From Stachybotrys elegans (lineage: Eukaryota; Ascomycota; Sordariomycetes; Hypocreales; Stachybotryaceae): a stretch of DNA of 64,000 nt. The stretch spans positions 868,001-932,000 of the forward strand of contig JAGPNK010000012.1 of assembly GCA_020746835.1 (NCBI GenBank). The letters run 5' to 3'. The translations under genes were made by a program, and so were the position numbers. Every line of letters starts with the position of its first letter. Within the stretch, counting starts at the first letter, position 1. The notes beneath the pieces were generated by a model that worked only from the letters and a program-made list of their open reading frames with translations, was not told where the DNA came from and searched no databases. Positions 1-64,000 of the stretch are shown here, one piece after another.

Positions 1-901
1 ATGAAGAGAAATACGGAAAATTTGGAGGTCAGATTGCAATCCTCTGGACTCTAAGCATTATTTGCTGTAAAGTGATAGAAAGCGCAATCCTGATGGACCG
101 GTATTGGTATCTCGAGGAACAGAACGTGGGCAAGGTCGATGTATTTCCGATATTCGATCCAATGGTGTCTCCAAGAAATATGATAGTAGTAGCAGAGAAG
201 CAGAGGGAAGAGCAGAGGGAAGAGTAGAGGTCATTGATCAAACCGTGATATACCGACAGCGGAAGAATGTGAATTATTACAAAAACTGCTCACCATCCTT
301 TGCGATAGGTTTCTGAATTCAATGTCGTCAGGGAAACTTGCTAAGGAGAATGCATATGATCCAGTGTAAGATGATCCAAATAATCTTTGATAGAGTAGAT
401 GCATGTAGTGTAGAAAAAGGAACAATAGTATATACAAAAAATGGTAGCCTTGCTACCCATAGAACCAAAGAATAGAGTTAAACAATAAAGAGATCGTTAG
501 ATAACATCACCTGTTAGCCGGAGCCAGAGAACAAAAAGGGGGCTACGGCTGCGGTAGCAACCACTTGCAAACGTATATAGTCAGGGGGTGGCTGTAGTTA
601 CCAGACTCGATGTGCGTGCATACCGTTCGTCGGCTCTAGCCCTTACGTGTGTTCTGACGAAGATCCAAATTATCTTTATTGTCAAATTGGGCGATCTCGA
701 AGTCACTGACCTTTATCCATTCAGGACACTACATCGGAGGTTGCGACGAGTAGAATATCCAATTTCACACTGTCTGGTTCATTTATATTTAGGTAGTTCG
801 CTTTGTATATTGATGTAGCTATGCTGCATCTCGGATTGCTATGAGTCTGTGTAACTAAAGTTTATTAAACTGTCAACCATACCACCATGTTCTCCCCCAT
901 C
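1..901. other. Intergenic, no gene seen
   Basis: Only short, low-quality open frames on both strands; none has a recognisable domain, a good start or a fungal intron pattern. It is AT-richer than the gene that follows. It may hold the 3' region of the minus-strand glycosyltransferase gene ending at 902. Confidence 0.5.
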
Positions 902-2281
902 TTACTCGACGGCTTCCAACACGCCAGCCTTGATGATTCCTCCGCTACACTTGACAGGAAGAGACTTTAGGGTCCGGGTCTGGTCCAAGTGCACGCTGCC
1001 CCATCTCAGAAACGCTGCGTATGTCCCTGGGGTGATGTCCGCATCTGCATGCTCCTGCATGTCCCAGATCTTTGACAAGTTTACCAACTTCTTGTTCTCA
1101 ATGCCGTGAGATAGTTTCATAGTTGATGCGTTGGAAAGGAGCTGATGGACAAGATATTCAGCGTCTGGATCCCTGTCTTCCTCTTTTACGCTGTCTCGTG
1201 GCATTGCGAGGAGGTCGTATTGCCGCTGCCCATCCAACTTGCAGATGATTTGGGCGAGGAAAGTTTCTGCGATGGAGAGAACGTAGGCATGCTTCTCCCA
1301 GTACTCGGGCCCATTGAAGCCAATCGACTCATCTTGGAGCATGCGGACCCTGTTAAAGGCAAGAGTGTGCCCAACATAGTCGTTCATCAAAGAATTGTCA
1401 ATGTCAAACTTCTCCTGCATCTCTTTGGGAAAGTCGACCTTCTGCACCTGACGGAGGAGTGGGTGGTTCCGGACTCCAGTACAGTCCGTTCGGCCTCTCC
1501 AGACTTCCAGAAAGACCTCGTGCCACAATCGAACAAATAGATTGCCCTTTGTGGCCGCAATGAACCCATTCATGATGACATCGTTTCCTGGGTGTGTGGC
1601 GGTAGCAAATCCTGCAATCTCATAGGGTGTTGAAGGGTCCTCAATTGCGTTCCAGCAAATGTCGTCCATGTGCCTAAATAGTGTTGTCCCGACGTCCAGC
1701 CACACACCACCGTAGTGAAACAAAAGGGGTAAGCGGACGACATCGCCGCTGTGCGCTCCCACGTAAGGACCAGTCATTGCTCTGTTGTTGAACGCATCGT
1801 GAAATTCTGTACGGTCGAGATAGTGCTCCACGTTCATCGGAGAGCCTTCCACATGGTCCAGAACCCTCACGGTCCACTCGGGCCCAAGTCTTCGCACCCA
1901 GCCGATGATGTTACGTTTGACATAAGGCCTCATCTGAGAAAACCCCGTGTCCCAGAACGCCCATATATTCTTCTGTGACGTGACCGGTTGAAACCGCAGT
2001 AGCTGCGAAGTTATTTCGGCATCTGAGCGTGGATCTAACAGTGAAGCCGGAATCCTGACAAGCCCGGCCGCTTCCGTGAAGACAGGCTCTGCGGGGGAGC
2101 GTATGATGGGCGCCATGCTACGATTGTGCTGGATTTTGACGTAGTTCTCTTGAGGAGCCGATATTGCCGGCTCTGAGAGAGCTTTGGCGGGGTTTATAAA
2201 ACAAATAAGTGCTGAAGCAAAGATAAGGTAGAAGGATTCCCAGGGCAACGTTACATGGAGGATTCTCACAGGAATTGCCAT
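902..2281 (-). CDS. Membrane-anchored capsular-polysaccharide-type glycosyltransferase
   Basis: Single-exon gene of 459 codons. The frame stays open upstream to 2386, but the first true ATG is at 2281. It gives an N-terminal hydrophobic stretch (WESFYLIFASALICFI, about residues 14-29), which reads as a signal anchor of a type II Golgi protein. The central part carries the block GDVVRLPLLFHYGGVWLDVG, the donor-binding region of the Caps_synth / GT32-like family (Pfam PF05704), where the D-x-G-x-x-x-R-x2-L-x3-GG-x-W-x-D pattern includes the DXD-like acidic residues. The preceding NIWAFWDTG matches the 'I-W-x-x-W' start of these enzymes. Inferred role: sugar transfer onto a glycan or glycolipid in the Golgi lumen; donor and acceptor are not readable from sequence. 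It stands alone, with no obvious link to the cluster to the right. Confidence 0.8.
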   Translation of the reverse strand: MAIPVRILHVTLPWESFYLIFASALICFINPAKALSEPAISAPQENYVKIQHNRSMAPIIRSPAEPVFTEAAGLVRIPASLLDPRSDAEITSQLLRFQPVTSQKNIWAFWDTGFSQMRPYVKRNIIGWVRRLGPEWTVRVLDHVEGSPMNVEHYLDRTEFHDAFNNRAMTGPYVGAHSGDVVRLPLLFHYGGVWLDVGTTLFRHMDDICWNAIEDPSTPYEIAGFATATHPGNDVIMNGFIAATKGNLFVRLWHEVFLEVWRGRTDCTGVRNHPLLRQVQKVDFPKEMQEKFDIDNSLMNDYVGHTLAFNRVRMLQDESIGFNGPEYWEKHAYVLSIAETFLAQIICKLDGQRQYDLLAMPRDSVKEEDRDPDAEYLVHQLLSNASTMKLSHGIENKKLVNLSKIWDMQEHADADITPGTYAAFLRWGSVHLDQTRTLKSLPVKCSGGIIKAGVLEAVE

Positions 2282-3343
2282 ATCCGGAGCAGACTGTTCA
2301 ACGTTATTCGAAGGATGGCTAATGGAGACAACAGTCCATTCAAATGTGCAAGTCCAACGTGGACTGCGGCACACGGTGGGGTACAAGCTCGCTCTCGCTT
2401 CCGGCGAGCTTGTGACCGCGAGATATCCGAACCTCCTGACTGACTGAGTCTAGTTCCGGCGATCCATGCCGTCTCAAGACAGTACTTTCGTATGCTCACG
2501 AGGTGACATCCTCAGTATCCGAGGCGCCTGAAGAATAAACCAGCTCTCCATCTAGCATATCGAAGGCCTGATCGATTGGATGCATGTCTGAATGGGAAGA
2601 CCACGCAAGGGTTGCGACACGTCCGAGACGAAGAGTGAAGGTCAGCACTGTCAGCATTAAGTGGGTTCATGTTCCCAAATCCCGCCCCCATTCGTGTAGT
2701 GTGAATGGTCTCGATGCGAGAATGTGGGAATTTCGGATCCTGCGCACCGGCGGGATAGAGAAGTAACTCTGAGAAAGTTCCCTCCAAGAATACACACAAC
2801 ATTGAATCCATAGCTGATGTTGGCAGAAAATCCTGTGAAACATGGCTGTGATGGTGGAAATTTGAAGGGTTTTCCACACTCCGTAGTTGCTTGGAAGACA
2901 CCGTGGCGAGGGAAGCACCGGGCGTCCAATGTTTGAGAAGGCCTCTCTGTCACTTGATGTACTAAATGCGAGGGTATAAGAATGAGGACTGCACTGTTAT
3001 GAAGAACGGACTTGGACCAAATAACCAAGTGGATGAGCGATGATTAAGAGCATGAAGTACTTCAGCTGCTTAGCAAATGGTGATCTACCAGACATAGCCT
3101 GCTAATATAAGGGAAAATAGCCAGGGGGATGTTTTAACCAACATACCCCGATCACCGTTACTTGGGAAACCGATGCTACATCATCAGCCATTCTCACTGC
3201 AATATATGCTGCTTGTAATACAAAGATGGTTGGTTGCCTTCATGCATTCCAATTAGCCGTGATACGCAAGAGCTCCATGACACGACTGCATTTCGCTGCC
3301 GTACGACATAGTATTAATATCCGCTTCCCCTTCCACACTTGTA
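2282..3343. other. Intergenic, no convincing gene
   Basis: Overlapping minus-strand frames of 80-130 codons at 2512-3028 lack recognisable domains, and no consistent splice pattern joins them. The stretch next to 2281 should contain the promoter of the glycosyltransferase. Confidence 0.45.
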
Positions 3344-6204
3344 CTACCTAAAAGGAATCTTCTTTGCACTCCTCCTCGCATTAATACTGCCCAGGGCCGC
3401 CTCCGCCTCCTTAGTATCTTTATCCTCCGTCCCCAAAACCTTCCTCCGACCTTCCAAGCACTCGTCCATGAGTTTAGCAGCCTTATGCAAATGGCCCTTC
3501 TGATCCATGATGAGGCCGAGGTGGGATAGGACATCCAAGGTCAGGGGATTCTCATCTCCTAGATGCTCTCTCCTCCACTGCAACACCTGAGTGAAAAGCT
3601 CCTCCGCTTCATCGCGCTCCCTTAGAATGAAGTGTGTCACACCCAAGCCGTACATAGTCAGCATGAGATCCTCATGGTCTTCTTTAAATATTCTTCGCTG
3701 GTTCTCTAGGACGTGTATGTGCAGCGTCCTGGCTGTCCTATGATGGCCTTGAAGAAGATGAAGCATCGCAAGATGTGCTGCAGTTTTTATTGTGTCCGGA
3801 TGTGTATCCCTCTTAAAGTTCTTCTGCATCTTATGGAGTGAAGTCAAGATGCCTGAAGCCTTATCGTAACGTCCATTGTTGAGATAAGTCAAACCAAGGT
3901 CAGAGGCTGCTGCAAGTGTTTCCGGGTGCGTTATTCCGAGGCGCGACTCCTTTCTCTCCAACCTTGCGTTGAATATTTCCTCCAATGTACGATTGTAGCC
4001 CTCCTGGTCGTGGGTAGCCGTCAGCTCGTCACTTTCCTCAGATTCAGGAAGCTGACGAACTTCTCGCAAAAATCGAAGGTTAACCTGCTCTGATTCATCG
4101 TATCGTCCTTGGAGCGCATAGGAACTTGAGAGGCACGCTGCAGCCTCTAGAGTAGCTTCGTGGGCAGTTCCAAGCAGCTGTAGCCGCTTTTCGAGGATCA
4201 CAGAGATAAGTTTGTCGTGTTCTTCGAACTTTCCCAGCTCTAGGTTTAGCCTGGAGAGTATAATACCAGCGACGAGTGTATCCTCATTCATGTCTCCGCA
4301 TGTGCACAGCCGCGACTGGTATATCCAATTGGACCACTCAGCTGCTTGACTGTGCTCTCCTCGCATTTGATGTATATTGCGGCGACCCGTCATTGCAGTA
4401 ATAGTGGTAATATCATCTGTTGGTAAAACCTTCTCACATCTTGGCAACAGATCATCCAGCAGGTCTCCCGCTTCGTCAATCTGATTCAGATTAATCTCCA
4501 CGAGAGCCAATTGGGCTGACATCTTCAGGACAAATGGATCGTCTTCAGCCCGCTCCTTCCGTAGCACAGTTAGGCATGCTTCGGTCAAACTTGTGATCTC
4601 GAGGCAATACCTCGTTGGTACGCATAATTCGACATGTTCGCGAGGAGAGTTTCAGCGGCGGTTTGTCCTCCAGGCACACTTGCATATTCAGCGACGCGTA
4701 TTCCATCAGGGAAAATCGTCTCGCTTTCTTTATACAGCTCCCATGAAGGCTCAGTGTAATCTGGGAATCGATTCTTGATGGTCTTCAAGGCAGATAGAGC
4801 GTATACACTTGGTTCTAAGTCCTGTGTGCTCTCGGACTCTCCTGTGATGTTATCCGTTGAGGAAGATGGATGAATCTGATTCCAATATACAGGCCTATGG
4901 CGTATTCCTTCTTGCAAGAGACGAGGTAGCTCGTAAGTCTGTGAGTCTTCGCTTTTAGAATGCGGAATGAGCAGGTGAAAGTCCTCGAGTCGCTTCAGAG
5001 CTTGCCGAACCTTCGTAGCGTCCGGTGGCTCAGCCTTTCCGTGTCTGTGGTTGTGGCAAATGGTCGCTGCTTCACGTATAACCTCGTACTGAATTTTCAT
5101 GGGGTCCAGGAAGGACACTGCATGCAGTATGCCGTAGGCAAGTTCGTTCTCAGTCTTGATATGGTCGATAGACATCCGCCAACCTTGAGAAATGGCCCTT
5201 AGATCGTCGCGCCACTCTTTACTTTCGGCGATCGCTTGGGTTAAATACGAAATTCCTGTATCGGTTTCTCGTAGATAGGGTCCGGCCTGGCATATTGCAA
5301 GAGGGTGCTGCTGTAGGACTGATAGAAGAGGTCGTGTTGAGTCGTCATCTTCATGTTTTGGGTGCATGACTCTCGTCAGGAGCTCTGTCCCCTCGCCAAA
5401 GCTCATCTCACCAACCGCAACAGGCGAAACGAGTGTTCCCACGATGTCCCTGTGTCGAGAGATTAAAAGTATTGTGCCACCAGGGCTTGAAGGGAAGGAA
5501 ATTTGTAGCTCCATCGATCCATCACCTTCTCTCAGTCGAGGGCCAAGTGGAATGTCACTCGACTTGTCTTCATCTCCAACTTCCGACTGCGATGAATCCT
5601 TTCCCCATATACGTCTCCACGTATTGGTGACCTTTTGGAGCCCGGGGGATTCGGGTTCTTGCTTTTGCTGTGGCTCATGCTCATTCTTCGGGTTACTTAA
5701 CCCAAACATTTCGAGATTGTTGACATAATCAACGGCCAGGAACCACTTAGGCTGGAACTGGATGCCCGCCTTGACAACAGCCACCATTTCACCCAGAGAA
5801 AGCTTTTGTACATCCAGACCGAGTACCGCTGCGATGGCGCTGTAGTCGCGGTGAAAGGTTGTTTCGTTCTCCGCGCTGATCCAGAACACAGCACAGCCCC
5901 CAGCTGAGTATCGTCGAAGGGCATAATCGAGTGCTAGTTGGGTTTTTCTACGGTCAAGTTAGCTTACAAGTATCATGGACTGCTTTGTAGACACTTACCC
6001 AGATCCTCCCGGTCCACATAATGCTACGCGCTGATGCTGGTTGTTATACCGTATCAGGCGGTCGAGGCGATCAGCGAGCTTGGGGCGCGCAACAAATCTG
6101 TCGTTTTGTTGGTATGGGATGTAAGATGGGGCTACAGTTTCGTTATCGCTGTCGTTGGGAGCAGGCCCGGGCTGATCCGCCTCTGCTGAATTAGCTGAAT
6201 CCAT
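3344..6204 (-). CDS. NB-ARC / tetratricopeptide NOD-like receptor, apparently frameshifted
   Basis: Fungal NLR-type protein. Start chosen at the second ATG (6204; the first in frame is 6243). Exon 1 ends in the P-loop GPGGSG. An intron (GTAAGT donor, GCTAAC branch, TAG acceptor, about 5997-5950) then splices to KTQLALDYAL, rebuilding a perfect Walker A motif. Next come a Walker B-like FLAVDYVNN, a sensor block GTILLISRHRD, a GLPL-like HPLAICQAG, a winged-helix region, and in the C-terminal half about nine TPR units of the 42-residue kinesin-light-chain type (e.g. LGLTYLNNGRYDKA). The NB half runs into a stop at 4585, while the TPR half is open in the -1 frame across the same place: ...YAYQRG in one frame continues as YCLEITSLTEACL in the other. 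No splice signals explain the switch, so a one-base deletion near 4610 is likely (real mutation or sequence error). N-terminal effector domain is absent; residues before the P-loop look disordered. Confidence 0.8.
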
Positions 6205-6243
6205 GAAGCAAGTAGTAGTCCCAGGGCAAATTTTATGGGGCAT

Positions 6244-7272
6244 TTATCAAGATGTAGCAGTGTTGCCATACAGAGAGAGGAATGGTATTAGGAGATATGA
6301 TGCTAATTTATATGAAATAGAGAAAAATGCAATGACGTAGGCACCCCCCAAAAGTATTGAGTGAGACGTTACACAAGCCCGCAGACAGGTTTAACGTACA
6401 TAATTCTGTAATCCTTCCCATTTGGGCTCCCCTCAACGTCATTTTCCTGGGCACTCCCCAACTCTAATGTTTCCATTGGCTGCCTTGTGGATAAACAATG
6501 TATTGGATGGCTGGCCAATGAAGATCGGCCGATGTAGCTGTAGAGCACTGGTCGCAAGGCATAATCTATGATGCGCCTCTTTACTGAATGCGTCAGGTAA
6601 GCACATGCGCCTCTTTCCTCTTCTTCCACTCCCATCAGCGATGGAAACCCAGGATTCGGATTCTCTAGATCAGCATTTCGTGAAACGCGACTCGAGAGTA
6701 TATAACGTGGCCAAAGTTGGTATTCATCGACTCTCCTCTGGAAGCAGCCGAGATGAGATACGTTTTTATCCTGATAACAGCTTCACCTGGGGTGCATTCA
6801 AGTATCTTTTAACCAAACGCTCATCGGGGCAGCCACTCCCACCTCTCGGTCGGTGAGGATAGGCTGAACCTTGGCTGGACGCCAGAGGCGGCGAGATGAT
6901 CGAGGGGTGGGCAGAGCTGCTTACGACCTGCGCTGGCTTTGCGAGTCGAGAATGTGACCAGAGGGAAACCCTACAATGGCTCGCAAATCGGTTCTCATGT
7001 GAGTCGTCATTTTACACTGTTCTCCTTGTCTCCTTTTGTGCTTCTCGGGCATAAGTCTTGAAACGATAGATATACGTCCGTGAAGTTGTATGTAATATAC
7101 ATTGCAGTGATTGCTTTGCTGCATTTTGCATACGAGATTCTGAGAGAGGGTTAATTCCGGTCAACACTTTATCTCTATCATTTGGGTGAATGGGGGAGCA
7201 TAGTAAGGCGGTGGGCGCCAGTTGAAAGTTAATCTAGTGGTTTCCATACACTTCTTCTCCCCCAATCGCTAG
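6244..7272. other. Intergenic, no gene seen
   Basis: Contains the NLR promoter side (6244 on) and the 3' end of the acetyltransferase. An 83-codon plus-strand frame at 6605-6856 has no recognised domain, so I do not call it. Confidence 0.45.
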
Positions 7273-8089
7273 TTAAGTGGTTTCCGTAAATCTCTTGATG
7301 AGCTTCGCAGGTACGCCCCCAACGGCACATTCTGGCTCCACATCCTTTGTCACAACAGCTCCGGCTGCCACGGTAGACCCTCGACCAATACGCACTCCCG
7401 GCAGGACTATTGCACCTGCACCAATCCAGCAGTCGTCTTCGATGACAATTGGGAAGGCAAAAGAGGTGCCAAAGGCTTCCTGGCGAGCTTTCCACTGGTT
7501 ATCATGTGTACCAGTGCAGATGCAGACATCTGGTCCTATGAGAACGCGGTCACCGATGGTGACAGGGGCGTTATCGTAAATGGAGACACTGCAATGAAGA
7601 AAGTATCAGTAAGTGCTGCCATCTGTCATTTACGTGAGATCTGACTTTCGGTTCATATAGACGCGATTTCCTACATATGTGTTGCAACCCCAAGTGATGA
7701 AAAAAGGCTGCTCAATAGTTGATTCTGGTCCAATCCTGCCAAAGATTTTCTCGGCTACTTGCATACGCCGTTGTGTTAGGGATGACATGGTTGCGTCTTC
7801 AGGAATGCTAGTATCATTGAACGAGAGTAGTTGTCTCTTGACAGCAACCTTGAACCGGCCCAGCTTCTCATCTTTGGATGTGTCAAAGCTGCACGCCACA
7901 AGCTGAGATTAGCAGCTGTTGGTCACGAGGTGATTGCAGGTTTTATAGGACTAAACATGTCTGGGATAAGGCAAGTGAGACTCACGGCATCCCACTGATC
8001 ATTTTCTCAAACTCATCACACCAAGGTACTTCCACCTGGCTCTGCCGGATGATGGAAATAGCACAAGAACTTTTGCTTGATGCTGCCAT
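7273..8089 (-). CDS. Maltose/galactoside-type sugar O-acetyltransferase (hexapeptide repeat)
   Basis: Three exons. Exon 1 (8089-7986) encodes MAASSKSS... and SGMP. Intron 1 (GTGAGT donor, GCTAATC branch, GCAG acceptor, 7985-7889) joins it to FDTSKDEKL. The region around KMISGMPFD is the maltose-acetyltransferase N-terminal cap (Mac domain). Exon 2 has ITWGCNTYVGNRVYMN, and exon 3 has VSIYDNAPVTIGDRVLIGP, the catalytic-type GTHDNQW loop and the left-handed beta-helix hexapeptides IEDDCWIGAGAIVLPGVRIG, ending VGGVPAKLIKRF. The second donor is ambiguous: AA|GTCAGA would give the family-like MNRNVSIYD, AC|GTAAAT would insert KSDLT. The enzyme transfers acetyl from acetyl-CoA to a sugar or other hydroxyl; it could be a tailoring enzyme of the adjacent cluster, but that is only inference from position (1.4 kb from the NRPS-like gene). 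Confidence 0.85.
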
Positions 8090-9484
8090 GGCTTCAATTT
8101 GCGAGCGGTTCGCTGGTCCGGATTTCCCGTGAATCTGCGCAAACACGGCAAGCCAACGATAGGGATCCAGGGTGAGGGGTCAATTTATAGCTGGTGATAC
8201 AGAGTGTCGCCACGTGAACGGCAATCTTGCTGCTTACTCACTGGGCTTGCCCCAGTTCATAATCACATCATTGATGCGCCGAAATCCCATGTCCGGAATC
8301 ACCAATATCGCAATGGCAAAGTGACGCTTAAAACTCCAGGTAGGTTCAAGCGCCACTCTCCACGATGTTCTGGCATGAAAGGTTGGGTACAGCCTCAACT
8401 TGTTTATAGCATTATGAATCGCAAGTAGAACATGATGGATGGGCAGGCTGGAACTGATTTAAAAAGGTAGACATAATGCTCCCTTCATGGTAAAAGGGGC
8501 TAAATAGCATTGACTCAAGGCGGTGTAAAGACAGACATTAAGAATATTACGCTCAAACGCGTGTCTTTCTCTGACTGGCTGTGTGGGATCCGGGCTAAAT
8601 TCCCTATCTGGGTGAGCTGGAATCTCAGGTGAGCTGAAATCCTGGTCCCCGTTTTTGTGGAAATCGGAATCGGCACTTGCCTTCGGCTTCGGATGGCATT
8701 ACTCGTAACCATAAACTACATGGGGCTGCCGACACATTCCACAGACATAGACTTAGACACACCAACACATTTACAATATACACGCCTCTCAAGCATACGG
8801 AGGTGTTCCAAATACGCCCTGGGCGTCAGTGAGCGCCATGGTCATCTCACGAGGGAGTGCTTCTCCTCAACAGTCTCGGCCACCTGGGTTTTGCGCCATA
8901 TTGATATAATCAAGCCTCTGTGCAACGTACATCGCCGCCGCCTTGTCATTAGTTTGACAAGTAGGACTCGCTCAATGGCCAAAGCTTTGCTACGCCTCAT
9001 GGGTTATGAGCCGAGAATGTCCATATGCGCCGAGACGGGTATGTGATTGGATGTCTCAGTCCAGACAGCCGGAGGCAGATGAGTAAGACATTCTGATGGT
9101 CCATATGCGAATCTGGTTAGCCTGGTGACGTACATACAGCTGAAGTGTAACCCTGAAGGTCTAAGGTAGCGATGTAGATCCGAGACATGTAGCAGGCTCA
9201 CATTGGCTGTGAAACACAGCTCATTGTCCACGGTGATCGGCAGTTTCGTTCGGGCGTCGATTTGCCGAAAGTTTGATATGTCCTTAAAGTGTGAAGTGTC
9301 CCAACGTATCTTACCTTATTATTTTGCTGGCGCAAATACATTGATCGGTGCTGCCTCTTTTTGTACAAAAGGGTCTTGACTCTCATCAGCTCCAACTCTG
9401 ATCCATTACCCCCTCTCCTCAGTTTTTCGGCAACAAGGTTTAGGTGATTGACAAGCGTTTCTTTGGAAGCTTTGCGGTCTAGCC
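8090..9484. promoter_or_regulatory. Divergent intergenic region, acetyltransferase / NRPS-like gene
   Basis: 1.4 kb between two divergently transcribed genes. No coding frame supported. It holds scattered CGG triplets (for example around 8664-8691) but not the 8-bp phased array seen in two other cluster promoters. Confidence 0.4.
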
Positions 9485-12400
9485 ATGTCCATGTCTCTGG
9501 CGTCTATGCGCTCAACGGAGAACCTGTGGCCGAATGCCATCAGGAGCCGCCTCTCCCAGTCTACACCGTTCGCCACAGTGGTTGGTCCCGATGGATCCTT
9601 GGAAAACGTCACCTTCTCGGGTTTGGAGAATGCTTCCAACCGGATATCATGGTTTCTCCAGCAGCACTGTAAAGATGATATCTTCTTTTACATGGGTCTC
9701 AGTGACATCAGGTGTCTGATTTGGGTGCTTGCCGCCATGAAAACTGGCAAATGTGTATGTATTCCCAGTCTGGTCAGCCTTGATTGGAGCCAAGCTCACG
9801 CTGTTCAGGTTGTGTTTCCCTCTCCTGGAAATCCCACGGCAGCCAACCGAAAGCTGTTCTTGAAGATCGGGGCCAAGAAGTTGTTCATCGCCGCAGAACT
9901 CTTAGACAACACCTCCGCGCTTCGACAGGCGACTGAAGATATTGTCATCTCTCAAGTGACACCCAGCTACTCAGAGGTTATGGATCAAGACAATGTCGTG
10001 CCTATTTACCCATTCACGGAGACATGGGACGATATCAAGCTCCGACGATTTATGGCCCTGCATACCTCCGGCACCTCAGGCAATCCTAAGCCAATATACT
10101 GGAACTACATGGGGGCGAGCACGTTTCTTGCCTTCCGGGACGAAGAATTCTCGGGAGCCAGTGGTACCAACCTTTTGCGACAGCTACTAGTTGGTCAACG
10201 TGTCTTCCTTCCTTTCCCTCTTTTCCATGCAAGCTCTCACCCCTCCCTCTTCCGACGAAGGCACAGGCTAATATCCAAGGATAATAGGCCGCGGGCATAT
10301 CAATGTTGCTGATTTCTGTTTTCTGCCACAACGCTGTCATTCTCCCCAGGAGCGGTACATCATTGTCACCAGCCAATGTTACCCCTATATTGCAACATGG
10401 GAGATGCAACACCATGTTCTCACCGCCAGCCCTTCTGGAGTCATTTTTGGTCTATCCATCAGGGCTGTCTGTGCTGGCAACTTTGGAACATGTGGCCTAT
10501 GCAGGGGGCCCTCTACAGCCAGAAAAAGGTGCCCAGCTGGCCAAGCATCTCAAGCACCTCTTCCCTGTCATTGGCAGTACCGAGGGAGGAACCGCTACCC
10601 TTGAAACAACGAGCGACAGTTCGTGCTGGGACTGCTTCAACTTTGTTGATGTAGGCCAACAGATGCAAGAATCGGCCCCTGGAATATACGAGCTAGTTTA
10701 CCCTCGAGGCCCACGGGTCGACAAAGCCCACGGTTACTTCCACGTTTTCCCAGATCATGAACAGGAGTATCGCACGTCTGACCTGTTCTCCCCAGCCCCT
10801 GGCAGAGACGGCTGGTGGATCTATCGAGGAAGGACTGATAACTGGGTTGTTATGACCAATGGGATGAAGATAGACCCAACCGAAATGGAAAACCACGTCT
10901 CCAGTCACCCCAAGGTGAAGGGCGTGGTGGTAGCAGGTTCCTATCGCTTTCGGCTTTGTATGTTGATCGAAACAACTTTGGACGACGAAGGCGACAAGAC
11001 GGCGCTGGTTGACGAGATATGGCCTTTGGTTGAGAAGGCCAACCAGGACGCACCCAAATTCGGCCGGGTACCTCGTGAGCTCATCATCATTGGTCATGCA
11101 AAGCCATTTCGTCGGGCGGCGAAAGGCACTATCCAAAGACAAGCCACCATATCGACCTACCAGGAAGAAATTGACGAAGCTTACAATCGGGTGGAAATGG
11201 GATTGTTGACCAATGATCTTGCTCCCATCACTTCGACACAACCCAAGGACCTTATCCCTTTTCTAACCGACCTCCATCAACAAACGCTCGACGTGGGTGA
11301 TAGACAAATTGGGCTTGATGATGACCTCATTAGCCTTGGACTTGACTCCCTTGCGTCATTCATCCTTCTGGCGCGCCTGAAGGCCGCGTTACGTCAGTTC
11401 GGGGTACAGGGCCAACAACTCGACAAAGTACACCCCCGGTTGTTTTACTCATCGACGACAGTCCGAAGGATGGCGAATTCTCTGTCGGACCTGCTGACTA
11501 GCAAAGATGCGCCCCCAACGGCAAACAGCACAAGACCGTTTGAAGAAATGATTGAGAAGTATGCCATCCAGGCGAAGGCCTTGGCAGAGAAAAACCGGAG
11601 ATCAATACTCTCATCAATTCTATCATCAATACGGTCATTCAGTCTACCTTGGTATTCTCGAAAGGAGACCATCATCCTAACCGGTTCAACCGGCTCTCTC
11701 GGTTCATACCTATTGGCTTGTCTCCTCGCCAACCCTTTGGTCGGCCGCATCTACTGTCTTAACCGTGGGCAGCCAGAGACCGCTCGTACCAGACAGGAGG
11801 CATCTTTCAAGTCTAGGCGCCTCCCACCTCTTCCAGCTCCGGATGACAGTCGCCTGTCCTTTATCCAAGGCAGCCTCCACGAGCCGAAGATGGGCATACC
11901 TGTCGCAGATTACGATCTTCTTGTGGACCAAGCCACCTGTGTCATTCATAATGCCTTTCCAGTGAACTGGCTCATGGATGTCCACTCCTTTGAGCCGCAA
12001 CTCATTGGCATGATGAATCTACTGGAGTTCATGGCCTCGAGTAAAAACAGCGCCAGGCTACTATTTGTCTCCTCCATTGCTGCTGGGGCGCCGGTTCTTG
12101 ATCCTTCCGGCTCCCCGAAATGGATTCCCGAAACTGTCATGCGTTCTGATGAAGCTCCACGCCGCCTCAACAATCAGGGTTATGCACATGCAAAGTACAT
12201 CTGTGAGAGAGTTCTGGAGGTTTATTCCAACGCGTCATTATCGGCTACCAATATCAGTATCCTGCGTATTGACCAAATCTGTGGCTCGACAGACAGCACT
12301 TCCCCGGCCATCTGGAACCCTGCCGAATGGCTCCCATCGCTGGTGATTTCCAGCGCGAGACATGTAGGCGCTGTACCTAAGTCACTTGGTAGCATCATGG

Positions 12401-12858
12401 GCGATGCGGTCAACTGGGTGCCTGTCGATGAGCTCGCAAAGATCATCTCTAATATTTTTGCCACCTCAGCTACTGACCCTTCTCATCTGCGTGCGGTAGC
12501 GCTGGCTGGGAGAGGATTGGTTGTATACAACATTACGAACCCACATCCAACTCTCTGGTCTGATCTGCTTCCTGCAATCGACCGTATTGTGTCTCATCGC
12601 ATCACGCTGCAGGAGTGGATCGCCAAGGTTGAGGCAGCCGATGGAGGGGATGATCACTTGAGGACTTTGCATAAAAACCCGGCGCTGAAGCTCATCGATT
12701 TCTACAAGCAGGGCTTGGTGAGAGAAGGAGTGCAAGGGGATTGCCAAGTGCCAATGATGGATACTGGGAATATGCTGCGAGCCAGCGAAGTTGCCAGGTC
12801 GCTGAAACCCATCTCTGTGTCGCACATGTCACGATGGATAAAGTCGTGGGGTCTCTGA
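9485..12858 (+). CDS. NRPS-like adenylate-forming reductase (A-T-R)
   Basis: 1,104 residues in two exons. The only intron (10229-10287, 59 nt) has a GC-AG border: PLFH (CAT) is followed by GCAAGC, a GGCTAATA branch and AATAG, and the exon resumes in phase as AAGISMLL. Domains: adenylation (about residues 15-530) with the AMP-binding core HTSGTSGNPKP near 193, GSTEGGT, the A7/A8 segments YRTSDLF and GRTDNWVVMTNGMKIDP, and the A10-type lysine in AAKGTIQRQ; a thiolation domain with LGLDSLASF (Ser near 602); and a thioester reductase of the extended SDR fold starting near 707, with NADPH loop TGSTGSLGSYL and catalytic YAHAK (near 880). There is no condensation domain. Such enzymes activate a carboxylic acid as the adenylate, load it on the carrier arm and release it by NADPH reduction as aldehyde or alcohol. 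The natural acid is probably the PKS product or an aryl acid (inference). Confidence 0.9.
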
Positions 12859-13156
12859 TGGCATTCCACGACAAGCTACATGGCCTTGGACAAGTTGTTT
12901 GCAACATGAGATATTATTTCATTCATTCGTGTTCAATACCCATTTCCAAGAGGATATCACCAAAACTCACTGATAGCAATCACCTTACCGCCTGCTGACT
13001 TGATGTGTGCTGCATACGGCGTCGTAGCAAGGAGGTCAATTTGGAGTTGCGATGCCATGTCCTCCACTTATCTATTGCCCCTGTCCCTTAGTCAAAATAC
13101 AATTTATGGACTCCAAACTCCATCTAAAGTCTAACCTATGCCAAATACCCAAATCT
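12859..13156. other. Convergent 3' region
   Basis: Short spacer between the stop of the NRPS-like gene (plus strand) and the stop of the ABC transporter (minus strand); expected to carry both 3' ends. No gene seen. Confidence 0.5.
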
Positions 13157-16100
13157 CTATTGCCCGGCTTTCTTAGTAGCCTTAGTTCGCAGCTTCATCA
13201 TCAGGAAGACAAGCGCAAATGAGCTCACGCAAAACAGAGCCGTGATGCCAACCTGGAACAGTCAGTATGATTCGTCGGCAGCTGCAAAGTGACAGTACTT
13301 ACATCTCTCCAACCATAATACTTCTCGTTGATGTTCATCGCCCGAAGATATTCGGCCCCTGAACTGTAGGCACAGTATGAACATCCGTCGGTGGCTGATG
13401 GATCAGTCAAGTAGCCTCCATTCGCCGAGATGAAATCAGCCATGTAGTCGCCGCACGTGGTCCCATTTTGAGAAGAGAAAGGGATTCTGGCAAGCTCGTT
13501 TGCTTTGCACTCCACCTGGACATCCCAGACCACGGGCTCCAGCAGGCCTCCAATCAGGTACGTAAAAGGGTCGAGGTAGTAAATCCAGTAGCGCCAGAAA
13601 GGCTGGATCTGGGAATAGGGTACCACAACTCCACAGAAGTTGATGAGACCAGCTCCGATGAAGATTGGGTTGGCCAATGCTGCGAAGTAGTCGTTAGGCG
13701 AATAGGCGGCAATTGCTTGACCGATGGATGTATAGAGAAATTCGTAGACTACAACATGTCAGTGCCCGAACAATAAGAAGTATTTTCCGCGACTTACGCA
13801 ACATCTGCAAAAAGACTTGTCCAGAGATGCTGGCCTTGACCGGGAATCCCGCCGTAAAATACCAACAGCAGAAGTAGATGACTGCACACAGAATCAAGAC
13901 AGGAATCTCTGCCAGCAACTGAGCCGAAATGAAAGCAAACCAGTGGTACGTCTTTGACTTCTTTTCCCTCGTCTCAAAGAGATCTCGGTTCTTGATGAAC
14001 AGAGGCTGCGACTGGCTGATGCAACCAACAGCGACGAAGACGAAGTTGAAGACGGCCATGAGACGCAGCTGCAGATCGAATGTGCCATTGCCAATCATCC
14101 AGAACGTGAAACCGGCGAAGAGGGAGTTGGAGATGTGAATTCCAATCTTGTTCCAAATGTAGTCGGGATTGCGCCACAAAGCGATCAACTGACGGATGGT
14201 GACCAGCTTGAGCTGGTAGAGAAGAGGACTGGCAAAGTCGCTCACACCGTTATTGCTCTCTTCATCCATCGTTTGAGCTCTGGCATCTCCAAGATCCTGC
14301 TGAGAGTTGAGGCTCTCAATCTCGGCCAGCACATGCACCTTCTCTTCCGACTGGTTCCAGAGGCTGGGCCAATCAATCTCCTTGTTGAGCCTTCCTTGGA
14401 TGACATCAATGATGTGCTCAGCAGGATTCGTGTCCTCGGTTGCGTGAGCTCCATGCTTGGCGAAATACTCGAGAACCTGGCAAGAATTCTTGCCAGTTGG
14501 GCCAAAATACGTCGTCCTCCCTTCCTTTCCAAGAAGGAGCAGCACGTCAAAAGCCTCAAACAGCGCCGCAGAGGGTTGGTGGATGGTGCAGATGATGGTT
14601 TGTCCCGACATGGCGAGTTTTCGCATAAACCGGCAAATCTCGAATGCTGACTGGCCGTCAAGACCAGAGGTAGGTTCATCGAGGAAGAGTAGTGACGGTC
14701 GGGCCACGAGTTCTGTAGCAAGAGTCAGGCGCTTTCGTTGCTCAATAGAGAGTCCAGATCCAGGCACTCCGATGATAGCATGCTTGAGAGATGTCAATTC
14801 GAGGAGATCCATGATCTGCTCGACGTATGCCACCTTCTCACCATCCGGAACATCATGAGACTGTCGTAGGCGTGCTGAGAAAAGAAGAGCTTCGAAAACC
14901 GTCGCTGTGGGCTCGTGCACGTCATTCTGCTCACAGTATCCGGTGGTGCGCTGGAAACTGACCCCCTGCGGCTTGCCATTGACCATGATGCTTCCGTCAA
15001 TGTGCCCACTGTCTTTCCTCTGAGCCAAGACATCCATCAGGGTCGTTTTGCCTGCCCCAGAGGAGCCCATGAGCGCGACGAGCTGACCAGGCTTGACGTA
15101 TCCAGAGACGTCGTGCAGCAGCTGCTTCGGTTTTCCATCGTGCTGCACTACGTAGTTGATGTTCTTGAACGTGAAGGTTGTTTGGTGGTCAAGCACGTCA
15201 CTTCGTGGCTCAGGGGCGGCCTGAATCTGGCTTTTCTCCAGGTCGTTCTTTGCAGCAATCTCTTTCATCTGGCTTCGACGATCGTACAGAATCTTTGATC
15301 CAGCCTCTGACGCCAGGTTCACTTCGAAGCCGATGGCTGTCGTGATGGAGAAGAAGACCCAGAGGGCAATAATGATGCCCACGTTTCTCCACACCTCTGA
15401 GCGAGAGATGTCGTACTGAAGCTGAAGATACTCAGCCCCATCAATTGTGTGCCCGTCAGCAGAAGAGCCAAGGACGGTGCAGCTTTGCAGAGTTTGGTCG
15501 GTGTATGCAGGTCCAAATGGAACGAGCTGCGGCGCCACGCACGCCATTTCTCGGTTGGCAACCTCGCTAGCCATAACAGCGGCAAAGGCATAGGTAGCAG
15601 GATTAATGTATGCGATCCAGCGGAACCAGGGATGCATGCTTGTGACCGGAATCAGATACCCTGCCAGGCTAGTCAGTCGTCTGTCTGTAGTGTATCATCT
15701 CGGGCAGCGTCTTACCAGCATAAACCATCATCACCATGGTGACCCATCCGGAGATTTGCGCTGCCAAGCCAAAATGCTTGCACCATGCACCGATGGTACG
15801 GTATAGTGATGTGAAGCAAAGGGTAACGACAAAGTAGATGAACCAGTTGGTGAAGAACTTGCCAGCATCGTGCTGATATCCCACCATGAAGTAGTAGACT
15901 AGGTTGAATAGGCTGAACATAATGATGGTGAAGGGAATGTCGGTAAGAACGCATGCCAGTGCATAGGCGCTGGGTCGGTTGAAGGCCAGTCGCTTGTGAC
16001 GGGTAAGGATAGATCGTCCTCTGAACGATGCCACCGTTTCAGCCATCTTGTTCAACCCCCACAGCATAATGGGATAGAAGAGGGCGCCCGGTATGCGGAA

Positions 16101-17515
16101 GATCGATGTGCTGTCATCTGGAAGGTTGTACATGAGACTACCAGTGACAAGAGCCATCAGGAGCGAGGATGCCAGTTGAAGTCCATTAGAGAAACGATCT
16201 CCCCAAAGGATTTCCAATTGTCTAGTTCAATCTCAGTCGACTTGCATGCTTGTTTTGATCAGACTCGGGAACTTACCGAATGCTGCAGATCCAAACTTGT
16301 CTCGCAAAGGATGCAGTATATGGACTGGAAGCCCCAGAAGGCAACCGGAAGCGGGAGGCTGATTTCTCAGAGCTCGAGTCCGTCACCTCGCTGGCTGTCT
16401 GGTTGGCTGACTTATTTGGAGGGGGCAGTGCCTTGGGCGACATGCGCTTGAACATGTCGCTATCCCTGTACCGCCTCTCAAACTCACTCGCCGTGTCAGG
16501 AACACGGTCTTCGAATCCAGGCGCAATCTCTCGCTCAGTATGCACAGCGACAGAAGTCAGAAAGTCGGCAATGTTGGCGCCCGGGGGACAGATGAAGCCC
16601 ATATCCTCAAAGTACTTCTTTGCTTCCGAGGATGGTCCGTAATAAATTTGTCTGCCCTCGGCGAGGACGAGGACCTTGTCGAACTGGTCGTAGATGCCGT
16701 TACCAGCTTGGTAGAGAGTGGCGATAATGGTCTTGTTTTCTTCCATGGCCGACCTTCGAAGCACGCGGGCGAATTCGAGGGCGCTGGAGGCATCGAGACC
16801 CCGTGTGCTGTTGTCCCAGCACTGTAGAGGCGCCTGCGTGCTGAGAACCTCTGCCAAGGAGACGCGCTTCCTCTCGCCGCCAGAGACACCGCGCACGTAC
16901 TCGTTTCCTACCATGGTGTCTTTGGTGTGAGCTATGCCGAGAGACTCGAGGATCTGAGTCGACGCGGACTTGATTTGATCCTTGGAACTGGTCGATGGAA
17001 TCTTGGCTGAATTCGCAAACTCAATCGTCTCAGAGACCTTGAGCGTAGGAAAATGCAAATCATCTGGGTCATGGTAAGCATGTGATTAACAGATTGGCAT
17101 TGGGCGAGCAGATACCTTCAGTGTTCATTACTATTTTATGGCGAAGCTTTTTTGCCTCTTCGGGCCCCATGCTGTCGTAGAAAATCTGACCATGTACTTG
17201 GTTGAACTCATCTCGATGGTTTGAGAGGACCTTCAGGAGAGATGTACACCCGGAGCCTGGCCGTCCAAGGACAAGCATCATTTCTCCCGGGCAGACGCGC
17301 CCAGTCACGCCTTCGAGGATGTTCCTCTTTGGGGTGGCCTTTTTCCTGAACGGAATCAAGTCTTCCACAACCGAAAGACATGTTGAACCAAAGTCTTCAC
17401 CCAAGCCGGATACTTCAATCCCCAGGTCTTCGAAAGTGACGGTAATGCCGTCGCTTGTAGCGGTCTCGGCACTCCCAGCGGTGCCCTCGCTGTCTGACGG
17501 CTGGAATTCCTTCAT
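13157..17515 (-). CDS. Full-size ABCG (PDR-type) transporter
   Basis: About 1,350 residues in six exons, NBD1-TMD1-NBD2-TMD2. The start MKEFQPSDSE at 17515 gives an N-terminus of about 60 residues before NBD1, shorter than usual in PDR pumps. NBD1 has the PDR hallmark degenerate sites: Walker A GRPGSGCTSLL (Cys for Lys), signature GVSGGERKRVS and Walker B CWDNSTRGLD (Asn for Glu neighbour). NBD2 is canonical in Walker A (GSSGAGKTTLMDVL) and Walker B (LLFLDEPTSGLD), with the degenerate signature LSIEQRKRLT. TMD1 includes QLEILWGDRFSNG and several hydrophobic helices; TMD2 ends with LVFLMMKLRTK. Introns sit at about 17068, 16265-16218, 15715-15660, 13797-13750 and 13302-13256. The last exon stops at TAG 13157-13159. 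It lies divergent to TF1 and shares its CGG-array promoter. Inferred job: export of the cluster product, possibly self-protection. Confidence 0.92.
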
Positions 17516-17941
17516 CGTACCGGTTTGTCTACAGCATATACACTGGATTACGATTCTACGGGCACGGCTCATTCTTATTGTGTTTGATGTCCGAAACGAT
17601 GGCCCGTGGTTATCTACGCGGGATGGCGGGTTTGCGGACTTACGGATATACGGATTTGGAAGCTTCATGATGACTGCGTCAGTTCGGCTGCACCTATGGG
17701 GACTTCCGGGTTTAGCGTGTCGATCAAGCACAACTCGATACTGGTCTCCAGGCAATGACAGTGTTATTCATCAGTGCCCATGCGGCTAGTGGCCAGAAAC
17801 GGGACCTTGCTGGGCCCAGGTGAAAATTTGGTTGGGCCATGACTCTGCCTGGTTTCATGGTTATCGTCAGCAGCATTTCCGACTGTCCCGATCTCACTTT
17901 CTCCCAAATCCGCGTACTCTACTTCTGCGCCGAATGGAAAT
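17516..17941. promoter_or_regulatory. Bidirectional promoter, ABC transporter / TF1
   Basis: 426 bp between two divergent start codons; no coding content. Contains the phased CGG array listed separately. Confidence 0.7.
17619..17653 (+). promoter_or_regulatory. Five CGG triplets at exact 8-bp spacing (Zn2Cys6 half-site array)
   Basis: CGG occurs at 17619, 17627, 17635, 17643 and 17651 on the plus strand, giving four consecutive CGG-N5-CGG direct repeats with units CGGGATGG, CGGGTTTG, CGGACTTA and CGGATATA. Gal4-type zinc-cluster proteins recognise CGG half-sites with a factor-specific spacing. A matching array lies in the TF2/SDR promoter (23757-23795). It lies 288 bp upstream of the TF1 ATG. 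Confidence 0.65.
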
Positions 17942-20139
17942 ATGACCCAAAAAGTGTCCAAGGCCTGCGAGCCCTGCCGAGGGCGCAAGATACGCTGCAG
18001 TGGCTCTGTCCCCTGCCAGCGCCGAGAATGCAAGGCCGATCCGCAGGTTTGCGTCTATCGGTTAAAGGCGCGGAATAGGCAATCCCAGAAGCAAAAGCGA
18101 CTGCTTGGTGATGCTGTGGCGTCGCCATCGCCTCCCATCAGCCTTGGACCGTCTGTTCAGCCACAACCCCGAGACAACAACGACAAGGAGGCCGAACATG
18201 AGACGCAGCCCGAAGTCCACCACAGCGTCACAGAGTCTCACCTTTCACCGAAGCCGACGGACAGTTCACAACTCTTCTACGGCCCATCCTCCAATTTTGC
18301 GTTCGTCCAGCAAGTGCACCGAGCCATCGTCTCTACCTCTCACAATGGCCAGGCGCAGAGCCACGACGGAGTGTCTGGCTTGGACACCTTTATGATGCGA
18401 TCCATATTCTTTGGAACCCCCTCCAGAATAGACCCGGAAGCCATCAGATCCCCCAGCGTATCTTTGGAAGTGGTGCACAAGAGCCAGGCCCGAGAGTACC
18501 TCGAGGCGTTCAAGACAACGTCTCACTATCGACTGCCATTTTACACCGTCGCTGAGCTCGACTCGCTCTTTGAGACGCTGTACGACCCGCGACTTTCACA
18601 GGCGATAGCGCCTCAGACCAAGGCTGCTTTTCTGGCCATATTGGCAATCGGTGCACTCGCTACGCCACATACCAATGTTGCCGAGACACTCATGATGCAG
18701 GCAAAGCGAGAGGCCATAGTTCTGGACGATACCGTCAGTCTGAGGATGGTTCAGCTCTCCATCCTGTTCGCCGATTACCAGATCAACCTGGGTCGTCCCA
18801 ACTCAACCTACCTGCATTTGGGCGTGGCATGTCGGAAAGCCTTTGCTCTGGGCCTGAATAACGAAGTCTTTGCTACGCGCCAAGATGAGGCGACCGTGGA
18901 CAAGCATCGCACCACTCTATGGCTGCTATACTTTTACGAGACGTGAGTACATGGCAATACAGTAGACGCCTCATCCACTTACTGACAGGTCTTCAAGATG
19001 CCAGTCTCTCACGTTGGGACGCCGTAGCTCCCTCAAGTTTGCAGACATTACCTGCTCATTCCCAGCTCAGCCGTCTGCTGTCGCCAAGCTTGCAAGTATC
19101 GCTCGAATAATGGAAGACACGTTCGATTCCATGTATGGGAAGAGGGCAGAGAACATCAGGCAGCTCTTCACCACGGCTGAGCGTCTGTATTCTGAACTAA
19201 ATCGCTTTGCAGAGACGCATAACATTGCCTTTGCCACACGGGGTAAATTTGCTCAGGATGCGCCGTGCGATTTTGAGTCACTAACATTCCACAACTGTAA
19301 GTGTCAGGGCTATTTTTGTTGATGGATGTATTTGACCTAACATGAGTAAAACAGTGTATTATCATACTGTCCTTCTTATCTTCCGCCCGTTCCTTGTGGC
19401 CGCCTACGCATTGCAAACCAGTCGCCAAACAAAACATATCACACAGATGTGGCTCCGACAAGCCTGTCGGCATGCAGTTGATGCAGCTCAAGATTTTATC
19501 ATCTACGCCAGTAATACGATATTAAACTCTCCTCTCGCAGGGGTATGTAGCCGTCACTACGAAGGCTTAAAGAAATATGCTTACGAAATGATTGCTTGCC
19601 AGACTCTTCGATACCAAGCGTTCTTCATCGAATGCTGCTGCGCAATCTTGTTTTACGATATGCTATGCGAGCCCACAAAGTACAGTTACCACTCGGAGTA
19701 CATCAAGAAAGCCGTACAGACGATGCAGTCCATGGTGCAGGACGAGCCTGTGACTACGTGCATCAACTCGATCCGCCGCATCCAGGAGGTGATCAAACTT
19801 TCCATTTCCAGGCAACTGCAAATAGAGGTGCCCCCAACTCAGACACAAGCGCCATACCCCGTACACATCCATGCCGATAGTCTTGTTCCTCAAATTGGCG
19901 CGACGGGTGGTGCTGGGACGGAGCAGATGATATTCTTGACCAACGGTGCTGCAGATATCACTGATGAGAACTGCGGCCCTCTTGCTGCAGAACTTGACGC
20001 GTTAACAGATCAAGATTGGCTGAATCCCAACCACTTCAACCTCAACGTCATGACGACGGACTTGTTCAACTACTTCCCTATGGATTCATCGACTCCCAGC
20101 ACAGGGCAGCCAAGTGCCCATGACTATGCTAACCTGTAA
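17942..20139 (+). CDS. Zn2Cys6 transcription factor TF1 with fungal-specific TF domain
   Basis: About 680 residues in four exons. The N-terminus carries a zinc cluster, KACEPCRGRKIRCSGSVPC followed by QRRECKADPQVC. Its fourth-to-fifth cysteine spacing is four residues rather than the usual two. A Ser/Pro/Gln-rich linker follows, then the middle homology region (LPFYTVAELDSLFETLY, MVQLSILFADYQINLGRPN, HKTTLWLLYFYET-like). Introns: about 18943-18988, about 19297-19352 and 19543-19602; the last is 60 nt and leaves the frame open, but GTATGT, GCTTAC and CAG mark it as an intron. The tail is acidic and Asn/Ser-rich (possible activation region). Divergent from the ABC gene. Expected to bind CGG half-sites as a pathway regulator. 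Confidence 0.88.
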
Positions 20140-20773
20140 TATATCACAATAAATTCACCCGCTTCAGCAATTACCGCCGATCCATTTGCTTCTTTAATTA
20201 AACGTGTAAATGTCTGCAACGTGACGAGCCACAACAATCGGACTGCCAAAATCTCGAGCCTAGTTTGAACAAGTCTCGCTCGCTCTCCTCATTGTTAGAG
20301 AGATGGTGTTTAAGGAAATAAAAAGCGAGTACGGGTGATAGATCTCATCACGAGTAACGTGGTTATCCAGTCAGCATCCTTCCTGAATTAGTATATGCAA
20401 TCTTACCTGTGGGGACCAAAATCGACTCCAGGTGAGCATGATGCAGTAGCTTCCCCGTCGTACGCTCCGCTGTGCCCAAGGTTATCGAATCATAAAAGAA
20501 GAGTGGAATGCCAAGAGCCTTCCTGCACAGCCCTACGGCGTTGCAGCCAATCACCGGCCCAAGCCTCAGTTTCATGGCGTTGGGTCGTCAAAGAGACATG
20601 GGTTAAGCTTGTCATCGTGCCCAGGGTAGGAGAGAAAATACAAACGTGCTCTAACATGGAGTTAAGGACGGGCGTTGGTGTATAAATGCCGCCAGAAACT
20701 CCTTCCAAAATGCAATGTTCAGATCATCACTTCTCTCAATCTCTCCTTAACTAAGCCCTCTACTTTATACACT
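20140..20773. promoter_or_regulatory. Intergenic region upstream of the O-methyltransferase
   Basis: 634 bp between TF1 and the O-methyltransferase. A TATA-like GTATAAATG is at about 20679 and pyrimidine-rich transcription-start-like sequence follows. No coding frame and no phased CGG array. Confidence 0.4.
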
Positions 20774-22218
20774 ATGGATGCCCTCGCTCTCGCCAACCAG
20801 CTCGAGGCTATTTCAGCCAATCCGGAGACTATCACCGCCCTTAGTGATGATAACACACGCAGGCGACTGTGCGAAGCAGCTATGAAACTTAGCTTGGCCT
20901 TGGAGGCTGGTGGTGACTCGATTCATAGAATCACCAATGCGGTATGTCTATTCCGCCTTCTTTAGCGGATAAGATATCTAGTACGGTAACGGAACTAACG
21001 TCAACCTACTTAGCCCCTGGAGCTTGCGTTATCCCGTGTGGGAGCCCAGTGCGGATTGTGGAAGACTCTAGCACAAGACGATGCATCTGCGTCCTTCACC
21101 CACCAACAGCTCGCTGCACAGACAAACGTGGATCCTGTTCTTATGAGTATGAACCCATCCTACGATTACCGCTGGCCTGTTTCTGACTATCAACCTAGAG
21201 CGCTTGCTTCGATACTACCAGTCGAAGGGGATGGTTAAACAGACTGGTCCCGACTCTTACGAATCCAGCAATGTTACCAAGGCTCTGGCTACTCCTGGTG
21301 GAGCCGGTGGTATTGGCTACTTGTGAGTCAAAGACGAGGAGGCCAGATCATGGCTGGATGTTCTTTCATTGAAAACCTAATTTTTATCAGCGCTGAGATG
21401 GTCTACCCAGCCTTGATGGGCATTCCCGAGTTCCTACGGAAGACAAACCATGCCAACCCGACTAACCCCGACTATTGCCCCTGGCATGTCGGGCACAAGA
21501 CAGACGAGTCGCCGTTTGCTTACCTTGGTAAACGTCCCGAGATGATGGAGTTCTTCCTGCCTTGGATGGCCGGCCAACGTGATGGCATGCCTGCCTTCCT
21601 GGATGTGTTTGACTTTGAAAAGGAGGTCGGCATGGGGACGGATCCGTCAGTCCCGGTATTCGTTGATGTCGGCGGAGCAATTGGCCACCAATGCGTTCTT
21701 TTCAAGGAACGCTACCCAAGCTGTGCTGGACGCATTGTCCTGCAAGAACAGGCACATGTCATCGACCAAGTCAAAGCCGCTCCACTGCCAGGGTTTGATG
21801 GCATCGAGACGCAAAGCTACGACTTTTGGGGGCCCGAGCCGCTTCACGGTAGGATACTCTCTTTGCTTAGATCAACAGATAACGCTGACCAAATAAAATT
21901 GCAGGTGCCCGCGTATACTACCTTCGAAATGTGCTACACGATTGGCCTGACCACAAAGTGAAGGAGATCCTTCAGAACATCAAGGCTGGCATGTCCGAGG
22001 ACTCCGTGATACTTATCGATGAGATGGTTCTGCCGGACGAGGGCACTCCTTGGCGTGCTGCTGGGCTGGACATGGATATGCTGGCTTGTCTTGCCGCCTC
22101 GGAGCGAACTTCCGAGGAGTGGAACAAGGTCATTGATGACGCTGGACTGGTCTTGGTCAAGAGCGTTCAGTATACGGTGCAGTGCAACGACTGCATTCTC
22201 ATCTGCAAACGAAAATAG
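20774..22218 (+). CDS. SAM-dependent O-methyltransferase (Methyltransf_2 family)
   Basis: About 395 residues in five exons. Start MDALALANQLEAI at 20774. Introns lie at about 20943-21012, 21149-21210 (ATGA|GTATGA to CCTAG, giving VLMKRLLRYYQSKG), 21323-21390 and 21849-21904. The N-terminal part is the winged-helix dimerisation domain (LELALSRVGAQCGLWKTLA). The catalytic half has the SAM loop VFVDVGGAIGHQ, the LQEQ region, and the late motifs YYLRNVLHDWPDHK, ILIDEMVLPDEG and the GLDMDMLACLAASERT segment, with the histidine-aspartate pair of this family in LHDWPD. This is the fold of fungal polyketide O-methyltransferases (sterigmatocystin 8-O-methyltransferase type). Inferred role: methylation of a hydroxyl of the cluster product. 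Its stop lies only 81 bp from the TF2 stop (convergent). Confidence 0.9.
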
Positions 22219-22299
22219 ATTGGATCAAGCGTTTGTCGGGAGTCTGTAACTAGAATGAGACTGTTGCCACATCATCACATTTGATTGCATTGAGGATGC

Positions 22300-23556
22300 T
22301 CAATACTGCGCTATTTCCTGACGTCCAAAAGCAAGCCACTCATCCAACGTCTCCTTGCCCTTTCCATATGCCAGGAGTACTAGCGCAAACTCGTCGGCAT
22401 CCGTAGGTATAGCTACATCCATGAGTCGGTATAGGCCCTTGCAGAAACGAGGTATGTCAACAGTGCTTTCGCTTTGAATGCACGCCAGCCATGCTTGATG
22501 ACACAACGAATCCCAGACGCCGCTTCGGCAAGTGAACCCAATGCTACCAGGACACATGGAGAAACCTTGCTTCTTGATGAGAAACGCGGCTTCGGTCAGG
22601 GTGGCAAGGATCCATACTCGCCGTATGGATTCGGATAGGATCCATGCCTTCCAGGTGGAGGCTGGGGTGTTATGCGCACGCAGTTGGGTTATTTCTGGCT
22701 CATTTATTGATTCTCCTGGGCTGGGACTCGGGCCAGACGCAACATCTATCGCAGCTCTTCTCATGGCCGCATCGCACCACTTCACAAGGGTAGATGAGTG
22801 TGTCTCTGCCTGAGAGCGAGCTCTAATGTCACCGTCAAAGAGGCAAATCATTTGAAAGATGAAGAGCGTCTGTGTGCGACTCAAGTGGGTGATGAGATCG
22901 AGGGCGTCGTCCTCTATTCCTTGATAAATCGACTGCTCTTGGACGAGGTTCCTGGACCACCTCAGGGCCATATCAATCGCGATTTTTTTGTTTGCCGACC
23001 CTGTTGAAGCTCGGTATGCCAGCCACGTTGCATATGCATACTGCAGTGGTGCAGGTAAATTGGTGCCGTAGAGTCGCTGATGGATAAAGGCACAGTGGTT
23101 TTCCCGCGTCCACTGATCCAGCCACTTCTTAATCGACCCAAGAAAGTAGTCAATCCCCGAGTCGGGATACGTGATGCGGTTATCATCAAGATCATCGCTG
23201 TCAATCTGCCACGAATCAAACTTTAGAAACCACAGGTTCTGCAGATCCAGGCGGGCTGCGCGCGGCGTGACAGGGCCAGGTGGCCCGCCGAGAGACAAGG
23301 AGCCGTCTGGAAGCAGCGGGCTGACAAGGCTGGCATCGGATGTGCTCAGATCATGCCGAGCTGTGCCATTCGTCAAGGACGTGGCCGAGGACGAGACCAT
23401 GGCGACAGTCACGGGGTACGCGCAGTCGAGCTTCTTGCTGAGACATCGGTGGCAGGCCGGAAGATGCTTGCTGCACCTGCGCTTCGCCTTGCTGCAGGCC
23501 ACACAGGCGGCTTGCTTCTGTGCTTGCGGCTGTTCGTCGCTTCTTGTCTGCGTCAT
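22300..23556 (-). CDS. Zn2Cys6 transcription factor TF2 (AflR-like)
   Basis: Single exon, 418 codons. The frame is open to 23652, but the first ATG, MTQTRSDEQ, is at 23556. The zinc cluster is canonical (C-x2-C-x6-C-x5-C-x2-C-x6-C): CVACSKAKRRC then SKHLPACHRC and LSKKLDCAYP, residues about 18-48. The rest lacks an obvious full Fungal_trans domain but has helices typical of cluster-embedded activators (LSRTQTLFIFQMICLFDGDI; ILSESIRRVWILATLTEAAF). A small single-exon zinc-cluster protein next to an O-methyltransferase and PKS fits a pathway-specific activator of the AflR kind. Divergent from the SDR at 24018. Its promoter holds the second phased CGG array, so it may control itself, or be controlled by TF1. 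Confidence 0.88.
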   Translation of the reverse strand: MTQTRSDEQPQAQKQAACVACSKAKRRCSKHLPACHRCLSKKLDCAYPVTVAMVSSSATSLTNGTARHDLSTSDASLVSPLLPDGSLSLGGPPGPVTPRAARLDLQNLWFLKFDSWQIDSDDLDDNRITYPDSGIDYFLGSIKKWLDQWTRENHCAFIHQRLYGTNLPAPLQYAYATWLAYRASTGSANKKIAIDMALRWSRNLVQEQSIYQGIEDDALDLITHLSRTQTLFIFQMICLFDGDIRARSQAETHSSTLVKWCDAAMRRAAIDVASGPSPSPGESINEPEITQLRAHNTPASTWKAWILSESIRRVWILATLTEAAFLIKKQGFSMCPGSIGFTCRSGVWDSLCHQAWLACIQSESTVDIPRFCKGLYRLMDVAIPTDADEFALVLLAYGKGKETLDEWLAFGRQEIAQY

Positions 23557-24017
23557 TTTTTTCTTGCTGTGCTTGGTAATGGAAATGAGAGCCAGCGACT
23601 GACGTCGGGCAGTGATGACATGATGGCGGGGATTTCCCGCCCCCTCCCGCACCGATGCTAGTGTTATGTGTAGCTAATGCGGGCAGTGTTTCCTCGTCGG
23701 ACCTGAACATCTGACGAATTGCTGCTTACGAAATATCGGCGGGCTGCGGGCATCTACCGCCAGCCCGCCAACCCGCCCGCACACCCGCATGTCCGCCCGC
23801 CGCCAGCCTGGTTGCGTGAAGACGGCGGAAACTTTGAGCAAAGAACTGTATAAGCAAGCAATGGAATCCTAGATTCTATAAATGAGGGCTGTTCCTCATG
23901 CCTTTTCATGGTACTTGCCTCATCAACATCCTCATTGCAACATTACGCTCCCATACCATTTAATCCCACATTACAGACTTGTTCTACCAAAGCAGCCAAC
24001 AGCTGAACATCGCAACC
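23557..24017. promoter_or_regulatory. Bidirectional promoter, TF2 / SDR
   Basis: 461 bp between divergent start codons. Besides the phased array (23757-23795) it holds a palindrome GGCGGGGATTTCCCGCC at 23625-23641 (CGG-N7-CCG), further GCGGG boxes, and TATA-like TCTATAAATG at 23875 in front of the SDR. Confidence 0.7.
23757..23795 (-). promoter_or_regulatory. Second phased CGG array (8-bp period, minus strand)
   Basis: Plus-strand CCG starts at 23757, 23765 and 23773, then 23777, 23785 and 23793: two runs of three CGG triplets, each at exact 8-bp spacing, offset by 4 bp. Read on the minus strand the units are CGGACATG, CGGGTGTG, CGGGTTGG and CGGGCTGG, close to CGGGATGG and CGGGTTTG of the ABC/TF1 array. 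CGG points toward TF2 (ATG 200 bp away); the SDR ATG is about 220 bp away on the other side. Confidence 0.65.
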
Positions 24018-25026
24018 ATGAGCATCCCAACGCTTCAAAAGTACCACAAGGAGTCTTATCCCTACATCGCTCCCAGCCGACCTGAGATCAGCCAGTCGGG
24101 AAGAACGGTAGTAGTCGCAGGCGCCAGTACTGGCATCGGCTTTGCTATTGCTCGCGCTTTTGTTGATGCGGGATCTAAGCGGGTCATCCTCCTTGGCCGC
24201 CGCCAGAATGTGGTTGAAGACGCAGCTTCCAAGCTTAACACATCGGGGAACAATGTTGCCGAAGGAAGAGTGGCCGACATGGCTGATGGCGACAGCATCA
24301 ACAAGCTTTGGTCCGACTTGCAAGCAGAAGGCATCTACGTTGATGTTTTGGTGCTGAGCGCAGCAGCGATGGGGAAGTCTGTGCCTATTCTCGAGGGTGG
24401 CTCGGGGAGCACTTGGGCCGATTACGAGACCAATGTCCGCGGCCCGCTCAATATGACTGAGCGCTTCTACAAGCAGACTACCGGCCAAGGGCAAAAGGTG
24501 TGACTACAAATACAGCCCGGCGCGAAACACAACTAACTTCTAGTTTCTAGTTTCTTGTTAATGTCTCGACTATCGCCATCTACATGTGGACCACAATGGG
24601 TCCGGAACGGCCAACATACGGCTTAACCAAGGCTGCTGGAACCGCTCTTGTGCAACAGATTGCCAAAGATACCAGTTCAGATGACATGCAAATCGTCAGC
24701 TTCCATCCCGGTGGTGTGCTCACTGAGGCCTCCAGAAACGTTGGTTACAACGAGAATATGGGGATTCGTTTTGACGACGGTAAGGTATCCGAGTCCCAGT
24801 GGTAGCAATGACTGACATATGTTTTGCAGAAAACTTGCCTGGCCATTTTGCCGTGTGGGCAGCCAGCAAGGAGGCCGCTTTCCTACACGGACGCTTTGTC
24901 TGGGCCAACTGGGATATGGAAGAGATCAAGAACGGACCAGTGGGCGAAAGGATCCAGAGTGATGAGCATTACCTCAAGGTCGGCATCGAGGGTCTGACTG
25001 AGAAGACTGGTGGCGCTCAATTCTGA
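24018..25026 (+). CDS. Short-chain dehydrogenase/reductase (cluster SDR)
   Basis: About 295 residues in three exons. The frame is open from 23979, but the first ATG is at 24018 (MSIPTLQKYHKESYP). Rossmann NAD(P) loop VVVAGASTGIGFAIA (TGxxxGxG type with A for T); LGRR after beta-2 suggests NADP(H) preference. Catalytic serine in VNVSTIA and YGLTKAAG for the Y-x3-K pair, then FHPGGVLTEA. Introns: about 24498-24543 after GQGQK and about 24780-24828 before ENLPGHF. The C-terminal LPGHFAVWAASKEAAFLHG... is shared with the SDR at 46359, including the intron just before LPGHF. Probable ketone/alcohol redox step on the cluster product; substrate unknown. Confidence 0.88.
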
Positions 25027-25200
25027 GTTCGCCGTCAGAAGGGAGGTTCTCAACCATCTTCAAGATTTCATGCATTTCGAATCTCTCCCCTCCAACGTAT
25101 ACATCTGATAGACAGTAATCAAGATATAAATTGCTACATAACTAACACTTCGCTCATCGATCTCAACAGGAATCACATTTCAGATCACTCCCATACCAAC

Positions 25201-28200
25201 CTACGAGACTCCGATACTGGTCCTCTCAGTAATCAAATCCCCCAAACCTATGATAGATATCCCACTCATGATGTCAAAAACCGCCACATTTGCCTTAAAG
25301 TCCTTTCCGATCCAGTTCCGCAGCTCAACGGCCATCAAGGAGTCCACCCCAAAGTCCGACAACGCCTTTCCTGGCTCTATATCGGCACTTGAAACACCAA
25401 GAGCACGAGCTAGCCTGGCCACAACAGCTTGGACGACAATAGCTGATCTGTCGCGAGGTGTCACTGCCTGCGCAAACAATATTGCCGGGTTGATATCCAG
25501 GTCACCCCGATCCTGCTTTTCATCTTCCACGAGAGAGAACCCAGAAAAGAAGGGCTGTTGCAGATACGGCGGTATGCTCCCATGCTTTTTCATCATTTCA
25601 GCAGGGGTGAGCCCGCCGACAATGACTTGTGGTCTCTGCTTATGCTCTCCTCGGCAATATTCCCCAATGACTGCCAAGAGTTCCTCGGTTTCAACTTGGG
25701 CAAAGTTGTCTTGCTGCTGTCGCTTTCGCTGATACTCCTTCATCTCGGCAATGATACCTACCGTTCTCATCCACCCAAGATTCAGGGACGCAGTGTTATC
25801 CCCCTGGGATGCTCGTTGGTTGGCAAGGGCGTCTTGGAATGTGCAGCCTGCTGCGTAGTTTGACTGTGAGATGCTTCCGTACACACCGGCCACGGAAGAC
25901 AGAAGGATGAAGAAGTCGAGTGTACCAACTGGAAGGAGTTGGTGAAGGTTCCATGATGTCTTGATCTTCGAGTCGAGGGTCGTTGTCCACATCTGGTGCG
26001 TCATGTTCTCAAATACGGCGTCTTGAAGAACCATGGCGGCGTTGATACACCCCTTTACCGGGGGCATTGTGTTGATGAGGTCTGCCATAATCACGGACAA
26101 ATCCGCAGCTGATGAGACGTCGCACTTGACGACCTCAACTCGCACCCCCTTTTCCTGCAATTGCTCCACAGCAGACAAAGAGGACTTCGAGGTAGACGAA
26201 AGTCCTGATCTCGAAAGAACAATCAAGTTCTTAGCTCCTCGATCTGCCATCCAGGACATGATTGCACGCCCAATACCACCCAAGCCTCCCACAATGAGGT
26301 AAGACACATCTGACTTGAGCTTCCAGTCAGAAATAGCACGAGTGTGTCTCTGCAAATATAAATCAGCAACTATTCCTTTCAGCATGTCACTCTAGTCTTA
26401 CCTTGACCATGTCTTCATGACTTGAAGTAAGTATGATACGACCTGTAGTTTTGCCACTCTGCAGATACCGGAAAGCGCCTTCCACATCTGACATGGGATA
26501 GAGAGCCAGTGGAGTTGGAGGTTGGACCACACCCTTGTTGATCAGTTCAAGGGTTGCCAGCGATATTTCCCTGGTGAGCTTCTTGTTGTAAGAAAAGCAC
26601 TGCCAGAGGTCAACGGCCATGAAGCTGATATTCTTGGCAAAGATGGACATGGGCAGCATCGAGTTGCCCATGATATCCGCTTTTCCAATCTCAATAAAAC
26701 GGCCGAATGGTGCCATGCATTCCCAGGATGCAACCAGGCTCTTCCCTGAAAGCGAGTTGAATACGACGTCAACCCCCTCGCCCGTCATTCTCTTGATACC
26801 AGCAGCAAATGAAGTACCTCTACTGCTGAAGATGTGGTCTTCGTCAATACCAAACTCATCCATCAGGAACTTTTTCTTGTCAACATTTCCAACTGTGACA
26901 AAGATCTCTGCACCGATTGCCATTGAGATGCATAGTGCCATTTGGCCAGTCGCACCAGCGGCGGAATGAATCAAGATCTTCTCATTCTTCTGCAGTTTTG
27001 CCTTGCAAACCAACCCGTACCACGCTGTCATGCCTGGATTCAGGGAGGAGACCGCATTCTCGAAGCTGACACCGTCGGGTATCCTGTGGACGTGATGGCT
27101 GAGGGCTCGCGGGTACGTACGCATGCAGCCATTCGTGCTGACTATAGAGACAACCCGATCGCCAGGTTTGAATGGCTCAGAAGCGACACCATCCGCATCA
27201 ACCTGTCCAATAGCGGATCCCATGCGGGTAACAACTCCTGCACACTCAATGCCAGGGGTACTGTACTCCATGCGGCCCAATGCCGTGAGCAGGTCACGGA
27301 AGCTGAGAGGCCAAGCCTTGGCCTCCATCTCAATCTCGTAAGGGGCCAGCGGTGTGTCGAGATTGTTCGTCAAGTCTTCCACAAATGTGATCGAGTCTAA
27401 AAGTCCAGGGGTTTTGACTTTGAGTTCCAAGGCAGGTCCAGGGAGCCATTGCTCTACCCTTGATGAAGGGGACACTTGATGATAGACTGTGTCATTGAGT
27501 TGGATTTCCTCGACCATCCTCGGAGTTTCAAGCACTCCATTCGCCAATCTCCATTCCAATTCTCCTATTTGAGAAGAACAGAAGGTCTCTAGAACGGTGT
27601 CAATACTCTCTGCGAGCTTCTTCCTAGCCATTTTGTCATCGGCGACAACCAAATGGCAGTTAGAAAGAGACTCTGCTGCCAACGTGACAATATGTTTTGA
27701 TGAATTTTCGGTTCTGAGGGCCCTTAGAAACCCTTTCATCGTGCTGTAGTACGGGTATTTTGCATCGCTGATCCCCGTTTCGGTTACCCACAAGATGTTG
27801 CTCAGCTCTGACATCAGCCTTTGCAGACTTGTAAAGGTTGAAACTGGTATATCTGCAAGCCAGTGGTTGCCGATCTCAAGCAGCATGACAAAAACAGCAT
27901 TACTGTCTGAGAAAGTCGAAGGAGCATCACTTTGGCATTGGTCTTCAATGTCGGACCAGTTCACAACACTTGCGCCACGCTCTCTCCATCCAGAAGTCAT
28001 GAGAATATGAGCCAACTCAACTTGTGCAGGAGCACCACTGTCTATCACAAAACAGGGCCTGATAGAGGAGGCAAAGTGATCGACGGATACCCCGTTTTGC
28101 GCAAACTGGGCGGGACTGTCTGGTAGGCTTTCGACTTTCCTGCTGACCATGAGGCTAGCAGTATGGGCGACATCACTTCCGTGATCTCTGATCGTCAAAA

Positions 28201-31200
28201 TACTCTCTGAGAATCCAGTCTCCCTGAAGAAACTGTTCCACTGCGTCTCAGTGAGCAGGGGGCTCCGTGATCGCCATTCCTCCGTGCTAAGCCACCATCC
28301 TTCGAGCGACCCGAAGCCGACATTACCACAGGCACTAGTCGGGCAAATCAGCTCGAGAAGGATAAGGTAGCCGCCTGGCTTAAGGAGCTGCCGCACGTTG
28401 TGCATAGTTTTGGCGAGATTATGCGTTGCATGCAGAACACTTCCAGCAAAAATGACATCGTAGGCACCCAGTTCGAAACCTTCATCTGAGTGGGAATCCT
28501 TCTCGAGGTCCAAGGTTCGGTATGTCATGCGGTCCCCGAAATTGGCAAATCTTTCTCTCGCAGGCTCGAAGAACCCTGGAGAGATATCTGAGTAGGTGTA
28601 GTTTGAGAAGCACGACCTCCCCTTGCGCTCCGTAATTTCTTTAAAGGTAGAAAGAACCTGTTGCGTCATGCCACCAGTCCCAGCGCCGACTTCGAGGATA
28701 CGAAGACAGGGGTTCTCGTGTGAGAGCAAGTCCAGAAACGCCTCGAATCGATCGTCCCACACAGAGACGAAGAAGGAAGTGTAGAAGTCGTCCATAAGTC
28801 TTGAGCTAAAGAGAACCTCTACTGCATTCATGTCCCCACGGACGATGCCTTTGAGATTGCGAGCCACGGCGGGAAACATTGCCCAGTCGGGCTTATCTCT
28901 CTCGCATTGCAGGAGAAGCTTCTCTAGATCATCTTCGCTGATGATGTCCTCGGTCGCAGTAGCCTCATCTGCAGCATAGTAATATCTCAGTGACTCGACA
29001 AGTCTCGTTATGTAACTCGGTGCTCGCTTGAGTGCGTCAGGTCCAACCAGCTGAGGGTCTGCCAACACTTTTCTGGCTGCTATAGTCATTGCTCGTTCTA
29101 TCCTTGGGTAGAAGTCAAGGATAAAGAACTTGTCAAACTCGAGAGGTTTGAAGTTGCTCAAGTATGTATTGAGCTCATCTGGGGACAAGAGGCTGAGCTG
29201 TGGCTTCCATTCGATACTGTAGAGCAGCTTTTTGGCATTTTGAGCGTCGTCTGGAGTCCCGGTGCTGTCAGCACTCGTCACTTCTGACATACGACATTTT
29301 CCAATATTAAAAAGCACAGCTCCATTTCCGTCCAGCCCAAATACGGTACTTTCCCTGGATCGTTGCTTCAATGTTGTCTTGTCGGCTATACTCAAAATTC
29401 GTATGTGGGAGGCATCTTGAGATGGTGGGACTTCAAAGAGATCAGACGAGATCCAGGTGTCATCAAGGCCTGACAGCACCATTGTATTGCTGGCATCTGA
29501 AAGGCCTTTGGTCATTTGAACAACCATGACATGTAGAGATGCATCCAATACGGCCGCAACAGGATGCAAAGGGTATTCCTTGGGCGATTTCGCTGAGGCC
29601 GCGCGATTGATGCGTGCAATGACAGAGGCACGACCATCCCAATGGATATCTTCGAGCAGTGCAAATGCATCGAGGTAAGTGAGATCGACAGTACTGGACA
29701 GGAATTTGTAGAACTCATCCGCTGCGAATGGCTTATTATCGGTTGCGGCGATCTCATCATACTGCGAATGCAAACGCTGACGCTGCAACTTCTCCTCCAG
29801 ATCATGGTGAAAGTCGGCCGATGAGTCTTGCTTAGTAGCCACCTGGATGATGCAGCGAAAGCATTCCTTCCAGCGTGAGTTTTCGTCACAAGCAAACAGC
29901 TGAATCTCGGAATGTCCTCGACTTCTGCCTTCGCCTTCACCAGCCATGGGGCGCAAGTGAACAATAGTCTCAGTGCCCCCCTGGTTGACTTTACTGATGA
30001 GCACAGGACTGAGGAACTGGGCTTCCTTGACCCAGAAGCCCGTGATCTGGCGACTTGCCGCGTCATTTGTGGATACATAATGCTGCTTGGCGGCCTCGAT
30101 GGCCATCGTTACCATGCACGTACCCGCGAGAACGGGGACTTGGTTAACTATGTGATCTGCCGTCCACGGAAGGCTTGAGACATTGATAAAGTTTCTCCAT
30201 CGTGGCTCCAATGGGTTCCAGTCATTCACAGGCGTTCCAAGAAGCGCTGTGCTGCCGTCGCTGGTCTCTGCAACGCTGTGGCGAAGCCTATACCCGACAC
30301 TTGTGCGTGATTCGTGCCAGTACTTGCTGGAACGATCGAAGGGGTATTTTGGCATATCCGTTAGAATACGGATGGAGTTTGAAGCCTTGGCTGCCCCTGA
30401 AGACCCATTGAGCTCAGCTAGGCGTAGCTGTCTGTTGGCTGCTGAGATTGACACTGGCAGCCCGCGACAAAAGAGAGCGCCCACGAGTTCTAGGGTCGAT
30501 TGAACTGGGGACTTGTTTCTCATGAGCATAGAGTGGTATCTTATGTGCTTGTTCGTCATCTCGGATGACTGTTTGCCTTGAAGCGTACCATGCAAAATAT
30601 CTTGTACCGGTCGGCGTAAGGCTGCATGAGGACCAATCTCGATTATATCAGTGATACCTGCAGATGCTTCGTCGGAATGCTTTTGTGCTCCCGCAATCTC
30701 AGTTATGGCACCGAGGAAGTTGACGCGAGACACGAGATTGTCCGCCCAGTATTGTGGTTTGCGCAGATCTGCGGGCTTGATTGCTTTGCCGGTGACGGAA
30801 GACACCATCGAGGCCATTTGGCGTTGTCGACGAGGTCGCCCTGCGCCTTGTTCGGCTCCAAGTACCTGACTGAGCAGCTCAACATACTCGCCGGCAATCT
30901 GTTGCATAGCAGCGGAGTGGTAGGCGACCCCAGTGTTCAACTTTTGAGCAAAAACTCCTTGCTCGTCGAGCTGGGCCTTGAGGATGTCGATAGACGATTC
31001 CGCGCCAGAGAGTGTACAGTTGAGCGGGCTGTTGATGCAAGCAACACTCACACTGCCGCTGAGGAAAGCAGTCTCCCCAAGCGTAGAAGTTGTTGTTGCA
31101 ATGTACGCGATCGCTTTTTCCAGTGACAAGTTGACCGACATCATCGCCCCAGCGGCATGTCCCGCGCCTTCTTCCTTGAGTCTAGCTGTCAGCTTTCCTC

Positions 31201-33780
31201 TGTAGAAAGCGATTTTGACGGCTTCCTCCAGTGATAAGGCACCTATCGCATAAGCAGCTGCGATTTCTCCAGATGAGTGACCAACAACGCTGGCAGAAGG
31301 AACTCCAAACTCCTTCATAAGTTCCACCAACGAGATTTGAAGAGCCGTGCAGAGGGGTTGACTGTAGTCTGGTCGATTGATATTGGCCTTGTCATCCAAT
31401 GCCTCTACATAAATTGATAGTTAGCCTTGAGCCCACTCAACGCGGAGCACCTTGCTTTCAACTTACCGAGTACCGACCAAGTAGCGCCCAGAGAAGCAAA
31501 GACATCATCAATTCGGGACAGAGTTTGCCTAAAGACCTCATACTGCAGTAGCTCGAGGCCCATACCAGCGTACTGCGCTCCTTGGCCAGTAAACACAAAC
31601 ATAGTACGGCCAGGTGCGAGTGAAGATCGTTCGGGTTTTGCAAATGCTTCGAGCTCTCTTTCAACATCTGTCCCACCTACAACGGCAAACGTACGCCATG
31701 CGAGGTGAGTTCGACGATCAGAAAGCGTAAAAGCAAGGCGCCCAAGCTGGGCGGGGGAACCCATGACAGAAGAGCGATGATAGTCCTTGAGGTTCTCGAA
31801 CACGCGGCCCATGGATGCTTCGTCAGCCGCGGACCAAACAAGCAGTCTTCTTGGACTTGTGACAAGATCTGTTGAAGTAATTGACTTGACAGCAGATGGA
31901 AGATTTATAGAAGACTCAAGGGACTCTAGAATATTCCCATTTGTTGGATGTGTCGGAGAGACAGGTGTAAGGCGGCCATCTGATGTTGGAGAAAGAGAAG
32001 ACCATGATTCGCTGTCAAGGCGAGGCGTGAGCTCACACTGATGGTGTCCGTTTAAACCCGCTGAAGAGAGGTATGAATATGCATCATCAAGAATGGCATG
32101 GGCATTGGTACCGCCCATACCAAAAGAGTTGACGGAGACACGTCTGACTCCTGATGACGGCCAGGGGACGCATGTCGTAGGCACCTTGTGGAGTATTGTC
32201 AACCCCCATGCTGTTAATTCACCACGATGGGCTTTCACGTACATGTAGATTGTAGAACTCCGCGTCAATGTCGGGATTCAGCTTTTCGAAGAGAGCAACT
32301 GGCGGAATTATTCCCTTTTCAAGTATAAGAATGGCTTTCACTATTCCGGCGAGTCCAGCACCACCTTCAAGGTGCCCGACGTTGGATTTGATAGACCCCC
32401 TGATTCGTCAGCTAACTTCCATTTTCTCTCACATATCTTTGAACTTGGGTTCAGGGAGTTTTGGAAGTCAATAAATGTAAGGGGTAAGCTTACACATAAA
32501 GAGGCTCATCCGAGGATCTGGAGCTTCGAAACACCCTCCCGATTGCCTTCATCTCGATTGGATCTCCTGTCGGGGTTCCGGTGCCTTTATATCATTAGCT
32601 GGTTGAGATATTCCTAGCTCTAATTAGTAACCCACCGTGAGCTTCAAAGTACCTTGTGCTGGCAAAGTCAAGGCCGGCTCTCTGATAAACCTGACGAATA
32701 AGTCTTTCCTGTGCTTCACTGCTAGGCTGTGTGAGGCCAGGTGTATGTCCATCCGAATTGGCGCCAGTGCCACGGATGACTGCCCTGATCATATCACCGT
32801 CTTGAAGAGCGCTGCTCAGTGGTTTGAATATCATGGCGATGATACCTTCTCCTCTAGAGAACCCATTTGCTCTGTGATCAAAGCTATAACAGAGGCTGTC
32901 GGGTGAGAGGAATCCTTGGTTAGCAAGGCCCATCGAGACCTCTGGTCCAAGGATTAAGTTGCACCCTATGACTAAGGCCTAGGTACGTAAAGGTCAGATC
33001 TTATTCTACCCGCGCACATGGTTCCCATTATGTCGGTTGATATGAACTAGAAACGTGTAATGCGACGTACCGATGAGGAAGAACCACTTTGAAGCGACTG
33101 GCATGCCAGATCTACCGCCACCAGGCTGCTGGAACATGCGGTATCAACATGTAAGCTTGGGCCTTGAAGGCCGAAAAACCAACTGACTCTGTTGGACCGC
33201 ATGCTATCAGCTGTGCCTGTGATTCGAGAAAGTGGTGCAGTGTCGGGATCCTTGCTCATCGATTTTGTATAGTCATCCGAGGTTGAGGCATCAAAAACCC
33301 CCATTTTCATGCCCTTGAGGCTTGACATGCTAATTCCAGCTTAACCACAATTAGTCGGACTATCATTCTTCAAACGTGAGCACCCTACCATTTTCAAAGG
33401 CGTGGTATGACGTTTCCAGAATCCAACGCTGCTGCGGGTCCATCCCGGCGGCTTCATTCTGAGTCACGGAGAAGAAGGGAGCATCGAAACATGCCGGGTC
33501 ATCTTTGATGAAATGGGCACCACGTCCAGGAAGCTTAGGGGAAGGTGTTAGAGACGAAAAATCCCGTAGCGTGTAAAAGGTGTACGCAGGGTTCGCAGGA
33601 AGACAGCCATACCAGATGTGGTTTTTTGTGGTCTTTGTGGAACGAGTTTATGTTGGTTCGGCTCTCTGGGTACTCAGTCATCAGGTTCTTACGATCCCTC
33701 AGAATGTCCCAGAGGCTGGACTCATCCACAGCCTCCTGGGGCATCTTGAGGGAGAACCCTATCACTGCAATTGGCTCCAT
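25201..33780 (-). CDS. Highly reducing polyketide synthase, KS-AT-DH-MT-ER-KR-ACP
   Basis: About 2,680 residues in nine exons. The frame opens upstream, but the first [13 protein letters not shown], is at 33780. [10 protein letters not shown] (Cys codon 33136-33134), EAHG, and [12 protein letters not shown] after splicing. [16 protein letters not shown] and GHSSGE (Ser codon about 31276). [13 protein letters not shown] plus LDASLH; the HxxxGxxxxP motif reads [10 protein letters not shown], losing the usual Gly and Pro. C-Me[14 protein letters not shown], intact. [11 protein letters not shown] and [11 protein letters not shown], intact-looking. [11 protein letters not shown] with [32 protein letters not shown] near 25343, close to the C-terminus. 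There is no TE or C domain, so release needs a partner, probably the FSH hydrolase sharing its promoter. Introns include 33400-33350, 32256-32190, 31465-31402 and about 26400-26350. The product should be a reduced, C-methylated aliphatic chain; exact structure is not predictable here. Confidence 0.95.
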
Positions 33781-34603
33781 CTTATTCAATCAGTCAGAAC
33801 GATTCGTAACGATGGGATGACGAGTCGTAAAGAACAAGGATGAGATGGGGATTGTCATCAGGAAGAACACTTATGATATAAAGCGGTCAGTCCTACTGTG
33901 TTACCGGTATGCGCATTGCTGTCTTCCGTGTTATCCAGACCACGCCTCGCCCCGTTGGTTCGTCACCCAGAGATCCTCGAATCAAGTGAATTCCTTGGAG
34001 CCACAGTCTCAAAGGACCGGCAAATTTCCAAGTGGCGGTCTGACCCATGACGCTGAATATTGGACTTGTCAGACGCCAACTTATGAAACAGGTTCTTTGG
34101 CGCGCATCACTGCATCTACCGAGATATGCGTTTGGTGAAAGGGGTGGTGGGTCCCGTGAGCGTTGCTCTCGTAACCATGGCCTTAACAGCACCCATTGTA
34201 CAACTGGTGATGAGACCCATCTGTTACCTACCTTGTCTCGCCGAGCCGAGAGGAGACCGAAGGTGGTCAGATGCGGGGTCGCCGCCATTCTGTCAGGTAA
34301 GATTGTCTTGTAAGATTACTCGTTCAAGCACCTGAGTGTACTGTTATGTTCAGAGTCCGCCATTTAGTTCCAACCATCATCTCCCTGCAACGGCTCTTCG
34401 CTCAACTTGGCATTCCATCAGAGACCTTCTCCCAGTTTACATGTATACTCCCCCAATCATCTAGTTGCCTACACCCAATCAGAACCAGAAGACACCTTTA
34501 CATAAGTGTTCTTGTGGATAGAGTGGCAAACGTCGCCTGGGCTCTGAGATCTTTATACTCCGATTCAGATAAAGGTCACCTACCGTTGCATGACAAGTTC
34601 GAG
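33781..34603. promoter_or_regulatory. Bidirectional promoter, PKS / FSH hydrolase
   Basis: 823 bp between divergent start codons. Short frames in it have no domain support. CGG/CCG triplets are present (34241-34284) but without the 8-bp phase. Confidence 0.55.
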
Positions 34604-35430
34604 ATGCGTTTTCTTTGCCTCCATGGCATCGGGATGAACGCCCAGGTAGGCTGGTTATGCATACACATACAATCGGTGACTCATTGACCTTTTCGTCACT
34701 AGATATTCAGGTCCCAAATGAGTGAGTCGAATCGCCATGCGACCGTGTCATTTCTCAAAATATAGGCTGATGACCTGAAGGCCAGATTTGTTCAGCGTTG
34801 GGCTCCGACAATTCGTTTGTTTTCCTCAATGGATCTGTCGCTACCAAACCATTGCCTGGTAAGCGAGACACCAAGTTTGCATCGCGCCACTGATAATCTT
34901 TTTCGATAGGCCTTGAAGGACAGTATGGTGGGCCTTATCTACGGTTTGGCCCAAATGAAGGCGGTGATTTCTCTGCTGTTCCAGATCTTATTGAGGACCT
35001 CCTTGATCAAGCAGCGGCAGAAGGGCCGTTTGATGGCATCATAGGATTCTCAGAGGGCGGAGCGGTTGCGGCAAATATGATGATCATGGATGGTCAGGAC
35101 GATCCGCCGTGGTGTAACTTCAAATGCGGCATCTTTTTCTGCGCCTTGACTCCCGTTGACATGACTTCGATCGCTCGGGAAATGAGGAGTCTAAGCCAGG
35201 CCCAAGATGGCATTCTTTTGAAGGTTCCAACAGCGCATATCTGGGCTGAAGGCGGCGATCAGTATCCTGATATGGGGCGAGAGCTTGTTGACTTATGCGA
35301 TGGGGGGCTACGGGAGGAAGTCATTCATTCCCTAGGCCACGAGATACCAGGTTCGCGGTCAGATGAGTTCCTCAGGGACACAGTTCGCGCCATAGAACGG
35401 ACTATTGAAAGGGCAAAGGCACTGTCTTGA
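34604..35430 (+). CDS. FSH-family serine hydrolase (LovG-like PKS off-loading thioesterase)
   Basis: About 225 residues in four exons. MRFLCLHGIGMNAQ, then IFRSQM, then SQICSALGSDNSFVFLNGS, then LEGQYGGPYLRFG. I place introns at 34646-34702, about 34722-34770 (donor GTGAGT, acceptor TGAAG, preserving the family pattern) and about 34859-34911. The catalytic nucleophile is in GFSEGG; the acid lies around HIWAEGGDQYP and the histidine in SLGHEIPG, as in PF03959 serine hydrolases. Members such as LovG hydrolyse the thioester of a highly reducing PKS to release the free acid. Sharing a promoter with a PKS that lacks a release domain strongly suggests the same job here; the acid would then feed the A-T-R reductase (inference). 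Confidence 0.88.
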
Positions 35431-36361
35431 CGAATTCACTGTTGATAGCCATCATCGATCGGTTCTGATGCTATTGCCACACTTCGGCGATAATGGCTCG
35501 GTATTATATTTACCTTTTTTCTTCTCTTTGACGAATGTAAGAATGCACTGCGCTGAAGGAAGAGGGATGAAGACCTTGGCGACAAGTCTCAACAATTGAG
35601 CGACGAGAATTGTTGATATCTTAAACAAAATGAGATAATATAGGTCCATACTTTGAGATACGGAGGACGAGTGTCGACTTCTGGAACATGAACACCTCAA
35701 AATGGGCAAGTATGGTCATTATACCGAATCTAACGTACTTTGATCATCGCGTTTTGGGTACCATTCATCCTCTACTATTCATCCATACACAACATTTCCA
35801 AGGCTTCATTTCTGCCATACCTACCCTGGACGTGAAATATGCACCGAAAATGCATCCTGTGACACGGACTACCCAAAGCCTCTCCCCACTGTTAGCTTCT
35901 GTCTCTATTCAACCCCTGAAGAAATGGGTAACCATCCATAAGCCCCTTTCTTGGTCGCATCTGGCTGTCAACCAATCTTTAATTCCTCAGGCCCTCATCT
36001 CCCCTCCCCCTCGCTGTAACGTAGCCGTAATGTTACAGTTGACGGTACCAAATTGCATGGCAGAGTGTGGGCGAATAGAAACACGGGATTCCATCCAGGG
36101 GCTTGAGAGCTTCCTAATGGGTGTCGGGTGTGGATCTCCCTGGCCTTTCGTCACCTGCTTGAAAAGGTGTATGCGAACACCCTACTCGGCGAAATGCTTG
36201 TCACCTGCCATCGCGGTTCGGCTTGCTCGATGCGCACATGATCTCGTAAAGTTTGGGCCATCGTCCTTGTATTTGAACACCTGGATTCCCCATCCGAATT
36301 TCCTCTCTGGCTCCACCGTGTCCTGCTACTCAACCTGCACGCAAGTTACAACAAAGTCAAG
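35431..36361. other. Intergenic, no supported gene
   Basis: A 225-codon plus-strand frame at 35688-36365 has no domain, an unlikely composition and would run into the next gene's start, so I treat it as chance. A run of T and C before 35520 may belong to the hydrolase 3' end. Confidence 0.45.
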
Positions 36362-36610
36362 ATGAAATTCACTGCATTTCTCGTCGTCGCCGCTTCGGCA
36401 GGCGTCTTTGCCATCGATCAAGCGAAACGAAACGAGCCTGTCCGAGACCTGCGCACACTCAAATACGCCAACTCGGTCCCGGTCGCAAAGGTTGCAAAGG
36501 TTGCAGTCGAACGACGCGACGAATTTAAGCCCACCAAGGACAACAGGAACCTCGAATATGAGAATGGCGTCCCCCTCGATATGAGGAAGATTGCCAAGGA
36601 ATCCTCGTAA
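36362..36610 (+). CDS. Small secreted protein with duplicated repeat and dibasic sites
   Basis: 82 codons, single exon. MKFTAFLVVAASAGVFA is a clear signal peptide with an A-x-A-like end. The mature part is two diverged copies of one repeat: PVRDLRTLKYANSVPV and PTKDNRNLEYENGVPL (shared pattern D-x-R-x-L-x-Y-x-N-x-V-P). Dibasic residues precede both: QAKR before copy 1 and VERR before copy 2, which would suit a Kex2-type protease. No cysteines, so not a disulphide effector. Secreted, Kex2-punctuated repeat proteins are known in fungi as pheromone-like and ribosomal-peptide precursors, but no modifying DUF3328/UstYa gene is seen in this window. Function unknown; lies 0.9 kb from the PKS cluster edge. 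Strong ORF but no homology I can name. Confidence 0.65.
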   Translation: MKFTAFLVVAASAGVFAIDQAKRNEPVRDLRTLKYANSVPVAKVAKVAVERRDEFKPTKDNRNLEYENGVPLDMRKIAKESS

Positions 36611-37184
36611 TGGAGCTGCGAGGCGATACTTTGAGGTCAGTGGTTACAAGGTGTGCACCCGTAAGCCAAGCTAACGGTGGCCCAGCTCATCCAAGGCTGT
36701 ACATATGGACGCCCGGACATATTTTAGGGCGGAGAGTGAGGTTTAAAGTTGCATTAAGAACTGGTTGCATATCATTGGTAGAGAATTGATTTATTCCAGC
36801 AAAGTTTATTGTGCCTTGGCAACTGAGTATTCCTCCAAGTGATCTCAAGAATAATAATAACTCCTGGACTGCGCCCGATATGCTGCCCTGCGCCAAGACC
36901 CGCTTCAATACCTGCCAGACCACCGATGCCAATGAGACCAATAAAATAACAGAGGCTGGGCATCTGCAGGGATACCGGGGGGCTGTGCAATCATTAAATG
37001 AAGCTGACATAGGGCTGCTCGGGCGCCGCGGGCTCTGGAGCGGCTTCTTGTCCAAAAATCCACTCCTCAAGGAAAAGGTATAATATTAGGAATCTATGTC
37101 GTCGAGTTTCTTTGGGTGGAAGTTTCTCTATATTGATGATTGCATTGAGCATCTGCACATGCATCCTGCGGACCAAAGTGAACC
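36611..37184. other. Intergenic, no supported gene
   Basis: Overlapping short frames on both strands (36687-37248) include Gly/Ile-rich hydrophobic stretches on the minus strand, but no consistent gene model with start, splice sites and stop could be built. Confidence 0.35.
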
Positions 37185-38588
37185 ATGGCCAACGATATGA
37201 GGACATCGACAAGCACCGAGGAAATAGTAATATTAGAATCACTATCATGGATGCCGACTCAATCTACCAGAGCAGAATCCCGAGCGTCTAGGTTAAATGT
37301 AGGTCGTTCTCACTTAGAATCTCCTAATTCTGACTCCCGGACTTCTCTTATCCTCATTATAGAAACCAGTTGTCATCCCTCGGATTGATGGGAGTAGCCC
37401 GCTGGATATACCAATGCCCTTCGTACGAGCGTATAGCCACGCGCTAGACGAGCATGGCATAAACAAGGCAGACTTTGTTCAATTCATCGACAATCTATGC
37501 ATCGCACAGGCAGCTCCTATTCCTCTGCAAGCTATGAAGGGGGCTGGTGACATCTTGGGTCTCATGTAAGCTCCCCTGTCTGCCATGTTTATATGAACAA
37601 GTCACTAAACAGCCGCAGTCCGTTTGATGGCTCTGGATGGATGGGAGCCAGTGTTTCTGCTGTTGCAGATGCTGGTGCTATCGCGATAGCCAAGAGTCGA
37701 ACAAATGCCTACCTGAAGAAGTGGAACCAAGAGTACTTTGCGCCTCGCCATCTAAGAGTTTCAGTATGCAAAACTCAAGAGTTGGTTACAAAGCTGCATG
37801 TACAGGGACATACCGATCCAACCAAACTTTCTTCACCGTGAGTACTGTCGAGCCATCGAAAGCCCATTACTAACTGACCAAGTTCGCTCGAAACCCTTTC
37901 TGCAGATGATGTCAAGCTTGGAAGCCGTATAATGGAAGCCTTGGGTCCCCACATAGCACCACTGACTTCTGATGTCCATCCACCCGCCATTCCGTCTAAT
38001 CTACTGAATCGTCTGAGTGGCAAGCAGATCCAGCGTCGAGTGCGTGAAAAAGAGCAAAGTGAAAACAAAAAAGCGGAGAAGTTCTTGGCAAAGATGGAGG
38101 AAGTGAGGGCTCGACTCGAGAAGAAGAGGCTCAAGCTGGAGAAGAAGGAGTTGGAAGATGGCCGGAAGCAGCCAGGTAACTTGACGGATGCGAAAAGCAG
38201 CTACCATGAACTGGGTTCTACGACGAGCCCCGTGCAATCCGAGCTACAGTCATACGACATGCACTCAACCTCAGACGAGATACTCTCACCTGTCGACACT
38301 GAAAGGACTGGGGCCGACACGGACCATGGAGATCAGTCGCGTGACAAAGCTGATTCGAAGCTGGAGAAGCAACAACAAAAGCTGGAACGCAAGGCTGAGA
38401 AGGAGTCGAAGAAGATGGAGAAAGAAGCCCACAAACGAGCAGAAAAGTACAGCAAAAAGAGGAGCGAGCTTGAAGAAGATGCTCAGAAGAAGACAATCAA
38501 GATTGAGAAGGATGTGGCCAAGAGATTAGAGAAACTGAACAAGAGGGTGGAGAAAATGCAGTTTCTTATTGTAGAGAACCTGTCATAG
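37185..38588 (+). CDS. Fungal protein of unknown function with C-terminal coiled coil
   Basis: About 415 residues in four exons. Exon 1 is 37185-37298 (MANDMRTSTSTEE...). Intron to 37362 (GTAGGT ... ATTATAG), then KPVVIPRIDGSSPLDIPMPF, VRAYSHALDEHGI and FVQFIDNLCIA; intron 37566-37618, then PFDGSGWMGASVSAVADAG, a Gly/Ala-rich hydrophobic segment that may insert in a membrane; and YFAPRHLRVSVCKTQELV. After the last intron (about 37840-37883) comes a long Lys/Glu-rich helix (residues about 235-410: KKAEKFLAKMEEVRARLEKK, EKKELEDGRK, KAEKESKKMEKEAHKRAEKY) with strong coiled-coil character. I recognise the N-terminal layout as recurring in fungal proteins but cannot name a function. The start codon is less certain than the rest. 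Confidence 0.75.
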
Positions 38589-38969
38589 GATGAAAAATCG
38601 GCTGGCATGAAGGAGAGAATCTCCTGGATATATCCAACATCTTGTCCCCCAGAGCATGTTTCCAATATCTCACTCCTTGGCAAAGTCCACTTACCCCAAA
38701 CAGGTCAAATCATGCGCTGCGGCTTCAAGTGGCCTTGATTTTGTGCCAACCCCCACAGGATTTCATGCGCCAAGGCATCCAGAGGCAGTAGTGATGAATG
38801 ACGCCTCTTTCAAAAGTAGGCTATGAAGGGTAATTTCGGCGAGGGTATGTATTTATACTATCAGCTCTTTTCTGCGAGGTGACGAGTTTTGTTTCATACA
38901 TATGCTCACCTTTTGCGTGTGTGCATTTTTCTCGACTGGTTCTCTCGCACTTTCGGCATATATAAAATA

Positions 38970-39815
38970 ATGACGACACGAGAGTTGATCGAAGAGCGAT
39001 ACCGGAACTGGATCGCGGCGCTAAATGACCGTAACACTGAAGCCATGTCAGGTGCGGTTGCCGACACGGTCGTACACGATGATGGCGAATCAGGCCAGGG
39101 TGGATATATCCAGTCTTTGGTCGAATCTCTCCACGCATCTTCCGTGGAGAGTATGAGAATCGACATGCTCACTACGGCTTCTGCTGCTATCGCTGCTTCT
39201 GCCCGCATCATTTACCATGGCAGACCTGTCAAGAACAGCTCTGATGGCGGAGGTGAAGATCAATTAGTGGAATGGTCTGGGATTGACTTTGTCTGGTTTG
39301 ATGCAAACCTGCGAATTGTCCGTACCCACACCCTGATCGATATGGATGGTTTACGTACTGGCAATCCTAACGTTTCACGGACGCCAACCTTAAATTACCA
39401 ACCAGTACCTCCTGGATTCGACATCGACGCTCACTATCGAGGTTACTTGAACGCCGTGAACACGAACAGATCTAATGACCATCTGGCAAAGTTCTGCCAG
39501 CCCATTATCACACACAATGAGCAAGTCTCCGACTTGGATGAATTCATCGGCTTGCTTGAGGATGCATTCTCTAGGATTGAAGACTATACGCTCACTATCA
39601 AAGACTTGATCACGGATAAGGTGACACAACGTGTTGCCGTCAGACTTGAGCTGAGCGGAAAGCCGGTCAAGGAGGCCTTCGGTATTCAACCCACTGGTAG
39701 ACCAGTGCGTTTCCCAGAGCATGCAATGTATCAGTTGGATGGAGGAAAGATTGCGTTTGTATGGGCTATACGCGACTTCGACACCTACAGGAAATGTATT
39801 GGAGGTTCAGAATGA
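38970..39815 (+). CDS. Tandem SnoaL-like (NTF2-fold) protein
   Basis: 281 residues, single exon. The frame is open from 38889; the ATG at 38970 (MTTRELIEERYRNWIAALND) suits the family, where the first helix of the cone fold starts at the N-terminus. The first SnoaL/NTF2 unit is about residues 3-125 (NDRNTEAMSGAVADTVVHDD, ...VEWSGIDFVWFDANLRIVRT). A second begins DIDAHYRGYLNAVNTNRSND and ends VWAIRDFDTYRKC, with RPVRFPEHAMYQLDGGKIAFV as the last strands. SnoaL-like proteins include polyketide cyclases and hydratases as well as many proteins of unknown function. Position next to an aldo/keto reductase and 3.5 kb from the PKS cluster makes a metabolic tailoring role possible, unproven. Confidence 0.82.
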   Translation: MTTRELIEERYRNWIAALNDRNTEAMSGAVADTVVHDDGESGQGGYIQSLVESLHASSVESMRIDMLTTASAAIAASARIIYHGRPVKNSSDGGGEDQLVEWSGIDFVWFDANLRIVRTHTLIDMDGLRTGNPNVSRTPTLNYQPVPPGFDIDAHYRGYLNAVNTNRSNDHLAKFCQPIITHNEQVSDLDEFIGLLEDAFSRIEDYTLTIKDLITDKVTQRVAVRLELSGKPVKEAFGIQPTGRPVRFPEHAMYQLDGGKIAFVWAIRDFDTYRKCIGGSE

Positions 39816-39951
39816 ATGGATCACAAAATACCGAATTGTCAACAAGAAGTCTTGAGTGTATGGTCATTCATTGCTTTTCTCTTAGAAGCCGCAGAACGTT
39901 CCATAGCTAAGAAGTTGGCCGGGTTGGCTTCCATGACGAACTCCCTCCTCT

Positions 39952-40982
39952 TCACCTCAAGTACGTGGGTGCATCGCCTCTTGCAGTATCCCAAGCCCTG
40001 TCAAGAGCCTCCACAACCTCGTCCGGTAGAGACCCTTTCTCGCATGCTTGTATATTCTGTTCCAGTTGGCCGTACGAGCTGATACCTATGATCAATCCAT
40101 CATTCCCGCCCTTGCTTCGTGGCTGCAGTTTGCTGTGGTGGATGCACCATCGCAGGCCAACCTCAATAAGCGGAATATCATGCTTTCTTGCCACAGGTTC
40201 GACAATTGCCAAGGCATCCATAGTCGACTGCTTGAAATATCGCGACATGTACATCTTTCCAAGAGCGGATGTGCTGCTGAAGCGTCCCTCCGCCGGCTGT
40301 TCTAGGCTCGTGTACTTGCCCGAAAAGAGACCGGCGGCAAGAGGGTTGTAGATGATGAGGTCGATACCAAACTTTCGCAGGCAAGGTATCAATTCTGACT
40401 CAATAGCACGAGCTTTTCATTGTTAGATAGCGTTGGTAGTCTGGAGGAGTAAAAGGACTCACTGATGGCATTGTACATTCCCTGGTACACAGTCGGCTTC
40501 ACAAAACCCCTCCTCTCACAAATTCCCACTATTTCTGCGACTTCCCACGCGGGATAGTTGCTCAGACCGAGCCGCTTGAATTTGCCTGCGCGATGCATCC
40601 CGTCGACAGCCTCCAGTGTTTCTTCGTAGTCGACTGATCGATCCGGAGCGTGCAGGTAGAAAATGTCCGTTGAGTCAACGCCGAGCTTCTGCAGACTTAC
40701 ATCCCAGCTTGCCGGCAGTTCTTGTGCGCTGTGCGCACCAAGCTTCACTGGCATAATCTTGGATGCGACAGAGAAACCCTTTTCCTTGAATCCGGCTTCT
40801 TTCGTGAAGGACTCCTGCTTCCCAGCAACGTACACCGCCGCCGTATCAATCTCATTGTAGCCTTTGGATGCCAAGTAATCCAAGCACTTCTTGTACTCAT
40901 CAATAGACGTGATGCGAGCTCCAGCATCGATGTCCGGACCAATGGTCATAGTTCCCAGTATGAGTCTATTTTGCGACGCCAT
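39952..40982 (-). CDS. Aldo/keto reductase, aflatoxin-aldehyde-reductase (AKR7) type
   Basis: About 325 residues in two exons, start MASQNRLILGTMTIGPDID at 40982. The family tetrad is visible: Asp and Tyr in EIDTAAVYVAGKQE, Lys in SVASKIMP, His in DIFYLHAPDRS. NADPH-binding segments LGLSNYPAWEV, PTVYQGMYNAI and LIIYNPLAAGLFSGK follow, then the late cofactor-binding stretch DGLIIGISSYGQLEQN. The intron is at about 40462-40400 between MYNAI and ESELIPCLRKFG. AKR7 enzymes reduce reactive aldehydes with NADPH. It converges on the SnoaL-like gene (stops 136 bp apart). Given an A-T-R enzyme that should make an aldehyde nearby, aldehyde reduction is an attractive but untested link. Confidence 0.9.
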
Positions 40983-41601
40983 GTTGAGTTTAGAAAGAAT
41001 GCGATTTCGGAGTATAAGCAGAGGCTAGTCGTTGTATGTTGAATCAGCTTATTTTTACGATTATAGGAGAGAATTGAGTCCTATCACGATCAGGACAAAC
41101 GGAATTCGTTGGTACAGGGTGTTTAAGTGCATGTCTTGATTTAAATTTGGTCTCTGTTGTCGGCTTTCTTCCCGATGGTGCGCCGTAACCTCCGAGCCTG
41201 CCCCTGATTGGTTATGATATCGATATATGGTGGGGAGGGTTAATATGATCATAGACTAAAATCAGGGAATGGAGCTAACATCGGCTTCTAGAATTTGGCC
41301 TCGCATGGCGCGTTGCAGCGGCTGACATTTTGCCCCAGGTACCGGCATCGGAATGTGGTCATTTCAATCACCAAGATGGCAAGAGTGCAATATATGAACG
41401 AAGTTTTCATTCTGCTATATTGCTCTTCCGGCGGCCCTTCAAGATATTCCCAGGGACCTTTGGTACTGCTCCTTTGATGATGAGATGAAGTATGCAGTAC
41501 GGGGAAGAAGCGGTAGTAAAAAGGGCTAATGAAGCCAATAGAAAGTAAGGATAGTGCCTAATACCCGGCAGCCGAAAGCAGTCGTTCAAGGCACTGCTCC
41601 T

Positions 41602-42121
41602 TTACTGGCACCTGAAACTGTTGGCGCGCTCGGCAAGCCCATCGCGGACGGAGCAGATGAAGGTCATGTCAGTTTGGTAAAAGCTCCTGTTTCCACGGCA
41701 ATCCCTTCGACTGATGTAGGGTTAGTATGGGCCATTTGAAGCATTGTTCACTGCTTGAACATACCTGTAGAGTGTGCATCTGCTATTCTGAGGCTTGGAG
41801 AAAGAAGACATTCTGTTCCTCCATTCCGGGGGAAAGTTTCCTACAGCTCCAGTTAGATTATTCTTAATGTGCGTAGACATTAACCGTACGGCATCTTCCG
41901 GGTTGGAAAGTAAGATCAAGGGTTTCGCCCGAACCAGACCTTCCATCAAACATGCTGAGGGTAGGTTGGTCCTGCTGTCCCGACGGGTTCTGCTGTCCCG
42001 GCTGGTCGGGCGGTGGTGGTGGGGTCTGTCTCTCCTGGAGGTCATTGGGTTCGTCAAGAGGCGTTGCACCAACAGAAGTGGCGGCAAGCAGGCCGGCGAG
42101 GAGGAGGAAGTTGAACTGCAT
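41602..42121 (-). CDS. Small secreted cysteine-rich protein
   Basis: About 135 residues in three exons. Exon 1 starts MQFNFLLLAGLLAATSVGA (signal peptide) at 42121 and continues with a Pro/Gln-rich spacer (TPPPPPDQPGQQNPSGQQ) before SMFDGRSGSGETLDL and GRC. Splicing TGC C|GTACGG ... TCTAAC ... TGTAG yields FQPGRCRNFPPEWRNRMSSF; the second intron (AG|GTATGT ... CGAAG) yields RCTLYRDCRGNRSFY, and the last exon ends FICSVRDGLAERANSFRCQ. Five cysteines sit in the spacing C...C-x4-7-C...C...C seen in small secreted crystallin-like or effector-like fungal proteins (the 'CxLYxDxxCxG' pattern). The frame switches only work with these two introns, supporting the model. Extracellular role unknown; the Kex2-like ERQ site at residues about 29-31 is weak. 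Confidence 0.75.
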
Positions 42122-43807
42122 CTTTACAAGTTCTCTTGGGGATTGGAGGGCGTTGGTTGCTTTGTTTGGTGAGTGTGGTGATGAGTGGTGTTTGACGATT
42201 GTACTCAAGAATGGTGCGCCATGTCCATGTTTTATACTTGGGCTTCACGGAGAATTTTATGAACAGTCATCGCCGTAGCTACGCAAACATGGCGGTAACA
42301 TGACAGCTGAAAGCTAGTTTTGCGGAGTAAGAAACATCTTCATATGCCAATGCCCCTCATCACTTGACATTCCGGGCTTGTGGCGCTAGAACTGCGCGGG
42401 TTTATTCTGTTGCAGCGACAAGTGCTTACTACCAGGTCACCAACCCATGCTGTCGTATGATAGACGGAATGTATACTGTCAACTCGTTGTAGGGCTGCCT
42501 GTAACATTCACATGGAACACACAATGTAACAGCGGCCGACCCTAACAGCTGAACAAGAACTCATCAAGCCACATTACGTTTCAGCTGGCACTTGGATACC
42601 AGATGGCAAGGCGTGTCTTTAAACAATATCTTGCGAATCCATGAGACTGGTGTGTGTTCGATCGATCAAAGTAAATCTGTGAATCATTCTACTTAGTCAA
42701 GGCTTCCAAGATCCCACATTTTCCCCAGATCACACCGGCTACATCATCTAACCGTCCTCCCTTTCCCCATTGCAAATTTTTCGTTAGGATCCCCCTCTTT
42801 TAAATTGATTGGCTGCTCGTTTCGGTCAAACTTAGTAGATTTGTAACTCCCTTGCCCGCCATGAACTTTATTTCAGCCGTTGGGTTCTGGAACTGCTTAG
42901 GTTCATTTTCCAGTATGAAGTTTTACTAGCAATTAGTCTACGTGTGCATGTGCTTGTTCAGACCAAGCCGTGTACGGTCGAGGCTCCTCTTGATGGCTTT
43001 AAAGTGATTCAGCCGAGGTCATGAAGTGCTCTGGGGCAACTAGCGGCTCGGTGTTCCGAAGCCATCGCGCACAAATTGAACCAACTGGCCCCCCTAATTA
43101 TTATGGCCTACCGCGCGCTAAGGCGGCACAGCTTTACACGCCAAATCCCCTAGTAAACCTTTCCCAGGGAGGCTGAGTTGTCACCGTGACATCATCCTCG
43201 TGTCTCAGGCTCACAGGGCGGCTCGTATTCCCTTAGGCGTGCGAAAGGAGCAAGCTTGTATCCGCCCCATACCTCTGAAAGCCCCTCTATAAACGAGAGC
43301 TACAGTCCTAGTGATTTTGCTACATGGTTAAAGAGGTACGGAGGCAGCATTGAAGCAGAATCGAGTAAAAAGAGCAAGCACCCTATCATTTTCTATTTTG
43401 TTGCGGGTTAATATCCTGTAATCGGCAAACTACTCCTTCCGTACAGCCCGAGGGTGGGATTCAAGAATGGAGGATCCTTGAGCCTCGTGGCGCCAATCTT
43501 ATTATAAATAGAACTCTGTGGAATGGGTAGCTTAGCTCGGCAAGGTGTGGATTGAATGTACCAACTGGGTACTACTTTGCACAGGAGCTCTGGTCACTAG
43601 CAGCACGACCTTCGAGTAGCAACACAGGAGTCAAATCGACGCCAGCAAAGTGAAGAATTAAGTCTTCCTAATAACTAGTCTACAGTGTTCCCCAGATCAC
43701 ATACCCAGGGGCTTGGTGGTCGATCTTCGGAGTGGTCTCTTGGAATGTAGACATGTAGGGTATGTCGTCGTTGTCGCGGGGCAGCTGCTCCCAGCAATCT
43801 ACCAGAT
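42122..43807. other. Intergenic, no gene seen
   Basis: 1.7 kb without a supported coding frame between a small secreted protein (promoter side) and the 3' end of TF3. Sequence is of ordinary composition; no repeat family recognised. Confidence 0.5.
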
Positions 43808-45561
43808 TTACCAGATTCCTTCCTGAAGACGTGAGTTCACATTGTTGCAGGCATTCCATATCCTTCTTAACATTTCCATCCCCGTTTGATCCGCTACGTG
43901 GTCCAGATATAGCATTCCCGATGCAATAAGCTCATGATCAGATTCCCGGATCTTGTCGTACGGCCTGAATAATTTCTGTACCGTCAGGCATACTAGAGCG
44001 GAAAAGTACGAGCATTTTGATAGCCTGTGTAGTAAAACATTAGTCTGTTTTCAAACATCTTTCTGGTTTGCAATGTTCGCCATACCGTACAAATGAACTA
44101 TCCGTGTTCATAATCGCCGAAAATAGAGTCATGAGTTGGCGAGATTCATCCAGAATGGTGGCCCAACCCCTCGGCAATCGATTTTCGGTACCACGAGTTA
44201 TAGACTCGTGCCAAAAATCCTTATTATAGCACTCCAAACGGCTCAGCCATTCTGAGTCCCAAGAACTGGCCTTGCCAACCAGCAATCTGCACATTAGCGC
44301 GTCCGAGTACAGTGTAGCAAAGTAGCCGGAGTAGGAAACATGATGTTTCTCTGCCACGGCTAAACAGCGGAATTTCTCTGGTATTTGTGATTTCCAGTCA
44401 TCAAGTAGGTTCACGATTCCGTCTAGTGCTAATGCTCGGTGCTGAGGACTGGCTCGTTGTCCCTGGACCGAGTACAAGTTATCATATATCCTGCTTTGGA
44501 TCTTTGCAAGCTGTACTCGAAGACGTAGATAGTTCACCTTTGTTACCCCATCTCCGTCAATAACAAGTCCTCCAGGGTCGTTGTCTGGTTCAGCCGGAGG
44601 AAGATCCAGCCCGATGTCGTCGTCCCGTTGAATGGGGGCTTGGGTGAGACGGATGCTCAGAGACCGGTCTAATATGTACGCTATCCAGAATACACGATCA
44701 CGCTGTAGAGCAAGAGCCGGATCTCTGTCGTCAAAAGAGTCTCGTACGTGTAAGCGGAGCATATGGGCAAAGTGAAGTGCTGTCGATACAAGGATGGCGG
44801 CTGGTGTGTGTTCATTATTGGCCTGGAACACCATGGCCGTCCCAAGTAAAACCTGCACCGTAGCCAGCTCAGGTGGCTGTGATATAAGACCCGTCAAGGC
44901 TGATTGAACACGGGAGATATGTAAGGCGGCATTCTCTCGTGCCTCTGGGTTCTGGGAGGTGTCGAAAGCATGCGCGAGGGCTAGAACAGTATTGATGACT
45001 GCCCAACTCGTGGAATCTCTTAGCTCCGGGGTTCGATACCAACCATCAACAAGCTGAATGAGGTTCTTGGGTTGGAATAGCGGCAGGAAGGAGTTCAATG
45101 TGCCGAGATATTTGCCGACAACTGGGAGTGTATCTTGCCATGGCGGGAGCTTAAATTCTGCGACGTTATTGCCTCGATTAACTAATCCCACTTCCTTTGT
45201 TTGGTCCGCAAAGGGTGAGGCCGGGGAGATAGCTTGGGTCCCAGGGAGAGCGCGTAATTCCTGGAGTTGTCGGGAGAAGTTTTCGAGTTGCGTCTCCAGG
45301 CTCCCAATTCGAGCCTGCATCAATGCTTCGCGGCTGGAAAGTTCATGTTGCCGTTGCCGTGGTCGTGATTTCCGACTTGCAGCATCATACGTGCAGCTGA
45401 CCTGATGGATGATGCAGCTGGAGCATAGGGGCTTCTGGCCATCACATTTGATCCTTTTTCTGTAGCAAAGGTCACAAGCCTTTCAGGTGCCATGTTAGCC
45501 ATTTCAGCTCGTTTTGTTCGATGCCTTTCCTTACTTTACGCGTCTGTCGTTGTTTCTCCAT
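43808..45561 (-). CDS. Zn2Cys6 transcription factor TF3 with fungal-specific TF domain
   Basis: About 540 residues in three exons. Exon 1 (from ATG 45561) encodes MEKQRQTRK and splices (GTAAGG ... GGCTAAC ... AAAG) to ACDLCYRKRIKCDG and QKPLCSSCIIHQVSC, a canonical C-x2-C-x6-C-x5-C-x2-C-x6-C zinc cluster. A coiled-coil-like helix follows (MQARIGSLETQLENFSRQL), the usual dimerisation element. The Fungal_trans domain spans about residues 130-400 (DGWYRTPELRDSTSWAVINT; RDRVFWIAYILDRSLSIRL). A last intron (donor GTATGG, 44085-44025) joins SSFVR to LSKCSYFSALVCLTVQKLF and the protein ends NNVNSRLQEGIW. Divergent from the SDR at 46359 (about 800 bp), which it may control. Confidence 0.85.
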
Positions 45562-46358
45562 TATTTATGAATGGCACACTCCAGCGCCCGACTTAATTGG
45601 GAGTAAGTAAGCTCAATCTGGAATGTAGCGCCCTTTTCTTTGCTTCACAGGTTCCGCGGAAGCCAGGATGACAAAAACCCCTACGCTGACATCACCCGAA
45701 ATTGATTGATAAGCAGCTTGGCCATGAAGGGAGCCACTACCCTCACCACTGGTGGTGAGGGTAGTAGGTCCCGGCTATGAAATACGTCTGGTGTTACCTC
45801 ATCGTGGCAGCCCGTTGGCAAGAATATGTAGGGGATTTTGAGAAATGGAAACTCAAAGCGAATCACGTAGGTGGTCAGCTCGCTGGCTCAATTCACAAAG
45901 GCAAACTCGGACCTTTGGTAAATAGACCACAAGAGAAACAGCCACTAGATAAATAAGTAACATGAAGCTTTAAGTCTTCTCCTCCTCATCCATGCCTCGG
46001 AGAAGCAAATGGCAACTGTTCACTCATTATGATCCAGGGAAGAGGAATGGACGTGTTGCTCCAAACTCAGGCTATCAGGCAAAGCTTCGCATTACCAACA
46101 GATGGCATGAGATGAGAAGGCATTCATGTTAGTCATTGGAGTAGTAAGTCAAGATAATATCTTGCTGATGAATGCTTCCGCGGAAGAACTACGTTTTCTC
46201 ATGTGTAGATGCAGAGAAAAGGTCCCGACCTCTTCGATAGCCGCTGTATAAAGAGGTCTTTCCCTGCTGCTGAAGGACAACGAACCAAGCACCAAAAAAC
46301 ATAAACCAAAAGAACAATAGTATCGACAACAAACAGCCAACTCTAGGCAAAAGCTACA
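45562..46358. promoter_or_regulatory. Bidirectional promoter, TF3 / SDR2
   Basis: 797 bp between divergent start codons, including the 30-bp palindrome at 45736-45765 and a TATA-like CTGTATAAAG around 46243 in front of SDR2. No coding frame supported. Confidence 0.55.
45736..45765. repeat. 30-bp near-perfect palindrome
   Basis: Arms ACTACCCTCACCAC and GTGGTGAGGGTAGT (14 nt each) are exact reverse complements around a 2-nt centre (TG). It could form a hairpin or cruciform, or be a high-affinity site for a dimeric regulator. It lies about 175 bp upstream of the TF3 ATG and 590 bp upstream of SDR2. Confidence 0.9.
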
Positions 46359-47297
46359 ATGTCTCTTCAAGAAGGCTACCCGAGCCCTGCCGGTTACGTT
46401 TCCTTTACCAAAGTGTGGCATAACAAGCCCTACCCCTTCATCTCCCCGCAGCGCCCCGCGCTGTCTGCCAAGAACAAGAACGTGGTTGTGACGGGTGGAG
46501 GCTCGGGTATTGGCAAAGCCATTGCCATAGCCTTTGCCGAAGCAGGGGCTGCCTCGGTGGCGATTCTTGGTCGGCGTCTGGAGCGACTGGAAGCAAGCGC
46601 ACAGGATATCGAAGCGGTAGGCTCCAAGACGCGCGTGATCTGCGAGGCTGCCGATATTCGCAAACGGCTGTCACTTGACAAGGCTCTTGATTCGATTGTT
46701 GCACAGGTTGGCAAGATTGATATTTTTGTTGCCAACGCTGCTACGCAGGTCACATTTGGCTCGGTCAACGGGTATGACGAAGAGACCTTCCGGGCGTACA
46801 TGGACCTCAACATCATGGGAGCTTTCAACTCTATCCAGTCATTCTTGCGCGTCTCGGCCCCAGGGGCGAAACTTTTCAACGTATCATCAGGCCTCGGCCA
46901 CATAGCCGCTGTGCCAGGCATGGCCGCATATTCGATCTCCAAGGCGGCCATCATCAAGCTGTTCGACTATGTCGCTGCAGAGATGCCCGATTTGCATGTT
47001 GTGAGCATCCAGCCTGGTGTCATCGCAACTGAGATGTCCAAGGATGCCGGATTCCCTGCTCAAGATGATGGTATGTTCCCTCTCAGTGTATCGCCCCCAA
47101 TAAGACATTCTCGGCTAATACCTGAAATAGTCGAGCTTCCTGGCCATTTCCTTGTGTGGCTGGCCTCGCCTGAAGCGGCCTTCCTTAAAGGGAAGTTCGT
47201 CTGGGCAAACTGGGACGCAGAGGAGCTGATCTCACGTTCCAGCGAGATCCAAAACCCCAACGCTATAAAGGTGCTCCTGGGAGGTGTTGCAATGTAG
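46359..47297 (+). CDS. Short-chain dehydrogenase/reductase (SDR2)
   Basis: About 290 residues in two exons, start MSLQEGYPSPAGYVSFTK. Classical SDR: NAD(P) loop VVVTGGGSGIGKAIA, LGRR after beta-2 (NADP preference), VANAAT, catalytic serine in FNVSSGLG and YSISKAAI for Tyr-x3-Lys, then IQPGVIATEM. The intron (GATG|GTATGT ... AATAG, about 47071-47130) lies just before VELPGHF, the same place as in the cluster SDR at 24018, and both share the LPGHF.VW.AS.EAAFL.G.FVWANWD C-terminus. So the two are paralogues. Function of this copy unknown; divergent neighbour of TF3. Confidence 0.88.
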   Translation: MSLQEGYPSPAGYVSFTKVWHNKPYPFISPQRPALSAKNKNVVVTGGGSGIGKAIAIAFAEAGAASVAILGRRLERLEASAQDIEAVGSKTRVICEAADIRKRLSLDKALDSIVAQVGKIDIFVANAATQVTFGSVNGYDEETFRAYMDLNIMGAFNSIQSFLRVSAPGAKLFNVSSGLGHIAAVPGMAAYSISKAAIIKLFDYVAAEMPDLHVVSIQPGVIATEMSKDAGFPAQDDGMFPLSVSPPIRHSRLIPEIVELPGHFLVWLASPEAAFLKGKFVWANWDAEELISRSSEIQNPNAIKVLLGGVAM

Positions 47298-48614
47298 TTA
47301 GACATACACAACGGATTTACTTGTACCGTCGGATAAATGTTCCAGGGGTCAAGATAAGGTGGGAACAGACCATTTACCGACATGTACCAAATTTTCTCCG
47401 CTCAGATACAAAGGCCCAGTCGTTAGCCGCCTGAGAACTGTGGCCTGTCTCATGCAGCCGGTGGGCACAGAATTCCTCCAGGGCTTCCACAAAAGTTCCA
47501 ACCAGCGTGATTTAGCAAACTCTGTGCAGAAACTTGGCAGTCGATTTCATCTGGCTATTGCCTGCTACTCGCCACCTCCTGGCATTGCAGGTGCATGTAG
47601 CATATAAGACATCGGCTGGCTACCTATTTCTATACAGAACCTGCGCTGTATAGATCTTCTACGACCTTCCACCACTGAACCGCATCGGTTTGAGTTGAAG
47701 AACACAGACTCAGCTTGCCTATGGGTAAAGGTGAACCTTTGAGATCGTGTGCTTCGGATCCCCAGCCGCCTCCTGGTTGAGTAACCTCCGACGTTTACCG
47801 ACAATTACCGTCTGTGTCATCTGCATTAGCGCGTGAATCGGAGTAAATATTGAATGATAACCATGGTAGACCAGACGCCTTCTATTCTTCGAGGAACAAG
47901 TGCCGAAGGATGGAGCGGGAAGCTTATCGTAATCGAAGCGTGCCCAGCCACTATTGAAGACTGACGATTCGTGTCAAAGAGTGAGGGATTATCAGTAGCA
48001 GTGCCGGTGTCGAGACGATTCAATGCCATGATACGAGGGAAAATACTTTGCGGGTGGCTCTCAATTATCGCTGAACTCGCAACGTGCAATACAAGACCCA
48101 ACTTCTTTTCCCATTGCTGTAGAAGTCATTGTGTAGTTTATCTTGACAGTTGCCTCCGATGATTCTCCCTTCCAATTGGAAGCTCCTAGACAAGGATAGG
48201 TAGGTAGTTGGCCCTAGAACACCCCATTTTTCGGTAGATTGGAACCTGGTACGCTAGGCAATGGAACTTTCGAACGGTTAACCACCTCCCTCTTTCGGCA
48301 TACTATCTATGCAGGTCATAAGGGAGATCCCGGCCGAAGCACCACTTCAACTGGCAAGTAGCTCGTATTGGTGCGCCAAGACTGGCAAACAAGGTCATTT
48401 GCGGAATACGAACCCCAAAAGGGCCCCTTCTGTGGCCCGCAAGAAGAGCGGTTGATTTAACTCAGGCCACCCAAGGATGGGGAACCAGGTCCCGCTTCCT
48501 CAGCCTGAAGATAATAAAAGCTCGCCTATATCTATGTCTTGAGAGAATGGATCAAGAGCTCGGTAGCGGTCCAAGTCTACAACTCTCATCGGTCTCTGCC
48601 CGACTTGTGTGAAA
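47298..48614. other. Intergenic, no gene seen
   Basis: 1.3 kb upstream of the protease gene. Short frames only, no domain recognised. A TATA-like ATAATAAAAG is at about 48511, about 100 bp before the protease ATG. Confidence 0.5.
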
Positions 48615-51600
48615 ATGCGTCTCCTCCAGAAACTGACGACGGCGCTGCCGTGTCTCGCTGGAGTGGCCAGCGCAGGTCTCATTGCCCGAGATGAGACCCT
48701 AGCTGCGCGCACCAACGAGTACATTGTCATGTTTGATGCGGTAAGCCATACGCCTACTAGATACCAAGCAGGATGCTTGTCTGGACATTAAGCTAACCAT
48801 GTAATACAGGATTCTGCGTCGATGATGCGTGGCAGCAACACGCTGGAGGAGGCTGGGATGGAGGTCATCAAAACATATGACTCGCCCCTGTTTACTGGCA
48901 TAGCCCTCAAGTCTGTCAATGGCCAAAAGGCGGTTGAAGCTTTGCCGGGAGTCCAGAGGGTCTGGCCCAACAATCTCGTCCTCATGGAGCCCGAGAAGGT
49001 GGGCAGGTCCTTTAGTGACGACGCAGCTTCAGCCAACTACACCCAGCATATCTCGACAGGAGTTGCTGCCATGCATGCCGCGGGCATATTTGGCAAGGGT
49101 GTCAAGATTGGCGTGGTTGACACTGGAATCGACTACACACACCCTGCGGTAGGAAGAACCCGTGATACCAACGAGCCATGAACCTCTCGGCTAACAGTAC
49201 ACGTCCACAGCTTGGTGGTGGGTTCGGTGAAGGATTCAAGGTCGCGGGAGGCTACGATTTTGTTGGCGACGGAAGTAAGTTGACTGTCAACCACGTCGCT
49301 CGTTGATCCATCCTGGCTGCTAACACTGCTATGATAGACTGGCCTGATTCTGGTGACAAGGAGCCTGATGAGGATCCCAGGGATGGCGCATCTCATGGCA
49401 CTCATGTTGCTGGTATCATTGGAGGAAAATCCGACTAGTAAGAAGACTTCCCAGCACCTCTTCTTTTCGTCCTGTAGCAGTTGCTGACATAAATTCTAGC
49501 TTCAGCGGAGTTGCCCCCGAGGCTTCACTGTACGCCTACAAGGTTTTCTCCCAAGCTGCAAGCACGGATGATGCAACTCTTATTGAGTCCTTCCTGCGAG
49601 CTGCTGATGATGGCGTGAGTACAATTGCCTGCTTCCACGCTGGTGTCCCGTACTGACCGTTAAAAGATGGACATCATCACTGCCAGTATCGGAAGCAACG
49701 GTGGGTGGGAAGACAATGCGTGGGCCTTTGTGGCTTCTCGAATCGCTGAAGAGGGCATTGTTGTGACCATTGCTGCTGGTAACAGCGGCAGCATCGGCTC
49801 CGTATACGGCTCGTCTGGTTCCTCGGGCAAGTATGTCATCGGTGTTGCCTCTGTGGAGGGTGAATCGGCTGCGAACCCTTCCATTAGGGTCAACTTCAAT
49901 CACAGATGCGTCACCAACACCACCTTGATTGGTTACATCCCGTCGGTTGTTCCTTTCGAACCAAGGCCTGCCACAGGATGGCCCATTGTGCCCATTAGCA
50001 ACGAGACCCACGCACTGGAATCAGCTTGCGAGCCCTTTGAGCCGGGTGCTTTTAACTTCACGGGCAAAATCCCTCTTGTTCGACGAGGAGGCTGCCCTAT
50101 GCAGCAAAAGCAGGAGAACCTCAATGCTTTGGGCGCCAGGTTCATCTTGCTCTACAATGATGAGCAGCCCCTGGCTGTTCTCGGCACCACAAACTACCAG
50201 AGTTATGTTGGGCTCATTGAAGCCCATTCCGGCGAAGCAATTGTTGAAGCTGTCAACGCTGGCGTAAAGGTGACTGCGGATTTCCACAACTATTGGCTAG
50301 ACCAGGTCAGCCTCCCCCGTTCATATGCCGGCGTGCCCTCGACCTTCACCTCGTGGGGTGGTCTTTACGATATGCAGCTGAAGCCCGACATTGCTGCACC
50401 CGGTGGTGAAATCTACAGTACCTTGCCCAGGGGGCTTTGGGCCGCCATGAGTGGTACCAGCATGGCCACGCCCTACGTCGCCGGTGTCGTCGCCCTGTAC
50501 ATTTCAGTCCACGGTGGTCGCAGTGTCCACGGCAAGGACTTTGCCAAGCAGGTCATGAAGCGAGTCATCTCGAGTGGTGTGTCGCGTCAATGGTGGGACG
50601 ATGCGAGCTTCGTGGCTCCTCCTACGCAAGTTGGCACCGGCTTGATTGATGCTTACAAGCTGATAAACTACACTACCTCGCTGGACTTCTGGAAGATTGA
50701 GCTCAATGACACGGCCAACTTCAATGCGGCCCACGAGATCACGGTCACCAACGGTGGAAGTGACTCCGTCAAGTATACGTTTGATGTCCAAGATGCTGCG
50801 GGCATGGAGACTTATTATGACGATAACGGACAAAGTTCGTCTTCACCTCGCCTGAAGACCTTTTCAGAGATGACTCCAACGCACATGCCTGTTGATGTGG
50901 CCCTTCCCGCCCCATTCACGCTTGGTCCGGGAGAGTCCAAGACTGTTGAGTGAGTATTTTGTTATCAATTGGATTTGGCAAGACTAACTAAAGCCTCTGC
51001 AGGGTCACATTCAGCAAGCCGCCTGCTGAGTGGAACGAATCCATGCTGCCTCTTTACGGCGGCAAAATCTTTGTCAACGGAACAAACAACGAGTCTCTGT
51101 CAGTTCCCTACTTTGGGCTGGCCTCTGACCTCCGAAAAGAAATGGATGACCTCTTTATGGACGGCTACCCAATCATCACGACCAACACCACGAGAATTGA
51201 TATCCACCAGAAGCCCAACTGGACCAACAGCCTCTGGGACTGGTCACAGGACTGGCCAGCTCTGACCATCCAGCTCAAGTGGGGAACCAGAGAACTCCGT
51301 TGGGACCTGTACGAGCCTGGCTTCAACGAGTCCATGTGGGAGTATCCGCCTACCATGGGACGCAACGGCTACCTCGGTTCTGCGACAAGTTACGCCAACT
51401 CCTATAGCTACTTTCAAAACGACCCCGAAAACACATTCGACTTCCCCCAGTACGGACTGAGTCGCAATGGCATCACAACAGGTTATCGACACACCTTCTG
51501 GTGGTTTGGAAAGATGACCAACGGCACGCAAATCGAACCAGGCTTCTATGAGTGAGTATTTCAAGCGGCAAGATGTGTATGTTGACGCTAATAATGCCTA

Positions 51601-51726
51601 TTTAGTATGCGAGTTGCTGCTCTTAAGCCCTTTGGAGACCCTGCCACGAGCGAGGACTGGTATGTCTACGACACTCCCACTGTCAACATTCTGGCCAAGT
51701 ACGGGCCGAACCCCTGGGTAAATTAG
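48615..51726 (+). CDS. Secreted subtilisin-like serine protease (Vpr-like, S8 with PA domain)
   Basis: About 880 residues in nine exons. ATG at 48615 (MRLLQKLTTALPCLAGVASA, signal peptide). An inhibitor-type propeptide follows (EYIVMFDADSAS...), then the S8 domain with the triad in VVDTGIDYTHP (Asp), ASHGTHVAG (His) and SGTSMATPYVAG (Ser). A PA insert lies between His and Ser (FEPGAFNFTGKIPLVRRGGC, AVLGTTNYQSYVG). After the catalytic domain comes a C-terminal Fn3-like region (VTFSKPPAEWNESMLPLYGG) ending LAKYGPNPWVN. Introns are short and regular (e.g. 48741-48809, 49150-49210, 49275-49338, 49436-49499, 49615-49667). Large S8 proteases of this type act outside the cell in nutrient release or host-protein degradation. 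Confidence 0.93.
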
Positions 51727-51936
51727 GGCCAAAGACGGGATAGAAGATAGAAGCAATCCAACACCGGCACTGCTACCAAGGTCTGACAGCTAATGCTAGC
51801 CGTGACGTGATGTCTCATCCGGTTTCTTTAGCCCGTATGCGATAAAAAATATCAACACGTCCTAGATACACTCAGCCCGGCTGTGCAGTACAGACTTCCT
51901 GGCCCCATGATTCGTGATCCGTTGCATACAAGCTTG

Positions 51937-52791
51937 TTATTCGGTAGCAAACTCATGAACAAGGCGATTGAAAAGCTCGGGGTTTTCCCAAAACATAAAG
52001 TGATTGCCCCCTTCCTCCTTTTTAAAGATGTAGGATTTCGCGTTAGGAAGAAGTGTTGCGATCCTGGCAATTCCCGTCGGCGGAAACAGGCTGGTCTCTG
52101 CACCGATAACGAAGCAGGGGACAGTGATGCGTGGAAACACGTCGCTCCAGTCGCGAGTTGCGTGGTCGACTAGAAGCTTTGCAGCTTTGTCGCGGCTCAA
52201 CTTCCTGTTCTGCGCCATGACCCATTGGAAGTCCGACTCGGATAAGGATTCGGTGAACATGCCCCTCACAAGCACCTCTCCTTGGTTTTCCAGGTCGTTG
52301 GTCAGGGCAAAGAGGCTGAGTGGCGTGAAGCAAGAAGAGATGTCGGCTACTTCAGCCTCGGTCCACTTGGGATTGGACACCATCGTCGATGCCTGGTCAG
52401 CAAAGACTAACTTTGACAGCCGGCTTCTGCTCTCAGGGTGCTGGTCCCACAAAGACCATATGACTGAGGATCCCATGGAATGGCCGACGATGGTCAGGTC
52501 CTTGAGATCGAGCTGAATGAGGAGCTCGTTCAAATCCGTACCTAACCGGCTGACGCGGTACCCAAACTCGACCTTTTCAGACTCGCCATGTCCGCGCTGG
52601 TCATATGCAATTACGCGGAAACCGTTGGCGGAGAAGTATTCCAGCTGCTTGCGCCACTGAGCAGCGGTCTGGGACCAACCATGGATGAGAAGCAGCTGCT
52701 TTCCATCAGCCGGGCCTGCCTGTATATATTGCAGTTTGGCTCCATCCTGCGTCGTGATCGCTCCGGTGTCGAAAGCTGTTTGCGGTACCAT
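51937..52791 (-). CDS. Alpha/beta-hydrolase fold protein
   Basis: 284 residues, single exon. The frame is open to 52839; the first ATG is at 52791 (MVPQTAFDTGAITTQDGAKL). Typical fold signals: LLLIHGWSQ (oxyanion His-Gly), AYDQRGHGES, nucleophile elbow TIVGHSMGSSVIW, acid region VPCFVIGAETSLFPP (the usual Asp position reads Glu/Ser), and the terminal GGNHFMFWENPELF with the catalytic histidine. Resembles haloperoxidase/esterase-type hydrolases (Abhydrolase_1/6). No signal peptide, so probably cytosolic. Substrate unknown. Confidence 0.88.
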   Translation of the reverse strand: MVPQTAFDTGAITTQDGAKLQYIQAGPADGKQLLLIHGWSQTAAQWRKQLEYFSANGFRVIAYDQRGHGESEKVEFGYRVSRLGTDLNELLIQLDLKDLTIVGHSMGSSVIWSLWDQHPESRSRLSKLVFADQASTMVSNPKWTEAEVADISSCFTPLSLFALTNDLENQGEVLVRGMFTESLSESDFQWVMAQNRKLSRDKAAKLLVDHATRDWSDVFPRITVPCFVIGAETSLFPPTGIARIATLLPNAKSYIFKKEEGGNHFMFWENPELFNRLVHEFATE

Positions 52792-53212
52792 TTTGCTGTT
52801 ATGTGGAGGTGCTGTACAAGTTGGTTGAAAGCTCGGCAAATGCGTATACTTTAGATTGAATTGGGGGCTGTATTTTAGAACAACCCAGAAAGGAGGAAGT
52901 ACTTAAATAGTCGTCTGACTCGACCTATAGAGAAAGGACCCTGGATGTGCAGGTGAAGATGTGGGGATGACACGTCAATAGGGGGTCCCCTTTCCTGATC
53001 AAAAGCAAGGAATAGAGGACGCGGCAGGTGGAAATATGGGCATCAGCTGATCGGATTCGAAAGAGGAGATCATGCTGGAACGGGTTAAGGGGAGTTACAT
53101 TGAGTGGAGGTGCTGTGGCACGCATGCTGCAGGAGACTGAGTCAGATCCATGATCATGGCTACGCTTCGGGGGGAGTGGAATTGCCAATAGATATTCCTG
53201 CATTAGGCCGTT

Positions 53213-56200
53213 TCATACTCTGCGGCTAGCGGGCGGTCCAAGGTAACTATCTTTTACCCCTCCAAAATTAAGGAGAATCTTCTCTAAAGCCAGATCGGAG
53301 CACATAGCTCGATACTTGAGCAAATGTGCCCCAGGTTTCAGCCCCGCAAACTCGTGATCCCTCTTCCAAACGCCATCCTTGACGGCAACCGCCCAGCCGT
53401 TGGGCAGGTCGCCCTTGTTTGCGCTCTCCAGGAGCAGGGCAGATGTGGACTCCGAATCATCAAGTACTATCTCGTAACGCTTCGGGCTTTCGGGTTGGTT
53501 TTCGAGGACAAGGGTAAACTGCAGCTGAACCTTGACGTTGCCACCGGTAAAGGTATGGAAGGGGATGCTGATGAATGGTACTTCCGGGCCGGCGTCGGGA
53601 CAAAACTCAATGGCGCCAGAGCCTGTGCGGCCCAAATGCGGCAGCAGACGGTACAATAGCAAAGGGGCAGCAGAAGAAACCAATGCTGAAGCATTGATGC
53701 TAACCACTCCTTCAGACTCCACAAAACCGTGAAACTCTCCTGATACATGACGATTATCCACAGGTAGATGGACTTGTTCGTAAGCTCCCTCGGTGGATGA
53801 AATGTCGATCCGTACAGTGGAATCAAACGCCTTGGGCACTGCATCCCAATCCACGGTCACCAAAGCTCGCTGGTCTTCTTTGTCTTCGGGGTCGACGGTC
53901 CCCGATGATTTGGAAAGCTTTAGCCAGGTACAGTCGCTCGTTGCAGTCCACTCTACACGTCGATTGCCCCGGCAATACACTTCGAAGTAACAGCTGGTGG
54001 CTGAGTACGGACTCATTGTAGGTAAAGTGAGTCCGGGGACCAGGTTCCCCCGTGACGGATGTGTACGATCCGACTCCTCATTTGTCAAGCCGGGACGGAT
54101 TCCCTCGTGTCCCTCAACGGCGATGCCCATCGGACCGGCGATGGCGGTCGAATTTTGTCGTTTCTGCACGTAACTCAGACCAGTAATCATGTCCCTCGTT
54201 GGGTCGTGCCACGTCTCCTCGACGTAGCCATAGTGCGGCTGATCCATGATATGGTTCCATTTCTTACCCATCCAGGGGTTATTGTGATACTGCTCCTGCA
54301 GGTCAAAGTCCGCGTCGAATAGGTCGAGCACTCTTTGCGCGACCACGTTGGCGGTGTTGCGTCGTTGCCGAGCATATAGCTGATTTTGCGCTTGGCACAC
54401 GCGAAGCTCGGTGTTGATCCGAGAAGCTTTGATGGGGTGGAGGACGAGCTGGAAGAATGCGGCTTTGTTCGACGAATCGACTTTCTCGAAAAGCAAAGTT
54501 GCCTTTTCTTCCAGGGCTTTCCACCGAGCAACAACAGACTCGGCCTCTCGGTAGTTGACGACAGACAATGTATTAGCTTCAATATGCTCGTGGCGACGAA
54601 GGCTCATCAGACGGTCGTGTTCAAAGAGTAGATCCGCAATGCCAGTGCTGTCGTTGCCAAATTCCCGGAGCGCGTATCGGTCGAAGAAGTCGGGAATGGT
54701 ATGCGGCTGAATTGAATTGATGTCCCACGCGAGGGCCATTGCGAATGACGCTGGGAGCTCCATGGGCTTAATGTCGCCAACGTTGAACACCCATATCTTC
54801 TGCACCCCGTGCCTATGGGCAGCCGTCAATTGCTGGTGGATTTTTCCCTATCGGCCATGTTAGAAGAGTCGTAATACTAAAGGAGAAGCTTGACCACGTA
54901 GCCGCGACATACCGTGGAGCTGCAATGTAACCACTTGTATCCTCGTGGATGGCCAACGTATTCCATGTGGTAGTATAGCTACAACGTCAATATTGGTTCC
55001 GATCAACTCGAGTGCTTTGGCTTACTCCGAATCCTCCACGACGAGTTTTCTCTTCCGAGGTTGGATATCGCCGGTTATTTCCAAAATTATCATCGGCAAA
55101 TAGAAGAGTCACATCGTCGGGAATATCCAAACCGGCTTCATACTGCTGTAGAACCTCCTTGTAGAGCGACAAAACCTCTTTTTGGTGTAAGCAACGACGT
55201 CAATTTCTGAAGGCCAGGAGAGATACTCACGGGGAACACCGTCTCCCTTGCCGTAGACATTCTGGATGATTTCTCTCTGAGCCGTCAAGACATCTCGTAA
55301 CGTGGCCTGCGGGTTGGCTGACTGCATCCGCTTGTCACCTTCCCCGCGCATGCCCAGCGTGATGACAGATTCGAAAGGCTTCGCCCTTGTCACACCCTCG
55401 ACAAAGTGCTCCCGAAGGCGCTCTTTGTTCTCATCCCACATCCAAGGGCCCTTGTTAGCGGTCCGCCACTCGACCATAGCACGCTGCATGGGCTCGTGGT
55501 GAGAGGTTGACATTACGACACCGTATGTATCTGCCAGTGTCTGGTTTAGGGGGTCGTCTGTGAAGAACGAGTTCCCCGGCCAGGGAAACCCAGACCACAT
55601 GGCTGGCCAAAGAAAGTTTCCCTGGAGGTTGGTCAGTGCCATCCGTTCTGTAAATATGGCTCACACGTACCTTCATCCGTAGAATCAGCTCAAAGACGGT
55701 CTTGTAAAACTCGGAGTTGTACACGGGACCAAACTTTTCTTGAACCCAGGCGGTGAGGGATGGTGCTTCATCATTGATGAATATACCACGATACTGTACG
55801 CTTGGCTCACCGTGGATTGTCTTGACTGGCAATGCGTGAATTTCTTGCCGTGGTTGTATAGCCACGTCGGCCCACCAATGCCAGCTGGACGCCGAGTCAG
55901 GTCTACATTCTGAAAGGGGGCTGGACTTGCTCACGGCGATACGCCAATCTGCTCTGAGAGAGTATAGCTTCCAAATATGGCTGCGCGTTTATCGCTCCCT
56001 GCGATGACGAGGATACGCTTGGCGCAAGGCCAGGGCGATTCGACGATTTGCGTCTCGAATGTCTCCCACTTTCCCTCAATCTTTTGGAAGAAATCTTTGT
56101 CCCGGCTGGTGAGCTCACGAAGGAGCTCGGACTTTTGTATGCTTCCGATGAGGATGACGCCATGTTCTTGGTACCCTTTATTCGTTTCTCGCAGCTTCGA

Positions 56201-56353
56201 TTCCTGGCCTGTCACTTTTGACAAGTCCGAGGCGAGGTTGGCCGCCGCTATACGGACGCCTTCATATTCCTCGGGGTCAATGAGGATGGAGATGCCCTTG
56301 AGCGGCAAGCTGCCGTCAACAAAGGAAAAATTCACAAACTTATCTTCGAACAT
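53213..56353 (-). CDS. Glycoside hydrolase family 115 (xylan alpha-glucuronidase)
   Basis: About 945 residues in seven exons, start MFEDKFVNFSFVDGSLPLKG at 56353. N-terminal domain with GSDKRAAIFGSYTLSEQIGV, then SPWHWWADVAIQPR after an intron (GTGAGC, about 55935-55885), VQYRGIFINDEAP, GNFLWPAMWSGFPWPG, VMSTSHHEPMQRA, VITLGMRGEGDKRM and LLFADDNFGNNRRYP, all hallmarks of the GH115 central barrel. The C-terminal beta domain runs to PPASRRV. GH115 enzymes remove (4-O-methyl-)glucuronic acid from xylan, including internal residues. No signal peptide is visible at this start, unlike many secreted GH115 proteins, so either the N-terminus is incomplete or the enzyme is intracellular. Further introns lie around 55670-55624, 55223-55180, 55030-54980 and 54900-54850. 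Confidence 0.93.
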
Positions 56354-57415
56354 GGTGAGATGAAGTGGCTATGGTCTTGAGAGCAGATTCTGGAGGCGGA
56401 GGACGAGCTCACAACGCGGGGAACTGGGGAACCATCAATTTAACTAGTCAATACTCCATGGGCGGGTCAGCAATTTAGCCAAGCCAAGACCCACGAGCGG
56501 CTGGAGAAGCTGTTCGAGTGACGAGCTAGCAGACATGCCATTGTCCCGAATCCGAATAGTGAGCTGTTTTTGGCCAGACACTTCTAATCTCAAGTTGTGA
56601 CAAACCCAGGCTCTATTTTCCATCTATTTGTAGCTGATTGCCGCTTGCTTGAACCTTTTGTAGCTTCTGATTGGATCGAATCTGTCGCTGATGGTACCAC
56701 TACCAGTACTACCACCGAGAAGCGTGTGATAAAATAATCCAAAGAGGGTGTCTGAGCCGCGACGGCCAGTCTCTTGAGTCTCTTAGAGGCGCACAGTTAG
56801 AAGTAGCTTCAAGTGCCGCTCAATCCTCAAAAGCCGGTGATGGTCTTGGACGGGCCGTCCAGTTCCATAAACTTGAGGCTCCCCGAAGGGTACAGGCAGC
56901 AACAAACCTGGTATCGAGGATAAATGCCGGTGTCATGAGAGGGCTGACCCCGGAAGATTGACAACTGACAACAAAGAAAGAAGAAGAAGAAGAAGAAGAA
57001 GAAGAAGAAGAAGAAGAAGAAGAAGAAGAAGAAGAAGAAGAAGAAGAAGAAACTGATTGGCATCAAGGTGCTGCTCAGATCCCGCCAGTCTCGACTGCAA
57101 GGGAAAGGGACACTTGAAATATGGATTGTACGGAATACAAGATGCGGAACTCCCGACTTATACGTTCAATGGGGTGCATAGCGTTGGCTCTCAGGAGGTA
57201 TCCTTCATATAGTATTGGCAGCCATAGTCCCTTACTTGTTGGGTACATGTGTAGAGCTAGTCTCACATCTGTGGTTATTAAAGCGCGTAAATGTCCTTCT
57301 CCAAGCATACCGTGACGAGGTTTCGCACAGAAGACGATGGACCAATTTTGCAAATACTAGCGTATATTGTTCACCATGCTACATTCTCTGAGCTCTGAAG
57401 GACCTGCCGAGGGGC
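56354..57415. other. Intergenic with microsatellite
   Basis: GH115 upstream region and 3' side of the small gene at 57416. Only the GAA repeat stands out. Confidence 0.5.
56974..57052 (+). repeat. (GAA)n microsatellite
   Basis: About 24 uninterrupted GAA/AGA units on the plus strand (TTC on the minus strand), preceded by a slightly imperfect AAAGAAAG. Polypurine tract of about 79 bp. Confidence 0.97.
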
Positions 57416-58032
57416 TCACCGGGCGTTCGGAATTGTTGCATAGACCATGTCCCTCCCCATGGGCGTCGGCTTCAAGTGTTGGGCCATGTCGGCTGCGCAG
57501 ATCGTTGTATCCCAAGCAAGGATTCTTTCCTCGGGACGATATGTTTTGTTCCACTCAGATAGCCACCCCGGTATCGAGTCTATCAGAGTCCTGTGCTCGA
57601 CAAGACTCCCTTCATTGCCTCCATTCGTTGGCACAAAAGACTCTAGAACAATGCCCTCTTCCCATTTGGGTTCATCAGCCGCTTCGTGCGAAGGCTTCTC
57701 CTACAAACCCTCAAATGATTGATCAGAAACTACGCTACCATAGCTTATTGAGAAATCGCACGTTAGCTGGATCTAAGCGCAAAACGCTTCATCGATTACA
57801 GGGCATTTCTTACGTCTCCGCTCGTGTATCTTTGTCTTTGCTTCTAGCTACCCCGCTTATCGCGAAGGCCTCGCGAAACATGGCGGGATTCTTTTCCTGC
57901 TGAATCGGATCTTCCACGTCTCATGTTAGAATATATGCATGTCATTTTTGGCTATGAGGAGTGGGGGATGGCACCTATTGGATTTTCCATGGCTTGAAGG
58001 GTTTCCCTTGTTTTTGCTGTTGCTGTGGCCAT
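57416..58032 (-). CDS. Small three-exon gene of unknown function
   Basis: 133 residues by my model: exon 1 58032-57975 (MATATAKTRETLQAMENPI), exon 2 57910-57852 (DPIQQEKNPAMFREAFAISG), exon 3 57700-57416 (EKPSHEAADEPKWEEGI ... PGWLSEWNKTYRPEERILA ... MGRDMVYATIPNAR). Both introns keep phase: the first has a CTAAC branch and GAAG acceptor but a weak GTGCCA donor; the second is 151 nt with GTAGCT donor, GCTAAC and TTTGTAG. A TATA-like GTTATATAAAGG lies about 130 bp upstream of the ATG. I recognise no family. The last exon is the best supported part (charged and Trp/Pro-containing, globular composition). The model was built by hand and could be off at the first intron. Confidence 0.5.
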
Positions 58033-58261
58033 GGTTCTTTGAGTAAAGCATTGTGTTTGAGTAGAAACTGCTGGAGTATCTATTTGGATCGATGAATAGA
58101 TATTGTACAATGGTTGATTATTCTCTTCGTCTTGCCATTGAACCGGGCGGGCTCCTTTATATAACCGGGAAGAACCAGAGTTTTCCACGAAGCATCATCA
58201 CGCGCGCGCGTATACCATAGCAACTTGACTATACGCAATGGGGAAAGCGACAGCATGAAGC

Positions 58262-58440
58262 TAGGAATACGGCCTTGATTGTAGAACTGCGGCCAGGAGA
58301 AACGGTATCACGGTCTTGATTCTAGGATTACGGCAAGCGAAACAGGAATTGCGGCGTGAGTCGCAGAATCCCAAACAGGAAATACGGTGGGCAAGGCCAA
58401 CTTGGCTTTTAAGAGCTGTCCTAGATAGGAAATGCGGCAA
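58262..58440. repeat. Decayed 41-bp tandem repeat
   Basis: CGG-initiated units start at 58270, 58311 and 58352 (exact 41-bp steps), then 58385 after an 8-bp loss. Shared blocks are CTTGATT.TAG, GGA.TACGGC and GAAACAGGAA. Similar single boxes (GGAAATGCGGC at 58428, AAAATACGGC at 58528) continue to the right. It looks like a minisatellite that has diverged. Confidence 0.7.
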
Positions 58441-58650
58441 AGTTGGAGAAAGACACGATGGGTAATCTATGCGTAGGTGATACCTCCTACCAGCTGCTCG
58501 TGCTGCATGTAATGCATGTAATGCATGAAAATACGGCAGCAGTCTTGATGACAGGGTACAGCCGAGGACGGGAAAATTAAAAGAAGAAGAACAGCCATAA
58601 TCATAATTTAGCAATGAAAAGCAGGGTGCGAATGATGATTGATGGTCTGT

Positions 58651-59470
58651 TTAGAAGTCAAGATCCAGCTCCTGCATGGCCAAGAGACTCTCGGACCGTT
58701 CTGATGTTTGGGCCTCGGGGACATAGGCCAGAACCGTAGCTTCGACCTTCTCCTCTTCACCAGGTGCTTGATACACGATATTCCTCAGCGGGGTGAAGTC
58801 GAGACTATCATACAGGAGCTTCCCGCCCGCGCTGGCCGTCAGAGTCATGACCAGCCCTTCCTTGGTGGCCAAGCGCATCCCCCATTGGCAAAGAAGCCGG
58901 GCGTAGCCACGTCTGCGATGGTCTGGATGGGTAGCTAGAATCTGCAAGCAGAGTCGACGGTCAAGGTACTGAGCCACTGCCTCTCTGACGTGTTTGCCGC
59001 TCTCTCGAAAGGCCCTCTGGTGGGCAGGGTTCATGTCCCTCCGCGTGCTCCCACCGCGTGCGGCGACGTAGGCCGCAGCTGAAGGAGGATTAATTTTTAC
59101 ACGTGGCGGAGAGGCTGAGCTGCGGCTTACGGTTGAAGGGTTCATAGGAGTCGCCATGCAGGCGCTTGTTGACATAGGAGACATCATAGACAGCGAAGGC
59201 CACGATGTGGCCCCCGCCCTGCCCTTCAGCCTGGGGGGCATCCGTGGCATTCGCCCGAGGAGGGACCACAACGGCGAGAACCAGCCAGTCTCTGTTGGCT
59301 GGGTCTGCAAACTGCTGGTAGAGCATCGAGGTATACTTGTAGTGGTCATCGGGAAAGTCGTCTCTGTAGGGAAATCTGTAGTCCCACTGCGGGCTCTCGG
59401 GCATGGCGCGAACCGCGACCTCGACGATGGCGGGAACCTGCTCAGGCCTGGCAACCTGTAGAATAGACAT
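58651..59470 (-). CDS. GNAT-family N-acetyltransferase
   Basis: About 240 residues in two exons, start MSILQVARPEQVPAIVEVAV at 59470. Exon 1 carries the N-terminal helices and VAFAVYDVSYVNKRL. The intron (AAC C|GTAAGC to GCGGAG, about 59129-59045) joins EPFNR to RDMNPAHQRAFRESG. The acetyl-CoA pyrophosphate-binding motif A is LQILATHPDHRRRGYARLL (Q/R-x-x-G-x-G/A form). Then SAGGKLLYDSLDFTPLRNIV, the usual beta-6/beta-7 region ending in a Tyr-x-x-x-Gly/Asp-Phe type motif. These fungal GNAT proteins acetylate small amines or xenobiotics; the substrate is not predictable. Confidence 0.88.
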
Positions 59471-59853
59471 GATGGCTTGCGAGTCAGGTGGGCGGGTTAG
59501 AGGACGAAGCGTCCGAGCTGGCTCGCAATAGTAGGCATGTCGAGAGTGTGCTGGCAAGGCCTCGCGGCTCACGGGCTCATGGAACGAGCAGGAGCGAGGA
59601 CGGGGTGCCTTAGAAGCAGGGCGGACGAGAAAGAGCCTCATCTCCCCTCATCCTTGGCGACCCAAGGCAAGTCCATTGCCAGGCGAGGAAATGCGGCAAC
59701 CTGGACAGGACCTAAATTATGGGGCTGACGGGCGGCAATTCAGTGCACGTTGCAACAGGCAGCAGGCAGCAGGTACATATGGAAGGTTCTTGGGAGGTAT
59801 GATAGTCTTTTCCTGTCCTCAGTCCTTTCTTCTCTACGCGCGCACGCCAAACC

Positions 59854-60429
59854 ATGAGCCAGCCACCAAACCCATCGTCACCAACCCGCACGATCCTGTA
59901 CTGCCTCGGAGCCGGCATTGGTGTCTACGCGCTCTGGAAGCTCGCCTGTCCCGTGCGTAAACCTTCATCTCCATAGCCACCGCAGCCATCGTTCGCACGC
60001 GAATCGAATCGAATCGAATCTATGCTAACTCTCTTCTCTCGCAAGTCACACGCCACCATGGCTTCACGCGTCCCCATCTCTATCCTCTCCCTAAGCCAGA
60101 ACCGCTCTGTCGTCCGTCTCATCGGCGATTATATCCACTCATATGGATACACCATCGGAGGCATCCTTGAGGCCAGCCCGTTTTCGACCAGCGACCTTGC
60201 CTTAGCCTTGCGACTGCTCGAGCCTCGGCCTCAGGTAGTCCTGGTGGGCAAGGGCTACTCGGAAGACGTGACAGACCAGGTCCGTGACGTCTTCTCTCAG
60301 TACGCGCGCGAGGTAGGCACCAAGGATGGCGCCGTCATCAAGATTTCGGCCAAGGTCTTTGATGAGGTTGGGAAAGACGGTATCCCGAAATGGGTGCTCG
60401 GCCAACTCCAATCTTCCTTCGGCCAATAA
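59854..60429 (+). CDS. Small membrane-anchored fungal protein, unknown function
   Basis: About 160 residues in two exons. Exon 1 (59854-59952) encodes MSQPPNPSSPTRTILYCLG and AGIGVYALWKLACP, a single transmembrane helix. The intron (GTGCGT ... TGCTAAC ... CGCAAG, 59953-60045) joins it in phase to SHATMASRVPISILS. The soluble part continues SQNRSVVRLIGDYIHSYGYT, QVVLVGKGYSEDVTDQVRDV and ends KWVLGQLQSSFGQ. I cannot name a family, but the regular structure and clean splice make it a real gene. The N-in, one-helix layout suggests an organelle or ER membrane tail; inference only. Confidence 0.7.
59999..60021 (+). repeat. (GAATC)n pentanucleotide repeat in an intron
   Basis: Four to five tandem GAATC/CGAAT units inside intron 1 of the small membrane protein gene. 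Confidence 0.9.
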
Positions 60430-60561
60430 CTGGTCCGAACACGTCCAGCAAACGAGAGTAGATAGGGGCATGGATGCCTAGTACAGAGCTGGATGACGTA
60501 GCATGTTATAATACTTCCCTTCAGCTGACCGGCTTTTCTGACCTCTCCGTGCGGCTGCAGG

Positions 60562-61170
60562 ATGATCAGGGGTAGTATATCGGCAGAGGGCTCCAAGTCG
60601 TTTTCACCTATCCTGGATACGGTGGGTTTCTTTGCCCCAAGTGTCGAGGACCTTCAATTACTTGCCGACGCGTTCCGTATCGTCGCCGACAGCATCCCAC
60701 GCCCGCTTTCTCTTCAGCAAAGTCGCTTCGCCTGTATCAGAACGGCCCAATGGGGGCATGCAAACCGAGACACTGTTGCCGCTCTGAATGCAGCTGTCGA
60801 GCTTCTGCAGCAGCAAGGTGCCGAGGTAGTTGATGTCCAACTCCCAACGGACTTTGATGACTTGCACCACTGGCACCGTGTCTTGATGCAGACGAACGGA
60901 GCCGTGACTTTTTACTCTGACTATATCTCCGCTGGCGACCAGCTGGATCCCCTGCTACGAGGTTACGTAGAAAATAAGGGAGGGTGGTCCCATGCAGATA
61001 GACTAGAGGCCATGGACGGTATCTCAAAGCTCAGACCATTAGCAGACTCCATAATTGGTGCCTTCACCGCGGTCATCACTCCCAGTGCTATGGGTGAGGC
61101 GCCGGCCATGACCCGGGAAAATATGAAGAAGAGGCTTCTTGTGGTAGTCACCTTGATGAGACCTGTGTAG
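60562..61170 (+). pseudogene. Truncated amidase-signature protein (relic)
   Basis: 202-codon frame matching only the middle-to-late part of amidase-signature enzymes: GSISAEGSKSFSPILDTVGF and FAPSVEDLQLLADAF correspond to the segment after the catalytic core, then VELLQQQGAEVVDVQLP and AVITPSAMGEAP. The glycine/serine-rich signature with the Ser-cisSer-Lys triad is missing upstream, and the sequence before 60562 does not restore it. Downstream of MGEAP the match ends (KKRLLVVVTLMRPV then stop). Without triad it cannot be catalytic. The start ATG is chance. Probably a remnant of a deleted gene. Confidence 0.75.
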
Positions 61171-61266
61171 GTAGTGTTTCTGGTCAGTCAAGGGAAAAGA
61201 ATTGTACTAGGAGCTGCACAAGATATAGCATGGGTTACGGCATGACGAGAGACAGCCAGAGAAAAC

Positions 61267-61600
61267 TTACTCGTCGAAAACCCAACCGTCATCTGCCAGG
61301 GTGTGTATAACATCGGGGCGAGACTTGGCAATCTCATTGTAGACTTTGGCGCTGGAGGCCAGGACAGACTCTCCTCCTTCGGCAGGAACATCGTAAGCGT
61401 AGAGCGATAGAATATCGCAACGGTCCGTGTGGAAAGGCTAGTTTGATCGATATAGTAGAGAAAGATACAGGAACAACGCCAGAGCTTCCTCGGCCTCCTT
61501 GATGTCATCCGCTGTAAGCTGCGCAACAAACTCGGACAGATGCTGGAAGTCAACTCCGCTCCAAGCTCGTGGGTGTTTGACCTCAGGGGGCCAGCCATCA
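61267..61600 (-). pseudogene. Internally deleted TauD/TfdA-type dioxygenase relic
   Basis: N-terminal family segment DGWPPEVKHPRAWSGVDF and LSEFVAQLTADDIKEAEEAL runs into a stop at 61438. Immediately after it in another frame lies PFHTDRCDILSLYAYDVP and GGESVLASSAKVYNEIAKSR, DVIHTLADDGWVFD, which normally follow about 110-120 residues later. So the middle of the protein is deleted and the frame broken. The Fe(II)-binding His-x-Asp (FHTD) survives, but the distal His and the C-terminal half are absent after a GTAAGT donor at about 61271. Not functional as a dioxygenase. Confidence 0.72.
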
Positions 61601-62966
61601 GGCACCGCATCAGACCTGTCAGCCTGGAGTGCTCCCTGACGTGAGCCAGAATGCTCATCTTGTTGCCTCTCGGCTGTTCTGAGTTGTCTTGTGACTAGCC
61701 ATTCTGAGTGTAGTGTCAGCGATTTTTTGAAATCCAGTCGTTATTGGAGCAGCACGCACTTGTGACAGCCAAGGTCATCTCCCAAACCACGTTGACCAAA
61801 GAAACGATGGCCAGGAGTTGGCCAAAGGGCCATGCATTATCCTCTGCCGTTCTTCCATCCTCCATCGCGACCCACTCCGAGTTGCGGACCCACGATCGAA
61901 ACTTGAAAACAATGGACCAGGTGGAAGCTACTCCAGCCGCACCAATGGTCCACGCCCCCGTGTATAAGACGGCTGCCCATCCCAAAACGAACGGCGAACG
62001 CAGCCGCCGTTTGGTTTAGAAATCAGAGAAGCTAGATTTGGGCAGATTAGTATCTTTATTCCATTCCTCCAATAACCATGAAGGCCTGCAACACGATGAG
62101 AATAAGGAGACATGCGCGCATCAGCCCAGCTAGCGGCTCTTTCTAGAGCCGGTTAGTGATGGACCATATCATGAGATTGGTCGAGGCGATCAGAAGGAGA
62201 ATATTTCCCACCAGGACATTGTGATATAACGAGATGTTCCACAAGTTGGCGTAGGAATAGTCAGCGAATCGAAAGGTGGAGAAGTAGGCTATACTTGTGA
62301 AGATCTGCGTGTCTCCCGGAGACGCTGCCATATCCTCTAGGATGTTTGGGACCTCATCCCAGCTATTACCAGATGTTAGGAGGGCGTGGAATTCTAGCGT
62401 AGATCTTAGCGACAGAGAAACTCACCATACATGTTCCCGACTTCTCCAGATGAAGCGGAGTTTACGCAGCACAAGAGGAACTGCCACTATTATAGTTATA
62501 ATGGAGATACCGAAGAATACGGCCATGGCCTGCCGGCGTCCAGGTTAGCTAAGAACCGTAAGGCGCAGAACAAAGAGGTCTTTAGGGCGCATACCCCAAT
62601 GCCAGCAATGTCTGGGCCACCAACGAATCCTCCCCGCCCGTATGGCCCAACGCTGATCAGAGTGGTATTGTCATCGCTCAGCATGAGACTGCAGTTCAGC
62701 GAGATGGCTACGAGCACCGTTACAAGCTAACATCCTGGCGACAGGTGAAACCCTTCGCAGTCATGTGATGCGTCAGGATACAGCTTCACATACACATACA
62801 GAGGGCTAGGACAGTTGTAGAAAACCTCTACTGACTCATTGGAGATTGACGAGACCAAGTGGAAGGCTTCTACGGTACCAGATGGAAGGAAGTGACAGTC
62901 TTTATATGTAGCTTCAGGCCTTAGCTTCAGACAAGGCGGAGCAAGGACCAACATGAGCGAGTTCAT
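61438..62966 (-). CDS. Multi-pass membrane protein of unknown function, reading into a TauD fragment
   Basis: Exons rebuilt by hand. MNSLMLVLAPPCLKLRPE (ATG 62966) ... NCPSPLY; the TAG at 62729 falls in an intron (GTGTATGT ... TTAG), joining to LVTVLVAISLNCSLML and VGPYGRGGFVGGPDIAGIG; intron to MAVFFGISIITIIVAVPLVL; intron (GTGAGT) to DEVPNILEDMAASPGD and ISLYHNVLVGNILLLIAS; one or more uncertain introns near 62210-61985; then GWAAVLYTGAWTIGAAGVAS and AWPFGQLLAIVSLVNVVWEM. Several hydrophobic helices and the DIAGIG motif are typical of fungal integral membrane proteins of unknown role. The last intron (A|GTGCGT ... CACTCAG, about 61747-61691) continues in frame into KWLVTRQLRT and the TauD-like segment before stopping at 61438. 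The 62.0-62.2 kb exon structure is weak. Confidence 0.45.
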
Positions 62967-63325
62967 AATTGGGCTCTGGGAGGCCGAGACAAAGCTCCCC
63001 AATCCTTCTCTCTTTCTATCACTTCATCTCGCCAACCTCCAACCATCCCAGCTCCCAACAAGAATAAGCCTATGGGTGGTACAATCTGGTCTGAACCCAG
63101 ACTTACTCCCGCCGCAATAATAGAAGTTGGATTCCCATAATATAATTCACCAGACTGGCATCCGCTAGACAGTTCAAGGACCTCCCCTATATTCTGTCCT
63201 ATTCATATCACCCAACCACCACTGGGCTTACAACATAAGGCCACTACTCTATATACCTACTGTCTCAAGAATAGGCCTAGCGTTTCTCTCTCATCGCACC
63301 ATCTCTCTCTCTCTCTAATACCTAT
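62967..63325. other. Intergenic with a CT repeat
   Basis: Upstream region of the membrane-protein gene and 3' side of the SesA-like gene. Contains a (CT)n run at about 63303-63318. No gene seen. Confidence 0.5.
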
Positions 63326-64000
63326 TTACGAAGAAACCCTTTCATCTGCCTTTGCATGGAAGTTATACGTAACGCGATCATTGCGGCCAGTCACCTGAAG
63401 CCCCCCAGTGCATATGTTCTGGTTTCCTTTCCCAGAAAACGATAGCATGGTGCCATTAGCCTTGTTCACGCAATATATGGTAGGTTGAGGCGCATCCTCC
63501 AGAGACGCAGGCACATCATCCAGCTCCTCAATAGCAGATTTCAGAACGGTGATGCGCCCCTCTTCCACCACCGGCTCAATAGCCATAACCAAAACTTGTC
63601 CAAGCAATTCGCGCATAACCTCCTCGATCATATCACCACCGTTTGCCTGCACCGCTTGCTGGTACTTCTTCATCTTCCACTGGGGGCTCTGCTCTCCCGC
63701 AAACGCATCAACGAGGTCTTCCAGATCCCGGATCAATTTGCAACTCTGACTACAGGCCTCTTTAATGTCGGTATATATGTCGGGTAGGCCTTCAGGGGGC
63801 CCTCCCGTGCCTTGAACAAAAGTCTCAATGCACGAGATGGTGTCATGGACGAGGTCGAGATGCCTTGCGACGACGACAAAGGCCGGAGGGAGGCTCGAAG
63901 CATCGGGAATTGATGCGCAGTTTTTGATGATTCTGGGTAGAACTAGTGAAACATCGGAGAGGGCTCTTACAGCCTGGGAGCGAGTGACTTGAGTGTCAGG
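63326..64000 (-). CDS. SesA-like fungal cell-death protein with C-terminal amyloid-type motif (5' end outside window)
   Basis: Open to the window edge; a possible CCCAG acceptor at about 63974 precedes AVRALSDVSLVLPRIIKNCA. The helical N-terminal domain continues SLPPAFVVVARHLDLVHDTI and CKLIRDLEDLVDAFAG, AIEELDDVP, which fits the SesA / NACHT_N family (PF17107) found on fungal NLR proteins and stand-alone death effectors. After an acidic, proline-containing linker the C-terminus reads GTMLSFSGKGNQNICTGG then LQVTGRNDRVTYNF: short beta-prone stretches rich in Gly, Asn and Gln with near-regular spacing. This resembles amyloid signalling motifs (sigma or HET-s-related) by which such proteins are triggered by NLRs. 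Predicted role: prion-like nucleated effector in non-self recognition or programmed cell death. The first exon(s) are missing from the window. Confidence 0.75.
   Translation of the reverse strand, partial: PDTQVTRSQAVRALSDVSLVLPRIIKNCASIPDASSLPPAFVVVARHLDLVHDTISCIETFVQGTGGPPEGLPDIYTDIKEACSQSCKLIRDLEDLVDAFAGEQSPQWKMKKYQQAVQANGGDMIEEVMRELLGQVLVMAIEPVVEEGRITVLKSAIEELDDVPASLEDAPQPTIYCVNKANGTMLSFSGKGNQNICTGGLQVTGRNDRVTYNFHAKADERVSS

What the first reader, a model, noticed from the sequence alone, without database searches (positions are those of the whole stretch)
23757..23795. Matching 8-bp CGG array in the TF2/SDR promoter, oriented toward the regulator
Two triplet runs (23757/65/73 and 23777/85/93 as CCG) repeat the 8-bp phase on the minus strand, with unit sequences CGGGTTGG and CGGGCTGG close to CGGGATGG and CGGGTTTG in the other array. 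In both promoters the CGG strand is the coding strand of the adjacent Zn2Cys6 gene. Arrays were not found in the PKS/hydrolase, O-methyltransferase or NRPS-like upstream regions. This suggests a two-tier circuit: arrays act at the regulators, pump and SDR, and a different signal acts at the core genes.
Basis: partly seen in the sequence, partly recalled or inferred. Interest (0 to 1): 0.75.

Follow-up and report, generated by a model that had tools for sequence, protein, structure and literature searches.

The report
CGG binding-site arrays at cluster regulators
Two neighbouring promoters of a fungal natural-product gene cluster carry rows of CGG triplets spaced eight bases apart, most likely docking sites for the cluster's own zinc-cluster regulators; the spacing is one already known for such proteins, so this is a good regulatory lead rather than a new kind of system.

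Summary
On the minus strand of the TF2/SDR promoter there are two runs of three CGG triplets with an 8-bp period, broken by one 4-bp step. The TF1/pump promoter has five CGG in one 8-bp register. The genome matches Stachybotrys elegans (43.4 Mb), and both arrays are single-copy there. Exact 4-triplet runs occur at 23 loci (window included), runs of five or more at 4. The slipped 5-triplet layout of the TF2 array recurs at one other locus, a tetranucleotide repeat. Spacers of the two arrays resemble each other more than background spacers (P about 0.004). Against this, 3-triplet runs are ordinary: 488 matches, fewer than the pattern read backwards, some beside unrelated genes. With CCG density allowed for, the TF2 phase is only moderately significant (P 0.005 for period 8; 0.065 for any period). 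The core-gene promoters lack the element. CGG-N5-CGG direct repeats are the published site of TerR, a cluster regulator, so the geometry is known. Best reading: a shared Zn2Cys6 site array giving auto- or cross-regulation of TF1, TF2, pump and SDR. Which factor binds, and whether a 'two-tier' circuit exists, is untested.

The parts
23757..23802 (-). CGG array of the TF2/SDR bidirectional promoter: two runs of three CGG at 8-bp period (23757/65/73 and 23777/85/93) with a 4-bp step between them, plus CGG at 23797 and 23800
17619..17653 (+). CGG array of the pump/TF1 bidirectional promoter: five CGG in one 8-bp register (CGGGATGG CGGGTTTG CGGACTTA CGGATATA CGG)
22300..23556 (-). TF2, Zn2Cys6 regulator of 418 aa, one exon, six zinc-cluster cysteines (C18 C21 C28 C35 C38 C45)
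   Evidence: Pfam Zn_clus E 1e-6; nine aligned homologs 40-81% identical
17942..20139 (+). TF1, Zn2Cys6 regulator of 677 aa in four inferred exons; six cysteines present with CX4C in place of CX2C
   Evidence: Fungal_trans E 2e-7; Zn_clus 17.2 bits, below the cut-off of 21; splice inferred by eye; six cysteines in 11 of 12 aligned homologs
24018..25026 (+). SDR (short-chain dehydrogenase), intron-containing
   Evidence: Pfam adh_short E 5e-16 on the first long open frame
13694..17515 (-). PDR-type ABC transporter (pump), several exons; ATG at 17515; 3' end not fixed
   Evidence: Pfam ABC_tran, ABC2_membrane, PDR_CDR; ATG position
20774..22219 (+). O-methyltransferase; no array upstream
   Evidence: Pfam Methyltransf_2 E 5e-18 on two joined exons; promoter scan
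25201..33780 (-). Highly reducing PKS with C-methyltransferase; no array upstream
   Evidence: ATG position
34604..35430 (+). FSH1-type serine hydrolase; shares the array-free promoter with the PKS; start inferred
   Evidence: Pfam FSH1 E 3e-14 on 34897-35430; start
9452..12858 (+). NRPS-like enzyme (adenylation, carrier, reductase) spread over two open frames; true start not fixed; no array upstream

Best explanation
The two arrays are clustered binding sites for one Zn2Cys6 regulator that reads CGG-N5-CGG as a direct repeat. The likeliest binder is one of the two regulators encoded beside them, TF1 or TF2. Bound at both bidirectional promoters it would regulate itself, the other regulator, the efflux pump and the SDR together; several in-register half-sites would let monomers or dimers line up and bind cooperatively. 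Shown here: positions, rarity, single copy, shared spacer bias, absence from the core promoters. Inferred: binding, identity of the factor, sign of the effect, cooperativity. Not shown: any separate control of the core genes.
For: 8-bp phase in both promoters. Runs of five or more at only 4 loci in 43.4 Mb; the slipped 5-triplet layout of the TF2 array at 2 loci, the other a tetranucleotide repeat; yet the two arrays lie 6.1 kb apart in one cluster. The TF1 array keeps CGG while its spacers differ (pairwise 0-3 of 5 identical; no direct or tandem repeat called). Spacers of the two arrays resemble each other more than random draws from 207 background spacers (P 0.004) or letter-shuffled ones (P 0.0015). 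Neither array region has another match in the genome. Both adjacent TFs have six zinc-cluster cysteines. Published precedent: TerR binds CGG-N5-CGG direct repeats in its cluster; a 4-nt spacer or inverted half-sites were not recognised (PMC4360782, passages). Zn2Cys6 factors that control PDR pumps and autoregulate are known: Pdr3, Tac1, CgPdr1 (PMC3997011, passages).
Against: CGG 8-bp runs are not enriched genome-wide: three-runs 252+236 against 684+630 for the reversed control, four-runs 13+19 against 61+69, the purine-bounded form 13+40 against 45+57, and one unit with flanks, up to one mismatch, 29+33 against 36+35. Runs of three or four occur beside unrelated genes and 3-runs in 3 of 60 stretches taken at other Zn2Cys6 genes. 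The TF2 array is CCG-dense and part of it scores as a weak tandem repeat; its phase is only P 0.065 if any period is allowed. TerR sites are in nearly all promoters of their cluster, core genes included, whereas here the core promoters have none. TF1's zinc cluster is non-standard. No orthologous promoter could be aligned.
Confidence: 0.6

Rival explanations
1. GC-rich low-complexity drift. The TF2 stretch is a degenerate CCCGCC-like repeat left by slippage; the 8-bp phase is incidental, and only the TF1 array, or neither, is functional.
For: Tandem Repeats Finder calls 23757-23777 as period 8 and 23763-23788 as period 12 with low scores, 35 and 38. Placement test P 0.065 for any period. 9 of 60 stretches at other Zn2Cys6 genes hold at least 6 CGG or CCG in 50 bp. 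Runs of three or four lie beside unrelated genes.
Against: The TF1 array has no direct or tandem repeat called. The arrays share spacer bias and each is single-copy.
Confidence: 0.25
2. The arrays are sites for a Zn2Cys6 factor encoded elsewhere, for example a pump or stress regulator of the Tac1/Pdr kind, which switches on the pump and both local regulators.
For: One array is 104 bp from the pump ATG with a TATA-like word between. CGG direct repeats control PDR pumps in Candida: DRE, CGG-N4-CGG (PMC10370356, passages). The first look for Zn2Cys6 domains gave 391 candidates in this genome, 150 of them scored.
Against: Spacing is N5, not N4. Of 20 array loci read, one (L012) has an ABC transporter gene, but with a 3-triplet run that is not in a clear promoter; not all genes of the 20 loci were named.
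Confidence: 0.15

Closest known systems
TerR sites of the terrein cluster, Aspergillus terreus (PMC4360782, passages read)
   Same: CGG direct repeats with a 5-nt spacer in promoters of one biosynthetic cluster; cluster-encoded Zn2Cys6 regulator; several motifs in one promoter (terA has three)
   Different: The TerR motif is in all cluster promoters except terG, terH and terI, core genes included; here it is only in the regulator/pump/SDR promoters, with five triplets in register. The TerR consensus TCGGHHWYHCGG differs: by eye 2 of the 8 spacers here (ACTTA, ATATA) fit HHWYH and neither has the leading T
Tac1 drug response element, Candida albicans (PMC10370356, passages read)
   Same: CGG direct repeat upstream of PDR-type ABC pumps; autoregulated factor (PMC3997011, passages)
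   Different: Spacer of 4 nt, two triplets, not a biosynthetic cluster
CLR-1 site CGGN5CGGNCCG, Neurospora (PMC5468973, passage read)
   Same: CGG-N5-CGG core
   Different: Adds an inverted third half-site; cellulose regulation
Pdr3 and CgPdr1 autoregulation through PDREs (PMC3997011, passages read)
   Same: Several sites of one Zn2Cys6 factor at its own gene and at a pump gene
   Different: PDREs are everted CCGCGG (recalled, from no call), not spaced direct repeats

Membership tests
CGG-N5-CGG direct-repeat site of a cluster-specific Zn2Cys6 factor (TerR-like site) | Two or more CGG in the same orientation with exactly 5 nt between | tested here: met
CGG-N5-CGG direct-repeat site of a cluster-specific Zn2Cys6 factor (TerR-like site) | A Zn2Cys6 gene encoded in the same cluster | tested here: met
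CGG-N5-CGG direct-repeat site of a cluster-specific Zn2Cys6 factor (TerR-like site) | Present in the promoters of the core biosynthetic genes | tested here: not met
   No CGGN5CGG in the PKS/hydrolase, OMT or NRPS-like upstream regions; best weight-matrix scores 9.1, 6.4 and 6.0 against a median of 7.8 for 800-bp pieces of 61 stretches at other Zn2Cys6 genes
CGG-N5-CGG direct-repeat site of a cluster-specific Zn2Cys6 factor (TerR-like site) | Bound by the cluster regulator | not testable with these tools
   needs a binding assay
Tac1/DRE-type pump element | CGG-N4-CGG spacing | tested here: not met
   TF1/pump promoter spacing is N5; no N4 pair listed there
Tandem repeat / microsatellite | Near-identical head-to-tail units | tested here: inconclusive
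   TF1 array: no tandem or direct repeat called. TF2 array: two weak calls, period 8 and 12, scores 35 and 38
Dispersed repeat or transposon remnant | Other copies in the genome | tested here: not met
   141-bp stretches around each array match only themselves at E 0.001; the tool skips simple repeats and very common words

The most novel reading that the evidence does not exclude
A dedicated regulator-and-export module inside a biosynthetic cluster: a register-locked array of five or more CGG half-sites on which a Zn2Cys6 factor assembles cooperatively, giving a switch-like, mutually reinforcing loop of two regulators, pump and SDR, while the core enzymes answer to a different signal.
Probability: 0.12. 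Interest if true: 0.55.

Novelty: new member of a known kind. Interest (0 to 1): 0.33.

Why it matters
Many fungal biosynthetic clusters are silent and the sites of their regulators unknown (general knowledge). A precise, short, mutable array beside two cluster regulators gives a direct way to identify the factor, wake the cluster and ask whether export and regulation are wired apart from synthesis.

Tried and rejected
Genome-wide enrichment of CGG 8-bp runs: rejected, the reversed control is commoner. Arrays as a general mark of Zn2Cys6 genes: not shown. I read 20 array loci of 9.5 kb, chosen by eye (8 of the 22 four-run loci outside the window; the other 12 are three-run loci). At least 3 of the 20 have a Zn2Cys6 domain in the stretch (L005 by motif; L012 by Pfam; L016 by the list); about 1.7 are expected from 391 first-look candidates, 0.7 from the 150 scored. 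My motif found only the first of the three, so 3 is a lower bound and a weak association is not excluded. Of 60 stretches of 1.4 kb taken at other Zn2Cys6 genes (60 of the first 63 rows), 3 have a 3-run at period 8; one of the 60 (L047) is, through the end of its contig, mostly the gene itself rather than its upstream side, and the stretches may hold coding sequence. A paralogous cluster with the same array: TF1 has no close paralog; TF2's nearest is 29% identical over 302 residues and 46% over the zinc cluster; the upstream regions of three TF2-like genes have no run of three, one of them (L082) has a single CGGN5CGG pair. L012 holds a TF2-like gene, an ABC gene and a 3-run, but the run lies about 70 bp beyond the 3' end of a minus-strand open frame. 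Hairpin at the TF2 array: a 9-bp inverted repeat exists but folding is no better than shuffles (z -0.87, 43 of 200 as good). The bacterial promoter scan does not apply to a fungus. A CGGATA word in fumonisin clusters was recalled; none of the 8 papers listed of 69 holds it.

Full report
What is there. The window is C4:868001-932000 of a 43.4 Mb genome in 61 contigs. The PKS of the window is 100% identical over the 900 residues searched to B0I35DRAFT_439590 of Stachybotrys elegans, on a contig of 1,493,002 bp, which is the length of C4. The organism is therefore most likely S. elegans (Hypocreales). The cluster runs from an NRPS-like enzyme (9.5-12.9 kb) through a PDR-type ABC pump, TF1, an O-methyltransferase, TF2, an SDR and a highly reducing PKS to an FSH1 hydrolase; its borders were not tested. 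The two promoters in question are bidirectional: pump/TF1 (17516-17941) and TF2/SDR (23557-24017).

The arrays. TF2/SDR: CCG at 23757, 23765, 23773 and at 23777, 23785, 23793, then 23797 and 23800, so on the minus strand two 3-triplet runs at period 8 with one 4-bp step. TF1/pump: CGG at 17619, 17627, 17635, 17643, 17651. No other period from 4 to 14 gives runs of three in both places. All eight CGGN5CGG spacers of the arrays begin and end with a purine (one search prints them); this pattern was read from the arrays, so it is not independent evidence.

Is it more than chance? In dinucleotide shuffles around each array the period-8 count was reached in none (TF1) and in at most 0.00025 (TF2) of shuffles; with any period from 4 to 20 allowed, at most 0.0004 and 0.0014. 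If triplet number is fixed and only places are redrawn, TF1 is 0 of 100,000 (any period 0.00003) while TF2 is 0.005 for period 8 and 0.065 for any period. Genome-wide, three-triplet runs number 252+236 (reversed control 684+630), so they are ordinary. Four-triplet runs give 32 matches (control 61+69), which I merge into 23 loci, the window's included; 4 of the 23 reach five or more: the TF1 array, a tetranucleotide repeat (C4:179784), a near-identical tandem (C59:1591268) and a G/A-rich run (C61:125478). The pattern CGGN5CGGNCGGN5CGGN5CGG, which is five of the TF2 array's triplets, gives 7 matches at 2 loci, the other again C4:179784 (reversed control 4+9 matches). These patterns were chosen after seeing the arrays. 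That two such rare arrays stand 6.1 kb apart is the strongest argument for a shared role.

Do the two arrays resemble each other beyond CGG? A similarity score (sum of the two mean best spacer matches, maximum 10) was 7.25 against a mean of 4.89 when four spacers were drawn from 207 background CGGN5CGG sites (18 of 225 dropped because the spacer itself held CGG; array sites excluded): P 0.0042; with both sets drawn, 0.0062; with letters shuffled among the TF2 spacers, 0.0015. The background comes from the window and 83 fetched loci, 20 of which I had chosen because they hold arrays, and two TF2 spacers are near-copies of each other (4 of 5 identical), so the P-values are rough.

Where else? 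I read 20 array loci chosen by eye. Several arrays lie upstream of open frames of unrelated genes: ECM29 (L004, three triplets), GH94 (L018, three), a sodium:neurotransmitter symporter family gene (L007, four), a rhodopsin-domain gene (L009, four). In 60 stretches of 1.4 kb at other Zn2Cys6 genes (84,060 bases) three have a 3-run at period 8, one of them partly a tetranucleotide and one a perfect tandem; one of the 60 stretches (L047) is mostly the gene itself. So a run of three or four alone means little; the full arrays are what is unusual. Each array region has only itself as a match in the genome, so neither looks like a dispersed repeat.

Core promoters. No CGGN5CGG occurs in the NRPS-like (8400-9460 taken), OMT or PKS/hydrolase upstream regions. 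A weight matrix from the eight array sites gives best scores of 6.0, 6.4 and 9.1 there, against a median of 7.8 and an upper quartile of 10.1 for best hits in 800 bp of 61 stretches at other Zn2Cys6 genes (the 60 above and L083). Outside the arrays the best match in the window is at 37984, score 14.1, inside an open reading frame. It does not prove a second signal: single triplets are present in all three regions, and TerR binds single half-sites as a monomer (PMC4360782, passages).

Orientation. The CGG strand is the coding strand of the TF in both promoters. But in pump/TF1 the array is 104 bp from the pump ATG and 289 bp from TF1's; in TF2/SDR 201 and 216 bp (positions). TATA-like words face SDR (23877, 75 bp from the array end) and pump (17536, about 80 bp), none faces a TF; by my estimate such short words are expected once or twice per promoter by chance. 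I therefore read the arrays as shared upstream elements of both genes of each pair.

Who binds? TF2 has a canonical cluster, kept in 8 of 9 aligned homologs; the ninth, P0002 from Colletotrichum somersetense, lacks seven aligned residues with one of the six cysteines, as a real deletion or a gene-model error. TF1 has six cysteines with CX4C, shared by 5 of 12 aligned homologs (Paramyrothecium, three Fusarium, Pleurostoma); 6 have CX2C, and P0029 lacks the domain in its model. In Paramyrothecium foliicola, homologs of TF1 and TF2 lie on contigs of different length (6,550,992 and 3,631,708), so the two need not be linked there. Nothing here tells which one binds.

Known or new? CGG-N5-CGG direct repeats are the measured site of TerR (PMC4360782), were sought under that form in the ter cluster of A. 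lentulus (PMC10512231, one passage), and form the core of the CLR-1 site (PMC5468973, passage). Pump control with autoregulation by Zn2Cys6 factors is known from Pdr3, Tac1 and CgPdr1 (PMC3997011, passages). The present case is a new member of a known kind, with more in-register triplets and an unusual set of target promoters. In the one search made for S. elegans (listing of 8 of 6,998) three listed papers hold all three terms and none by its title is about this cluster; that is no proof of absence from print.

Noticed in passing
window 17942-18060 (TF1 zinc cluster) and alignment A1: TF1 and 5 of 12 aligned homologs (Paramyrothecium, three Fusarium, Pleurostoma) have CX4C where 6 others have the usual CX2C; TF1 scores below Pfam's Zn_clus cut-off.
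   Followed up: partly
protein P0002 (Colletotrichum somersetense homolog of TF2): Closest TF2 homolog (78-81% identical) lacks seven aligned residues of the zinc cluster with one of its six cysteines: a natural loss or a gene-model error.
   Followed up: no
window 23738-23769: Perfect 9-bp inverted repeat GGCGGGCTG / CAGCCCGCC overlaps the start of the array, a possible alternative inverted site; folding is no stronger than in shuffles.
   Followed up: partly
L012 (G000:C34:752500-762000): A TF2-like Zn2Cys6 gene, an ABC transporter gene and a CGGAATGGCGGAATTGCGG run lie within 10 kb, but the run sits beyond the 3' end of an open frame.
   Followed up: partly
G000:C4:179784-179838: A long CGGG/CGGA tetranucleotide repeat on the same contig accounts for 7 of the 32 four-triplet matches of the genome.
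   Followed up: no
window 44040-45482: A third Zn2Cys6 gene with Fungal_trans domain lies about 9 kb beyond the hydrolase; no CGGN5CGG in 45483-46346 upstream of it.
   Followed up: partly
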